Translations under genes and position numbers: made by a program
The notes under the pieces: model-generated
Databases searched by the model: none
Told to the model about the DNA's origin: nothing
What the model saw: only the letters and a program-made list of their open reading frames with translations
Part shown: positions 1 through 64,000 of the stretch, piece after piece
How positions within the stretch are numbered: position 1 is the stretch's first letter
Layout of the letters: each line of letters opens with the position of its first letter
Assembly: GCA_030549335.1 (NCBI GenBank)
Contig: CM060195.1
Coordinates: forward strand, 48,703,975 to 48,767,974
Origin: Pontederia crassipes
Taxonomy: Eukaryota; Streptophyta; Magnoliopsida; Commelinales; Pontederiaceae
DNA: 64,000 bases
Direction: 5' to 3'

Positions 1-418
1 TCATTTGCTCAGCTACCGTAGCTGGTAGATCGATCGGACTTTCGATCGGTGCCGGCTCAATATCGTGCGGGGCAGACTCAGTATTGGTTAGTCGATCGAC
101 ATCCTCATTCGGTCGACCGATATCATCTCGACCGATCTTCTTTGCTTCGACCAACGGGTTGACCAACCTGCACTCTTTTGATCATAACTTTCTGTACTAT
201 TATCAAAATTTGATAATCTTGAATTCTATGAATAGGTAATAGGATTCTCTACAAATGATATTTATGATTCATCCAGAATCTAATCATAATTATTTAATCA
301 ACGTGTAATGCATAAAGTTATCCATTTTATTTAAACTTTTTCAGCATTTAACTTTAATCTTTTGAGGTTTGTATCATCAAAATATAATTATATAAAGCAT
401 TAAAGCTTTGACCCAACA
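1..418 (-). repeat. Left (3') LTR of copia A, partial
   Basis: This stretch matches about 9,273-9,700 closely, including the GATCGGTCGACC-like runs and the terminal TTTGACCCAACA. It is therefore the other LTR of element A, cut by the window edge. A purine-rich tract on the minus strand (420-434) next to it fits a polypurine tract. Confidence 0.85.
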
Positions 419-1139
419 ATTTCTCCCTTTTTTATGAAGACAAACCGAGAAATATGAAAAATATATAAATTACGAAAAGATTGTAAAATTAATTTTACTC
501 TCGTTAACACTTAGCTTTCCTTACAATGATAGATACTCACATAAATATTAATTGTAAGGTACTCATCATATAATGTTATATTCAGATCATATTTCTCCTA
601 AGGTACGCATCATATAATGTTATATTCAAATCATATTTCTCCTATATTTCTTCCTTTTTTGTTTCATAAAAAAGAATAGTTTGTATATAAGAAACAATAT
701 GTAAGTCCCCTTAATCATATTTTCAGAAACTTTATTTTTCATCCTTTTTTTATATAATAGACATATAAAGTAGTGAACAATAAAGATTTTAAAGGATAAC
801 TCCCCCTAAATTTATGTCTATTTTATAATGAAAACCAATTTATGAAAGTCACAGAAAAATATATTAAGAATTAAAATTTTTCATAAAATTTTGATACAAT
901 AATGATATGTCAAAATAAGGTTAAAAATTATAACATGCTCCTCCTATTACTATGACCAATTTTCTTTGTTCCTTTCTTTTCTTTCAAAGAAACAATAATT
1001 TTGAATAAAATCAGAAAATAGGCTTAACACTTAAGAACGACAAAATGCAATAATATAATCAATGATACTTTTACCATAATCTTTGTGCCTTCACATTTTC
1101 ATTTTCATTCGTCCTTTGCTTTACATATGATGCACACTT
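419..1139. other. AT-rich 3' untranslated part of copia A
   Basis: Strongly AT-rich, with no coding sequence that I can support. Two near-identical 40-base stretches around 565-640 repeat a text containing catcatataatgttatattc. Its position between the gag remnant and the LTR fits a 3' untranslated region of element A. Confidence 0.5.
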
Positions 1140-1830
1140 AAAAAACAATCAAGTAACTTTTGGTACCCAAACTTCTTTGGGTCTTATTTTGTTAGACAAT
1201 GTTCTTTTCGGAACCCAAATCATGTCATGTTGTGATGATTTTCTCATTTTACATTGATATGCATAATGACAATAACATCCACATGTAAAACATTTGAGAT
1301 GTGATTTTCTACCATATGAATGATTGGATTTCTAATAAAAATTTTCATGTACAAAATGATTCTTAAGACTGTTTTTCGTTTAATGAGAAATAGTCTTATT
1401 TTATGAATTTTTTAAAACATTATTTTCCTTCTTTACTTTTTTTTAAATAGTATGCTAGTTTTACAATTTCACATGCATGTGTAATTTCCAAAGTTTCAAT
1501 TTTATTTTTCAGTTTTTCAATCTCATGTATTAATTTTTCATTTTCTTCTTTAATTGAAAAAAATCTTTTTATGAGAGAGGAAAGTTCTTCATTCACATTA
1601 AAAATTTTTTTTTGGAATTGAAAGTTCTTCGATGAGTTATTATTTGAAATTAAAAGACTAGAAATTACCTCATCATTGTGAGTCATTAAGCATATGTATG
1701 CATCCTCACTAGAAGAGCTTGATGAGTCATTTTATTCATCTTCACTTGACTTTTTATATTTCTTCTTCTTCTCCTTTTGCGATATCTCCTTTTTGTCTTT
1801 CTTTATGAGACTTGAGTGATGTTTGCATAA
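1140..1830 (-). pseudogene. Copia A gag, C-terminal part
   Basis: The minus strand reads a lysine-rich linker, an acidic serine stretch, and a coiled-coil rich in Glu, Lys and Ile (about 1,420-1,686). It is followed by a tail matching the same region of fossil C (38.7-39.45 kb). This order is usual for the C-terminal half of UBN2-type copia gag. It is a fossil. Confidence 0.7.
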
Positions 1831-1835
1831 TCTTC

Positions 1836-2149
1836 TATTGAGAATAGAACACCGATGATCGATGAATAATCAAAACAACGAAAGAAAGAGAAGATGAACA
1901 CAGAGATTTAACGTGGTAAAACTCTCTTGATCAATGTGAACAAGAGAGAAACATCCACGGACAAAGGAGGCAGCCGCCAGAAATTTTCACTATGAGCCAA
2001 AAGAGAATGTACATCATATAAAATCCTAACCCTCATATATAACGGCCCAAGCCCTCCGCTTCCGTCACAAATTCTCATTTGTCCTCCTTTTTCATTTTTT
2101 TTCTTTCATAATTTTGGATACATGGTACATAATTCAAGGCACATCAACA
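1836..2149 (-). repeat. 3' LTR of copia B
   Basis: Near-identical to 6,173-6,485. On the minus strand it begins TGTTGATGTGCC, and a purine-rich tract (AAGGTGGAGATT) lies directly inside at about 2,150-2,161, as expected of a polypurine tract. Confidence 0.92.
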
Positions 2150-2235
2150 AATCTCCACCTTGACGTTAATTTCACAAAACTCTCAAAAAATAAAATGATC
2201 AACATGCTCTCCTTTACCGAATGGCCCACGAGGGC

Positions 2236-5200
2236 CTAGTTTGATCTTTGCGTAACGCCCGTCAAGTTTGAACAATAGTTGAACTTGACAACAGGTAAGT
2301 TCTTTGTCATCATATCTGCTGGATTGTCATGTGTGCTAATCTTCTGAACTTGAACATCTTGCTTTTCCACAATATCTCGAACAAAATGATATCTCACATC
2401 TATATGTTTTGTTCTTTCATGATGCATTTGATCTTTTGTAAGATGTATTACACTCTGACTATCACAATATATGACAGTAGCTTTCTCTTTCATAGTGAGC
2501 TCTCCAACTAATCCTCTCAATCAGATAGCTTCTTTCACAGCTTCAGTGATGGTCATGTATTCAGCTTCAGTAGTGAATAATGCAATCAGTAATAGTAAAG
2601 ACATAATCAGTTAGAGACATTCTTCTATCAAGACCTCCTGCAAAATCTGAATCAACATAGCCAATCAGTCCAGCTGAATTTCTACCAAATTCCAAGCATA
2701 CATCAGAAGTACCTCTTAAATATCTCAGTATCCACTTAACAGCTTCCCAGTGCTTCTTTCCTGGACATATATCTACTAACAACACTGACAACATAAGATA
2801 TATCTGGACGAGTGCAAATCATTGCATACATAATACTACCAACTGCACTACAGTAAGGAACTTTTGACATATACCTTTTGTCTTCATCAGATTGAGGTGA
2901 ACATGAAGCTGAGAGTTTAAAGTGTGCTACAATCGGTGTACTGACAGCCTTAGCATTTTGCATTCCAAAACGCTCCAAGACTTTTTCAATATATTTTTGC
3001 TGAGACAGAAATAGTCTTCCTGAACTTCTATCTCTAGAAATTTCCATTCCCAAAATCTTCTTTGCTGCTCCAAGATCCTTCATCTCAAATTCAGAACTTA
3101 ACTTATTTTTCAAAATATTAATTTCAGATATATCTTTTGCTGCAATTAACATATCATCAACATAAAGCAACAAATAGATGAATGAACCATCGGCAAGTTG
3201 ATTCAAATAAACACAACTATCATATTTGCTTCTAGCAAAACCAATACTCAACATGAATGAATCAAACCTTTTATACCACTGCCGAGGGGATTGTTTAAGT
3301 TCATACAAGGACTTCTTCAGATGACAAACTTGATCTTCTCTACCTTCAACATGAAAACCCTCTGGCTGCTCCATATATATATCTTCTTCTAAATCACCAT
3401 GTAAGAATGCAGTCTTAACATCTAGTTGCTCAAGTTCAAGATTCTGCAAAGCAACAATAGCAATCAAAGTACGAATAGAAGTATGTTTCACAACTGGAGA
3501 GAACACATCATGAAAATTAACACCCCCACTTGACTGTACCCTTTTGCCACCAATCTTGCTTTGTACTTTATCTCTTCATTATTGATTCCTTCTTTCTTCT
3601 TGAACACCCATTTGCAGCCAACAATCTTCGTATTCACGGGTTGTTTTACAAGATCCCAAGTGCCATTCTTCTGTAGAGATTCCATCTCCTCCTGCATTGC
3701 TATTAACCACTTATTACAATCAGGACTTCGAATAGCTTCAAAATAGGAGGAAGTATCATGTAACTCAATATCTTCAGCAACATTTAATGCATAAAGCGAC
3801 CAGTTCTTCAAATCCGAGCCTTTGAGGTGCTTTTATTTCTCTCATCGGTCTATCACGAGCTAACATGTATTGCTGCTGAACTTGAGGTGATGTATGAACT
3901 TCAGGAACATAAGGAGTATCATTCTTTTTCATCAGAAGAACTTGACAGTTCTAACTCCACCTTCTCCAAAGTTTTCTGCTTTTCTGTATTACCAATAATA
4001 GACAAATCTTTTCTCGAGTGAAGCGTCACAGATTCATCAAAAGTAACATCTCTACTGATAATAAATTTCTTGATTTCAGAACACTATAATCTATAACATT
4101 TAACACCAGATTTATAATCAAGAAATATGTGCTTCCTAGCTCTAGGTTCAAGCTTTCCATCATTAACATGTGCATATGCGGGACAACAAAAAACTCTTAA
4201 ATGTGAGTAATTAGGAGAATTACCTGACCACACTTCTTAAAAAATTTTTAAGTCTAAGGATCGGTGAGGAGACCGATTCACTAAGTGATATGCCAGATTA
4301 ACAGCCTCTGCCCAAAATTTCTTGCCAAGTCCTGCATTTGACATCATACATCGTGCTCTTTCTAGTAGAGTTCTATTCATTCTTTCTGCGACTCCATTCT
4401 GTCATGGAGTTCTCACAACTGTGTGATGCCTTGCAATACCTTCTTTGTCACAGAATTCATTAAACTTAGAATTACAGAATTCTAGTCCATTATCAGTCAT
4501 CAGTCTCTTCACAACTTTTTCAGATTGCTTCTCTAGCAAAGTCTTCCATGACTTAAATGTTTCGAATACATCATCTTTATGCTTTAAAAAAATAGACCCA
4601 AAATTTTCTAGAGAAATCATCAATAAATGTCAGCAAATACCTATTTCCTCCTTTCGAAGGAACCTGAGAAGGACCCCATAAATCTGAATGGATGTAATCA
4701 AGTGTTCCCTTCGTCTTGTAAATGGCTGAGCCAAAACTAACTCTCTTCTACTTTCCGAAGATACAATCTCACACAGCTCTAACTTTCCAACTTTTGCACC
4801 AGGAAGAAGACCTCTGTTACTGAGAACTTGCATGCCCTTCTCACTCATATGGCCCAAACGCATGTGCCATAACTTTGTGCAATCTTCCTCTGAGGTAGAT
4901 GAAACTGCTGCTGAACTTATCACCGTCGAACCTTGGAGAACATACAAACTACCGATTTTGAGACCTTTCATCAACACAAGAGCACCACGGGAAATTTTCA
5001 TTCCATTAGACTCAATAACAACTTTGCAACCATTTGAGTCTAAGACACCGAGAGAGATAAGATTCTTCTTCAGATCAGGAACATGTCTGACTTCTGATAA
5101 TGTCCTAATAATCCCATCATGCATCTTAATCTGGATGGACCCAATACCAATAGTCTTACAGGCAGCATTGTTGCCCATAAGAACGACTCCACCTTCAACA

Positions 5201-6150
5201 GATTTGTACGTGAAGAACCAATCTCGATTGGGACACATATGGTATGAGCATCCAGAATCGAGAATCCATTCACTTGATGATCTGGATTTGTTTGATGCCG
5301 TTACCAACATAACATCTTCATTATCACTTTCTGCTACACCAGCATCTGCAACTTCAGCCTTTTGATTTTTCTTCTTATTGCCATCGTTAATCCTTTTATT
5401 CTTATTCTGTAATTTGTAACACTCTGCTTTGATATGACCCTTCTTCTTGCAATAATTGCAGACTTTATCTCTGTTATTCGACTTGAATCTGGATCTATCT
5501 TGATTTTGATTTCTCGTCTGATGTCTGTCTCTTGCGATCAGACCTGAGGCTTGATCATCAGATTTGCTGCTTGATCCCAATTTATTATCCAACTTTTCTT
5601 TGCTCAGCAGTCTGCCCTTAACATCTTCAAACGTGAGTTTGTCCCTACCGTAGATCATCGTCTCCTTAAAGGTTTTATATGAAGATGGCAGAGAACAAAG
5701 AAGTAATAGGGCCTAATCTTCATCATCAACCTTTGCATCTACGTTCTTCAAATAATTGATTAGGGCAATGAACTCACTGATATGTGATTTGATCGACGTA
5801 CCTTCGGCCATACGAAAGGTGTACAACCGCTACTTCAACACAAGTCGATTCGCTGGGGTTTTCATCAGATACAGAGTTTCCAACTTCGTCCAAAGACCGG
5901 CCGTCATCTTCTCTGCGAGAACTTCCTGAAGAACATCGTTCGTCAGGCACAACTGAATCGCAGACATGGCCTTCTCGTCGAGATCCTCCCAGGCAGACGC
6001 CTTTATGGCGTCAGGCTTTTGACCCGACAACGCTTTCTTCAACCCATTCTGAATCAGGATGACATGCATCCGAACCTGCCACAAACTAAAATTTGTGTTC
6101 CCGTCGAACTTCTCGATGTCGAACTTCATTGTAGTCATCTTCGCGGAAAG
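2236..6150 (-). pseudogene. Copia B gag-pol region
   Basis: Read on the minus strand, the parts are as follows. Gag lies at about 6,150-5,640, with a start like MTTMKFDIEKFDG. The CCHC knuckle CNYCKKKGHIKAEC is near 5,460. The protease signature WILDSG is near 5,250. The GAG-pre-integrase motif LWHMRLGH is near 4,860. The integrase core spans about 4,700-4,390. Reverse transcriptase spans about 3,800-2,800 with the YVDDM catalytic motif. RNase H spans about 2,790-2,240. These are the parts of a Tork-lineage polyprotein. It is a fossil with several breaks. Confidence 0.9.
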
Positions 6151-6157
6151 AAACTCG

Positions 6158-6169
6158 GCTCTGATACCA
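6158..6169 (-). other. Primer binding site of copia B (tRNA-iMet)
   Basis: The minus strand reads TGGTATCAGAGC, the standard complement of the plant initiator methionine tRNA 3' end, three bases inside the 5' LTR. Confidence 0.9.
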
Positions 6170-6172
6170 ATT

Positions 6173-6485
6173 TGTTGAGAATAGAATATCGAGGATCGAT
6201 GAATAATCAAAACAACGAAAGAAAGAGAAGATGAACACAGAGATTTAACGTGGTAAAACTCTCTTGATCAATGTGAACAAGAGAGAAACATCCACGGACA
6301 AAGGAGGCAGCCGCCAAAAATTTTCACTATAAGCCAAAAGAGAATGTACATCATATAAAATCCTAACCCTCATATATAACGGCCCAAGCCCTCCGCTTCC
6401 TCCATAGATTATCATTTTTCCTCATTTTTCATTTTTTTTTCTTTCATAATTTTGGGTACATGGTATAATTCAAGGCACATCAACA
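6173..6485 (-). repeat. 5' LTR of copia B
   Basis: Partner of 1,836-2,149. It starts TGTTGAG on the plus strand and ends CATCAACA, giving TG...CA ends on either strand. The target duplication tcttc follows at 6,486-6,490. Confidence 0.92.
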
Positions 6486-6490
6486 TCTTC

Positions 6491-7271
6491 TTTTTGGCTT
6501 CTCACTTTTTTTTAGATTTCATCAACTTGAGATATTTATCACGCTTTCTTGTATAGCGGGCGAGTTTCTTTTTGTCCACTTTTTCTTCACTTGAACCATT
6601 TTCATTTTCGCTTGCTTTCAAAGCCAATGTCTATTTTTTTTAGCATTGAATTCTTCTTCTTCTTGAATTCTGATCTCATAGGTTAGAAGTGAACCAATAA
6701 AATCATCAAAATCCATTTTGTTCAGATCCTTTTCTTCGATTACCGTCCTTTTTGTATGCCATTGAGAGGAGAGAGACGAGAATCTTTTTCACTTTTTGGG
6801 GGTTAGTTCTCGGCTCACCCAAAGAGGCTAAGCCATTCACAATATCATTAAATCGAGCAATCATATAATTTATGGATTCATTTTGAAGGAATCATATTGA
6901 TGATTTAAAATATTTAATATAGATTCTTTAACTTTATCCATTCCTTCATAAGTAGTAATAAGTTTCTTCCAAATTTCGATTACACTTTCACAATTAGATA
7001 TCCGATTAAATTCCGTTGAGTTCAAAGCACAATAAAAAATATTCTTTGCTTTCCAATCTAATTTCGAAAAAAATTTCTGTATTTCGTCATATTTGAAAGG
7101 TAATTTTTCATGTAAAAAATAGTCTTTTTCAACTATGTCCCACATGTTTATATCAATTGAACATATGTAAGTTTGAATCCTAATTTTCCAATAGGCAAAA
7201 TTTGATGCATTAAAAAATAAAGGACGAACAATAGATTGACCTTCAGAAAAACTGAATCCACTTGATGTCAT
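6491..7271 (-). pseudogene. Copia A gag, N-terminal part (UBN2)
   Basis: The minus strand starts MTSSGFSFSEGQSIVRP and contains the UBN2-type gag core (YWKIRIQTYI, NCESVIEIWKKLITTYEG). The same text recurs in fossil C near 38.05-38.2 kb. It is a fossil part of element A, with element B inserted just downstream. Confidence 0.85.
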
Positions 7272-7364
7272 GGCTCTTAAAGATTGTTAAGTCTTAAAAC
7301 AAGACGATCAAATATTGAAACGATCAGATCTAAAAACGTTTAGATCTTAAAATAAGAGCAACCC

Positions 7365-7376
7365 GCTCTGATACCA
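7365..7376 (-). other. Primer binding site of copia A (tRNA-iMet)
   Basis: TGGTATCAGAGC on the minus strand, two bases inside the LTR that begins at 7,379. It is followed by GGGTTGCTCT, as in element C at 37.78 kb. Confidence 0.9.
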
Positions 7377-7378
7377 AT

Positions 7379-9700
7379 TGTTGGATCTGATCCCAAATGA
7401 CACCAAGAGGGTGGAGGAAGTGAATTGGTATTCTATTGAAAATATCGATTTTACAAAAATCATCGCGAAAGAACAAAACCGATTCGTTAATCAAAGCAAT
7501 TTAGATAATAAACATAATATGAGAGGGAGTGAGAGAGAGAGAGAAAAAAAAATCAAACACAAACACACGGTGGTTGTTGACGAGGTTCGGCCACCCCTTG
7601 GCCTACGTCCCCGCTCCGACTTCTCGACCTCGAGACCGTCGGAGATTCCACTAAACACTTCTTTTGTTCCAAATGGGGCAAGGAAGAAAGCCCTTTACAC
7701 AACTACTTTTTCACCGCTTGGAGATGCAAGACAAACATCTCCTCCTAAGAAGCTAATCTTTTCTCACTACAAGAAAAAAGCATGATTTCCGACGATTCTT
7801 TTTCGACAGGTCGAAATCCATCTAAAGTGCCGAAGGATTTTTCGAAGGATCAAAATATTTGTCGTAATTGTGGTCGAAGAAGTTTTCGACAGTTCTGACC
7901 GTTTGGACTTACGACAGTTTACAATTCGTCAAAAGATCCGTCAAAATTATTGATGCTTGTAACCGTCGAAGATAGTAAATCTGGGCGATTAGTTTTCCAT
8001 ATGGTCTTTCGACGGCTCCGACCGTCGAAAGTTTTGACGGTTTTGGTATCCGTCGAAACTTTCAACAGTCTTAGCCATCAAAATATGTTAATGTTAACAA
8101 TACTTAATAGTTTATCTATATTTTTACTTTCGCCGGTTCTGATCATCGAAAGTTGCGAGGGTTTGAGGGACGTCGAAACTTTCAGCGGTTAGAACCGTCG
8201 GAATTTGAACTCATTTTAAAATTTAAATTTAAATTTTTTCGACGATTTTGACCGTAAAAAAGGAATATATATAACTTATATTTCTATTTCACTTGATATG
8301 AAATATTATATTATGCGACAGTTGGAACCGTCGAAACTTTCAGTTCTTTGGACCGTCCAAATTTGAATTAATATTTTATATTATTTACCTACATTTTTGA
8401 CGGTTCTGACCATCGAAAATGGATTCTATAAATATCCGACCCCTCTGTCACTATTTTTGTTCCCCTCCCTCTAGATCTCTTCTTTCGCTTCGACGGCGAC
8501 CTCCGATGACCCGGCTCTACAGTTCCAGCATCCACGCTCCGCCATTTCCGATGAGACTCGTCGCCGACTGAGCGAGCCATCGTGCGCCGCTTGCGTGACC
8601 GCCGCCGCCTCTGCGATCATTCATCTCCAGCGCAAGTACGTTCCCCCCATCCTCCGGCCTCTCCCCTCCGTCCTTGTCTGATCCATCGGTCGCATGTGAT
8701 GAATTTTTTCATTCCTGCCGCAGCGATTTGGATCTGGCCGCGTCCGGTGGCCAGATCCGGTCGCGCGCGACGTCCAGATTTGGCCGCGGCGGCCAGTAAC
8801 GGCCACGCGCCGTGGCCAGAGATCTCTCGCTCAAGAGGTAAGATTTGGAACTTTTTTTACACAGGAGCTCTCTCAGTCTTTCTGAAAAATAGTTTTTCTC
8901 TTTTACAATAGAACACTCACAAGAAGAGAAGAGAGAAAGAAAGAAAACTCTAAATGATAACTTCAAGAGAAATGATCTTTTTTTAGTTTCTTGAAGTTTT
9001 GCTTCAATGCTTGGATGTGTGCTTTTGCTTCTAGCTTTAGCACTCCTTTTATAGGATATAGTATGTGGAAAATTCGTCCAAGAATTATTCCACAAATTTC
9101 TCCTTCAAATTTGATCGTTACTGTTCATTTGAGTCGTGGACCGATCAATCGCATTTATAGGTCAGTCGACCGATCTATGTGACCGTTGCGCTCATTTGCT
9201 CAATCGGTATATTTCCTTCATTGACGCAACTGATCGGTCGACCGCATTAGTGGACCGATCTATATGATCGTTGTGCTTATTTGCTCAGCTACCGTAGCTG
9301 ATCGGTCGACTGGTACATCGATCGGTATCAGCTCGACGTCATCTGGGGTAGGCTCAATATTGGTCGGTCGACCGGCATCCTCATTCGATCGACCGGTATC
9401 ATCTCGATTTGCCTTCTTTGCTTCGATCGGCGGGTTGATCAATATGCAATCTTTTCATTATAATTTTCTTCATAGTTATCCAAATTAGATAATATTGAAT
9501 TCTATGGATAGCTAAGAGGATTCTCTGCAATTTTGATATTTATGATTCATCCAGAATCTAATCATATCATAGTTAATTATTTAATCAAAGTGCATAAAGT
9601 TATCTATTTTATTTAAACTTTTTCAGCCTTTAACTTTAATCATTCGAAGTTTGTATCATCAAAATACAATTATATAAAGTATTAAAACTTTGACCCAACA
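7379..9700 (-). repeat. Right (5') LTR of copia A, carrying an insert
   Basis: The ends are TGTTGGATC (plus, at 7,379) and TGACCCAACA (ending 9,700). The portion from about 8,823 to 9,700 and the portion 7,379-7,765 both align by eye with the single LTR of element C (36,881-37,777). About 1.05 kb between them is foreign. The native LTR would be about 1.26 kb. Several CGATCGGTCGACCG-like runs occur in 9,140-9,440. Confidence 0.8.
7766..8822. mobile_element. CACTA-like transposon piece inside LTR A
   Basis: It begins CACTACAAGAAAAAAG, the usual CACTA (En/Spm) terminus. About 650 bp of subterminal repeats follow, alternating the two orientations of a TTTCGACGGT-like word (for example 8,011-8,060 and 8,320-8,350). 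The last 370 bp (8,450-8,820) are GC-rich and may be the leader of an internal gene; I do not recognise a protein. No opposite terminus is visible at the right edge, so the copy is incomplete. Confidence 0.65.
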
Positions 9701-10005
9701 ACATATACTATTATTAATGTTTAATAATAATATTATATATAAAAATATTGATAATAAATTATATTATTTTAATTATCGACGGATATTTCCTTCGAAATTA
9801 TTGATGGATGTAGATCCTTCGATAATTTCGAAGGCTATACCCGTCAGTAATGTATTGACAGAGAATTGTCGTCCGTATTAAGGAAGGACTTTTTAGCCTT
9901 CGAAAATTTGGAAGGATTTCCCTTTCTGTCGCAATGGCCGTTGAAAAATTTGAAGGATTCATGTCCTTCGAAAAATGTTCGTCGTAAATTAGACATTTTC
10001 TTGTA
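9701..10005. mobile_element. Second CACTA-like subterminal end
   Basis: About 300 bp of short words such as TTCGAAGGA and CCTTCGAAAA in both orientations, ending TTTCTTGTAG (9,996-10,005). That is the reverse complement of the CTACAAGAAA terminus seen at 7,769. It directly adjoins the LTR of element A. It could be the flank that A inserted into, or a small separate copy. Confidence 0.55.
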
Positions 10006-10440
10006 GACCGAGCCAGTTCAATCCAATTCTATTTCAATTTCATCAACGGAACTCGAGCGGAGTCAATCTGAAACTTGGTCTGGATCCAATTCAGTTCTAA
10101 TTCATCCATTAATATCAATGGAACACATGTCGAGCTATTTAGAATCCGGTCCGAATCACATGTTATCGCGCGTGTTCGAGTTTTCTGAACCCTAGTTACA
10201 TACTTTGAAAATCGGGTCGAGTTCTACAAACTCGGTTCAGATTATTTCAATTGTCACCTAGTCGGGAGGTCGCCTTTTAGTCACAACTTTCGATCCTATT
10301 TTCTATGCGATTAATGATATAATTCAATTCACAATTCATCCATGCAATAGTCAATACTTAGGACAAGGGTCCTGAAGGCTATGCAGATGAAAACTGACGA
10401 TATATGGATTCTCCTACGTACCTTAAGTTGATTGAAAAAC
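10006..10440. other. No feature recognised
   Basis: Moderate-GC sequence with repeated short words such as actcgagcg and cggtc. I see no open reading frame, terminal repeat or RNA gene. Confidence 0.4.
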
Positions 10441-11280
10441 CAATTAGGAATTTTCTAATTTGTTAGCTGCATGAATGTCAATACTTTGGTCGATGATTTC
10501 TTCACGATGAGACCCCCGAAATTTGTATCTATCATTTGGATCTTATTCTCGTATGTTAGGGCTTCGAAACGATATATTGGCCGTGCTCTCGGGTGTCTCG
10601 ATTTGTGAGAAATTAAAGGAAGAAGAGGGAGTTTTCATGTAGAAATTCTGTGTAGACAAATAATACTTTCTAACAACTTTTTAGGTCCTATTTATAATTC
10701 TTAAATAAATTTTTTGACTTTTATTGAGCTGCTAATGCTCCGTCAATCATGGTCATTCATCCTTAATTACCTTATGCTAAATTCAAATTTAACTAATTAT
10801 TTCATATTGATATTTAGCAAAATTCATATCTATTCAAATTTACTTTTATCTCTTTCACAACTTTTCTCAATCAAACTCTATTTTTATCTTTTCCTTTTAT
10901 TTCTTCCCTTTATCTAATTTTAGGAATTATTTAATCTCATAATATTTTATCATTTAATTTTCAGATTAAAAAATAATAAATATTATTTTAATTACTAAAA
11001 TATTTTTAAGGCATAAAACTCTCAATCCTCTTCTATGTGAAAGTCCTATGTCTATTAAGTATTCTTTTGATCATCAAATCAAATTAAAATCCCTAATCCC
11101 ACTCTAGTTATAATTCCTAATCTCATTAGGATTCAACTTTCTTTTTTTTCCTTTTAACTTTGTAATCATACTCTAATTCTAATTCCTTTTTCGAAGTAGG
11201 ATTTATCTTTCTTTCTCTTCATATTTTACTAATTATATTTTATTCCATCAAATACTCTAATTAAATTATATAACTAATAT
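10440..11280. repeat. GT14 upstream repeat block, unit 1
   Basis: Shares long text with 17,150-18,110 and 21,955-22,735, and its later part with 14,740-15,180: the TCTCGATTTGTGAGAAATTA stretch, the CTATTTATA stretch, then AT-rich DNA with cctcttctatgtgaaagtcc. It lies upstream of GT14 copy 1 as the others lie upstream of copies 2-4, and so belongs to the ancestral duplicated unit. It is more diverged than units 3 and 4. Confidence 0.7.
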
Positions 11281-11935
11281 ATTGCCCCTTATAGAATCCT
11301 GGAGTATTATATATATTATTTATAATGCAACAAAACTCTTTAACACTAAGGTTGATGATCCAAAAACAAAAGTCAAACTAAATTTACCAATTTGAGTTGT
11401 GCTGCTTTCATGGACTCGAGTTTCAATCAACAGGCACAATATTTTGCATGGGGACCTGAACTTTGCAAGGAGACGGAAATCAATTCTTGTCGGAATTTTA
11501 AATACATGAATTAAGAAAATGCGATCAACTGTCCTTTATTTAAAGACTATTTGTAACCAATCATATCTGTGTGATTTACAGGAGGCTGTGTACGTTATGC
11601 TTCATTATATTTGCAATGATACGATGACGCTAACTTGAAATAGATCTGATGGATGCTTTATTGGTCCTAGTTCTTTATCTTTCCCACTCCGAGTCGGATA
11701 GAAAAATAAATATGGCACCTTTTCTTCAGCAGCCACGCTTATGAATGAGATTTTGCCGTAGGTCATCGGACTCGATATTGGATCTTCCAATTCCTTCTCG
11801 AAGGTGGATTAAAAATTAAGGTCCAATGTATACACTTTTTTCTACTTTCTATTCTTAATTTGATTAGAAACAGTGTGCATCAGACACGACCTCGACCATA
11901 AGTACCCACCCAACATTCCTTGGCCGTCGCCGTCC
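11281..11935. other. Upstream region of GT14 copy 1
   Basis: AT-rich to about 11,350, then mixed-composition DNA with no supported gene. The last 110 bases (from ctactttctattc) recur upstream of copy 2 (15,135-15,215), including the words gtgtgcat and cataagtaccc, so they are the old 5' leader of the gene family. Confidence 0.5.
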
Positions 11936-13062
11936 ATGTCGATTCCCAAACTCTCCAACAGCCGCAGAAGGCTGTCTGTGCTGTCTTGACTTTCGTCCTT
12001 CTGAATTTGGGCTTTGCTCTTGACATCATCTCCAACTTCGGTCTCGATGTCGTCCCACGCCTCGTGCGGAAACCCACCCGCTTCAGCCTTCTCTTCTCCG
12101 GCTCCTGTCGCGCACGCCGCCACAGCAATGACCGCGCTCTTTATTGTGCCATCGGTTCCGCAAGAACGTCCTCCTCCGCCTGAGCGCTCGTCGGGTTCGA
12201 GGCAGTGCGAGAAGCGCAAAGGGATAGAGGAGTACGTGCACCCAAGGACGGCCATGCCGCATGAACGACGAGGAGTTTCTGTGGAAGGTGTCCATGGTGC
12301 CCGGCGGGCGAAGGAACCCATACGACCGCATCCCCAATGTGGCGTTCCTGTTCCTTACCAAAGGACTGCTGCCATTAGCGCCGCTCTGGGAGAAGTTCTC
12401 CAAGGGCCACGAGGGGTTGTACTCCATCTACATGCACACGGATCCTGCCTTCAATGAGTCCATGCCGCACGACTCTGTTTTTCATGGAAGACGAGTTCCC
12501 AGCAAGGTCTGTGGTTGTTTGTATTCTTGGTATTTTTTTTTCATGCACCCTTTTATTCTTCAAGAAATAGTACGTTCCGCATGATGTTTGTCTACGAAGA
12601 TGCCGGCGTCACCGGCCGCGGGCAGTACAGGGAGAAGATGCGGCCCCACGTGTCCCTGGAGCAATGGCACAAGGGGTCGCAGTGGTTTGAGGTCGATCGT
12701 AGACTCACGATCGAGATCATCTCCTACGACGTGTACTTTCCCGTCTTCCAGAGGCACTGCACGCCCTCTTGCTACATAGATGAACACTACCTGCCGACCT
12801 TTGTGAACATAAGATTCAGCGGGACGAATGCCCATAGGAGCTTGACTTGGGTCGACTGGTCGAGGCCCGAACCCCATCCAGGCAGGTTTCCGAGGACGAG
12901 CTCACCGTTGAGCTTCTACGGGGAAAGAGGAATGGCAGCAGCTGCACTTACAATGGAGAGGCCACCAGGATTTGCTTCTTGTTGGCGAGGAAGTTTCTGC
13001 CGTGTTCTTTGAACTGATTGCTGATCTTTGCACCGAAGGTCCTCGGCTATGGTGGAAGATAG
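11936..13062 (+). pseudogene. GT14 (DUF266) glycosyltransferase copy 1, broken
   Basis: Plant core-2/I-branching-type GT14 family, a type II membrane enzyme expected in the Golgi. ATG at 11,936 aligns with the ATG of copies 3 and 4. Exon 1 (to 12,506) carries NPYDRIPNVAFLFLTKG and [16 protein letters not shown], with a GT donor site at 12,507. Exon 2 text (WFEVDRR, YFPVFQRHCTPSCYIDEHYL, TWVDWSRP) runs to 13,062. Against copy 3 there are single-base losses near 11,982, 12,255 and 12,900. A deletion joins the intron at about 12,590 straight to mid exon 2, removing the exon's first part including the LLSESC region. This is the oldest-looking copy and cannot encode the enzyme. Confidence 0.88.
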
Positions 13063-13439
13063 AACTTAGATGGCAAACGACTCCATGTCCTGCAAGTTGC
13101 AATTAGCTAGTTGCTTCACGTATGCTGTTGATAATTGTATTTTAAACACATTATAGAAGAACTCTGATGATTCTTTATATAGAGTAATATGTCCATTCTT
13201 TGATTATTTACGGAGGAGATCAACATTGTAGTGTCAAATTAATACAGAATAATATGTCCATTCTTTTGAAAATTAGTCGACACTCCCAAATATTAAATGA
13301 ATGAAAAAAAACAAGAAATATAATTGCATTATATATTCTTCTGCAACACAATTTAAATATGGCATAGCACTATTTGGCATTTCTTCTTACATTGAAGTCC
13401 ATTCATTCTCCTAAACTCGGTTCGCCTTCATTCTTCTAG
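13063..13439. repeat. 3' flank of GT14 copy 1
   Basis: Non-coding; matches the flanks after copies 2 and 3 (tagctagttgcttc, tatggcatagcactatttgg). The same text occurs inverted after copy 4. Confidence 0.7.
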
Positions 13440-14021
13440 CGATCATTTGACTATTGGAATCAGGTGGAATCACAAACGCCCATGTCGGTTCCACCTGGTT
13501 TTAGATCTGGCCCCTTTTTATTTTCTTTTTCACCTTTTTTTGGAATTTGACGTTTTACTTGTTTTTTTCAAATTTTTTTCTTTTATCATTTTCTTTTTTA
13601 ACCTTTGTTATATAACTTAATTTATTTATTATATGTAAAATATAAATAATAAAGGATTAATATAATATTATTTATTATTTCATTATAATTGTTTTAATAT
13701 TTCATTACATATAAAATATTAAAAATGATTTTTATATTTAAATAATATATTTTTTAACAAAATTTTTGTCATAAATTTTTTTAATATATGTATTATGTCT
13801 ATTAATTTTCTAATAATTTTATAACTTATATTTATAATACGTATTTTTAATTAAATCAACCACTAAAATTAACTCATCACATTTACTTTTTCTTGTCATA
13901 TTAACTACTTTATTACTTATCATCAAATTACACTCTATCCAAATACAACCCGAACTAATTTGTCAACTCAACTATTTACGGAAACTTCATGAAACTCAAG
14001 TTCCCGTTGCCAAACGGCCCC
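13440..14021. mobile_element. TIR element M1 in the GT14 3' flank
   Basis: An AT-rich 0.58 kb block ending ttgccaaacggcccc, whose reverse complement GGGGCCGTTTGGCAA matches the start of the related copies at 16,395 and 21,200 (GGGGTCGTTTGGTAA). It is a small non-autonomous DNA transposon with imperfect inverted ends. The superfamily is uncertain (hAT or PIF/Harbinger-like), as no clean target duplication was found. Confidence 0.55.
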
Positions 14022-14161
14022 AATGGTTTTAGGAATTGAGGAATTGAGATATAACTTTGTTTGCAGTCGAAGCTGTTGCAATTGACATATGCAACATATT
14101 GTCGAAGGTTTCAGATACATGGTTCATTCCTTGTATAATCCTAGCTAACAATAAATCAATC

Positions 14162-14479
14162 CACTACACCAAAAAAGTTTTTTAGAAATCAAACACATTA
14201 GTTCCTAGAACTTCAATTTTAGTCTTTAACATTTTTTAGACCAAAATATCTTTGTCCCTCATGGTCCCTACAAGCTTATTATTAAAATGTTTTAATGACC
14301 AAAATTTTTCCATTAATCCTTAAAAAATGGCCCTTTAGTGATCACAAATAAAATTTTGATTTCAAATGATTAAGAATTTGAGACTAGTATCACATTAGTA
14401 TCTAATATTTGTACTTTTAAGAACCAAATATAATTGGTCCCTAAAAAATTGGTCTTTAAATCATAATTTTATTGTAGTG
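14162..14479. mobile_element. CACTA-type MITE, 318 bp
   Basis: Begins CACTACACCAAAAAAG and ends TTTTATTGTAGTG, so the termini are inverted CACTACA repeats. It is flanked by the 3-bp target duplication atc (14,159-14,161 and 14,480-14,482), as CACTA elements make. The interior repeats words such as ttggtccctaaaaa in both orientations. There is no coding capacity. It occurs only between copies 1 and 2 of the GT14 array. Confidence 0.85.
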
Positions 14480-14739
14480 ATCATTTTTTTTGTTGCTGAC
14501 AAGATCACCATTATCAAAGTAAAAAATGGGATACATGATTATAAGCCGTTAGTACCGTAGAGATTAACAATCTTTGCTAAAATTTATTACATAATTTGAC
14601 CTCATATACTAAGTAGAATAATAGAGTTGATAATATTCACATCAAGTTTTGTGAGACTTAAATTCAGACTTTATATTTTATCTTTATTATCTATTAATTA
14701 TAAATTAATTAACTATAGATTTTGTAACGCTCAAGATTT
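14480..14739. other. No feature recognised
   Basis: AT-rich spacer between the MITE and the upstream repeat block; nothing coding is visible. Confidence 0.4.
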
Positions 14740-15180
14740 GGTCCCAATTTAGAGACCGACTTTTATCTTTTCCTTTTATTTCTTTTTTTCTCTAATTTTC
14801 AGAATTTTATAATATTTTATTATCTAACTTTTATGTTAAAATAATAATAAATATTATTTTAATGACTGAAACATTTTTAAGCCATAAAATTCTCAATGCT
14901 CTTCCTTGTGGGAGTCCTATGTGTATTAAATATTCTTTTGGTCCTAAATCAAATTGAAATCCCAAATTCCACTCTAATTATAATTCTTATTCCCAGTAGG
15001 ATTTAACTTTCTTTTCTTACTTTTCCCTTTCTAATCATACTTTTAATACTAGTCTAATTCTAATTCCTTTTCCAAGTAGGATTTGTCTTTTGTTTCTCTT
15101 CATATTTCTTTTCTAATTATATTTCTATTCCTTTTCTACTTTGTATTCTTAATTTGACAATAAATAGTGTGCATGACCTC
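14740..15180. repeat. GT14 upstream repeat block, unit 2 (partial)
   Basis: Shares with 10,850-11,270, 17,570-18,110 and 22,390-22,735 the run with cttttcctttta, the aataataaatattatttta stretch, and the Ctctaattataattctta stretch. Only the promoter-near part of the block is present. Confidence 0.7.
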
Positions 15181-15504
15181 GGTCATAAGTACCCCCAACG
15201 TTCATTGGAGTCAATGTAAAGTGGTATCCATCTCCAACATCAAAACAAAGCTTCCAAACTCTCATTTCTCATTCCTCCTTAGGGGTGTTCAGTGGTTCGG
15301 GTATGGGTTAGAATTTTCTGATCCGAGTAAACCTGACCTGACCTAAAAACCTATTTTTTTATTTATTGTTATTTTTTTAATTTTCAGCTTATATTATGTA
15401 TAAAAAAACATAATGTCAAATCAGACATTATGCCACTTTGGGCACGGAGTCTTCATCCCATGAGGCGTTCGCGCCTCGTCCCTTGTCAATGCGATTTTGA
15501 CTCT
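15181..15504. other. Junction region upstream of GT14 copy 2
   Basis: Starts with remains of the old leader (cataagtaccccc). The last 85 bases (from about 15,420: tgccactttgggca, then cttgtcaatgcgattttgac) match the 3' flank sequence at 17,020-17,095 and 21,830-21,900. A piece of 3' flank is thus joined directly to the middle of exon 2. Confidence 0.6.
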
Positions 15505-15893
15505 GGGTCGCAGTGGTTCGAGGTTGACCCAGACTCGCGGTCGAGATCATCTCTGACGACGTGTACTTCCCCGTCTTCCGGAGGCACTGCACGCCCTCGT
15601 GCTACATAGACGAACACTACCTGCCGACCTTCGTGAACATGAGATTCAGCGGGATGAACGCCGACAGGAGCTTGACTTGGGTCGACTGGTCGAGGCCCGG
15701 ACCCCATCCGGGCAGGTTTCCGAGGACGAGCGTCATCGTTGAGCTCCTGCGGGGAATGAGGAACGGCAGCAGCTACACTTACAATGGAGAGGCCACCAGG
15801 ATTTGCTTCTTGTTCACGAGGAAGTTTCTGCCATGTTCTCTGAACCGATTGTTGATGTTTGCACCGAAGGTCCTCGGCTATGGAGGAAGATAG
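15505..15893 (+). pseudogene. GT14 copy 2, 3' fragment of exon 2
   Basis: Begins inside exon 2 at GSQWFEV and reads to the family's usual C-terminus FAPKVLGYGGR with a stop at 15,893. It has a single-base loss near 15,530; the rest of the exon is open and keeps YFPVFRRHC, YIDEHYLPTF and TWVDWSRPGPHPGRF. Exon 1, the intron and the first half of exon 2 are absent. The exon text is closer to copy 3 than to copy 1. Confidence 0.88.
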
Positions 15894-16394
15894 AACTTAG
15901 AAGGCAAACGACTCCATGTCTCGCGAGTTGCAATTAGCTAGTTGCTTCGTGTATGCTGTTGATAATTGTATTTAAAACACATTATAAAAGAAGTCAGATG
16001 ATTCTTTATACACAGTAATATATCCATTCTTTGATTGTTTATGAAGGAGATCAATAGTGTAGTGTCAAATTAATACATATTTAGTTACTTGTATAAAATG
16101 AAATATGTTCTTTTGAAAATTTTAGCCGTTGCTCCCAAATATTAAATTAATGAAAAAAACAAGAAATATAATTGCATTATATATTTTTCTGCAATACAAT
16201 TTAAATATGGCATAGCACTATTTGGCATTTCTTCTTACATGGAAGTCCATTTATTTGAGCATTGACTTGGGTTCCAACAACTTGAATATGTATTTAGTTT
16301 TGTGGATGGAGATCCTTAAAATATTAATTTATGACAGATCTTGCTATTTTTTCAAACAAAGATGCTTTAAGTTTCGATTCCCAAAACACATCTC
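15894..16394. repeat. 3' flank of GT14 copy 2
   Basis: Non-coding; near-identical to 20,699-21,199 and recognisably related to 13,063-13,439. No gene is visible. Confidence 0.75.
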
Positions 16395-16966
16395 GGGGTC
16401 GTTTGGTAATTGGAACGAGTGGAATGTAATCAGGGTCACGTAACCCTAGTTCCACTTAATAATTCTTTTTCTTTGCAAACAACGACGTGACCTTTTTTTA
16501 TTTTACAAATTATTTTTTTCTTTTAGGTTTTCTTCTTTTTACCTATCTTATATATAATAAATTATTTACTATATGTAAAATATTAATAATAAATAGTTAA
16601 TATAATATTATTTATTACTTATTATTTCCTTAAAAATTCAATATTTTATTAAATATAAATGATTAAAGTTTTATTTTTTATACTTAAATAATATACTTTT
16701 TAACAAAATTTGTACATAAAGTTTTTAATATATATTATGTATTTTACTTTTTTTAAATAATTGTATAATCTATATTTATAATATATATTTTTAATTCAAT
16801 CACCGATTAAAATTAACCCATCACATCCAATTTTTTCGATAACCTAAACTACCTTTTTCCTCATAATCAAATTTCACTCCATCCAAACACACCCCGAACG
16901 AATATGTCAATTCAACTATTCAACAAGAAGTTTGTTGAACTCCGATTTCCATTGTCAAACGATCCC
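16395..16966. mobile_element. TIR element M2
   Basis: Starts GGGGTCGTTTGGTAA and ends TTGTCAAACGATCC, giving imperfect inverted termini around an AT-rich interior of about 550 bp. It is the same family as M1 (13.4-14.0 kb) and near-identical to M3 (21.2-21.8 kb). It is non-autonomous, and its place in the superfamilies is unresolved. Confidence 0.55.
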
Positions 16967-17149
16967 TTCGCGTCCGCCATCCACTGCCAAAGTGGGCATA
17001 ATGCCAAATCGGTCATTATGCCACTTTGGGCAGGGAGTCTTCGTCCCACGAGCCCGTCGCGTCTTGTCCCTTGTCAATGCGACTTTGACTCCTATTAGGA
17101 GTAGGAGTCCCACTCCAAGTGGGAGTAGGAATACAACGAACATCGATAT

Positions 17150-18110
17150 TTTGGTCGACGATTTTGCATGATGAAACTCCGAAACTTGTGCCTAGCACTT
17201 AAATATTGTTCTACTTTGTTGGGACTTCCAAATGATATGTTGGCCACGCTCTCCGGTGTCTCGATTTGCGAGAAATTAAAGGAGGAAGAGGAAGCTCTAA
17301 TGCATAAATTCTGTGTATGCAAATAATACTTTTTAGCCACCCTTTATGTCCTATTTATAGTTCTTAACTAGGATTTTTGACTCATATTGAGCCTTAGACT
17401 AATTCTTCATCAATCACGGTCTTCCATAGTTAATTACATCATGTTAACTATTTTGATTTAATTAAATACGAATTTAACTAATTATTTCATAATGATACTT
17501 ATCAAAATCCATATATACTCAAATTCCTTTTTATCTCCTCCACAACTTCTCTCAATCAAACTCTACTTTTATCTTTTCCTTTTATTTCTTACTTTTCTCT
17601 AATTTTCGGAATAATTTAATTCCATAATATTTTATCATCTAGTTTTTAGATTAAAATAATAATAAATATTATTTTACAACAACAACAACAACAAAGCCTT
17701 ATCCCACTAGGTGGGGTCGGCTACATGGATCATACGACGCCATTCCGCTCTATTAGTATATTCGTTGATCCATGTTCATAAGATTCGACATGATTTTATG
17801 CTGGCTGTCGGGGTCTAACACAATCCTCCTCCTTTATCCGGGCTTGGGACCGGCTATAAAATATAGGCGGAGTTAATAATAAATATTATTTTATTGATTG
17901 AAATATTTTTTAAGGCATAAAATTCTCAATCCTCTTTTATGTCGGAGTCTTATGTCTATAAATATTCTTTTGGTCCTAAATCAAATTGAAATATCTAATC
18001 CCACTCTAATTATAATTCTTACTCCTATTAGGATTCTTTTTTTTCCTTTTTCCTTTCTAATCATACTTTTAATCCTATTCTAATTCTAATTCCTTTTACA
18101 AGTAAGATTT
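17150..18110. repeat. GT14 upstream repeat block, unit 3
   Basis: Near-identical to 21,955-22,735 apart from the SINE. It holds the CTATTTATAG stretch near 17,350, and AT-rich DNA leading to the TATA box of copy 3. Just before it (17,085-17,135) lie short palindromic words built on actcctattaggagt. Confidence 0.75.
17677..17873 (-). mobile_element. Au-type SINE
   Basis: The minus strand contains the hallmark words of the plant Au SINE family: AGCCGGTCCCAAGCCCGG near its start, CATGTAGCCGACCCCACC and TGGGATAAGGCTTTG near its end, then a TTG-repeat tail. It is flanked by a perfect 20-base target duplication (17,657-17,676 and 17,874-17,893). The paralogous site near 22,480-22,500 is empty and carries one copy of that 20-mer. 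It was therefore inserted after the 4 kb duplication, or was absent from the copied allele. Confidence 0.93.
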
Positions 18111-18120
18111 CTCTTCATAT

Positions 18121-18128
18121 TATAAATA
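18121..18128 (+). promoter_or_regulatory. Native TATA box of GT14 copy 3
   Basis: TATAAATA followed by CCC, about 120 bases upstream of the solo LTR insertion. The same box is kept before copy 4. Downstream DNA is a pyrimidine-rich leader (cttcctcctctcattc), typical of a plant 5' UTR. Confidence 0.55.
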
Positions 18129-18246
18129 CCCAGTTCCTTGGAGTCATGACATCTCTCTCCTGCCAAGTTCTTGTCTTCCTCCTCTCATTCTTATTCTTGC
18201 GGAAACTTCCCAGCTTGCATGTGATTGAACAGCCGTCTGTCAGTCC

Positions 18247-19099
18247 TGACCACTAAGGACGCGCCCCGAGCGGGCATGGCCATGCGCGCGAGGAGGCGGG
18301 CGTAGCCGGGATGATTCCTACTCCTAGTAGGAATAGGAGTTGTCCGACACTCCGAAGATCCGACGAGGAGGGATGAGCTTCTGGAAGTGAAGGCTTGGAC
18401 TCCTATCGTGAGTAGGAGGACAAGTGCGTGGAGAAGTTCAGGATCGGAAGGATTTCTACTCCTAGTAGGAATAGGAATCCGGGCATCTCCTATGTCGAGA
18501 AGGACTTGGGCGCGGACAGAGCTTCCTTCTGGATCGAGGGTCACTTGGAGTTGAAGTCCTAATCATAGGAGGACTGAAGAAGGGGAGAGGCCGCAGGAGA
18601 ACAGCCCGAGTCCTAGTAGGACTCGGACTTGTCCTAGCGGGCGCGCCCTGGACATGGCAGGTGCCAGGCGGGTGGCCTGGCCAGTTTGACTTCAAGATGG
18701 ACTTTGAATGGGGTCGAATTCTTCAGGGACTTCAGAAGGATGGATTTCTACTCCTAGTCCAAGAAGGTTTTTCTAGAGAAAGGGCTTGCATGTCTAGTAG
18801 GAGTATGCCCATACTTAGACTAAGAGTTGTTTCTCTTAGGCCCTATAAAAGAACTTGTAATCAAGGCTTGTAAGATCATTCTGGATAATCTGATATTGCT
18901 CAATAGTATTCTCTAGTTTTCTCTAAACTCTTAGCCTTCCTCTCTTCTTCCTGGGCGGGTGTTTTGTTGTGCATCCGGGGCGTGTACAGTCGGGGTCCAA
19001 GACACGTCTAAAAGGGGGCTGATCGGCGACCGAGCAGGGTTTGGCCGAGTCGCACGTCTGGTGTATCATACCCCTTAAGCGTAAGGGTGTGACACAACA
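18247..19099 (+). repeat. Solo LTR at the start codon of GT14 copy 3
   Basis: An 853-bp block with TG...CA ends (TGACCAC...GACACAACA), flanked by the 6-base duplication cagtcc (18,241-18,246 and 19,100-19,105). The right-hand duplication touches the ATG at 19,106. Copy 1 lacks the block. Inside are a TATA box (18,844) and several palindromic CTCCTAGTAGGA words. It is most likely a solo LTR of a gypsy-type element, since internal and partner sequences are absent. It predates the 4 kb duplication because copy 4 has it too. Confidence 0.75.
18844..18851 (+). promoter_or_regulatory. TATA box within the solo LTR
   Basis: TATAAAAG about 255 bases before the GT14 ATG, in gene orientation, followed by a likely LTR transcript start region (acttgtaatcaaggcttg). 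It could serve as an LTR-derived promoter for copy 3. Confidence 0.5.
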
Positions 19100-19105
19100 C
19101 AGTCC

Positions 19106-20698
19106 ATGTCGATCCCCAAACTCTTCAACAACCACAGAAGGCTGTCCATGCTCGTCTTGAGTTTCGTCCTCCTGAGTGTGGGCTTCGCTCTCGGCATCAT
19201 CTCTAGCTTCGGCCTCGGTGTCGTCCCGCGCCTCGCGCGGTACACCCACCCGCTTCAGCCTTCTCTTCTCCAGCTCCAGTCGCGCGTGCCGCCACAGCAA
19301 CAACCGCTCTGTATTGTGTCATCGGTTCTGCCGCACGAACGTCCTCCTCCGCCTGAGCGCCCGTCGGGTTCGAGGCAGCGCGAGAACCGCGCAGGAATAG
19401 AGGAGTACGTGCACCCAAGTACGGCCAAGCACCGCATGAGCGACGAGGAGTTGCTGTGGAGGGCGTCCATGGTGCCCGGCGTGAGGACCGCTGCCATTAG
19501 CGCCGCTCTGGGAGAAGTTCTTCAAGGGCCACGAGGGGTTGTACTCCATCTACGTGCACACGGATCCTGCCTTCAACGAGTCCATGCCGCACGACTCTGT
19601 TTTCCATGGACGACGAGTTCCCAGCAAGGTATGCGGTTGTTTGTATTCTTGGTATTTTTTTCATGTACTCTTTTTCTTCAAGAAATAGTACGTTCAGCAC
19701 CATGTTTGTTTACGTACCTTCCATTTTTTGAGTTATTTTTTATGTGCAAAAGAATATGATGTAGGGGTCTAACTACATGCACAAATTTATAATTAATTAT
19801 GCATATCTCATTTGTTCAACAACAAAATCTATATTTCTACCAACTTCTATATATTCTTTTCTTCTCCCTGTAAACTCATTGCAACTCTCACCTCCTAAAA
19901 GATGCATACATTCCATTGTCCATTGACCAAAGCTTCAAACAACTCTATTTCTCCATAAATGACCGCACATTACGTTTATAATTTGTGCATGTATGTTACA
20001 ATTTTATCTTTGCTGACGTGCGTGTTGGGTCTCTGCATGATTCGGTGCAGGCGGTGGAATGGGGGCAAGTGAACATGATGGATGCCGAGCGCTGGCTGCT
20101 GGCCAATGCGCTCCTCGACTTCTCCAATGAGCGCTTTGTTCTGCTGTCCGAGTCGTGCATCACCCTCTTCAACTTCCCCACCGTCTACTCGTACCTCATC
20201 AACTCCAAACAGACCTACGTCTCGGTCTACGACGATGACGGCGCCACCGGCCGCGGGCGGTATCGGGAGAAGATGCGGCCCCAGGTGTCCCTGGAGCAAT
20301 GGCGCAAGGGCTCGCAGTGGTTCGAGGACGACCGCAGACTCGCAGTCGAGATCATCTCCGACAACGTGTACTTCCCCGTCTTTCGGAGGCACTGCACGCC
20401 CTCGTGCTACATAGACGAACACTACCTGCCGACCTTCGTGAACATGAGATTCAGCGGGATGAACGCCGACAGGATCTTGACTTGGGTCGACTGCTCGAGG
20501 CCCGTACCCCATCCGGGCAGGTTTCCGAGGACGAGTGTCACCGTTGAGCTCCTGCGGGGAATGAGGAACGGCAGCAGCTGCACTTACAATGGAGAGGCCA
20601 CCAGGATTTGCTTCTTGTTCGCGAGGAAGTTTCTGTCATATTCTCTGAACCGATTGTTGATGTTTGCACCGAAGGTCCTCGGCTATGGAGGAAGATAG
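19106..20698 (+). pseudogene. GT14 (DUF266) glycosyltransferase copy 3, near-complete
   Basis: Two exons: 19,106-19,628 and 20,051-20,698, with a 422-bp GT...AG intron in phase 0. The N-terminus has a signal-anchor (LSMLVLSFVLLSVGF, about residues 14-30), a proline-rich stem, then the GT14 domain: [81 protein letters not shown]. Compared with copies 1 and 4, 53 bases of exon 1 are missing at 19,483/19,484 (the NPYDR..VAFLFLT segment). This shifts the frame; adding 53 back gives exactly 192 codons in exon 1. The conserved WVDWSR motif reads WVDCSR here. It would be a 407-residue enzyme if intact, the usual family size. It is probably a recent pseudogene. Confidence 0.9.
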
Positions 20699-21199
20699 AA
20701 CTTAGAAGGCAAACGACTCCATGTCTCGCGAGTTGCAATTAGCTAGTTGCTTCGTGTATGCTGTTGATAATTGTATTTGAAACACATTATAAAAAAAGTC
20801 AGATGATTCTTTATACACAGTAATATATCCATTCTTTGATTGTTTATGGAGGAGATCAATAGTGTAGTGTCAAATTAATACATATTTAGTTACTTGTATA
20901 AAATGAAATATGTTCTTTTGAAAATTTTAGCCGTTGCTCCCAAATATTAAATTAATGAAAAAAACAAGAAATATAATTGCATTATATATTTTTCTGCAAC
21001 ACAATTTAAATATGGCATAGCACTATTTGGCATTTCTTCTTACATGGAAGTCCATTTATTTGAGCTTTGACTTGGGTTCCAACAACTTGAATATGTATTT
21101 AGTTTTCTGAATGGAGATCCATAAAATATTAATTTATGACAGATCTTGCTATTTTTTCAAACAAAGATGCTTTAAGTTTCGATTCCCAAAACACATCTC
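20699..21199. repeat. 3' flank of GT14 copy 3
   Basis: Non-coding; near-identical to 15,894-16,394. Part of it (about 20,930-21,108) appears inverted at 24,130-24,312. Confidence 0.75.
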
Positions 21200-21773
21200 G
21201 GAGTCGTTTGGTAATTGGAACGAGTGGAATGTAATCAGGGTCACGTAACCCTAGTTCCGCTTAATAGTTCTTTTTCTTTGCAAACAACGCCGTGACCTTT
21301 TTTTATTTTACAAATTATTTTTTTCTTTTAGGTTTTCTTCTTTTTACCTATTTTATATATAATAAATTATTTACTATATGTAAAATATTAATAATAAATA
21401 GTTAATATAATATTATTTATTACTTATTATTTCCTTAAAAATTCAATATTTTATTAAATATAAATGATTAAAGTTTTATTTTTTATACTTAAATAATATA
21501 TTTTTTTAACAAAATTTGTACATAAAGTTTTTAATATATATTATGTATTTTACTTTTTTTTAAATAATTCTATAATCTATGTTTATAATACATATTTTTA
21601 ATTCAATCACCGATTAAAATTAACCCATCACATCCACTTTTTTCGATCACCTAAACTACCTTTTTCCTCATAATCAAATTTCACTCCATCCAAACACACC
21701 CCGAACGAATATGTCAATTCAACTATTCAACAAGAAGTTTGTTGAACTCCGATTTCCATTGTCAAACGATCCC
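21200..21773. mobile_element. TIR element M3
   Basis: Duplicate of M2, with ends GGAGTCGTTTGGTAA and TTGTCAAACGATCCC. It was carried along by the 4 kb duplication rather than inserted separately. Confidence 0.55.
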
Positions 21774-21954
21774 TTCGCGTCCGCCATCCACTGCCAAAGT
21801 GGGCATAATGCCAAATCGGTCATTATGCCACTTTGGGCAGGGAGTCTTCGTCCCACGAGCCCGTCACGTCTTGTCCCTTGTCAATGCGACTTTGACTCCT
21901 ATTAGGAGTAGGAGTCCCACTCCAAGTGGGAGTAGGAATACAACGAACATCGAC

Positions 21955-22735
21955 AACGAACATCGATATTTTGGTCGACGATTTTGCATGATGAAACTCC
22001 GAAACTTGTGCCTAGCACTTAAATATTGTTCTACTTTGTTGGGACTTCCAAATGATATGTTGGCCACGCTCTCCGATGTCTCGATTTGCGAGAAATTAAA
22101 GGAGGAAGAGGAAGCTCTAATGCATAAATTCTGTGTATGCAAATAATACTTTTTAGCCACCCTTTATGTCCTATTTATAGTTCTTAACTAGGATTTTTGA
22201 CTCATATTGAGCCTTAGACTAATTCTTCATCAATCACGGTCTTCCATAGTTAATTACATCATGTTAACTATTTTGATTTAATTAAATACGAATTTAACTA
22301 ATTATTTCATAATGATACTTATCAAAATCCATATATACTCAAATTCCTTTTTATCTCCTCCACAACTTCTCTCAATCAAACTCTACTTTTATCTTTTCCT
22401 TTTATTTCTTACTTTTCTCTAATTTTCGGAATAATTTAATTCCATAATATTTTATCATCTAGTTTTTAGATTAAAATAATAATAAATATTATTTTATTGA
22501 TTGAAATATTTTTTAAGGCATAAAATTCTCAATCCTCTTTTATGTCGGAGTCTTATATCTATTAAATATTCTTTTGGTCCTAAATAAAATTGAAATATCT
22601 AATCCCACTCTAATTATAATTCTTACTCCCATTAGGATTCTTTTTTTTCCTTTTTTCTTTCTAATCATACTTTTAATCCTATTCTAATTCTAATTCCTTT
22701 TACAAGTAAGATTTCTCTTCATATTATAAATACCC
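21955..22735. repeat. GT14 upstream repeat block, unit 4
   Basis: Near-identical to unit 3 without the SINE. A short local doubling (cgacaacgaacat) near 21,950 distinguishes it. Confidence 0.75.
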
Positions 22736-22742
22736 AATCTTC
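22735..22742 (+). promoter_or_regulatory. Native TATA box of GT14 copy 4
   Basis: TATAAATA then CCC, in the same context as 18,121. Confidence 0.5.
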
Positions 22743-22813
22743 CTCCTCCTCTCATTCTTATTCTTGCGAAAACTTCCCAGCTTGCATGTGATTGAACAGC
22801 CGTCTGTCACTCA

Positions 22814-23653
22814 CGACCACTGAGGACGCGCCCCGAGCGGGCATGGCCGTGCACGAGGAGGCGGGCGCGGCCGGGATGATTCCTACTCCTAGTAGGAATA
22901 GGAGTTGTCCGACACTCCGTAGATTCGACGAGGAGGGAGGAGCTTCTGGAAGTGAAGGCTTGGACTCCTATCGTGAGTAGGAGGACAAGTGCGTGGAGAA
23001 GTTCAGGATCGGAAGGATTCCTACTCCTAGTAGGAATAGGAATCCGGGCCTCTCCTAGGTCGAGTAGGACTTGGGCGTGGACGGAGCTTCCTTCTGGATC
23101 GAGGGTCACTTGGAGTTGAAGTCCTAATCATAGGAGGGCTGAAGAAGGGGAGAGGCCGCAGGAGAACAGCCCGAGTCCTAGTAGGACTCGGACTTGTCCC
23201 AGCGGGCGCGCCCTGGATATGGCAGGTGCCAGGCGGGTGGCCTGGCCAGTTTGACTTCAAGATGGACTTTGAATGGGGTCGAATTCTTCAGGGACTTCAG
23301 AAGGATGGATTTCTACTCTTAGTCCAAGAAGGTTTTTCTAGAGAAAGGGCTTGCATGCCTAGTAGGAGTAGGTCCATACTTAGACTAGGAGTTGTTTTTC
23401 TTAGGCCCTATAAAAGGACTTGTAATCAAGGCTTGTAAGACCATCCTGGATAATCTGAGATTGCTCAATAGTATTCCTCTAAACTCTTAGCCTCCCTCTC
23501 TTCTTCCTAGGCGGGTGTTTTGTTGTGCATCCGGTGCGTGTACAGTCGGGGTCCAAGGCACGTCTAAAAGGGGGCTGATCGGCGACCGAGCAGGATTTGG
23601 TCGAGCCGCACGTCTGGTGTATCATACCTTAAGCGTAAGGGCGTGACACGTCG
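22814..23653 (+). repeat. Solo LTR at the start codon of GT14 copy 4
   Basis: Paralogue of 18,247-19,099, 840 bp, ending GACACGTCG before cagtcc and the ATG at 23,660. Its left flank reads cactca, a worn form of cagtcc. TATAAAAG lies at 23,409-23,416. It keeps the same palindromic CTCCTAGTAGGA words. Confidence 0.72.
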
Positions 23654-23659
23654 CAGTCC

Positions 23660-24111
23660 ATGTCGATCCCCAAACTCTTCAACAACCACAGAAGGTTGTC
23701 CATGCTCGTCTTGAGTTTCGTCCTTCTGAGTGTGGGCTTCGCTCACGGCATCATCTCTAGCTTCGGCCTCGGTGTCGTCCCGCGCCTCGCGCAGTACACC
23801 CACCCACTTCAGCCTTCTCTTCTCCAGCTCCAGTCGTGCGTGCCGCCACAGCAACAACCGCTCCGTATTGTGTCATCGGTTCTGCCGCACGAACATCCTC
23901 CTACGCCTGAGCGCCCGTCGGGTTCGAGGCAGTGCGAGAACCGCGCAGGAATAGAGGAGTACGTGCACCCAAGGACGACCATGCACCGCATGAGCAATGG
24001 GGAGTTGCTGTGGAGGGTGTCCATGGTGCCCGGCGTGCGAAGGAACCCATACGACCGCGTCCCCAAGGTGGCGTTCCTCTTCCTAACCAGAGGACCACTG
24101 CCATTAGCGCC
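23660..24111 (+). pseudogene. GT14 copy 4, exon 1 fragment
   Basis: Open from ATG through the signal-anchor, proline-rich stem and the start of the GT14 domain (NPYDRVPKVAFLFLTRGPLPLAP). Unlike copy 3 it retains the 53-base segment. At 24,111, in the codons before LWEKF, family homology stops. About 20 unrelated bases follow, and then the array's own 3' flank in reverse orientation. The remaining exon 1, intron and exon 2 are lost. No functional product is expected beyond a 153-residue membrane-anchored stub. Confidence 0.88.
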
Positions 24112-24129
24112 TAACAATTAATATTTGAA

Positions 24130-24312
24130 AAGTAAATACATATTTCAAGTTGTTAGAACCCAAGTCAAAGCTCAAATAAATGGACTTCCATGTAAGAAGA
24201 AATGCCAAATAGTGCTATGCCATATTTAAATTGTGTTGCAGAAAAAATATATAATGCAATTGTATTTCTTGTTTTTTTCATTAATTTAATATTTGGGAGC
24301 AACGACTAAAAT
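24130..24312 (-). repeat. Inverted copy of the GT14 3' flank
   Basis: Reverse complement of about 20,930-21,108 (and of 16,126-16,290): aagtccatttatttgagc, tatggcatagcactattt and gctcccaaatattaaatt all recur in reverse. It marks an inversion breakpoint at the end of the array and stops where the LTR of element D begins. Confidence 0.88.
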
Positions 24313-24489
24313 TGTTAGGCCAATTTATTCTAATTTTAAGAGTATTTTGTGTTTTAAAGTGGAAAAATTATTGTAAACACAGAGAAATTCCATGGAGATT
24401 TATTACTTCTTAAGCTTGATTAAATTCATGACACGGAATGGAAATGCATTGGAATTTGGACGAAAAAGCCGCGGAAAACAACTTCCAGC

Positions 24490-24770
24490 ACCTGTCATGA
24501 CCGTGTGCTGAAGAATGTCACGCCCGTGCGAATAAGAAAAACCAATCATTCTATCACGGCCGTGCGATGATACATTACGATCGTGCCAACCTTCGATGAA
24601 GAGTGATGTTCTCTCAAGCCCGTGCGGAAAATGATCACGGCCGTGCGAGTTGAAGGCTGGAAACTATTGTTCTATCACCTCCGTGCAGTAGATGTTCACG
24701 GCTGTGCTGAATACGATGGATAACTCATGTTCTTTCACGGTCGTGCCATCTGAACATCATGGTCGTGATT
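24490..24770. repeat. CACGGCCGTGC word cluster in the LTR of D
   Basis: Around ten spaced variants of the palindromic word TCACGGCCGTGCGA (for example 24,555, 24,636 and 24,690) occur within 280 bp. They are separated by 15-30 bases of unrelated sequence rather than arranged in strict tandem. Confidence 0.7.
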
Positions 24771-25505
24771 GCGGTAATTTTAGCCATTTTTATCTTTGTT
24801 TTTTATAAGATTTCATGTTGTTGAGCCATGCTATTGGGAAAACTATATAAGAAGACCCCAACCCAACTGGGAAAACATCTTTGGAGGGCAAAATTTAGAG
24901 GTTGAAGGCTTGGTAAAGATGATCCAGAGGCTACAACGAAGTTCTGTTAGAAACTCGAGAGAGGACAGTAGAAATATGAGTAGTTCCTCTTGTTCTCTAT
25001 CCTTATTCCTAAAACATTATTTAGGTTGATGTGCTCTAGTCAATTAGAGTGGTTCTTTAGGATTATCTTGATTGAACCATATTCTTTATGAATTTTTTGT
25101 ATAATTAGTTGATGGATTAAGAGCATGTTTGATGATTTTCCTAATTGTTGATTGAGATTTGTTCCTTGTAATCTTATCATTATCTGAAAGGAAGTTTTAA
25201 AATTGTCTAGATTTTTTCTCTGATTTTTCTCTTACATGCCACTTTCGGGAAAATCACAAGATATCCAATTCTGTTGTTGTTAAGGTGACTTGAAAAAGCC
25301 CTTAACTTTATATTCCAGTTGAATGTGTTTTGAGATTTAATAAATTAGATTAAACACCAAAAGGATTACTCTCTTTTATTAATTTCAAAATAAGATTTAA
25401 GGCCTGAAACATTGGTGAAATCAATTTGGGAATTTCATCTTATTTATTTGTTATCCTTTGTCTAAGAATTCATACATGAGTAGTGGTATTAATCAAGATA
25501 AATCT

Positions 25506-27308
25506 GATGCGTTGTAATTGTAACAATGAAATTTGCTAGCAAGTGCACTAGTCGCTCAAGTAATATAGAAAAAAAAGAGTAAGAGTGTCGAACCCACGAG
25601 GAATATTATTAATTCAATATCTGGATTTATAAATTAATAAAAGAGGAAAAACATGGATTTTGAAAATGAGTTTTATAAAATAAAATAAAGAAAATAAGAT
25701 AAAGATAAGATAGTGGTGTTGAAGTTAGGCCTTAGGATGAAAATAAATTAGGATAAATATTTGAACCATAAAAGATAAATTTAATCTTTAAAGATGAATT
25801 AGAAATTTTCCCAAGTTATTAATTTACAAGATTAACATCACAGAGTCCACAAACTGGTAATTCTGCTATTTAATCCGGTAAATCAAACTATCTTAAATTT
25901 AATCAAACCTAAAGTCCCACAAACTGGTATTCGTCAGATAAGATTAAAATTAAGATGCATTAATATGAAAATCCTAGACTATTAATCATTCCACAAACTG
26001 GTTAGATTAACAGACCACATAAACTTGATTCTCCACACACTAGTTATCAAATTTATGTCAATTATTAATTTCACATAAAATCAATTAATTTAATTAATGA
26101 ATTCTGAAATTAAATAATCCACAAACTGGTAAGTACTCAACTCAGAAATCCAAATAATTAAATCAAAAGCATTAAGCATAATTAACTAATTGATCAGAAA
26201 AGATTAAAACAAATAATATAGGGTCCAAATAATTTCCCTTCAATAATAATCTCCTAAAATGAAATAAATAAAAATATGGAGTTCATCCTAGAAATTCTGG
26301 AGAGATAATAACAAAGTAATAATAATTGGAAGAATTACACCCAAATAGACAAAAGTCGAAGCTTCGGATCACGGGCAGACAGTCGGGCAGCCTCTCGGAC
26401 TTGATCAGGGTCGCGATCAACTTCCAGCCGTCGCACCTCTCTCCTCTTGGTCGTAGCCTGCAGAGCTCACGACTCGTCGTGGAAGAAACCTGAACTTCAG
26501 AGCACGAATTGAAACGATGGATTCTTCACATATTTATAGGGTGCGGACGACCTTCAATTTGATCTCGGCCGTAACATCGTACGGTTGACTTTAAAATTAT
26601 AAGATAAACTCGGCCAAAGATAAATTCTTTTATCATTACGCCCAAAGATAAATCCTTTTTATCTTTACTCCCTTAGAGTCTCGGCCGTAAGGAAAATATT
26701 TTATCTTTACTCCTTTCCATTACTCCCAAAGGATAAAAATCCTTTTATCTTTACGCCCAAACAATTTTATCTTTACACCTTCGTATATCGGCCAAAACGG
26801 ATGATTTCAATTGCCATTACTCCCTCCAAATCTCGGCCGTAAGGAATGAACTTATCTTGTTACGCCCAAAGATAAACTCGATTGATTGTTACACCTTCAT
26901 CTTCATGCCATTACGCCCTCCGAATTTCGGCCGTAAGGAAGGACTTCTCCTGTTACGCCCAAAAGATAAAAAACATTTATCTTTACGCCTTCAAATGTTA
27001 GCCGTAACAAAGAATTAAATCTTGTTACTCCTTTTGAATTTCGGCCGTAACGACTTGGGTGTAAAGCCAAATCTCGGCCGTAATAAATAATTTCTTTGAA
27101 TTTCGGCCGAGATTCGAATTTTCCTGCAAATAATTATCAAAATATAGTTAATCCATCCACAATTAAAATATTCAGCGATTTTAATAATTAAAATTGATAA
27201 ATCCGGAATTATGATTAGAAGTGACTAAAAATGATGCATGCCATGATCAAATTATAGAAAATTTCATTAAAATAATTAACTAAAATATGTTATATTTTGC
27301 ACGCATCA
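25506..27308 (-). repeat. 3' LTR of element E
   Basis: Partner of 34,408-36,210. It contains five or six spaced CCACAAACTGGTA words (25,856-26,125), a minus-strand TATA box in the ATATTTATAGGG stretch near 26,530, and a downstream run of CTCGGCCGTAA variants (26,565-27,110). Confidence 0.93.
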
Positions 27309-27323
27309 AACTCCCCCAAGCTT
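27309..27323 (-). other. Polypurine tract of element E
   Basis: The minus strand reads AAGCTTGGGGGAGTT directly before the LTR, the usual Athila-type polypurine tract. Confidence 0.85.
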
Positions 27324-28550
27324 AAAGTCTTGCTTGTCCTCAAGCAAAAATTCAAAGCAAGGCTCAAGAAAGTTCCATCATAGCCGCCACATTGTCAACT
27401 GATTAATTTTCTCACACAATTCATCTGCACACCTACTACTCAGCATCTTATCATTTTCCATGCACTTAGCTTCATAGAAATTCTGAATGCTATACAAATT
27501 TAAACAATCTCAAATTCAGCCTTGCAGAAAAAATAAATTGTCTGTCAAATAATAGCATTAATATTGAACATATAAGTACTAATTGAGCTTAAAACTTTTT
27601 CTTTTTCTTTTCATTTTTCAATTTTATTTTCAATCATTTAAAAGTTCTAATCTTCAAGCAGGATTGCACAAGGAAGTCCATGTAGCGGGCTTTGGATTGA
27701 TGACTCCCAAACCAGATGGCCTTAGGGCACTAGGTGATAAAGCACCCATCGAGTTTACTTGCCCGAACAACCAAGGTTCTGAATGAAGAGTTCGAACTTA
27801 GCCATGATTCAGTACTCCTGTGCTTCTCCATATTCCACAAGATGGTCCATGTAGCAGGTTTTCGATCGACGGATCCCAGAGCAGTTGCCCTTAGGTCGCC
27901 AGGCATGAACCCCTACGGATCTAATTACCCGAACACACCTTGGTTCCGGATAACACTTTTGTACCTACACATAACTTTATTCAACTTCTTTTTTTTTTAT
28001 TTAACATAATTATTTGTTGGGGTTTAACTAACCCTTCTTTTTTATAAGCTCAAAAAGTACTTGATATGGTCAATAATAAGTCTACTATTATCAAGACTTA
28101 AAAGAGATAAAAAGGCATGAATATGATTTTGTCGTCTAGTCATTCATAATTCTACTTAGCATAGGCACATAGTCCATAAGTTTGATACTAAAATAGCAAG
28201 TGATAAGAAAGAAAAGTATTCAAATTTCATCAATTAACAACATGTCTTTGAACTTCTACTAAAAGATAATTAACACAGTAAGACAAGAGTTTGTTAGATG
28301 GTAGCAAAAATAAATGCATGCAATGGTATTTTTTTAGAAAATTTTCAAATTTTTAATTTTTTTTGGATTTTTTTTAAATAGATGCAAACATAAGCAAATA
28401 AACAAAAAGATACATAAAATGCAAACTCCCCCAAGCTTGAACCAGACACTGTCCTCAGTGTTAAGCCAGCAAGGGAAAGTGATACATACTCAATAAAAAG
28501 GAAAATTTAAAGAAACGAAAATAAAGAAAAGGGAAAAGACACAACCGGAT
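27324..28550 (-). other. 3' untranslated region of element E
   Basis: AT-rich, non-coding. Two diverged 110-base blocks (27,660-27,780 and 27,838-27,955) repeat the pattern GTCCATGTAGC..GG, GACTCCC/GATCCCA and CTTAGG. A second AAGCTTGGGGGAG-like tract lies near 28,425-28,440, so polypurine-like tracts flank both sides of this region. Confidence 0.5.
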
Positions 28551-30230
28551 TTATTGTCTGCGGGGTGGCGATGGTGGATAGTAGCTGAGATTTCCTTGGC
28601 GCATATGATACTCATGGATGCGTCTCGTCATGCGCGCATGTTGATTCTGAAGGGATTCGAAGCGACTCTGACGATCATCCATATTTCTAAATTCAGCTTG
28701 AATGTTGGTCAGCTCTTGTGCTTGTCGAAGTTGCTCTTCCTGAATAGCGTGCAACTGCCCTGACTGACGAAGTTGCTCTTCTTGAAAAGTGTGAAACTCC
28801 CCTGCTTGACGAAGTTGTTCATCATACATTGATTCCCATAAGTTTTGCATGGAAGCATAGTCAGGCTGAGGTGGCGGAGGTGGATAGTAAGTCTGCTCTG
28901 GAGCTGAAGTAAAAGTGGGCTCTGGTGCTATATAGCGATTCTGCACAGGTTCTTGTAAAGGGGCAGATATTTCCATCGAATCGCGTTCCTCATAAGGAGT
29001 AGAAGGTATGAACGAGGAATCAGAAGAGCTCTCTTGTGCTGGAGATGGAATCGGAGAAGGTACCGGCATATAAGGTGAATGGACGGATGTGGCATATTGG
29101 GAAGCTGCCGGTGATATAGCCTGGAATCCTTGTTGCTGTTGAAGGTAGGGTTGGGCTGCCGCATAATCAGTAGAATCAAACCAGGAGAAAGGTTCATCCT
29201 GGTGTAGCTGTCTGACAGAGGTAGATGGTCCTGCAGGTGGAATTACTGGAGCTACGACCTGCCTAAAAAGGAGCCAATTATTTGGATTAATCGGCGTAAA
29301 AGCATCTCGATCTGAGCAGGGCACCTCCTGATGGTGGCCTTTAAAAATAAAAACTTTGATCCCTGAGTTGTTGGTTTTCACGAGACCCATAGCTTGAATG
29401 GTCCTACGAGTGAGGTGAGTGTTTCCTGGCACAGCTTCGAGATCATCTAAGTCAAGTTGTAGGTGCTGAGCGATAGGTGTGAGAAGGGCACCCATATTAA
29501 TGCTACCGCCACGATGAGTAGTGCGGCGCTGAAATCGACGAATGAGGAAGGCACCCACATTAACGGGAGTTTTGTGAAGCATGCTGTGGATGAGATATAA
29601 CTCTCCTTCTGAGACGGCACCATCATTATCACTGCGTCCACTTATGGTGTTGCTTAGCATGCGATGGACGTAGCGCAGAACAGGATTTTGAATTGAGCTA
29701 TCTTTAGCGGTGTTCCAAACCAATCGATCTTCTTCTGTTATCTGTTTCCAAAAAGTTTCAGCCTCAAAGTCAGCAGGTACAGAAAGAGATCCATGGTTGG
29801 GAAATCCATAGATATTATTAATCTCTCCTAGAGTGAGAGTAAATGGTCGTCCATAAAGTTGGAATGAAATGCGGGGCTGATCATAGTTCCTGCCATCTAA
29901 ATTAAAGATTTCCAGAGATGAGAGGAATTCCATAATTAGTACTTCATAAGTTGGTCACCAAGAATGCACAAAGTCAGATAGTCCAATTTGAGAAAATAAT
30001 AGATGAGTATCTGCAAGTAAATTATACTCCCTCAGCAATTCAGTATCTGAAAATCTGGTGGCATGAATTCGAATATCACACATCCGTTCATATCGAGCTT
30101 GATACTCCGGCTTAGTCCAATAATAATCTCCGGGGTAGGAGATTAATTGTGAGGGCTGTGGGGTCGGCTGAGCATTCGGATGTCGTCGTTCATGACGTCC
30201 CCTCCATATATTAGCAAATCGCCTCATCTT
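28551..30230 (-). pseudogene. ATHILA ORF-1-like region of element E
   Basis: The minus strand reads MRRFANIWRGRHER near 30,230 and then the plant ATHILA ORF-1 family pattern: TELLREYNLLADTH, EFLSSLEIF, FQLYGRPFTLTLGEIN, YVHRMLSNTISGR, GELYLIHSMLH. A proline/glutamine-rich C-terminal tail with a coiled-coil of EEQLRQ repeats follows. The longest open part is 460 residues. The role of this protein family is unknown. One break is visible. Confidence 0.8.
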
Positions 30231-30269
30231 GATCTGGATAAATAAAGAAAAGGTACCGGCTCGGTGGAA

Positions 30270-31290
30270 GCGACTTGAGGTTTCGACCGTAGTATTCGAT
30301 GAAGAACCGGCTGAAGGTCGGAGGTGACTCGGCCGTAAGGGACCGGTTGACGAAGAACTTCGGCCGTAATTGATGAAGCTCGGCCGGAGATTGGAGTTTG
30401 GCCGTAAGAAGTTGGAGACGTGATTCGGAACTCGGCCGTAAGGAGTTGATGAATCTGTAGATTTCGGCCGTAAAGTGAAAAAACTCGCCCGGAGCAACCG
30501 TAAGAGAGCGGCGGAGATGGTGTGACTTCGGCCGTAAAACGAAGATGACGTGGAGGCTTGGCCGTAACGTACTAGGCGTAAGGATCGGCTGTTGGCGTTT
30601 GAGACTTCGGCTGTAATAAATGTCGGTGCGGTGGAAGACCGGCCGTAACGCACAAGGAAGCGCTGGAACTTCGGCCGTAAGGAGTTGCTCGGCCGGAGTC
30701 GAGTGGAGTTTCACTTCGGCCGTAAGGTAGAAAGCTCGGCCGTAATGAAGTCTTGGTGCGCGGTGGCTTGGAGAAAGCTCGGCCGGAGTCGAGTGGAGTT
30801 TCACTTCGGCCGTAATTGATCTGCAATATGCGAGAAGAGGTAAGTATTTTATAGATAAATTTATGGGGGTAACACTCCGACAGCGCGCAGTGAAAGGTCA
30901 AATCCGGGCGTAAAGGCATGCATTTTTTCAAGGTATGTCCGTGGTCTGCTGATGTGACATCTCGGCCGTAATGGAATGGTGGCAGGGCGTAATAGGAACC
31001 CGCCGCTCTTGTCATGTCTTCGGCCGTAAAGAGCATCGTAGAGCGTGATCTTCGGCCGTAACGATGTGGCCTCTGGTCATGTCTATTGGAATCTTTACGG
31101 CGTGGTCAACGAGGTGATTCTCGGCCGTAATGGAATGGTGGGTGGCAGGGCGTAACGACGGTCGCTTCGGCCGTAATGTCCGAGCTTGATGCATGTGTGA
31201 CAACTCGGCCGTAATGCGCACGTAACGAGGGTGGCAGGGCGTAATGTCTGAGCTTCGGCCGTAGAGAGAATCAATTCTTGAAATTTACGC
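30270..31290 (-). repeat. CGGCCGTAA-rich spacer of element E (inner)
   Basis: A 1 kb stretch crowded with TCGGCCGTAA variants at uneven spacing, mixed with GGAGTCGAGTGGAGTTTCAC-type doublings (30,690-30,710 and 30,787-30,805). On the minus strand the word reads TTACGGCCGA, which has no stop in any frame. Long open frames rich in LRPS, YGRS and TAE therefore arise; I take these as by-products, not proteins. Confidence 0.75.
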
Positions 31291-31621
31291 TCATGCTTGG
31301 AGTTGATGCCCTTGAATTTATCTCTCCTTACAAACATTAAATATTAATTAAATTAAATGACTCCATAATAAAATAATAAAATTATCACCGAAATTAAGAT
31401 ATTAACAACTAATTAAACTAATTTAAAAAAAAATGAAAAAATAAAAATAAAAAGGATAGAAATAGTTCTGATTTATAGTCGTCAGCTTGACTTAGTTCTG
31501 ATGAAAATCAAGGCCTATTTTGCTCTTCTCCTCTTGGATTTTTTTCCGTGTTACTTGGGAGAGAGCCCGGTGTACGTCCAGTTAGTTGTGCCGCCATCTG
31601 TCCCAGTTGTCTTTCCAGATT

Positions 31622-32896
31622 TCAAATTGATGCATCCTGACTCGTGGCTCTAGATTCCATATTCTTCTGCAATGCTTGCATTGTGTCTATGATCTGTGCC
31701 ATCATCTCCTGCATATGATTTGATGATTGATGTTGGGGAGTGTCAGATTGCCTTTTCAGTATATAATCTTTTGATGGACCAGAAGATTGGCCTTGGTTCT
31801 GATTATAGGCAAACTTCGGATTATGTCTCCATCCATAATCGTTGTTCCTGTAAAATGGATTGGAAATAAAGTTAGCATTTTCAATTTGATTTGAATCTGA
31901 AGTGTTACCTGTAGGGCTATAATTGCTAGAATTCCCCATTAGTGACATCATCTGCTCGAATTTTTGATTAAGTGACTCCAGCTGAGCCACTATTTCAGAA
32001 GATTGTATTCCTTGTGTAGCATGTACATCATGAGTCCGGCGAGATGGTCTCCTTTCTTGGCTTGACTTGAGTGCTACAGCTTCAATTATATCTTGTATCT
32101 CACTAGGACGTTTAGATCCCAGTACTATCCCTCCTGCTGATTGATCGAGTTTGTCTTGATCTGCAGGTCGTAATCCATGGTAAAAATCTTCCATTACTTG
32201 CCATTTTGGAATTCGGTTGTCAGGAACTCTGGCCAGCAGTTCCTTATATCGTTCCCAGGCTTCATATAACGTCTCGTTATCGTCTTGAACAAATGCCCTC
32301 AGCTCCCTTCGATATTTGCCTGCCTTTTGTGGTGGGCAATATTTTCCAACAAACTTTTCTACCAGCTCCAACCAAGAATGAATCGATCCTGCAGGCAAAG
32401 TTTTAAACCAAGTGGAAGCTTTGTCACGTAAAGATTGAGGAAATAATAATAAACGAATAACTTCAGAAGAAACATTATTATTTCTAAATGTGCTCAGAGT
32501 GGCAAGAAATTTATCAAGGTGATCGTGAGGGTCTTCATGAAATCCTCCACCAAATTGGGATGCTTGTATCATCCTCACGATTGCGGGATTTATCTCAAAA
32601 TTATTTGCGTTAATATCAGGCAGCACGATGCATGATTCTCGGTCACTGTATCTGGCCGAGACATATTCTCTCATAGAAAGTTCTGCTTCATCTTCTCGCC
32701 GATTATTATATGGTGGAACCAGTTCATTTTGTTGCTCTAGTATCTGATTGTCGCGTGCTTGTTCCGCCATTTTTCTTATATTTCTTCGTAATCGACGATA
32801 GGTTCTTTCAATCTCAGGATCAAATTCCAACAGTGGATTTGAACTTCTAGTGCGCTTATCAGAAGATTCCAGGATTGGTTGTGATTTAATTTTCAA
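31622..32896 (-). CDS. Gag of element E
   Basis: A 424-residue open frame with a typical plant gypsy gag: DPEIERTYRRLRRN near the N-terminus, then the retrotransposon gag core (HLDKFLATLSTF, LFPQSLRDKASTWFKTLP, FVGKYCPPQKAGKYRREL, ETLYEAWERYKELLARVPDN). Last comes a glutamine/serine-rich tail without an obvious CCHC knuckle. The start is chosen at MKIKSQPILESSDKRTR. It is related to the gag remnants of D (36.6 kb) and F (49.8 kb). Confidence 0.88.
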   Translation of the reverse strand: MKIKSQPILESSDKRTRSSNPLLEFDPEIERTYRRLRRNIRKMAEQARDNQILEQQNELVPPYNNRREDEAELSMREYVSARYSDRESCIVLPDINANNFEINPAIVRMIQASQFGGGFHEDPHDHLDKFLATLSTFRNNNVSSEVIRLLLFPQSLRDKASTWFKTLPAGSIHSWLELVEKFVGKYCPPQKAGKYRRELRAFVQDDNETLYEAWERYKELLARVPDNRIPKWQVMEDFYHGLRPADQDKLDQSAGGIVLGSKRPSEIQDIIEAVALKSSQERRPSRRTHDVHATQGIQSSEIVAQLESLNQKFEQMMSLMGNSSNYSPTGNTSDSNQIENANFISNPFYRNNDYGWRHNPKFAYNQNQGQSSGPSKDYILKRQSDTPQHQSSNHMQEMMAQIIDTMQALQKNMESRATSQDASI

Positions 32897-34383
32897 TTAG
32901 TACCTGCAACAACCAATTTTCAGTAAGATAAAAGAATAAAATAAAATATATACAAGAAGAAAGAAATTCAGATAATAGGTCACGAAAAATAAGTTTATTT
33001 TTTTTACTAATAAAGTCTTTCGGCACGATAGAATTTGAAAAATCGTCATTAAAATTAATTTTCGAGAGGAACTTTTCAGAAATTCTTCAAATCAATACGA
33101 ATACCAAAAATTAATATCGACCGAAAGAATTTATGATGATGTAAGAAATCGCACAAAATAAGTCCGAACTAATTTGCGGCCGTAGAGTTAATAATCGGAC
33201 ATAATCAAAAATTATTTTGAAGAAAAGAAATAAGATTGATCGGCCGTAATAAGGGTTTACGGTCGTAATTAATCCGAGGCTCGTTCGTCCGTAAAAATCG
33301 TAAAACAGTGTTGAAAGGGATTCAACGTGAAGGCGTAAAAATTAGCATGGTGATGAATTATCTCGGCCGAAAAAAAATTGAATGAAATGTTGCCAAATGA
33401 ATCATTACGGCCGACAAAGAATATAGTTCATATCGGCCGTAAAACAATGAGAGGTAAAACATCAACACATATAAATCGGCCGAAAAGGAGTAAAATGCAT
33501 GTCGGATGATCCATTACGGCCGAGACAACTAAATCGCTTCGGCCAAAACAAAGTCAAATCAAAAGTTCAAACTATTATAATGTTACGGCCGAGAATGAAA
33601 AAAATCACAAATAAATTGGGGTCGGAAGATGGCGTAAAAAAAACAAATGTTCAGAAATTTTACGGCCGTAAAACCATGAGATTAATTCTCGGCCATAAAA
33701 ATGAAACATGAGATCATTTCGGCCGTAAAAAGATTAAATCGTCAATTAAGATGAGGTCACTTCAGCCGAGATAACACGAGGCCGTAAAGAAAAATAGGGT
33801 TTCGGCCGAAATAATTTCGAATAAAACTCAAATGTCGAAAATTGAATCATTACGGCCGAAAATGAATTAAGCAATTCCTTACGGTCGTAAAACTACGAAA
33901 TCAGATCAATTCCATATGAAAAGTTCAAACAAAAATGTTATGGCCGAGAATGAAAACTGATTCGAATAGGGCGTAAAAATTTAAACCATCGATAAACCGG
34001 GCGTAACAAGTCAAATCAATATCCATTACTCATGGCGTAAAAACAACGTTCGGATAAAAATATTACGGCCGTAAAGATTGAAAGTTTAGAATTCAGAAAT
34101 TATTCATTGCGAGGCCGTAAAATTAATAAAGCTGACTCATCAAATTAAAGTCGTAAATCCATAAGTCGACAGTGTAATTTGGAAAAATTCAATCAGCGTC
34201 GGATTTTAAACCGAAAGTAGATAAATAAAAAAAAATTATCGTGACCTTTATCTGCAAAAGGAAAAATGTCAGTTTATTCACAAAAATAATTAAAACAATT
34301 AATACATATGCACAGAGAATTATTTACAATTTATTTACATCTCCTAATAATTCATAAATATCAGAAATTAATTAATAAGATAT
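32897..34383 (-). repeat. Leader of element E with CGGCCGTAA words
   Basis: Non-coding leader between primer site and gag. From about 33,175 to 34,150 it carries many GGCCGTAA and CGGCCGA words at uneven spacing in AT-rich DNA, more worn than those in the inner spacer. Confidence 0.65.
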
Positions 34384-34401
34384 TCCCCGGCAACGGCGCC
34401 A
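34384..34401 (-). other. Primer binding site of element E (tRNA-Asp)
   Basis: The minus strand reads TGGCGCCGTTGCCGGGGA, complementary to the 3' end of plant tRNA-Asp (CCCCGGCAACGGCGCCA). This is the primer used by Athila/Tat elements. It lies six bases inside the 5' LTR. Confidence 0.92.
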
Positions 34402-34407
34402 AAAACT

Positions 34408-36210
34408 TGATGCGTTGTAATTGTAACAATGAAATTTGCTAGCAAGTGCACTAGTCGCTCAAGTAATATAGAAAAAAAGAGTAAGAGTGTCGAACCCACG
34501 AGGAATATTATTAATTCAATATCTGGATTTATAAATTAATAAGAGAGGAAAAACATGGATTTTGAAAATGAGTTTTATAAAATAAAATAAAGAAAATAAG
34601 ATAAAGATAAGATAGTGGTGTTTAAGTTAGGCCTTAGGATGAAAATAAATTAGGATAAATATTTGAACCATAAAAGATAAATTTAATCTTTAAAGATGGA
34701 TTAGAAATTTTCCCAAGTTATTAATTTACAAGATTAACATCACAGAGTCCACAAACTGGTAATTCTGCTATTTAATCCGGTAAATCAAACTATCTTAAAT
34801 TTAATCAAACCTAAAGTCCCACAAACTGGTATTCGTCAGATAAGATTAAAATTAAGATGCATTAATATGAAAATCCTAGACTATTAATCATTCCACAAAC
34901 TGGTTAGATTAACAGACCACATAAACTTGATTCTCCACACACTAGTTATCAAATTTATGTCAATTATTAATTTCACATAAAATCAATTAATTTAATTAAT
35001 GAATTCTGAAATTAAATAATCCACAAACTGGTAAGTACTCAACTCAGAAATCCAAATAATTAAATCAAAAGCATTAAGCATAATTAACTAATTGATCAGA
35101 AAAGATTAAAACAAATAATATAGGGTCCAAATAATTTCCCTTCAATAATAATCTCCTAAAATGAAATAAATAAAAATATGGAGTTCATCCTAGAAATTCT
35201 GGAGAGATAATAACAAAGTAATAATAATTGGAAGAATTACACCCAAATAGACAAAAGTCGAAGCTTCGGATCACGGGCAGACAGTCGGGCAGCCTCTCGG
35301 ACTTGATCAGGGTCGCGATCAACTTCCAGCCGTCGCACCTCTCTCCTCTTGGTCGTAGCCTGCAGAGCTCACGACTCGTCGTGGAAGAAACCTGAACTTC
35401 AGAGCACGAATTGAAACGATGGATTCTTCACGTATTTATAGGGTGCGGACGACCTTCAATTTGATCTCGGCCGTAACATCGTACGGTTGACTTTAAAATT
35501 ATAAGATAAACTCGGCCAAAGATAAATTCTTTTATCATTACGCCCAAAGATAAATCATTTTTATCTTTACTCCCTTAGAGTCTCGGCCGTAAGGAAAATA
35601 TTTTATCTTTACTCCTTTCCATTACTCCCAAAGGATAAAAATCCTTTTATCTTTACGCCCAAACAATTTTATCTTTACACCTTCGTATATCGGCCAAAAC
35701 GGATGATTTCAATTGCCATTACTCCCTCCAAATCTCGGCCGTAAGGAATGAACTTATCTTGTTACGCCCAAAGATAAACTCGATTGATTGTTACACCTTC
35801 ATCTTCATGCCATTACGCCCTCCGAATTTCGGCCGTAAGGAAGGACTTCTCCTGTTACGCCCAAAAGATAAAAAACATTTATCTTTACGCCTTCAAATGT
35901 TAGCCGTAACAAAGAATTAAATCTTGTTACTCCTTTTGAATTTCGGCCGTAACGACTTGGGTGTAAAGCCAAATCTCGGCCGTAATAAATAATTTCTTTG
36001 AATTTCGGCCGAGATTCGAATTTTCCTGCAAATAATTATCAAAATATAGTTAATCCATCCACAATTAAAATATTCAGTGATTTTAATAATTAAAATTGAT
36101 AAATCCGGAATTATGATTAGAAGTGACTAAAAATGATGCATGCCATGATCAAATTATAGAAAATTTCATTAAAATAATTAACTAAAATATATTATATTTT
36201 GCATGCATCA
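34408..36210 (-). repeat. 5' LTR of element E
   Basis: Near-identical to 25,506-27,308, with the same length and TGATGC...GCATCA ends. The minus-strand TATA stretch lies near 35,433-35,443. Confidence 0.93.
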
Positions 36211-36443
36211 AAATCCTATTCATCAAATCTATACTTTTAAACCCCATTGATCATATTTTCTATATTTATATTATTTATTCATCTTATTTTTACAAAACAT
36301 AATTTTATTATCTTTTCTCAATTTCTAAGCAAGAGAAGTTCTTAATTATTTCTTGTCCTCGTGGGAACGATATTTATACTCATCATTTTATTACTTGAAC
36401 GATTATTGCGCTTGCTAGTGTTTCTGAATTCACATCAAGTTTT

Positions 36444-36880
36444 TGACGCCATTGCCGGGGATAATTGTTAATAATTAATTGCTAATCTTACTTATTAAAC
36501 TAAGAATTATTACCATTAATTGCCATTGGTGTGGTTGCAGGAATTGAAGAGTTTATAATCCACACATCCTGAAGGGTTTTAGCATTAGTGCCATGGGACA
36601 TAGGCATAATACACGAAGTTCAAGTGAACCACTAGTGCTTGATCCTGAAATAGAGAGAACTGTTAGAAGACTGAAAAGAAAATTTCTACTATTGTTAATA
36701 TGGCAGATCAACAACGACAAATTGAAAACCAACCACCTCCACCTTTGTACAGAACTATGAGAGACTACACTATGGGTCCAATGGTCGATGAAAGAGGGAG
36801 TATTACACTTCTAGGAATTGGTGCTAATAATTTTCAAATTCAGTAGGGAACAATTAAAATGATATCAAATAAACACTTCG
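36444..36880 (+). pseudogene. Primer site and gag start of fossil D
   Basis: A worn tRNA-Asp primer site (TGACGCCATTGCCGGGGA, 36,444-36,461) is followed at 36,593 by MGHRHNTRSSSEPLVLDPEI, matching the gag start of E. It is a fossil, cut off at 36,881 by element C. Confidence 0.75.
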
Positions 36881-37777
36881 TGTTGAATCCTATGTTTTGA
36901 TGATAACAAATTAAAATGGACATAAAAGTTACTAACTTATGCTCAAGTGATGATAATGCAGGTGTAGAATTGATATGACCACTTTCGCAAAAGAAATCGC
37001 CAAGTTAAAATCAAAAGAAATTTTTTTCAAAACACGACCACACATCGATCGATCGGACAATGCAACCGGTCGATTAATATTCAGAAAAGATGAGACTATA
37101 CCGGTCGACCGGACATCATCCAAATGCAGGAAATGCAACAACGGTCACATTGACCGGTTGACTGACCCATCGCAGTGGTCGATCGGCCTCACGATCAAAT
37201 GAATAGTAATGACTATTATTCTGAGGAGAAAATTATAAAAGACTTTTTGAACGAATTTTCACCTCTAGGAGACTATAAAAGGAGTTATAAAGCCTGAAGA
37301 AAAATCATTCAAGCAAGCAAGAAAATCCGAAAGCTTCTCTCAAGTTCTTGAGCACAAAATTGTAAATTTCTTTTCTTAGCTTTGAATGTGAGAAAAATTT
37401 TGTAAAAGAAAAGAGTTAGAGGGAAACATTTTCTTTCTGATCTAGTAAGATTGAAAGCTTTTTGTAAAAGAATGTGCCTTGCCTCTTGAGCAGAGAAAAA
37501 GCTTGTTGTGTGAAGAGGAGGGTTGTTCTCTCCCTACAAGAAAAGAGAAATATATTGGATTTCCGATGATCTCGAGGTCGAGAAGTCGTAGGGACGTAGG
37601 CTAAGGAGTTGAGACCGAATCTCGTCATATTGTGTCTCCTTGCATTTGTTCTTTATCTTTCACTTACGTCTTATCTTTATTTGCTTATGATCGATTTTAT
37701 TGATTTTTTCGAAAGTGACTTTGCAAAAAGATTTTTATACACCAATTCACCCCCCTCTTGGTGCTTTTGATCGTACA
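36881..37777 (+). repeat. 5' LTR of copia fossil C
   Basis: Ends TGTTGAATCC and GATCGTACA, 897 bp. It contains GATCGATCGG/GGTCGACCGG runs (37,045-37,195) and a CTATAAAAGG box near 37,272. It aligns with the minus-strand LTR of element A. Confidence 0.82.
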
Positions 37778-37779
37778 AT

Positions 37780-37790
37780 TGGTATCAGAG
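37780..37790 (+). other. Primer binding site of copia C (tRNA-iMet)
   Basis: TGGTATCAGAG followed by TGGGTTGCTC, as in element A. Confidence 0.85.
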
Positions 37791-37830
37791 TGGGTTGCTC
37801 TAGTTTTAAGATTTAAAACATCTTTAAAGG

Positions 37831-39772
37831 TATGGCATCAATTGGTTTTAGTTTTTCTGAAGATCAATCTATTAAACGTCCTCCACTTTTTATTGCAAGC
37901 CTGTGTTTGTTTTATTGATATTGATATGTGTGATATTGTTCAAAATGGTTTTGATTTAAGTATAAAAAAGCCTTCAGAATATACTGAAGGAGAGACTTTT
38001 AGTAAAAATAGATTGGAAAGTTAAAAATATTTTTTATTGTGCTTTGAATCCAACGGAGTTTAATCGGATTTCTAGTTGTGAAAGTGCTAATGACATTTGG
38101 AAAAAACTTATTATTACTCACGAAGGAACGTATAAAGTTGAGTCTAAATTAAATATTTTAAATCATCAATATGATTCTTTCAAAATGCTTGAAAATGAAT
38201 CTATAAATAAGATGATCGTTCGCTTTAATGATATTATAAATGGCTTAGCCTCTTTGGGCCAGCCAAGGACTAATCCTCAAAAGTGAAAAAGTTTTTCAGG
38301 TCTCTCTCCTCCAAATGGCATACAAAGAGGTCAGTTATTAAAGAAAATGACTTAAACAAATTAGACTTTGATGATCTTATAGGTTCACTCTTAATCTATG
38401 AGATCGGAATCAAGAAGGATGAAGAAGCAAATACTTCAAAAAGAAAAAACATTGGTATTGAAGACAAATAAAAATGATGAAGATACAAGTGAAGAGAATG
38501 ATGATATTGATGAAAATAAGCTTTTCCTATATGCAAAGAAGCTTAACAAATATCTCAGATTTATTAAGTAAAAGAAGAAGAAGAAAGACTTCACCAAGAG
38601 AAAATCGTCGTTAAGCAAAAGACAAATAACTTGCTTTTATGCAAAAAGATTGAACACTACAAAAATGAATGTCCAAATTTAATCAAAAAATAAAAGATGA
38701 AGAAAGCTCAAGAAGGAAGAAAAAGACTCTTCAAGCCACTTGGCATGAAAGCGAAGATAAAAAAATGACTCCAACACCTCTTCTAGCGATGACGAAGAAG
38801 TTTACATATGTCTAATGGTTAATAGTCATGAGGTATTATCTAACTCATCTTACTCTAGTGACAGTGAATCTTGTAATGTGCACAAGGAGTTTAGAATTCT
38901 TATTAATAAATATGGATGCCTAAAAAATAAATATGATGATATAAAAATAGAGCTTGAAAATTTGTAAAAGAATAATAAGAATGTTAAAACATGTGAAAAG
39001 TGTGACAGATTGAACGAAGAAAACTCTAGCTTGGAATTCTCAATTGAAGAATTGAAAATGAAAAATAGTACACTAAAATCATTATGTGAAAAACAAAATG
39101 GAGAAAGTGCATGCTTGAACAAAAAAATTAATAACTTGAAAATTGAACTTGAAAATTTTTCAAATGGAAGTAAAATGTTATATGTCATGCTTAGTGGATC
39201 TAGAACATCTTCAAATAAAAAGAGACTTTGTTTTAATTCTTTTAAAAAGAAGAATGACAAAAGAATTTTATTTGTTAAAGCATCGCATGATCACACAAGA
39301 TCACATATTTTTTATTTTCATTGTGGATATGAAGAGCATTACTCTTGTGACTGCAGAATTGGGAAAGAAATAAGTAAATGGATGAAAAAAATTTGGTTCC
39401 AAAAAGGACCATTACTAATCAGACCCAAACAAATTTGGGTACAAAAAAAATGAAACTCTTAATTTCTTTCTTGTAAGAAGATTCTAAGTACAATGAAGAT
39501 AAATGGTATTTGAATAGTGTATACTCAAGACATATGATCAATGATACATCAAATTTCATCAATTTGAAAAAAAAATGGAAGAAGAGTCACTTTTGGATAC
39601 AATAGCAAAGGAAGAGTAATTGGTATAAATAATATTGATAAGAATGACAAAGTGTATTTGAAAATGTTTGATTTATTGAAAATTTAAAACATAATCTAAT
39701 TAGCATAAGTCAACTATGCGATAAAAACTATTTAGTCAAATTTGAAAAGGAAAAATATTTGATACTAGATGA
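37831..39772 (+). pseudogene. Copia C gag and start of pol
   Basis: Starts MASIGFSFSEDQSI. It contains the UBN2 gag core (PTEFNRISSCESANDIWKK), a lysine-rich linker, and a coiled-coil (39,010-39,180). A knuckle-like CGYEEHYSCDC segment is near 39,330, and protease-region text starts about 39,490 (WYLNSVYSRHM). It is a fossil with many breaks, the same family as element A. Confidence 0.75.
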
Positions 39773-39775
39773 ATT

Positions 39776-40968
39776 ACTCCTATTACTATATTACTTGAGC
39801 GACTAGTGCAGTTGCTAGCGATTTTATTTTGCTACATCATTTTACGCATCAGTCCTCATATTTATAGGAGGAGAATAAGTGTTTTGGTTGGAAACAAACT
39901 CCTCCTCAAATCTAATTTGTTTTAAACTTAATTCCTTTTTATCTTTTCTCTCTCTTCTTTTTCTTCTCTTTCGGTTTCTAGTTTTATCTTTTCTTTTTTT
40001 GTTTTCCAACTAGGCCGGACGTTACATTAATAGACTCTTCAACAATTAATGTTATTTCATTATACACTCTATAAGCTTTACTTGTACTAGAATAACCAAG
40101 AAAAATGTCATCATCACATTTATTATCAAATTTGCCTAGTTTATTTTTGACATTCAAAATATAGAATTTACACCCAAAAACTTTGAAATAAGAGATATTT
40201 GGTTTCTTACCAAATAACACTTCAAAACAAGTTTTCTTCTCAAGAGATCTAAGTAGAATTTTATTGAGAAAATAGCATGATGTATTTACGACTTCTGCCT
40301 AAATATATTTTGGTAACTTGCTTTTATTTAAAATTATTCTAGCCATTTCTTGTATAATCCTATTTTTTCTTTCTACAACTCCATTTTGTTGATGTGTTCT
40401 AGGAGTGGAAAAATTATGAGTAATTATATTTTCTTCGTAAAATAACTTAAATTTATGATTTTCAAATTCTCCTCCATGGTCACTTCTAATTTTTGAAATC
40501 TTTTGTTCAAATTCGTTTTGAATTCTTTTTACAAATTTGGAAAACATGTTTAGTGTTTCATCTTTACTAATGAAAAAAATAGTCTAAGTGAAATGGGAGA
40601 AATCATCAACAATCACAAATACATATATTTTTCCTCCTAAACTTGTCACATCGTCCAAACAAGTCAAGATGTAAAAGTTTCAAAGTCCTATGTGTACTAA
40701 TAACTTCTTTTAGTTTAAAAGAACTTTTGTTTTGTTTACCTTTTAGACCTGAATCACAAACATTATTTTTCTCAAATTTGATTTTAGGTAAGCCTCTAAC
40801 CAATTCATGATTTGAAAGTTTATTTAGCAATTTATAATTTGCATGTCCTAATCTTCTATGCCATAATTTAATGTCATCATGTATGACACTAAGACATTTT
40901 TCATTTTTCAAGTTATCAAAATTAATTTTGTATACATTATTGTACCTAAAACCCACGTGTAAAACTTT
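39776..40968 (-). other. Micro-inversion across C, G and solo LTR H
   Basis: About 1.2 kb inverted relative to its surroundings. The short end of solo LTR H (39,778-39,851) and the first part of the LTR of G (39,852-40,026) both read backwards here, as do the copia pol fragments (39,984-40,956). The rest of H and G continues forward from about 40,963. The matching duplication gtcct/aggac on the two parts of H supports the inversion. Confidence 0.8.
39984..40956 (-). pseudogene. Copia C pol fragments (GAG-pre-integrase, integrase)
   Basis: The minus strand shows LWHRRLGHANYKLL (GAG-pre-integrase motif), integrase core text (SDHGGEFENHKF, TPRTHQQNGVVERKNR) and a C-terminal segment (FKVFGCKFYILN). 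It is a copia integrase fossil lying within the inverted stretch. Confidence 0.85.
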
Positions 40969-42467
40969 GTCGAGGAATATTATTAATAAAATATCTGATC
41001 TTATAAATTAATAAGAGAGGAAAAACACGGATTTTTGAAAATATGTTTTGTAATTGTAAAATAAAGAAAATAAGATAATGATGTTGAAGTTGGTCTTAGG
41101 ATAATAATAAATTAAGGATAAATATGTGAACTAGAAAAGATAAATTGAAATTCTTAAGATGGATTAGGAATTTTCCTAAGTTATTAATTTGCAAAATTAA
41201 AATCACGGAGTCCACAAACTGGTAATTTTGCTATTTAATCTGACAAATCAAACTATGTTAAATTTAATCAAAACTGAACTCCCACAAACTGGTATTCATG
41301 TAGATGAGATTAAATTTAAGATGCATTAATATGAAAATCCTAGACTATTAATCACTCCACAAACTGGTATAGATTAATAGACCACACAGATCTAATTCTT
41401 CACACACTAGTTATTGGACCTATGTCAATTTTTAATTTCACAATAAATCATTTAATTCAATTAAATAAAATATGAAATTAAGTAGTCCACAAACTGATAA
41501 TTACTTAACTCAGAAATTTAAATAATTAAATCAAAAGCACTAAACAAAATTAAAAATTGATCAAAAGAAATTCAATAATAATAAAATAAGGGTTCACATA
41601 ATTTTCCTTCAATAATAATCTCCTAAAAATAAAATAATTAAAACATGGAGTTCATCTTAGAATTGCAGAGAGATAATAATAAACTATAAATGATAATCGG
41701 AAGAATTACATCAAGATTAAAATCAGGATCCTTGGATGTTGTCGGAGCGTCTGAATCAGCCGTCCGATCAAACCTCTCTCTTTGTCGAAGCCCACGAAGC
41801 TTGCAGTGGAAGAAAACCAAACCTCAAGGCACCAGTTGGGACGATGGCTTCCTCGTCTATTTATAGGTGCGAAGGGTCTTCATGCAGATCACGGTCGATA
41901 AAATCATACAACCAAATCTAAATTCGGCTAGAGATAAAACTTGGTTAATGATAGATAGTTATCCGTTTTTCACCCGATGATAAACTTTTCTTGATGATTC
42001 TTGGCTACCAAACTTTGTTAATATTGTCTTTTGCGCCCAATGATTGGAATTTTTTTCCAATAAATTTGCACATATAAAATTTTGTGCCCAACGATCTTGG
42101 ACGGTAAGGATAAAACTTTTGAATTTTGTGGCCAATAAACTTGATTGATATGGTATTTTGTCCCCAAAGATCTGTTGGAGTTCACGGCCGATACACCTTG
42201 TTTAAAGAATTGCGACCGATACGTCCGTAATTCATTTAGTTTGATAAAATATAATCTCTTAGATAATCGTGTACTCGGCTTTTCCTGCAAAATAGTTATC
42301 AAAGTTTAATTAATCCATCCACTTCAAATATTCAGAGAATTAATAATTAAAATCGATAAATATGAAATTACGACTAAAAGTGACTTAAAATTATGCATTC
42401 CATGATCAAATTACAAAAATATTAATTAAAATAGTAGACTAAAATATGTTATATTTTATATGCATCA
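40963..42467 (-). repeat. Solo LTR H (E-like), main part
   Basis: Diverged relative of the E LTR from GAGGAATATTATTAAT onward, including the CCACAAACTGGTA words and an ATTTATAGG box near 41,858. It ends TGCATCA at 42,467 and is followed by aggac (42,468-42,472). Its other end lies inverted at 39,778-39,851 with gtcct beyond it. No internal sequence is present, so it is a solo LTR, older than E. Confidence 0.85.
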
Positions 42468-44621
42468 AGGACAAATCAAACCAATCAGTCCCCTTTTCTT
42501 TCTACAAGCCGGCCCTAATTTCTCCCAATCTCTCTCGTTCTTCTCTCGCTCTCCCGCACATCGGATGGCTGCCACCCAACAAGAGAGCAACCAGAGGACT
42601 TGGGCATGAACGACGCACATCTGGATCGAAAGGAATGGACGGAGGAAGAAGGAGAAGAAGAGGAAGAGGAAGAAGATAAGGAACGTGTAGTTTCAACGAA
42701 AACTTCACAAAGGTATGGAACTAGGGTAGATTCATGATTTTAGATTCAAAGCATGTCCTAGTTGATGCCTAGCTACAGTAGAATATTGTATGATGATGAT
42801 TTTTTCCGGCCATAGTTGAAAAATGACGATCGAAACACGAACTGCGCGTTCGCGCAGTTTCTCGTAAGAGAAACCCGGCCCAGATTCTCTATGACCCGGC
42901 CCAGGTAGGTCTAAACTCGAACCGAGTCCTATGAACTCGACCGGATCCGTCATTACCGTGCTCTGCAACAGGACGAACCCGGCCTGGATTGATGATGACC
43001 CGGCCCGAGTTCCACCCATGATGAAGAAGTCGGGTGCGATGGCTGCCCCGACTCGACGACGACTCGACTCGGACCGGGTGTAACTCGAATTTGGCCCGGG
43101 TTTAACTCAATTTTTTGAGAATGATGTCCTATGAACTCGGCCCGAGTTCCACTCTTTACTCAGCCCGGGTTCCGATGTTGTTTATATGATTTTTATGATC
43201 TTTTGACCCCTGATTCACGTGTGTAATCCTGATCTAAGTCGTGATATGATTATGCTATTTACGCTTTAATAAGGATGATGTCTATTATGACCTTACGATG
43301 ACTTGATTTAGATCCAATCATATCTATGACGACACTGATTTATATCCATCGATCTTGATTTACCTTATGACGATGATGATTATGATGTTCATATATTTCT
43401 AATTTCTTTTAATGATTCTATCTTGTAGCTCGGATTAAGCTTTATATAATGATGATAATGGTTAGAACCATCGATCAGTATGATTCGTTGATCCTTTCTT
43501 ACGATGATCGAATTCTTAATCATGATTCTTATGTCCTAATAAAGATAAATTAAAAGCTGTGAGATAAAAGATGAAAAATATTAAATGAAGATCTCTTTTT
43601 ATGATGGACTGGTGACGATCATATATGGGCTGACTCCGGTCAGTTATGAGCTGGCTTCGGTCAGTTATGCACTGACTACAGTCAGTTATGCACTGACTAC
43701 AATCAGTTATGTCAGTTATGGGCTGACTACGGTCAGTTATGAGCTGGCTCTGCAAGTTATGATGATAAGATGGATGGGTTAAGGCAGGTCTCCCCGTGGA
43801 TTGAAACATACCCCACTATAAGTCAAAGATGAATAATAAGATTTTGAAGAAAATGAAGCATATTAATAATGAAATCTCTTCATAAAGATTAGTGGCTCTT
43901 GTCACACTTATGATGATTTTTTCACGATCTCTTGATTTATTATTAATATGATCTAAAGAAGATGATATAATTCATGATTTTTTTATCTTCGTACAATTAT
44001 CCCTCATGAATTTTTATCAGATGATGACCTCATAATCATGATGATTGACGCTTGTCATTCTATGATGATTTATTATGATTTATCCTGATATTTGATCTTA
44101 AGAAGATGACAATTTATGAATTTCATATTCATATGTCAAAGTTACAGGATTTCGTTTATTCAAATTAAGATGGTCTATTTTCTATCTATATGATGATGAT
44201 ATTCTGATGATTCTTGTTTAGCATCGTTATGTTATTTTTATTTTTACCTTACTTCCATTGCAAAACTCATAGGAAGGTTTCTCCTCTGCATGTTCTTAAA
44301 TGCAGGGCTAGGTTAGAATGATGAAGGTGGCCAACGGTGACAGATCGAGCTCGTAGGTGACTGCACATAAGTATCTTGAGTCCTTTAGCTTGATGTATTA
44401 GTTTGTCTTTGAACTCACATGAAGTTCTTTATCAGTCTTCTGCATATTATGATGTCACACTCTTTTATTATTTAATGATGATTAGTCTTCTGCTTTTATC
44501 GATGTCGAGTTGACCAATCAAAGACTTATTTTTTGTCAATATGATGTACACGTAAGGATGACCCATAGCGTCTTCGAAACTTATTTTGCCACATGGCGGG
44601 GTGCGATTTGGGGGCGTTACA
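42468..44621 (+). repeat. 5' LTR of chromovirus-like fossil G
   Basis: Ends GGGGCGTTACA at 44,621. Its first 175 bases, starting TGTAACGTCC, lie inverted at 40,026-39,852, giving TGTAACG...CGTTACA ends and a total of about 2.3 kb. It resembles Tekay/Del-type gypsy LTRs in its ends and primer site. A pyrimidine-rich leader (42,490-42,550) follows a TATAAATA box that now sits on the inverted side. Confidence 0.7.
43626..43760. repeat. 21-bp minisatellite in the LTR of G
   Basis: About six copies of a 21-base unit like ACTACGGTCAGTTATGAGCTG, with one shortened copy near 43,710. Confidence 0.85.
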
Positions 44622-44623
44622 GT

Positions 44624-44637
44624 TAGGTATCAGAGCC
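44624..44637 (+). other. Primer binding site of G (tRNA-iMet-like)
   Basis: TTAGGTATCAGAGCC, one base different from the usual TTGGTATCAGAGC, three bases after the LTR. Confidence 0.75.
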
Positions 44638-44639
44638 TA

Positions 44640-46773
44640 AAGTTAGGACATTCTCATGTCCTAATGTATGATGTCATGGTCCATGTGCAAGTACCATGAG
44701 CGGTCACCGCGCCACCTGAAGTCATGACAAATAAGTTATGTCTTCCACTCAGAAGATAAATGATTATGATGACGACTCTTAACTCATGATAGTTGATTAT
44801 GCTAATATAGGATCTTATTGATTATTAGGATTTTTTCCTATATTATCCAAATTCATGATGATTAATGATGAAGTATTCTATGAATATAGAATGACCCAAG
44901 GATGTGATAATTCACATGCCTCATATGGCCTCTTCATATCTTTTTTCCATATCACACTTACATTGTCCATCCTACTAAGATGATGAAGTAATGATCCAAT
45001 GATAATTTGATCAATCTCTATGATTGATCTTCTAGGTGACCTCAATCTATATAATTGTTCATCAAAAAAGAATTCTTTCATGATGATGTTTAGAAAAAAA
45101 GGGTCACATCAAACATGTCATTGAAAAAGTTATTGATCTATATCGATCTTGTAAAAATGATGATTGACATGATTCCATTATCAATCTTATCAAATCATGT
45201 CATTATCTATAACGATGGACAATACTCTTAGTGGGCCTATTGGTTCTTTACATGACATAAGCTACTTTAAGGATGTTGACCTTATGGAAATAATTTCATA
45301 CCATAAAATATGTACTAGCGATAGTGATGATGATTGAAGATACAATCTTTTCTTAATATCGATTATAAATTCTTAGGAGAATTATGATGGGATTCTTAGT
45401 ATCAATTGACTTTCCTCCTAAGATGTATATGTATTATGCAAGAAGAATATAGTTATCAGTACCCAAGTGAACCAAAAGTTATAGTTAGATGTAGGGTGTC
45501 ATATCGATCTCCTTTCAAGCATGGTCCTGATTTCAAAAGCCCACACATAGATCTGAAGAAGCAAATTTAGTAACTTTAAGACAATGGGTTTATGAGACCG
45601 AGGGTGTCATTTCTAAATGTTCCACTTCTTTTGTAAAGAAGAATTATGTCTCTATGAATATAGAGATTTATTAACAAGTTGTTAAATAAAACAACCATCA
45701 AGACATAAGTGTCTGTTACCATGCAAAAATGACCTATTTAAAGTTAGGTGTTCTCAAGATCGATCTATGGAATGAGTACCAGGAGCTTCGAGTTGCTGAA
45801 GAAGATGTAATGAAGATATTTTCTTGGCAATGAATGATCACTATAAATTGAGTGATTCCATTGGACTAAGGAACACCCCTCAAACTTTTAGATCCTTATG
45901 AACATTGTGTTCAAATTATGCCTAGATGTAGAAAAATATTGAAGTATTCATTGATAAAAAAAGCCTTAAGTATGCTTCCTTTTAGTAGCACCCTAATATG
46001 TGACAATGAAGATGACATGAAGTTTTTGAAAGATTTTGAGTTTTCCATGAGGTACTATCTTGATAAAATGAACTTGGTTATACATGCACTCAAACACAAG
46101 TGATGTCCGCTAGGCTTCATGAGGTTGCGCATGAAATGATGAAGGAACTAAGCATGTGAAACCCAAATGATGAAGTCCTAAAGAGTGCAATACTGGATGA
46201 ATAGCATAAGCTTGGGTTGCAGTCCATTTGGGAATAAGCCTTATAAGAAGAAGTATTAGATGAATGCTATAAGTATGGATTGTGATCCATTTGAGATTAT
46301 GTCTTATACGGAAAAGTATTAGATGAATATTACAAGCCTAGGTTGCGATCCATTTGAGAATTACAAAGATGTATAAGAATGAACAAATAGCAATGATATG
46401 AAACATGAAGATACAAAAGTAAGTTTTAAGTACTTAGTATGCCAATAGAAAAAAAGTATACCATAAGCATTATGAAAAGATGATGAATGATGTCACTAAG
46501 TCTGCATAAAGATGATCCTATCTCTAATTAAAATTTTACCCCATGAGGTTTGATTGTGTCAATGCTAATACTAATGGCCCTTATGATCATGTACAATGGT
46601 CACATGATTTATGATCAATTGTATTTCATAAAGATGATGATATCAATGATGATGGATTATGTTCATGACACTATTGATTCTTTTATGACGATCATGATTT
46701 TGTAAATCAATGTACCTTATGACACTACCGACCTTAATGACCCTCATGATAAGTTTGTCCCATGATCACTAGC
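44640..46773 (+). pseudogene. Degenerate body of gypsy fossil G
   Basis: Very worn. Around 45,580-46,000 weak matches to gypsy reverse transcriptase text can be followed by eye (GFMRP near the start; an ILMNIVFKLCLDVEK segment like the usual FMDLMNRVF stretch). Many breaks; an old fossil. The rest is AT-rich with abundant atgatgat words and no supported gene. Confidence 0.55.
46193..46369. repeat. 63-bp direct repeat, about three copies
   Basis: Units start at TGGATGAATAGCATAAGC, TTAGATGAATGCTATAAG and TTAGATGAATATTACAAG, each followed by a GATCCATTTGAGA-like word. The period is 63 bases. Confidence 0.8.
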
Positions 46774-49572
46774 TGATTAATATAGGTTTTTATTCCATTT
46801 TGGATGCATTTCACCCATATCGAGCCCCCTAAATTGCCCAACTTTTGGCCAAATATGTTTGGAATGCATGGATTGTGATAACTAGTTGATATTTCTCACT
46901 TTATACTTAATTCCATGTGCATAGAGGTTCTGAAATGCCAAAATCCATAAATATTTAAATTCTATGCCAAGTCATCATTTTTAGGACAAGTTATCACTCC
47001 TATAGGCCAAGTTATCATTATTTTGAGTGAACTGATTTTTAATGATTTTCTTGTCCTAAATCCATTATTATCATGAATGAATCATATTTGGATGGTCATA
47101 TCTCAACTTGTGCAAAATTTTAAACCATTTGGACAAGTTATCATTTTTCCAATGCCAAGTTATCGTTAAAGGGCAAAACTATCATTTCCACATGCAAAAC
47201 TATTAATTCTGCAAAAAGTCCTTAGGCATTCATTATATTATTGTCCTAACTCATTGCTGTTCAAATTTGACCACGTTTGGATAACCATAACCAAAGTCAT
47301 GACAAGTTACGTTTTTAAAGCATTTAAGTTATCGTTTTGGCACCCAAGTTATCATTCCTATGAAATCTTATTCATATTTGATTTCTGACTTCACTCACTT
47401 GCCACCTTAATCCATTTGATGCCTTCAATGCTCTGAACCATCCATATTTGATCATTTTCCAAGATTTATGCAAAGTTATCATTTTTAACCTTAATTTGCA
47501 ACTCTGCACAACACCTTATCATACTTGACATTTGAGCTGATCCTTGTTGCTTTCCCTACCCTTATTTGTTCATAAATTATTTGAAAATTTTGATGCTGGG
47601 TGTTCTATCTTGTGTAGCAGGGAAAATAAGTTGTAAAAAGATGGAAAAAGGTGGGGAGACCACTAACTTTGCTATCCAAAAAGCTACCTTCTGCAGCTAT
47701 TTTTAGGACCACTGGACATGTGGCTCACATAAGAGGCTAAGGGACATCTAGATGCTGATTTAAGGGTGATTATAGACCATATATAAACTGAAGAAACCCT
47801 GGATCAAAGGGGGGTCGGCCATTGCAGGAAAGGGAGAAGGTAGCAAGGTTTTTTGAGTTGGAGCTGAAGGTTGCAAGGATATCTCTCGACAAGCTTCAAT
47901 CCAGATGACTTCTTTCTGTTCTTTACTACATTTTGTATATGATTTTGTAAACATGAGGAGCTAAATCCCATGCCTCCTAGGATAGGGTAGTAGTCTAATA
48001 TATATTGTGGATGGATTGGGGAATAAGTTCAAACTTCTTGCACTGATTTCTGAATTCTGAATTTCTGGTTTTACAATTCTGAATCTGAACTATTTTAAAT
48101 CTGATCTTGTCATTTGAAGACCCTATTTGTATTTATAACTGAGAAGTTATCATTTGGTCTAACTCTTATTCAGAAATGAATCAAGAATCAATGGCAAGTT
48201 CTAGATACAAACCCAATTAGAATTCTGATTTCTACTTTCTGAAATCTGATTTTTTTTAAAATCTAAATTATGAATGCCTTCCTGATTTCTGAATTCTTAG
48301 AACCTATTTTGTCATTGTGGAGCCCCAATTATTTTGACAACTGAGAGGTTATCTTATGGTTCCATTCTAGTTCAGAAATGATCAAGATGCAATGACATTC
48401 CTAAGGTTCTAATTTGTAATTGTTGCTGATTTTCTGTTTTCCTTATTTTTGAACAATCTGATTTCTGATTTTTTCTGAGTTGTTTAAATCTGATTGTCAT
48501 TGGGGATTGAATTAATTGAACAACTGAGAGGTTAACATCTATCCCAATCTTGTTCAGAAATGGATTGAGAAGTTTTGACATTCCTATGATTCAAATCTGT
48601 AATCACATTTGGTTTTTCCTGATTTGAATAAGTTGATTCCTGATTTTCTGAAATTCCTAAAATCTGATTGCCATTGTTAAGCCCTGAGAGATTATTTTAA
48701 GGCCTTCCTTAAGATTCAGAGATGAGCCAAGGAGCAATGACAATTTCTGATTTCCCAAACTTGTATTAGGTGCTGATTTCTATCCAATTCATTAATGGAA
48801 ATGTGGATTTCATTTGAATTTGCAGCTGAGAAGCTGATTTTAAATCCTCTTGTAGTTTAGAGATAAACCAAGAAGCATTTGCATTAATATTGAATTAATT
48901 TCATCACTGTTTAGTTGATTGAAGCATTCCTTTCATTTTTAAGGTGCAATCTAGAAGTTATCATTTCACATTTTATTGAAATTGCCAAAAAATCAGCAAG
49001 TGCATTGAATTGAACCTAATGATAACATGGTTTTCAGTGAGGATCTTTTCTAATTCAACTTGGCTAACAATCATATGACAATATATTGTTTAGTTCTGGT
49101 CAATTTAAGCTGTGAAAACAGCCATAATAAAAGTTGAATTGGATTTGACTAAAAAAAATGATAACTTATCCATTTCCATCCATAATTAGATTAGATGAAT
49201 CCTAACTCCTAGAAGGACCTTCCTAATTGATAGATAAACCCTTTTAGACTCTAGATTAGCATTTACAATTCTGTTTAATTAACTTTTCAGCAATATATAA
49301 CAAGTTATCAATTCTACATTCCTAAAAGAAAAGAAAAATCTATTTTCACTTCCTTTAAAAATCTGTGTTTGCCACTTTAAATAGAATTAGTCTAGATTAA
49401 TTTTAGATAGTCTAGGACTTCAAATCACTGTGGATACGACATTTAGAGTTACTACAATTGACCTGTGCACTGCAGTAGAGAGTGAGTTAGGGGATTGAAA
49501 TAAAAATTGAAAAAAGTGACTTTTGACCCAAAATTCAGCAAGTTATCACTAAACTCCTCAATATCACTATCA
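46774..49572 (+). repeat. 5' LTR of element F
   Basis: Begins TGATTAATATAGG and ends TCACTATCA. The first 700 bases carry about a dozen spaced AAGTTATCATT words. Later parts repeat TTTCTGATTTTCTGA-like words. Confidence 0.88.
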
Positions 49573-49578
49573 AGTTTT

Positions 49579-49596
49579 TGGCGCCGTTGCCGGGGA
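49579..49596 (+). other. Primer binding site of element F (tRNA-Asp)
   Basis: TGGCGCCGTTGCCGGGGA, an exact complement of the plant tRNA-Asp 3' end, six bases inside the LTR. Confidence 0.95.
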
Positions 49597-49758
49597 TTTG
49601 AAGTCAATTAGGCTAACTTAGATAGTTTATATTAGTTTTATATTAGTTTTTAGTCCATTTGTTAGGCCAATTTTTAGTTTTTGCAAGTTATCATTTCTAA
49701 TTTTTCATTCTTGTCTAGTTTTCATTATTTTATCAATTTTATACTTCTGAATTCATTT

Positions 49759-51174
49759 ATGCAAGATTTGGACAATCAAGAGGAACATTACCAATCAGAT
49801 CCTGAGCTTGAAAGAAGATTTCTAAGAAGAAGAAGATTGCAAAGACTTGAGACAAGGAGAAGGATATTTGAAGAAGAGGAGGAGGAGCAAGACAATATGG
49901 CTGCTCCAAGGACTTTGAAGGATTGCTACTCACCTAGCAATGTCAGGAATCAACTTGGAGATGGAGGCCTAGCACCTGTGACAAATTTTGAAGTCAATCC
50001 AGCACTTATCACTATAATTAGACAATATCAATTTTCTGGATTAAGGGTTGAGAATCCAGCCTCACATTTGGACAATTTCAAGAAGATTTGCAGCACAGTC
50101 AACTTCAATAACACTCTTATGAATGCAGTCTACATGAGGCTATTCCCATTCTCACTCAAAGATAAGGCCAAGACTTGGTACAAGACCCTCAAACCTGAAG
50201 AAGTGGCCACTTGGGAGTCAATTATGTAATTATTTCTATCAGAATTCTTCCCTCCTTCCAAGACTGACAATTTCAAGGATCAAATAGTTAGGTTTTATCA
50301 ATTGGATCAGGAAAATATTTGTGATGCATGACAAAGACTTCAGGGGCTGTTGAGGGCATGTCCTCACCATGGTTTTGAGAAGTGGCAACTTGTTAATTAC
50401 TTTCATAAGGGACTGAATTATCCATCCAAGGTTGCACTTGACACAGTTGCAGGAGGCATCTTTGCATCAAAGAATATTGATGAAGCCTATCAATTGATTG
50501 AGAATATTGCAAAGAATCATCATTTTCTTACCCATGACAGGACAAGGAGTCCTCCTGTCCAGGATTCAGTGAACAACCTATCCATTCAATTTGAAGAAAT
50601 GCTACACAAAGTCCTGGAGAAAATGAACCTCACTCCTAATGTCAGCAAGGCTACAACACCTGGATCCAGATGTGATGTGTGTGGTAATCAAGGTCATGCC
50701 ACAGAAAGTTGCAACCTCATAATGCAACAATATGAGCAAACCATTGATTCAGTCAATGCAGTGGAAAATTATGGAGCAAAACCCCCTTCTGAATTCTATA
50801 CTCCAGAGAATAGGAACCATCCTTACTTCTCCTACAAGGCCAATCATTATCAAGGGGCACCAATGCAGAATTCTAGTTGGCAGCCCAAGATTTTGCCAAG
50901 GAATCAGCCACCTCCATATGAAAATCAGAATTCAAATGTTCCAATGCAAAGGACTCCCTATGAGCAGCCTCCTCAAAGTCAAGCTTCCCAATTCCAAACT
51001 AAAATGAAGGAGATGCTACAACAAATTTTGAAGAAGCAGGACATCCAAGGAGAAGAAATATTAAAGATCAACTCTAGACTTGAAAACATGAGTGCCAATC
51101 AAAAGATGTTGGAAAATCAGATTGCTCAGCAGGCCAGCACTTCAGCAAGACCCCCTTTATTCTTTCCGGAATAG
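49759..51174 (+). pseudogene. Gag of element F
   Basis: Starts MQDLDNQEEHYQSDPELERR. It contains an arginine-rich and acidic stretch, the gag core (HLDNFKKICSTV, RLFPFSLKDKAKTWYKTL, KWQLVNYFHKGLNY), a CCHC knuckle (CDVCGNQGHATESC, about 50,671), and a glutamine-rich tail with a coiled-coil. It is a fossil. Confidence 0.88.
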
Positions 51175-51231
51175 CCAGAGGTGAACCCTAAAGAACAAGT
51201 CAAGGCAATTTAACTAAAGAGTGGAAGGCTA

Positions 51232-54200
51232 GTGGAAGAGCCAATGCAAAATGTAGAAGCCAATCCAGCTCAAGAGAGTTCAAACTCCAAGAATGTGGAA
51301 GGCAATTCAACTAAGGAAAGCTCCTGTCCAGAACCCAAAGAAAAAGAAATTGAAGAGGCTGTTGTGAGGAATCAGAAGAAGAGTTTTCAAAATGAAGCCA
51401 ATGGAAGAATTTTTAACAAAGTGTCTTTCCCTCAAAGATTAATGAAGGTCAAGCAAGATCAGCAATATGGAAGGTTTTTAGAGATCTTGAAGAAGCTATA
51501 CATCAATGTGTCATTTGTTGAATCCATTCAAGAGATGCCTTCATATGCAAAATTTTTGAAGGAAATCCTAACCAAGAAGAGGAGAATTATGGAATGTGAG
51601 ACCATTGCATTAATTGAGGAGGCTTCTGCAATAATTCAAAATAAGCTACCTCCTAAGCTAAAAGATCCAGGGAGTTTCTCCATTCCATGTGAGATAGGAA
51701 ATAGAAAAATTCAAAGGGCCATGTGTGACTTGAGTGCTTTTGTAAGTGTTATACCCTTATCCCTATGCAGGAAATTTGAAGTAGGAGATATGAAGCCCAC
51801 CAACATGTTTTTACAGTTGGCTGATAGGTCCATCAAATATCCTCATGGAATCATTGAAGACATATCCCTAAAGATTGAAAAATTCTATATACGAGTGGAC
51901 TTTGTGATTTTGGATATGGATGAGGATTTGAATACACTCATCTTGCTTGGAAGACCCTTTCTTGCCACTGCTGGAGCTGTCATTGATGTTAAGGAGATGA
52001 GATTGACCTTCCAAATTGGTGAAGACAAGATAGAGTTCAACCTTGCACAAGTTATCAGCAGGCCAGCTTGTCAACAAGATGATTTTGGGGATGGACAGAT
52101 TGATCAAATTGTGGAGCAGGCCTCAGCAATAACACCCATTGAAGATCTATTACAAAGGTACCTTATGTTTGATCATTTGAAGGAATTGGAGGATCCAGAG
52201 GCTACAGCATACCAATCAGCATTGAATCTGTCCACATCAGTGGAAAATTCAGAAAATCAGCACCAAGTTCAGGAAGTTATCACTGCTGAACTCCAAGGAA
52301 TTCAAGTCAATTCTTCCAAATTAGAACTCAAGTCTCTCCCCAACAACCTGGAGTATGAATTCTTGGGGGAGAATTCAACATTTCCAGTTATCATCAATGC
52401 AAACTTGCCCAAGAATCAAGTTGAAGAGCTACTGAAAAAACTAAGGCTGTACAAGGAGGTAATTGGCTATTCCATTGATGATATCAAGAGTATTAATCCC
52501 TCAATTTGCATGCATATGATCCCCGTGGAGGACAACTACAAGCCCTCCATTGAATGCCAAAGAAGACTCAACCCAATTATGAAGGAGGTTGTCAAAAAGG
52601 AAGTGTTGAAGTTGTTGAATGCTGGGATTATTTACTCCATTTCAGATAGTGAATGAGTCAGTCCTGTTCAAGTGGTGCCTAAGAAAGGAGGGATTACAGT
52701 AGTCAAATCAGATTCTAATGAACTCATACCTACCAGGACAGTTACAGGATGAAGGATGTGCATTGATTTCAGAAAATTGAACAAGGCAACTAGAAAGGAC
52801 CACTTCCCACTTCCTTTCATTGATTAAATGTTGAAAAGATTGGCAAGACACTCTCACTTTTCTTATTTGGATGGCTATTCAGGTTTTCTACAGATTCCTA
52901 TTCATCCACAAGACCAACACAAGACAACCTTCACTTGTCCTTATGGGACATTTGCATATAGGAGGATGCCATTTGGATTGTGCAATGCCCCTGTCACATT
53001 TCAGAGGTGTATGTTATCCATCTTTTCAGACTTCATTGAGGATATTATGGAGGTGTTTATGGATGATTTTTCAGTTTATGGAGATTCCTTTGAGGCTTGC
53101 TTGGAAAATTTGACAAAAGTGTTGCAAATGTGCAGGAAATCCAATCTAATTCTGAATTGGGAAAAGTGCCACTTCATGGTTCAAGAAGGAGTGGTATTGG
53201 GCCACATTGTATCTAGTAGAGGGATTGAAATGGACAAGGCAAAGATTGAGACAATTGAGAAGTTGCCACCTCCAAATAATGTGAAGGCTATAAGGAGTTT
53301 CTTGGGGCATGCAGGCTTCTATAGAAGATTCATTAAAAACTTTTCAATGATAACCAGATCCCTCACAAAGTTGCTGGCCAAAGATGTGGAGTTCAATTTT
53401 GATGAGGAATGCTTAAAGGCTTTCAACCACTTGAAGGAAGCCCTCACTTCAACCCCTGTAGTGCATCCACCAAATTGGGCATTGCCCTTTGAAATTATGT
53501 GTGATGCATCAGATCAGGCAGTAGGGGCAGTGTTGGGGCAAACCAAGGAGAAGAAGCACTATGTTATATGTTATGCTAGTAAGACATTGGATGAAGCCCA
53601 AGTCAACTATGCCACCATTGAAAAGGAATTATTGGCTGTTATGTTTGCCTTTGACAAATTCAGATCTTATTTGATTGGATCTAAAGTAATTGTCTTCACT
53701 GATCACCAGGCAGTAAGGCACCTGATCAACAAGAAGAAATCCAATCCAAGGCTCATAAGGTGGATCCTATTGTTACAAGAATTTGATGTTGAAATTAGGG
53801 ATAAAAGGGGGACATAAAACTTAGTTGCTGACCACCTATCAAGGATGGAAGGAGTTCAAAATTCTAATGACTCATTCCCCATCAATGACTCCTTTTCTAA
53901 TGACTTTTTGATGGCCATATCAGCTGACCCTACCCCTTGGTATGCTGATATTGTCAATTACTTGGCATGTGGAATCATTCCTTCTGATTACACCTACCAA
54001 CAAAAGAAGAAATTCTTCCATGACTTGAAGGACTTCTATTGGGATGATCCCCTCTTGTTCAAAAAGTCTCATGATGGCATATATAGGAGATGCATACCAC
54101 AATCTGAATTCCAGAAAATCTTGGAGGCTTGCCACTCATCTCCATATGGTGGGCATGGTGCAACACAAAAGACAGCTGTAAAGATCCTACAATCTAGTTT

Positions 54201-55230
54201 TTATTGGCTTTCATTGTTCAAAGATGTCCATTTATATGTTAAAAGTTGTGATGTGTGCCAAAGAACATGGTCAATCTCCAGGAGGAATGAAATGCCACAG
54301 AATGGAATCCTAAAAGTTGAAATTTTTGATGTTTGGGGCATTGATTACATGGGGCCCTTTCCTAACTCCTTTGGATACAAATTCATATTGTTGACTGTTG
54401 ATTATGTATCCAAGTGGATAGAAGCCATCCCCACAACAGTTGCTGATTCTAGGACTATTATCAAGTTGTTCAAGGATGTAATCTTCCCAAAATTTGGAAT
54501 TCCAAGGGTGGTCATAAGTGATGGAGGCAGCCACTTCATTGAAAAGTGTTTTGAGAATCTCCTAAACAAATATGGAGTTAAGCACAATGTCTCAACAGAA
54601 TATCACCCTCAAACAAAAGGCCAAGCATAAATTTCAAATAGGAAAATCAAGGCCATATTGAAAAAAACAGTATCCTTGACAAGAAAGGATTGAAGTCAAA
54701 GGCTAAATGAGTCATTTTGGGCATATAGGACAGCCTATAAGACCCCTATAGGCACTTCTCCTTACAAATTGATTTATGGGAAAACTTGTAATCTACCAAT
54801 TGAGTTAAAGCATAAGGCATATTGGGCAGTAAAGACACTCAATTTTGATATGCAAGCATGTGGACAAAAGAGACTTCTCCAAATTGATGAGTTGGATGAG
54901 ATTAGGCTAAATGCCTATCATAGTTCAGAATTTTATAAGGAAAGGACCAAGAGATGACATGATAGCAGAATTCTGAAGAAGGTATTCAAGGTTGGAGACT
55001 TGGTATTATTGTTTAATTCAAGGTTGAAACTATTTCCTGAAAAGTTGAAATCAAGGTGAAGTGGACCCTTCAAAGTCCACAAAATTTATCCTTATGGTGT
55101 TGTGGACCTTTTGAATGATAAGGATGATGTATTCAAGGTTAATGGACAGAGGTTAGAGCCATATAACCCCATAGCTCAAGAATCAACTAAGGAGGTGTTG
55201 AATTTGCAAGATTTGTCAAGTTTGCCTAGT
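51232..55230 (+). pseudogene. Pol of element F
   Basis: In order: a protease-like domain (CDLSAFVSVIPLSL, LGRPFLATAGAVID, 51.7-52.0 kb); reverse transcriptase ([38 protein letters not shown], 52.7-53.3 kb); RNase H ([28 protein letters not shown]); integrase with an HHCC zinc site (CDVCQR), a core (DYVSKWIEAIP, ISDGGSHF) and a C-terminal part to about 55,230. The order RT-RNaseH-IN is that of Ty3/gypsy. It is a fossil with several breaks. Confidence 0.9.
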
Positions 55231-56751
55231 TGAATTCAAGTGGAAAGATGTCCAACCTAAGACATTAAAGTAGGGCACTTCTTGGGAATTAAGCCAAGCC
55301 ATTTTACACTTAACTTTTCTATTTTACAGGAATAAAGAAGGGAGGAATCAGATCCATCCACAATTTGAAAGAAGGGAATACACCTACTCTCATTTTTTAT
55401 TTTCCTCACTGAAATCCCAATGATAACTGATATAATCTTTTCTCTCATGCTGAAATCATCATATTACTATATGAATCATCATGCAAATCAGTTATCCCAA
55501 TCCATCTTAGCTGCATTTCAGTGGATTTCAGTGAATTTCAATGCATTGTTGAATTGTGCACTCTAAAAATCTGAAATTTAATGTCCCACTGATATCTCCT
55601 ACTTCTTTGCAGGATTGGTTGAAATTTATGAAGAATGGATCACCCTAAGCCCCTGATTGAGATGCAAGACCCATTGGAAGGGATCAAATGCAAAATTCCA
55701 TATTTTTCATACCCTCCCAACCCTCTCCCTTGCCTTAACTTTCCAACACTGTGGACAGTGTTGAGGCTAAGCTTGAGGGAAAAAACCTGATGCTTTTCTA
55801 ACCTTTACACCATATTTTCAATTGATTTTAATGTCCATATATCATTTATCATTAAGTTATCAGTAGGTTTTACAAGTTATCATAAGTTATCACTCGATTA
55901 TCATTTTTTGAGCTCAACTCAATTCTGAATTTATTTTAACTCTAAAATGGATAAAATACTTCATTATGATAGTTGGTACACTCCAATACCAAGTGGCCAA
56001 CTTGGTCATTAGTCTTGTTGCTTTAACTGGCTATTCAATTCAGATGCATTTGAATTAATTTTCAGCTGAAAATTTTCTTTTTTGTGGGTCACACTAGCTG
56101 ATACTTATGGATTGAATTAATAAATCAAATGTTTAGAAGGGAATCAAGGCTCTTGCTGCCATGTTAAATAGGAAAACTTGACTTTTTGAATAAAGGGATC
56201 TAAACTATACTTGAGTTTGAACTATTGCTCACTTCATGAACATGATAGAAAAATGAGAAAAAGAAAAAGTAAAAAGTTGCATGCATGCATAGAAAAAAGG
56301 AAGAGAGCAAAACTTCCAAAGGAATCTCTCTTCAATGCAAAAAGAAAAAAATTAGGAGAGCAAAACTTTCAAAAAAATCTCTCCTAAAAAAAGCATGAAT
56401 AAAAATCAGGTGCTAAACCTGTTTATTTGCATTTCATGAATAAAGGTCAGGTGTTAAACCTTTTTAAACAATGAAAATCTGTTCATGAAGGGATTTGAAG
56501 TTCAACCTTGTAGTAAAGTTGACAATTCCTAAGATTCAAACATGTTATTGCTAGTACTTCTTTCATGGCTTAAATTTGCTTTAGCCTATGTGATTCCCTA
56601 GCTAGAAATTGAGTTTTTGGAAAGAATAAAGTGTTGACAAAGTGAGAAATTCATTGGATTCAATTCAGCTGACTTTTACTTCATTTGTGAACTTTTAATT
56701 CAAGTTTGTCCTTAATTTCTGAATGTTTTGCTTGAGGACAAGAAAAAGGCT
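55231..56751 (+). other. 3' untranslated region of element F
   Basis: AT-rich and without a supported gene. An internal near-duplicate (GGAAGAGAGCAAAACTT and GGAGAGCAAAACTTTC, 56,290-56,380) and a doubled AAATCAGGTG/AAGGTCAGGTG word are visible. Confidence 0.45.
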
Positions 56752-56766
56752 AAGCTTTGGGGAATT
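56752..56766 (+). other. Polypurine tract of element F
   Basis: AAGCTTTGGGGAATT directly before the 3' LTR. Confidence 0.85.
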
Positions 56767-58934
56767 TGATCAATATATGTTTTTATCCCATTTTGGTTGC
56801 ATTTCACCCATATCGAGCCCCCTAAATTGCCAAACTTTTGGCCAAATATGCAACTCTGCACAACACCTTATCATACTTGACATTTGAGCTGATCCTAGTT
56901 GCTTTCCCTACCCTTATTTGTTCATAAATTATTTGAAAATTTTGATGCTTGGTGTTCTATCTTGTGTAGCAGGGAAAATAAGTTGTAAAAAGATGGAAAA
57001 ATGTGGAGGGGACCACTAACTTTGCTGTCCAAAAAGTTGTCTTCTGCAGCTATTTTTAGGACCACTGGACAGGTGGCTCACATCAGAGGCTAAGGAACAT
57101 CTAGATGCTGATTTAAGGGTGATTAAATGTCATATATAAACTGAAGAAACCCTGGATCAAAGGGGGGTCGGCCATTGCAGGAAAGGGAGAAGGCAGCAAG
57201 GTTTTTGGAGTTGGAGCTGAAGGCTGCAAGGACATCGCTCGACAAGTTTCAATTCAGATGACTTCCTTCTGTTCTTTACTACATTTTGTATCTGATTTTG
57301 TAAACATGAGGAGCTAAATCCCATGCCTCCTAGGATAGGATAGTAGTCTAATTTATATTGTGGATGGATTGGGGATAAGTTCAAACTTCCTGCACTGATT
57401 TCTGAATTCTGAATTTCTGATTTTACAATTCTGAATCTGAACTGTTATAAATCTGATCTTGTCATTTGAAGACCTTATTTGTATTTATAACTGAGAAGTT
57501 ATCATTTGGTCTAACCCTTGTTCAGAAATGAATCAAGAATCAATGTCAAGTTCTAGATACAAACCCAATTAGAAGTCTGATTTATACTTTCTGAAATTTG
57601 ATTTTTTCTGAAATCTAAATTTTGAATGCCTTCCTGATTTCTGAATTCTTAGAACCTATTTTGTCATTGTGGAGCCCCAATTATTTTGACAACTGAGAGA
57701 TTATCTTATGGTTCCATTCTAGTTCAGAAATGATCAAGATGCAATGACATTCCTAAGGTTCTAATTTGTAATTGTTGCTGATTTTCTGTTTTCCTTATTT
57801 TTGAACAATCTGATTTCTGATTTTTTCTGAGTTGTTTAAATCTGATTGTCATTGGGGATTGAATTAATTGAACAACTGAGAGGTTAACATCTATCCCAAT
57901 CTTGTTCAGAAATGGATTGAGAAGCTTTGACATTCCTATGATTCAAATCTGCAATCACATTTGGTTTTTCCTGATTTGAATAAGTTGCTGATTTCTGATT
58001 TCTTGAAATCTGATTGCCATTGTTAAGCCCTACTTTAATCCACCATTGAAAGATGGTTTTAAGGCATTCCTTAATATTTAGAGATGAGCCAAGGAGCAAT
58101 GACAATTTCTGATTTCTCAAACTTGTATTAGGTGCTGATTTCTATCCAATTCATTAATGGAAATGTGGATTTCATTTGAATTTGCAGCTGAGAAGCTGAT
58201 TTTAAATCCTCTTGTAGTTTAGAGATAAATCAAGGAGCATTTGCATTAATATTGGATTGATTCCATTCATGTTTAGTTGATTGAAGCATTCCTTTCATTT
58301 TTAAGGTGCAATCTAGAAGTTATCATTTCAGATTTTATTGAAATTGTCAAAAAATCAGCAAGTGCATTGAATTGAACCTAATGATAACATAGTTTTCAGT
58401 GAGGATCATTTTTTAATTCAACTTGGCTAACAATCATATGATAATATATTGTTTAGTTCTGGTCAATTTAAGCTGTGAAAACAGCCATAATAAAAGTTAA
58501 ATTAGATTTGACTAAAAAAATGATAATTTATCCATTTCCATCCATAATTAGATTAGATGAACCCTAACTCCTAGGAGGACCTTTCTCATTGATAGATAAA
58601 CCCCTTTAGACTCTAGATTAGCATTTACAATTCTGTTTAATTAACTTTTCAGCAATTTACAACAAGTTATCAATTCTACATTCCTAAAAGAAAAGAAAAA
58701 TATGTTTTCGCTTCCTTTAAAAATCTGTTTTTGCCACTTTAAATAGGATTAGTCTAAATTATTTTTAGGTAGTCTAGGACTTCAAATCACTGTGGATACG
58801 ATATTTAGGGTTACTACAATTGACCTGTGCACTGCAGTAGAGAGTGAGTTAGGGGATTGAAATAAAAATTGAAAAAAGTGACTTTTGACCCAAAATTCAA
58901 CAAGTTATCACTAAATCCCTCAATTTCACTATCA
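56767..58934 (+). repeat. 3' LTR of element F
   Basis: Begins TGATCAATATATG and ends TCACTATCA. It aligns with the 5' LTR over most of its length, including the run that holds GGTGTTCTATCTTGTGTAGC. Confidence 0.88.
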
Positions 58935-59977
58935 TCCCACCATGCTATGCTATGTTATTATTGATCTTAACAATCTACATGATGATGTACATGATGACCA
59001 ACCTATACTTAAGGAATGATCCCACGACAATGATAAATTATTTTATGATGTGAAATAAGAAATCTCCTTAATTTTCTTATAATGCCCCATGGTTATATAA
59101 TCAACCATACCATATGCTACCTTAATGGCCCTTAATCTTAGGATCGACGATGATCATACTATAGTTTCATGATTATGATGATCATGTTTATGGAATCAAT
59201 CATGAGACGGTATTTCGTTTTTCACCTATCATTGCTTATCGATCATATGTTATGTCCCATGATGAATTTTAATGTTAATGATGATTATGTCATTCTCAAG
59301 GTTTCCTTTGAGACATTGTATTTTAATGACATGCATTCATCTTAAACATGCAATGCATTGCCATCAATCATCATATCATAAAGAATCATATATATTAATA
59401 GAGATGTAAGAAAAGATTATTAGACCTAATAATCACGTTCATATTTGACAAATGAACAATTTCATCATGAACTAAATATAAATGATAATAAAGCATCATG
59501 AGCTAAGCATGATTATCAATAAAATAGTAACCCCAATGAAATCATAGAACTATTTAAAGCAATCATGTACAAACTCTAATCTTATCATCTAAGAAGACCT
59601 AGTGTGACATTCATAATCCTTAATCCAAATATATACACAACATTAAAGATGATTAGAACTATGAATCCCTTCAAATATACCTTGATTAGTATGTCCTAAA
59701 CCCTAGCTCCTCTTATCTCTTCTTCTTCCTCCTTGTCTAGCTGCTCTTGCCCTAGCTCCCTTCCTCTCCCTTGTCCAGTTGAGGTTGAATGGGAAAATGG
59801 TGAGCTGCCGACAGCAAGTAGGTGAGAGAAATGGAGAGTTACTGTAGCTATAGTGAGAGGTTTTTGGGGTTGGTCTAATGGAGTAGGCGTAAGTGTGTTG
59901 GGCTTAGTGCGTTGGTTTTGGTGGGCTTTGGGCGGCAGTGATTGTTTTTCTTTTTTTTTACTTCTTCGGATGTTACA
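58935..59977 (-). repeat. Minus-strand LTR fragment, G-like
   Basis: The minus strand begins TGTAACATCCGAAG at 59,977, like the TGTAACGTCC start of the LTR of G. A pyrimidine-poor, AGGAAGAAGA-rich leader and GGAGCTAGGGTTTAGGAC follow. The rest, back to the end of F, is atgat-rich like the LTR of G. Its relation to G is unresolved. Confidence 0.5.
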
Positions 59978-60836
59978 TATTTCATGTTGAAAAGAAAAGA
60001 AAAAATGTTCAAAAAATTTAAGCAGCAAATTATTCTACATGAAAATATGATTATGACTTCAATTTTGATCTGCTAACTAAAATGATTTAATGCATAAATG
60101 TCGCTTAAATTAAATGACTAGAGAATTTGAGCACTTAACTATTCTTATATAAAAAAATTGAAGTCATTGAAAATTTGAACAATTAGACCTAGGATGTTTT
60201 AGGACTCGAATCTTTATTTATTGTGTCATGATTGTTCAAATTCCGATGAACTAAGATAATAGCATAAATCATTAATAAAATTTCATTCATAAAAATATTA
60301 AATTTAAAATAAATCAAGAGATAAATGGAGTTCAACTTGGTCTTCTCCTAACTACCAAATTGTTGCATAGTCACATGATTTGGTATTAAAATTGAGGAGA
60401 AAATATAAAATAAAGATTGAAAATCATAGGACAAGCTCACCCGTCATGACACCTTTAGAACAAATGAACAACGAAAACATCAAATAAGATTTGGTTGATA
60501 TGTACAATTTAGACTGAATTTTGATAAAATATAATCTTTGTACCGAAATCAATTCGGATTCGACAATATGACTCATGTTGTGAATCTTGTCCGAATTCTA
60601 TTGTAGGAGAACTCTATGTATTATTTTGACTTCGTATTATACACTCCTCAAAATCAACCATTCTGCGCGTTCTTAATAAATGATTTAGAAACAAAAATGG
60701 AGATATCACTAATATGTAAAACATGTATAATATGTATGCATGTTCATATTACTAATTAAACAAGATGCATTTTGACAAAAAAATAATTAATAAAACTCTT
60801 CAAACTTTTTTTTTTGTTTCTTAAAAAGAAATAGAG
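59978..60836. other. No feature recognised
   Basis: AT-rich intergenic DNA. I see no gene, terminal repeat or RNA. Confidence 0.4.
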
Positions 60837-61303
60837 TTTTTTTCGCTGACCCTCTTGAACTATAAACTTTTTTTCGCATCTACTCACGTCTTTCGAATAT
60901 TCCGCTGACGCTCCTGAACTATACCGTCATTTTCACTTAAGTCTATCCGTCAATCTCTGTTAACTTTTTCATTAATTTTTATTTTTTTAATTTATGAAAT
61001 GACAAATTTCCCTCAAAACTTAAAATAATATAAATAGTAAATATAAAAATATCGAGGGAGGGGGCATTTCCCTTCTAACGCCCCAGCGAAGTAAACTTTT
61101 TTATTTTTATAATATATTATTTTATATTTCAATATTAGAGGGAAGGGTAATTTGGTTATTTCATAAATAAAAAAAAATAAAAATTAACAAAAAAATGTAA
61201 TAAAGGTTGACGGATGAACTTAAGTGAAAAAGATGGTATAGCTGAAGAGGGTCAACGAAATAGTCGAAAGACGTAGGTAGAAGCAGGGGATCAGCGGAAA
61301 AAT
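60837..61303. mobile_element. Long-armed foldback MITE
   Basis: Two inverted arms of about 150 bp (60,841-60,990 and 61,155-61,300) share, in opposite orientation, CGCTGACCCTCTTGAACTAT, ACGTCTTTCGA, TTTTCACTTAAGT and ATCCGTCAA-type text. The centre holds gagggagggg and a reverse-related gagggaaggg. It is a non-autonomous DNA element of Mutator-like architecture. The terminal duplication is not certain. Confidence 0.75.
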
Positions 61304-62456
61304 CCAAAAAAAATAATACCGTTCAACTTCTTGATCTTATTAATATTTCTAAATCATTTGTGGACAACTTATGACTTCGACTCTTCATATTTTATTCATA
61401 CTTATTTTCTTTTTCAATAAGATTTGTCTATAATAATATGTAACTAAAATTTAAAATAACTTTTGAGTTTTTTCTAACTTTTTCACAAATTTACCTCTTC
61501 ATATTTTATTCATACTTATTTTATTTTTCAATATGATTTATCTTTAATAATATGTAAAAAAATTAAAATATCTTTGGATATTTTTTAACTTTTTAAAAAA
61601 TGTACTTGTATTTTATATTACTAGTTCTTATTACATACTATAATTTGATGTTATGGATAACTTAATAGTACAAGTTTAATTTAATTATTAATTAAAGAAA
61701 ATAGTAACGAAATGATTCTAGATTTGTGTTCAATTGTGTACAAAGATAAATCATAGACCCCTATTTTTCTATTTAATTAAACGGACATTGTAGAGAGCTT
61801 CATATGGTTGATTTTTCACCTAAAGTAATAAATATATTCTCATAAGCAAATTTGTCATGATTAGTTTTGTACGATATTAAGTGATTTATAAGATGGAGGA
61901 TTTTGGATCGGATCAAGGATTCTAAATCTTATCTTATGAATAAAAATATTTTATATAAAATATTTAAAATAATAACCATGAATTCGTAAAATAATATTGA
62001 ATTATTAAATGATATTAAAGTGGACGCAATTAATAACTTATAAGGGATAAATATAATATAATCAAAACGCTATTCGTCGATATTTTTTATGTTTACTTTT
62101 TTTACTTTTTTTTGTAACATTATCAACATAATCCTAATATCTGAATATAAATCTGATATAAATTCTGCATTTGAGATTCTCTTACACCGAAATTATTTTC
62201 TCTTTAGATGATCATAAGATTTCACTTTTTCCGATCGAAATTCTGACAGCTATATGAAACTTTTTTGACTTTGTAAAATCAGATGCACTTTTTGACTTTG
62301 TGATTGGCCCTTATTTTTTATTCAATTACGAAGGGAAGTCGATCGAATGCCTGAAATGTTGACCTAGAAACATTTCAATGTCGTATTGGGGTACAACCAG
62401 CGTAATAGATAAAAAAATATCTCGTTAGTGTTCTAGTAGGATACATCGTACATGTT
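61304..62456. other. AT-rich intergenic stretch
   Basis: No coding sequence supported. A 45-base text (ttcatattttattcatactt) is doubled at 61,385 and 61,498. Confidence 0.4.
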
Positions 62457-62519
62457 CTTTTTTTTTTAACATAAAGCAAATTAACTTGGATTAATTAGAT
62501 AGTCTTGATACAAGAAACG

Positions 62520-62990
62520 AAGAACGTTCTGAGACGGGTTGTTCTCCCAACAGTCGGAGGCCGAGTTCCGACCAAGTGATGTCAAAAAGTCCGCGGCCAT
62601 GTTTGCCTCGCGGTAGATATGCTTACAAGTATGAGATTGTAAGAGATTAAGATCGTGCCAGATATGGCGTACAATATTGAGAATTTTTCAAGGACACGAC
62701 AGCTTCTTGTTAATGATGTCGACCAGCAAGGAGGAGTCGGTCTGGCAAGAAACCTTAGTGAGGCCCAAGCGTAGGCAGCAGCGGATACCCATTATCAGAC
62801 CCAAAGCTTCCGTATCCAGCACATTGTCAGCATCCCGGCGAAGAGCTCCTGCAGAGATGAAAACCCCACTATTAGCATGAATAATGAAACCGACACCTCC
62901 AGTTTGCCCCGGCCCACAGAAGGATCCGTCGGAGTTGAGATGAACCCAACCCGAGGGGAGGCTCCCACAGGATCAGGCGGTCGCGGGGGG
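62520..62990 (-). pseudogene. LINE RNase H domain (RVT_3)
   Basis: The minus strand reads GWVHLNSDGSFCGPGQTGG, then DTEALGLIMGIRCC, QTDSSLLVDIIN and REANMAADFLTSLGR. These supply the acidic residues D, E, D, D expected of RNase H. A TGA replaces a likely Trp codon at 62,688-62,690, and another stop lies in the linker before the domain. Confidence 0.8.
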
Positions 62991-63027
62991 AGGTAGTGCG
63001 GGGGGAGTAGCCTCAGACAGGTTATGC

Positions 63028-63861
63028 CTAACATATTCGTCGTGATTTGTCAGAACCCTCTCCCACGTCATGGAAATGATAGCATGTTTGGACTAAAAAA
63101 TGGGCCTCATTCTGAATAAGCCAAAAATGCCATAGTGAAAAAACAAACAGAGATCTCCCGGATCGCAGATCTAGGTCCTCTCCCTCCTTGATCCAGTCGC
63201 CAGATGACCAAGAGGTGCGATGCAAAAAAACGTAATTTGTAAAAATTGAAAGCCGATTCCAGATAGCGTTTGCAATAGAGCATTCAAAGAATAGATGAGA
63301 AATAGTTTCAGACATCAAGCCACATAAAGCACATAGATTTGAGACGTTTGGATTAAAACGTATAACGAGATCAAGTGTAGGAAGCCTATTATGTTTAAAT
63401 TTCCACATAAAAATCTTCAGGTTATGAGGAACACAAAGGCCCCAAATATCAGTCCAAACGTGGAGCTTGAGATCCTGCGACGGAGTGATTTGGCTACACA
63501 ACTGATTATAGACAGATTTGGCCGAAATATTCCCACTAGGGTGATGCATCCAACCATCTGTCATTATAGGCAGAGGGGGCAAGCAAATGGAGGAAATAGC
63601 CGACACCAAAGCAGGACCAAAATGACATTCAAGTGAAGGAAGATTCCACATACCATTTAGGATAAAAAAGGAAACACATGACATATGAATGGCCGGATCA
63701 GTAGTAACATAAGTAGGCAATAAGCAGAGTGGGGTCAAGAAAAGCCATGGATCAAGAAAAGTACGGGTGGAGTTATCATTACCAATGTGACGTTTAATGC
63801 CAGACCAAATATCATTCATACAATAAAAATAGCCCGCCACGGCCAGGCAGAGGACCTGCAA
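63028..63861 (-). pseudogene. LINE reverse-transcriptase zinc-binding domain (zf-RVT)
   Basis: The minus strand reads SAKSVYNQLCSQ, VWTDIWGLCVPHNLKIFMWK, RLPTLDLVIRFNPNVSNLC, CGLMSETISHLFFECSIANA: the zf-RVT pattern with its Cys-Cys-His-Cys spacing. A frame change near 63,060 separates it from the RNase H domain. The upstream part carries an NDNSTRTFLDPWL segment, usual between reverse transcriptase and zf-RVT. Confidence 0.85.
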
Positions 63862-64000
63862 GGGTTAGATATCTGCCAAGGGTGCAAAGGTCCATACTTG
63901 TTTACAACTAAATTAGCCCAAAGACTATGAGAGCCATTAAGAACTTCCATAACTTTCTTAGCAAGGAGAGATGTACGCATAAAATGTAAATTTTTAATTC

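Follow-up and report, generated by a model that had tools for sequence, protein, structure and literature searches.

A solo LTR of a Ty3/gypsy family in the 5' untranslated region of GT14 genes of Pontederia crassipes

Introduction

This locus raises the question of how a block of LTR-like sequence came to lie a few nucleotides before the ATG of a GT14 (Branch) gene, and whether the block may have supplied that gene with a promoter or is a relic beside genes that died. An earlier note had read it as a solo LTR of gypsy type inserted exactly between the native leader and the ATG, with the arrangement duplicated at a further gene copy. These readings were followed up in a window of 64 000 nucleotides (C13:48703975-48767974), the window being the whole stretch of DNA analysed, and by comparison with the genome (1.13 Gb in 43 contigs).

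Material and methods

The LTR block was searched for in the genome, giving at least 42 matches from 40 scored of 1398 first-look candidates. Sequences were fetched for 38 LTR-matching places, and the C14 counterpart (L009) was handled separately. L027, L043, L045 and L046 were excluded from the analysis of LTR ends for want of a match to both ends, leaving 33 other copies, whose ends were projected by alignment with window positions 18238 and 19094. The search with GT14 exon 1 gave 15 strong places, 12 of which were read at the start codon, leaving out L058 (first 36 nt unmatched) and the distant L060 and L061. Upstream ATGs were counted from 30 nt after each TATA box. Features are listed in table 1.

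Table 1. Features at GT14 copies 3 and 4, in window coordinates.
Feature	Position	Strand	Basis or remark
Native upstream region and 5' leader, GT14 copy 3	17874..18237	+	Aligns with upstream sequence in copy 4, C14 copies and LTR-free paralogs L078/L079
Left target-site duplication, CGTC	18234..18237	+	CGTC also found after the LTR in copy 4 and C14; family flanks fit 4-bp duplications
Solo LTR, Ty3/gypsy family, TGTCAG...GTGACA, 857 bp	18238..19094	+	Aligned to the 33 other LTRs; neither PBS nor purine tract adjoining
LTR TATA motif, TATAAAA	18844..18850	+	In 32/33 other LTR copies, copy 4 and C14
Right target-site duplication, decayed to CAAC	19095..19098	+	CGTC in copy 4 (23649-23652) and in C14
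Last 7 nt of native leader, directly before ATG	19099..19105	+	Continuous with CCGTC/CTGTC in 7/12 GT14 copies, LTR-free
GT14 copy 3, pseudogene	19106..20698; exons 19106-19628, 20051-20698	+	53-bp deletion near 19483
Solo LTR at copy 4, duplicate of that at copy 3	22805..23648	+	CGTC on both sides
GT14 copy 4, exon 1 only, truncated	23660..24112	+	Homology stops near 24112

Structure and family of the LTR

The genome search proposed in the earlier note was run and found the block recurring genome-wide, with many copies adjoining a primer-binding site (PBS) or a purine tract; this recurrence is not chance. Alignment with the other copies gave the edges listed in table 1 and replaced the start at 18241 and the 853-bp length given before. 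Among the 33 other copies, the start reads TGTCA in 32 and the end TGACA in 29; a TGGTATCA-type PBS follows 15 of them, a purine tract precedes 13, and 5 have neither. At copy 3 a single LTR with family-matching ends was found, in the sense of the GT14 gene and in its 5' UTR, flanked on both sides by native leader, with no PBS on the right and no purine tract on the left. Its earlier identification as a solo LTR is borne out by the ends, by the native leader on both sides and by the target duplication described below.

Eight neighbouring pairs of LTRs were taken, by their spacing, as full-length elements, with LTR-LTR differences of 1.9 to 6.9%. Separate open frames of one element matched Retrotrans_gag, an aspartyl protease, RT_RNaseH and Integrase_H2C2 (Pfam) in gypsy order; RVT_1 was not listed, rve fell below the Pfam cut-off, and inspection by eye of the 3' end region of one element copy showed no chromodomain. 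With a PBS, a purine tract and gag-pol between two LTRs, the family belongs to Ty3/gypsy, and the earlier gypsy assignment stands on the gag, protease, RNase H and integrase parts inside this related element.

Target duplications of 4 bp were exact in three of the eight pairs, had one mismatch in four and two mismatches in one; of five solo LTRs, three had exact duplications, one had a single mismatch and one was non-matching. The first base was C in 16/20 left and 15/18 right flanks, and the last base G in 17/20 and 16/18, respectively. The duplications of this LTR family have a strong C..G edge preference (CATG, CGCG, CACG). Duplications of 4 bp are described as a known minority in plants, although Galadriel, Phygy and Bryco have them more often than any other length (PMC6911290). 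The present family is like these, as they are characterized there, in its mostly 4-bp duplications and gypsy-type gag-pol parts, and differs in favouring C as first and G as last base (PMC6911290).

Other elements were observed in the window. An Athila-type gypsy element (25570-34834) has minus-strand open reading frames at 28554-32896 with ATHILA ORF-1 and gag matches, and its flanking repeats, which are 99% alike, probably mark a young insertion. A second gypsy-type element (47645-58813) has plus-strand reverse transcriptase, RNase H and integrase frames, and the repeats on either side of these are 92-95% alike. Copia-type fragments with RVT_2 and gag-pre-integrase matches lie on the minus strand at 2736-5658. 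For an rbcL-like insert, PDB entry 1wdd, a rice structure, came out as the top match.

The insertion site

The left flank of the insertion reads GCCGTC. To the right of the LTR follow CGTC, GCAGTCC and ATG in copy 4, CGTC, ACAGTCC and ATG in C14, and CAAC, ACAGTCC and ATG in copy 3, giving duplications of CGTC/CGTC in copy 4 and C14 and of CGTC/CAAC in copy 3. A match of four bases is weak by itself, and uninterrupted sites in paralogs add support. At the 12 GT14 start codons the uninterrupted site was found in seven copies (for example GCCGTCGCAGTCC-ATG in L085), a shorter leader in two (L080 and L081) and the LTR in three, so that the LTR is absent from the start of 9/12. Because the uninterrupted site is present in seven copies, the LTR is placed 11 nt before the ATG, which in copy 3 stands at 19106. 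The position claimed for the block, between native leader and ATG, therefore holds, and the word 'exactly' does not: 4 nt of target duplication and 7 nt of leader intervene, and the right edge falls short of the ATG, contrary to what had been stated. The pair of cagtcc hexamers earlier regarded as bounding the block was also considered as the target duplication and was rejected. Its right member is native leader and its left member is LTR sequence, copy 4 reading TGTCACTCA there and C14 TGTCACTCC; the left form was present only in copy 3 among the LTR copies examined, and the pair is a coincidence of that copy.

Origin and duplication of the LTR-bearing copies

Duplication of the arrangement with copy 4, as previously noted, was found (94% identical). 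The same leader-LTR-ATG junction also precedes a GT14 frame on the partner chromosome C14, at L077 (C14:5117001-5127000; the copy itself at 5122.9-5124.7 kb). Compared with the majority of the 33 others, the LTRs of copy 3, copy 4 and C14 have 44 changes common to all three; a further 13 unite copies 3 and 4, whereas each of the other two groupings is supported by 1. Because of these common changes and the identical junction in three copies, a single insertion is the simple reading, and the pattern supports an insertion that would be older than the divergence of C13 and C14.

C13 and C14 contain colinear stretches in opposite orientation, one of which (5.4 kb) is 89.6% identical, and from about 24127 the DNA after copy 4 matches C14 sequence in inverted orientation. 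Site patterns in three segments favoured pairing copy 3 with copy 4 and the two C14 copies with each other, by 4 versus 1, 5 versus 1 and 24 versus 0. Since two blocks stand in the same order on both chromosomes, either each chromosome underwent an independent duplication or conversion homogenized older duplicates; the order of duplication and conversion is uncertain. Upstream of copies 3 and 4, window 17000-17873 and 21815-22440 differ by only 0.3%, whereas the adjoining leader and LTR differ by 2.8-4.7% (4.7% for the first LTR half), and this contrast likely reflects recent conversion or the edge of a duplication. Because of the same contrast, gene conversion is a likely cause of an imbalance in private leader changes (15 in C14 versus 2 in copy 3) that selection does not explain. 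C9/C10 carry another, separate GT14 pair, with 95.2% identity across 2.7 kb; its flanking pieces are 86, 79 and 92% identical over 1430, 776 and 227 bp, respectively.

Fate of the genes and the promoter question

Broken GT14 copies, with and without the LTR, are numerous across window 11938-24112 and L082-L085. The deletion in copy 3 shifts the frame, with a stop after 200 codons if the transcript is spliced, and the exon 1 fragment of copy 4 gave no match in the Branch scan; damage to these two genes was absent from the earlier note. As both LTR-bearing window genes are dead, the arrangement in the window is a relic, and because both are broken, LTR-driven transcription there would yield no whole enzyme. 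The frame at L077 is intact (401 aa; Branch match in exon 1, 3.6e-13) and is the only open one found in an LTR-bearing copy.

That the LTR itself disabled the gene by parting the leader from the ATG, through upstream ATGs, methylation or premature polyadenylation, and that all LTR-bearing copies are dead or dying, is a serious possibility falling a little short of probable. It would fit the breakage of copies 3 and 4, as well as a second leader and LTR on C14, in which the LTR breaks off near its position 427 and the 2.4 kb fetched beyond the break contained no exon match. CpG decay points the same way, the rate of loss of ancestral CpGs in the three LTRs being 3.9-7.0 times the rate of change elsewhere, as in methylated DNA (7/50 in copy 3, 9/50 in copy 4 and 9/46 in C14 since the split, other sites 2.6-3.6%); because coding regions gave similar ratios (3.6-5.7), this decay is not LTR-specific and not decisive as a silencing mark. 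Private non-synonymous to synonymous changes (N:S) in C14 were 9:6 (p=0.14), indistinguishable from neutral, and in copy 3 they were 22:13 (p=0.07), so that neither is significantly non-neutral. The C14 frame, however, is fully open at a synonymous distance of about 0.10 from copy 3, and the exon 1 frames of LTR-free copies (win1, L082, L083, L084 and L085) are broken too, which makes gene death common in the GT14 family without the LTR.

The opposite outcome, in which the LTR replaced the native promoter of the C14 gene and the gene survives because of it, is rather unlikely. The two TATA boxes on which the earlier note had based its promoter reading, the native one at 18121 upstream of the LTR and a second at 18844 within the block in gene orientation, were both located. 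The upstream box reads TATTATAAATA in copies 3 and 4 and TATTATGAAAA on C14, where the LTR box is kept and is the sole match to TATA[AT]A[AGT] within 1300 nt of the ATG. This loss would favour replacement, but it is weak evidence of a promoter switch because L078, L079 and L080, paralogs that are intact and carry no LTR, likewise show no TATA[AT]A[AGT] motif inside 400 nt of the ATG. Upstream ATGs in copy 3 numbered 12 from the native TATA versus 0 from the LTR TATA; in C14 there were 0 after the LTR TATA and 11 in the read-through region. Judged from sequence, a start at the LTR TATA would produce a predicted leader of about 210-230 nt free of upstream ATGs, and read-through would include about a dozen. 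As 16/32 of the other TATA-bearing LTRs are likewise without an ATG after the TATA, the ATG-free stretch is partly a family trait.

Survival of the C14 frame was considered in the same way. Its sole coding indel is an in-frame 18-bp deletion; private noncoding indels numbered 2 in the LTR, 1-2 in the intron and 1-5 in the 3' flank, depending on the outgroup. With L079 as outgroup, private exon changes were fewer in C14 than in copy 3 (18 versus 38, p=0.010; 15 versus 35 with three outgroups), and those in intron plus 3' flank were equal (15 versus 15). The exon-versus-noncoding contrast between the two copies was, however, not significant (p=0.16), the N:S of C14 resembles that of copy 3, and 18 random changes would leave the frame free of stops with a probability of 0.55, so that the counts are at most suggestive of constraint on the C14 gene. 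The LTR promoter is not visibly conserved either: private changes from the TATA to the LTR end versus upstream were 15/218 versus 22/601 sites in C14, 8 versus 14 in copy 3 and 3 versus 11 in copy 4, with no clear reduction in any of the three, and the CpG losses also speak against replacement. On this evidence a replaced promoter on C14 is no more than a possibility. A fuller version would be quite improbable: that on C14 the native TATA decayed, transcription passed to the LTR TATA with its ATG-free leader and the frame remained open, while the C13 sisters, which bear this LTR too, retained the old TATA and died.

The idea that the block is a duplicated promoter module native to the GT14 array, and no LTR, agrees with its duplication along with the gene but is refuted by copies on many contigs with a PBS or purine tract, by the gag-pol parts of the element read and by its absence from the start of most GT14 copies, and has next to no probability.

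Discussion

The account that we favour, and hold to be very probable as a whole, begins, as the anatomy of the site shows, with one Ty3/gypsy element landing in the 5' UTR of an ancestral GT14 gene, in the sense of the gene and 11 nt ahead of its ATG. We infer that the element then recombined to a solo LTR. The LTR-bearing allele would predate the divergence of C13 and C14 and would have been tandemly duplicated with the gene, and both LTR-bearing window genes died afterwards, leaving the relic. Any protein from an LTR-bearing copy would most likely be made via a start at the LTR TATA, and the intact C14 copy is where this may be relevant. That one LTR copy landed near an ATG may well be chance.

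In blood orange, a copia LTR reportedly acts as promoter of Ruby, with transcription said to have been demonstrated. The common idea is that of an LTR giving a TATA box and a transcript start to a plant gene, the GT14 case being a matter of sequence only. A solo LTR near a plant coding region has precedents, as with Gret1 at VvMYBA1 (PMC10249860). In the grape allele VvMYBA1b, as described there, a solo LTR of Gret1 (Ty3/gypsy) flanks a MYB gene on its 5' side, the full element at VvMYBA1 having blocked expression and its loss having restored it, with a colour phenotype (PMC10249860). In both cases a solo LTR of gypsy type lies shortly upstream of coding sequence, and the grape gene can be expressed with it; by that description grape offers expression and phenotype, whereas the GT14 case is known from DNA alone and its window genes are broken (PMC10249860). 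No such GT14 case was seen among the best matches of a title-level literature search, which is no proof of its being unpublished.

The locus provides a well-resolved case, since a single genome contains the filled site, paralog sites free of the insertion, a target duplication, the donor family and a copy on the partner chromosome. A solo LTR has become the sequence beside a start codon, and the gene is open in one copy and dead in others. If the switch on C14 were true, it would be a retained promoter switch traceable within one genome across two chromosomes. Should the C14 copy be transcribed from the LTR, the chromosomes would offer a natural comparison of promoter replacement with gene death; if it is not, the arrangement would be an ordinary relic.
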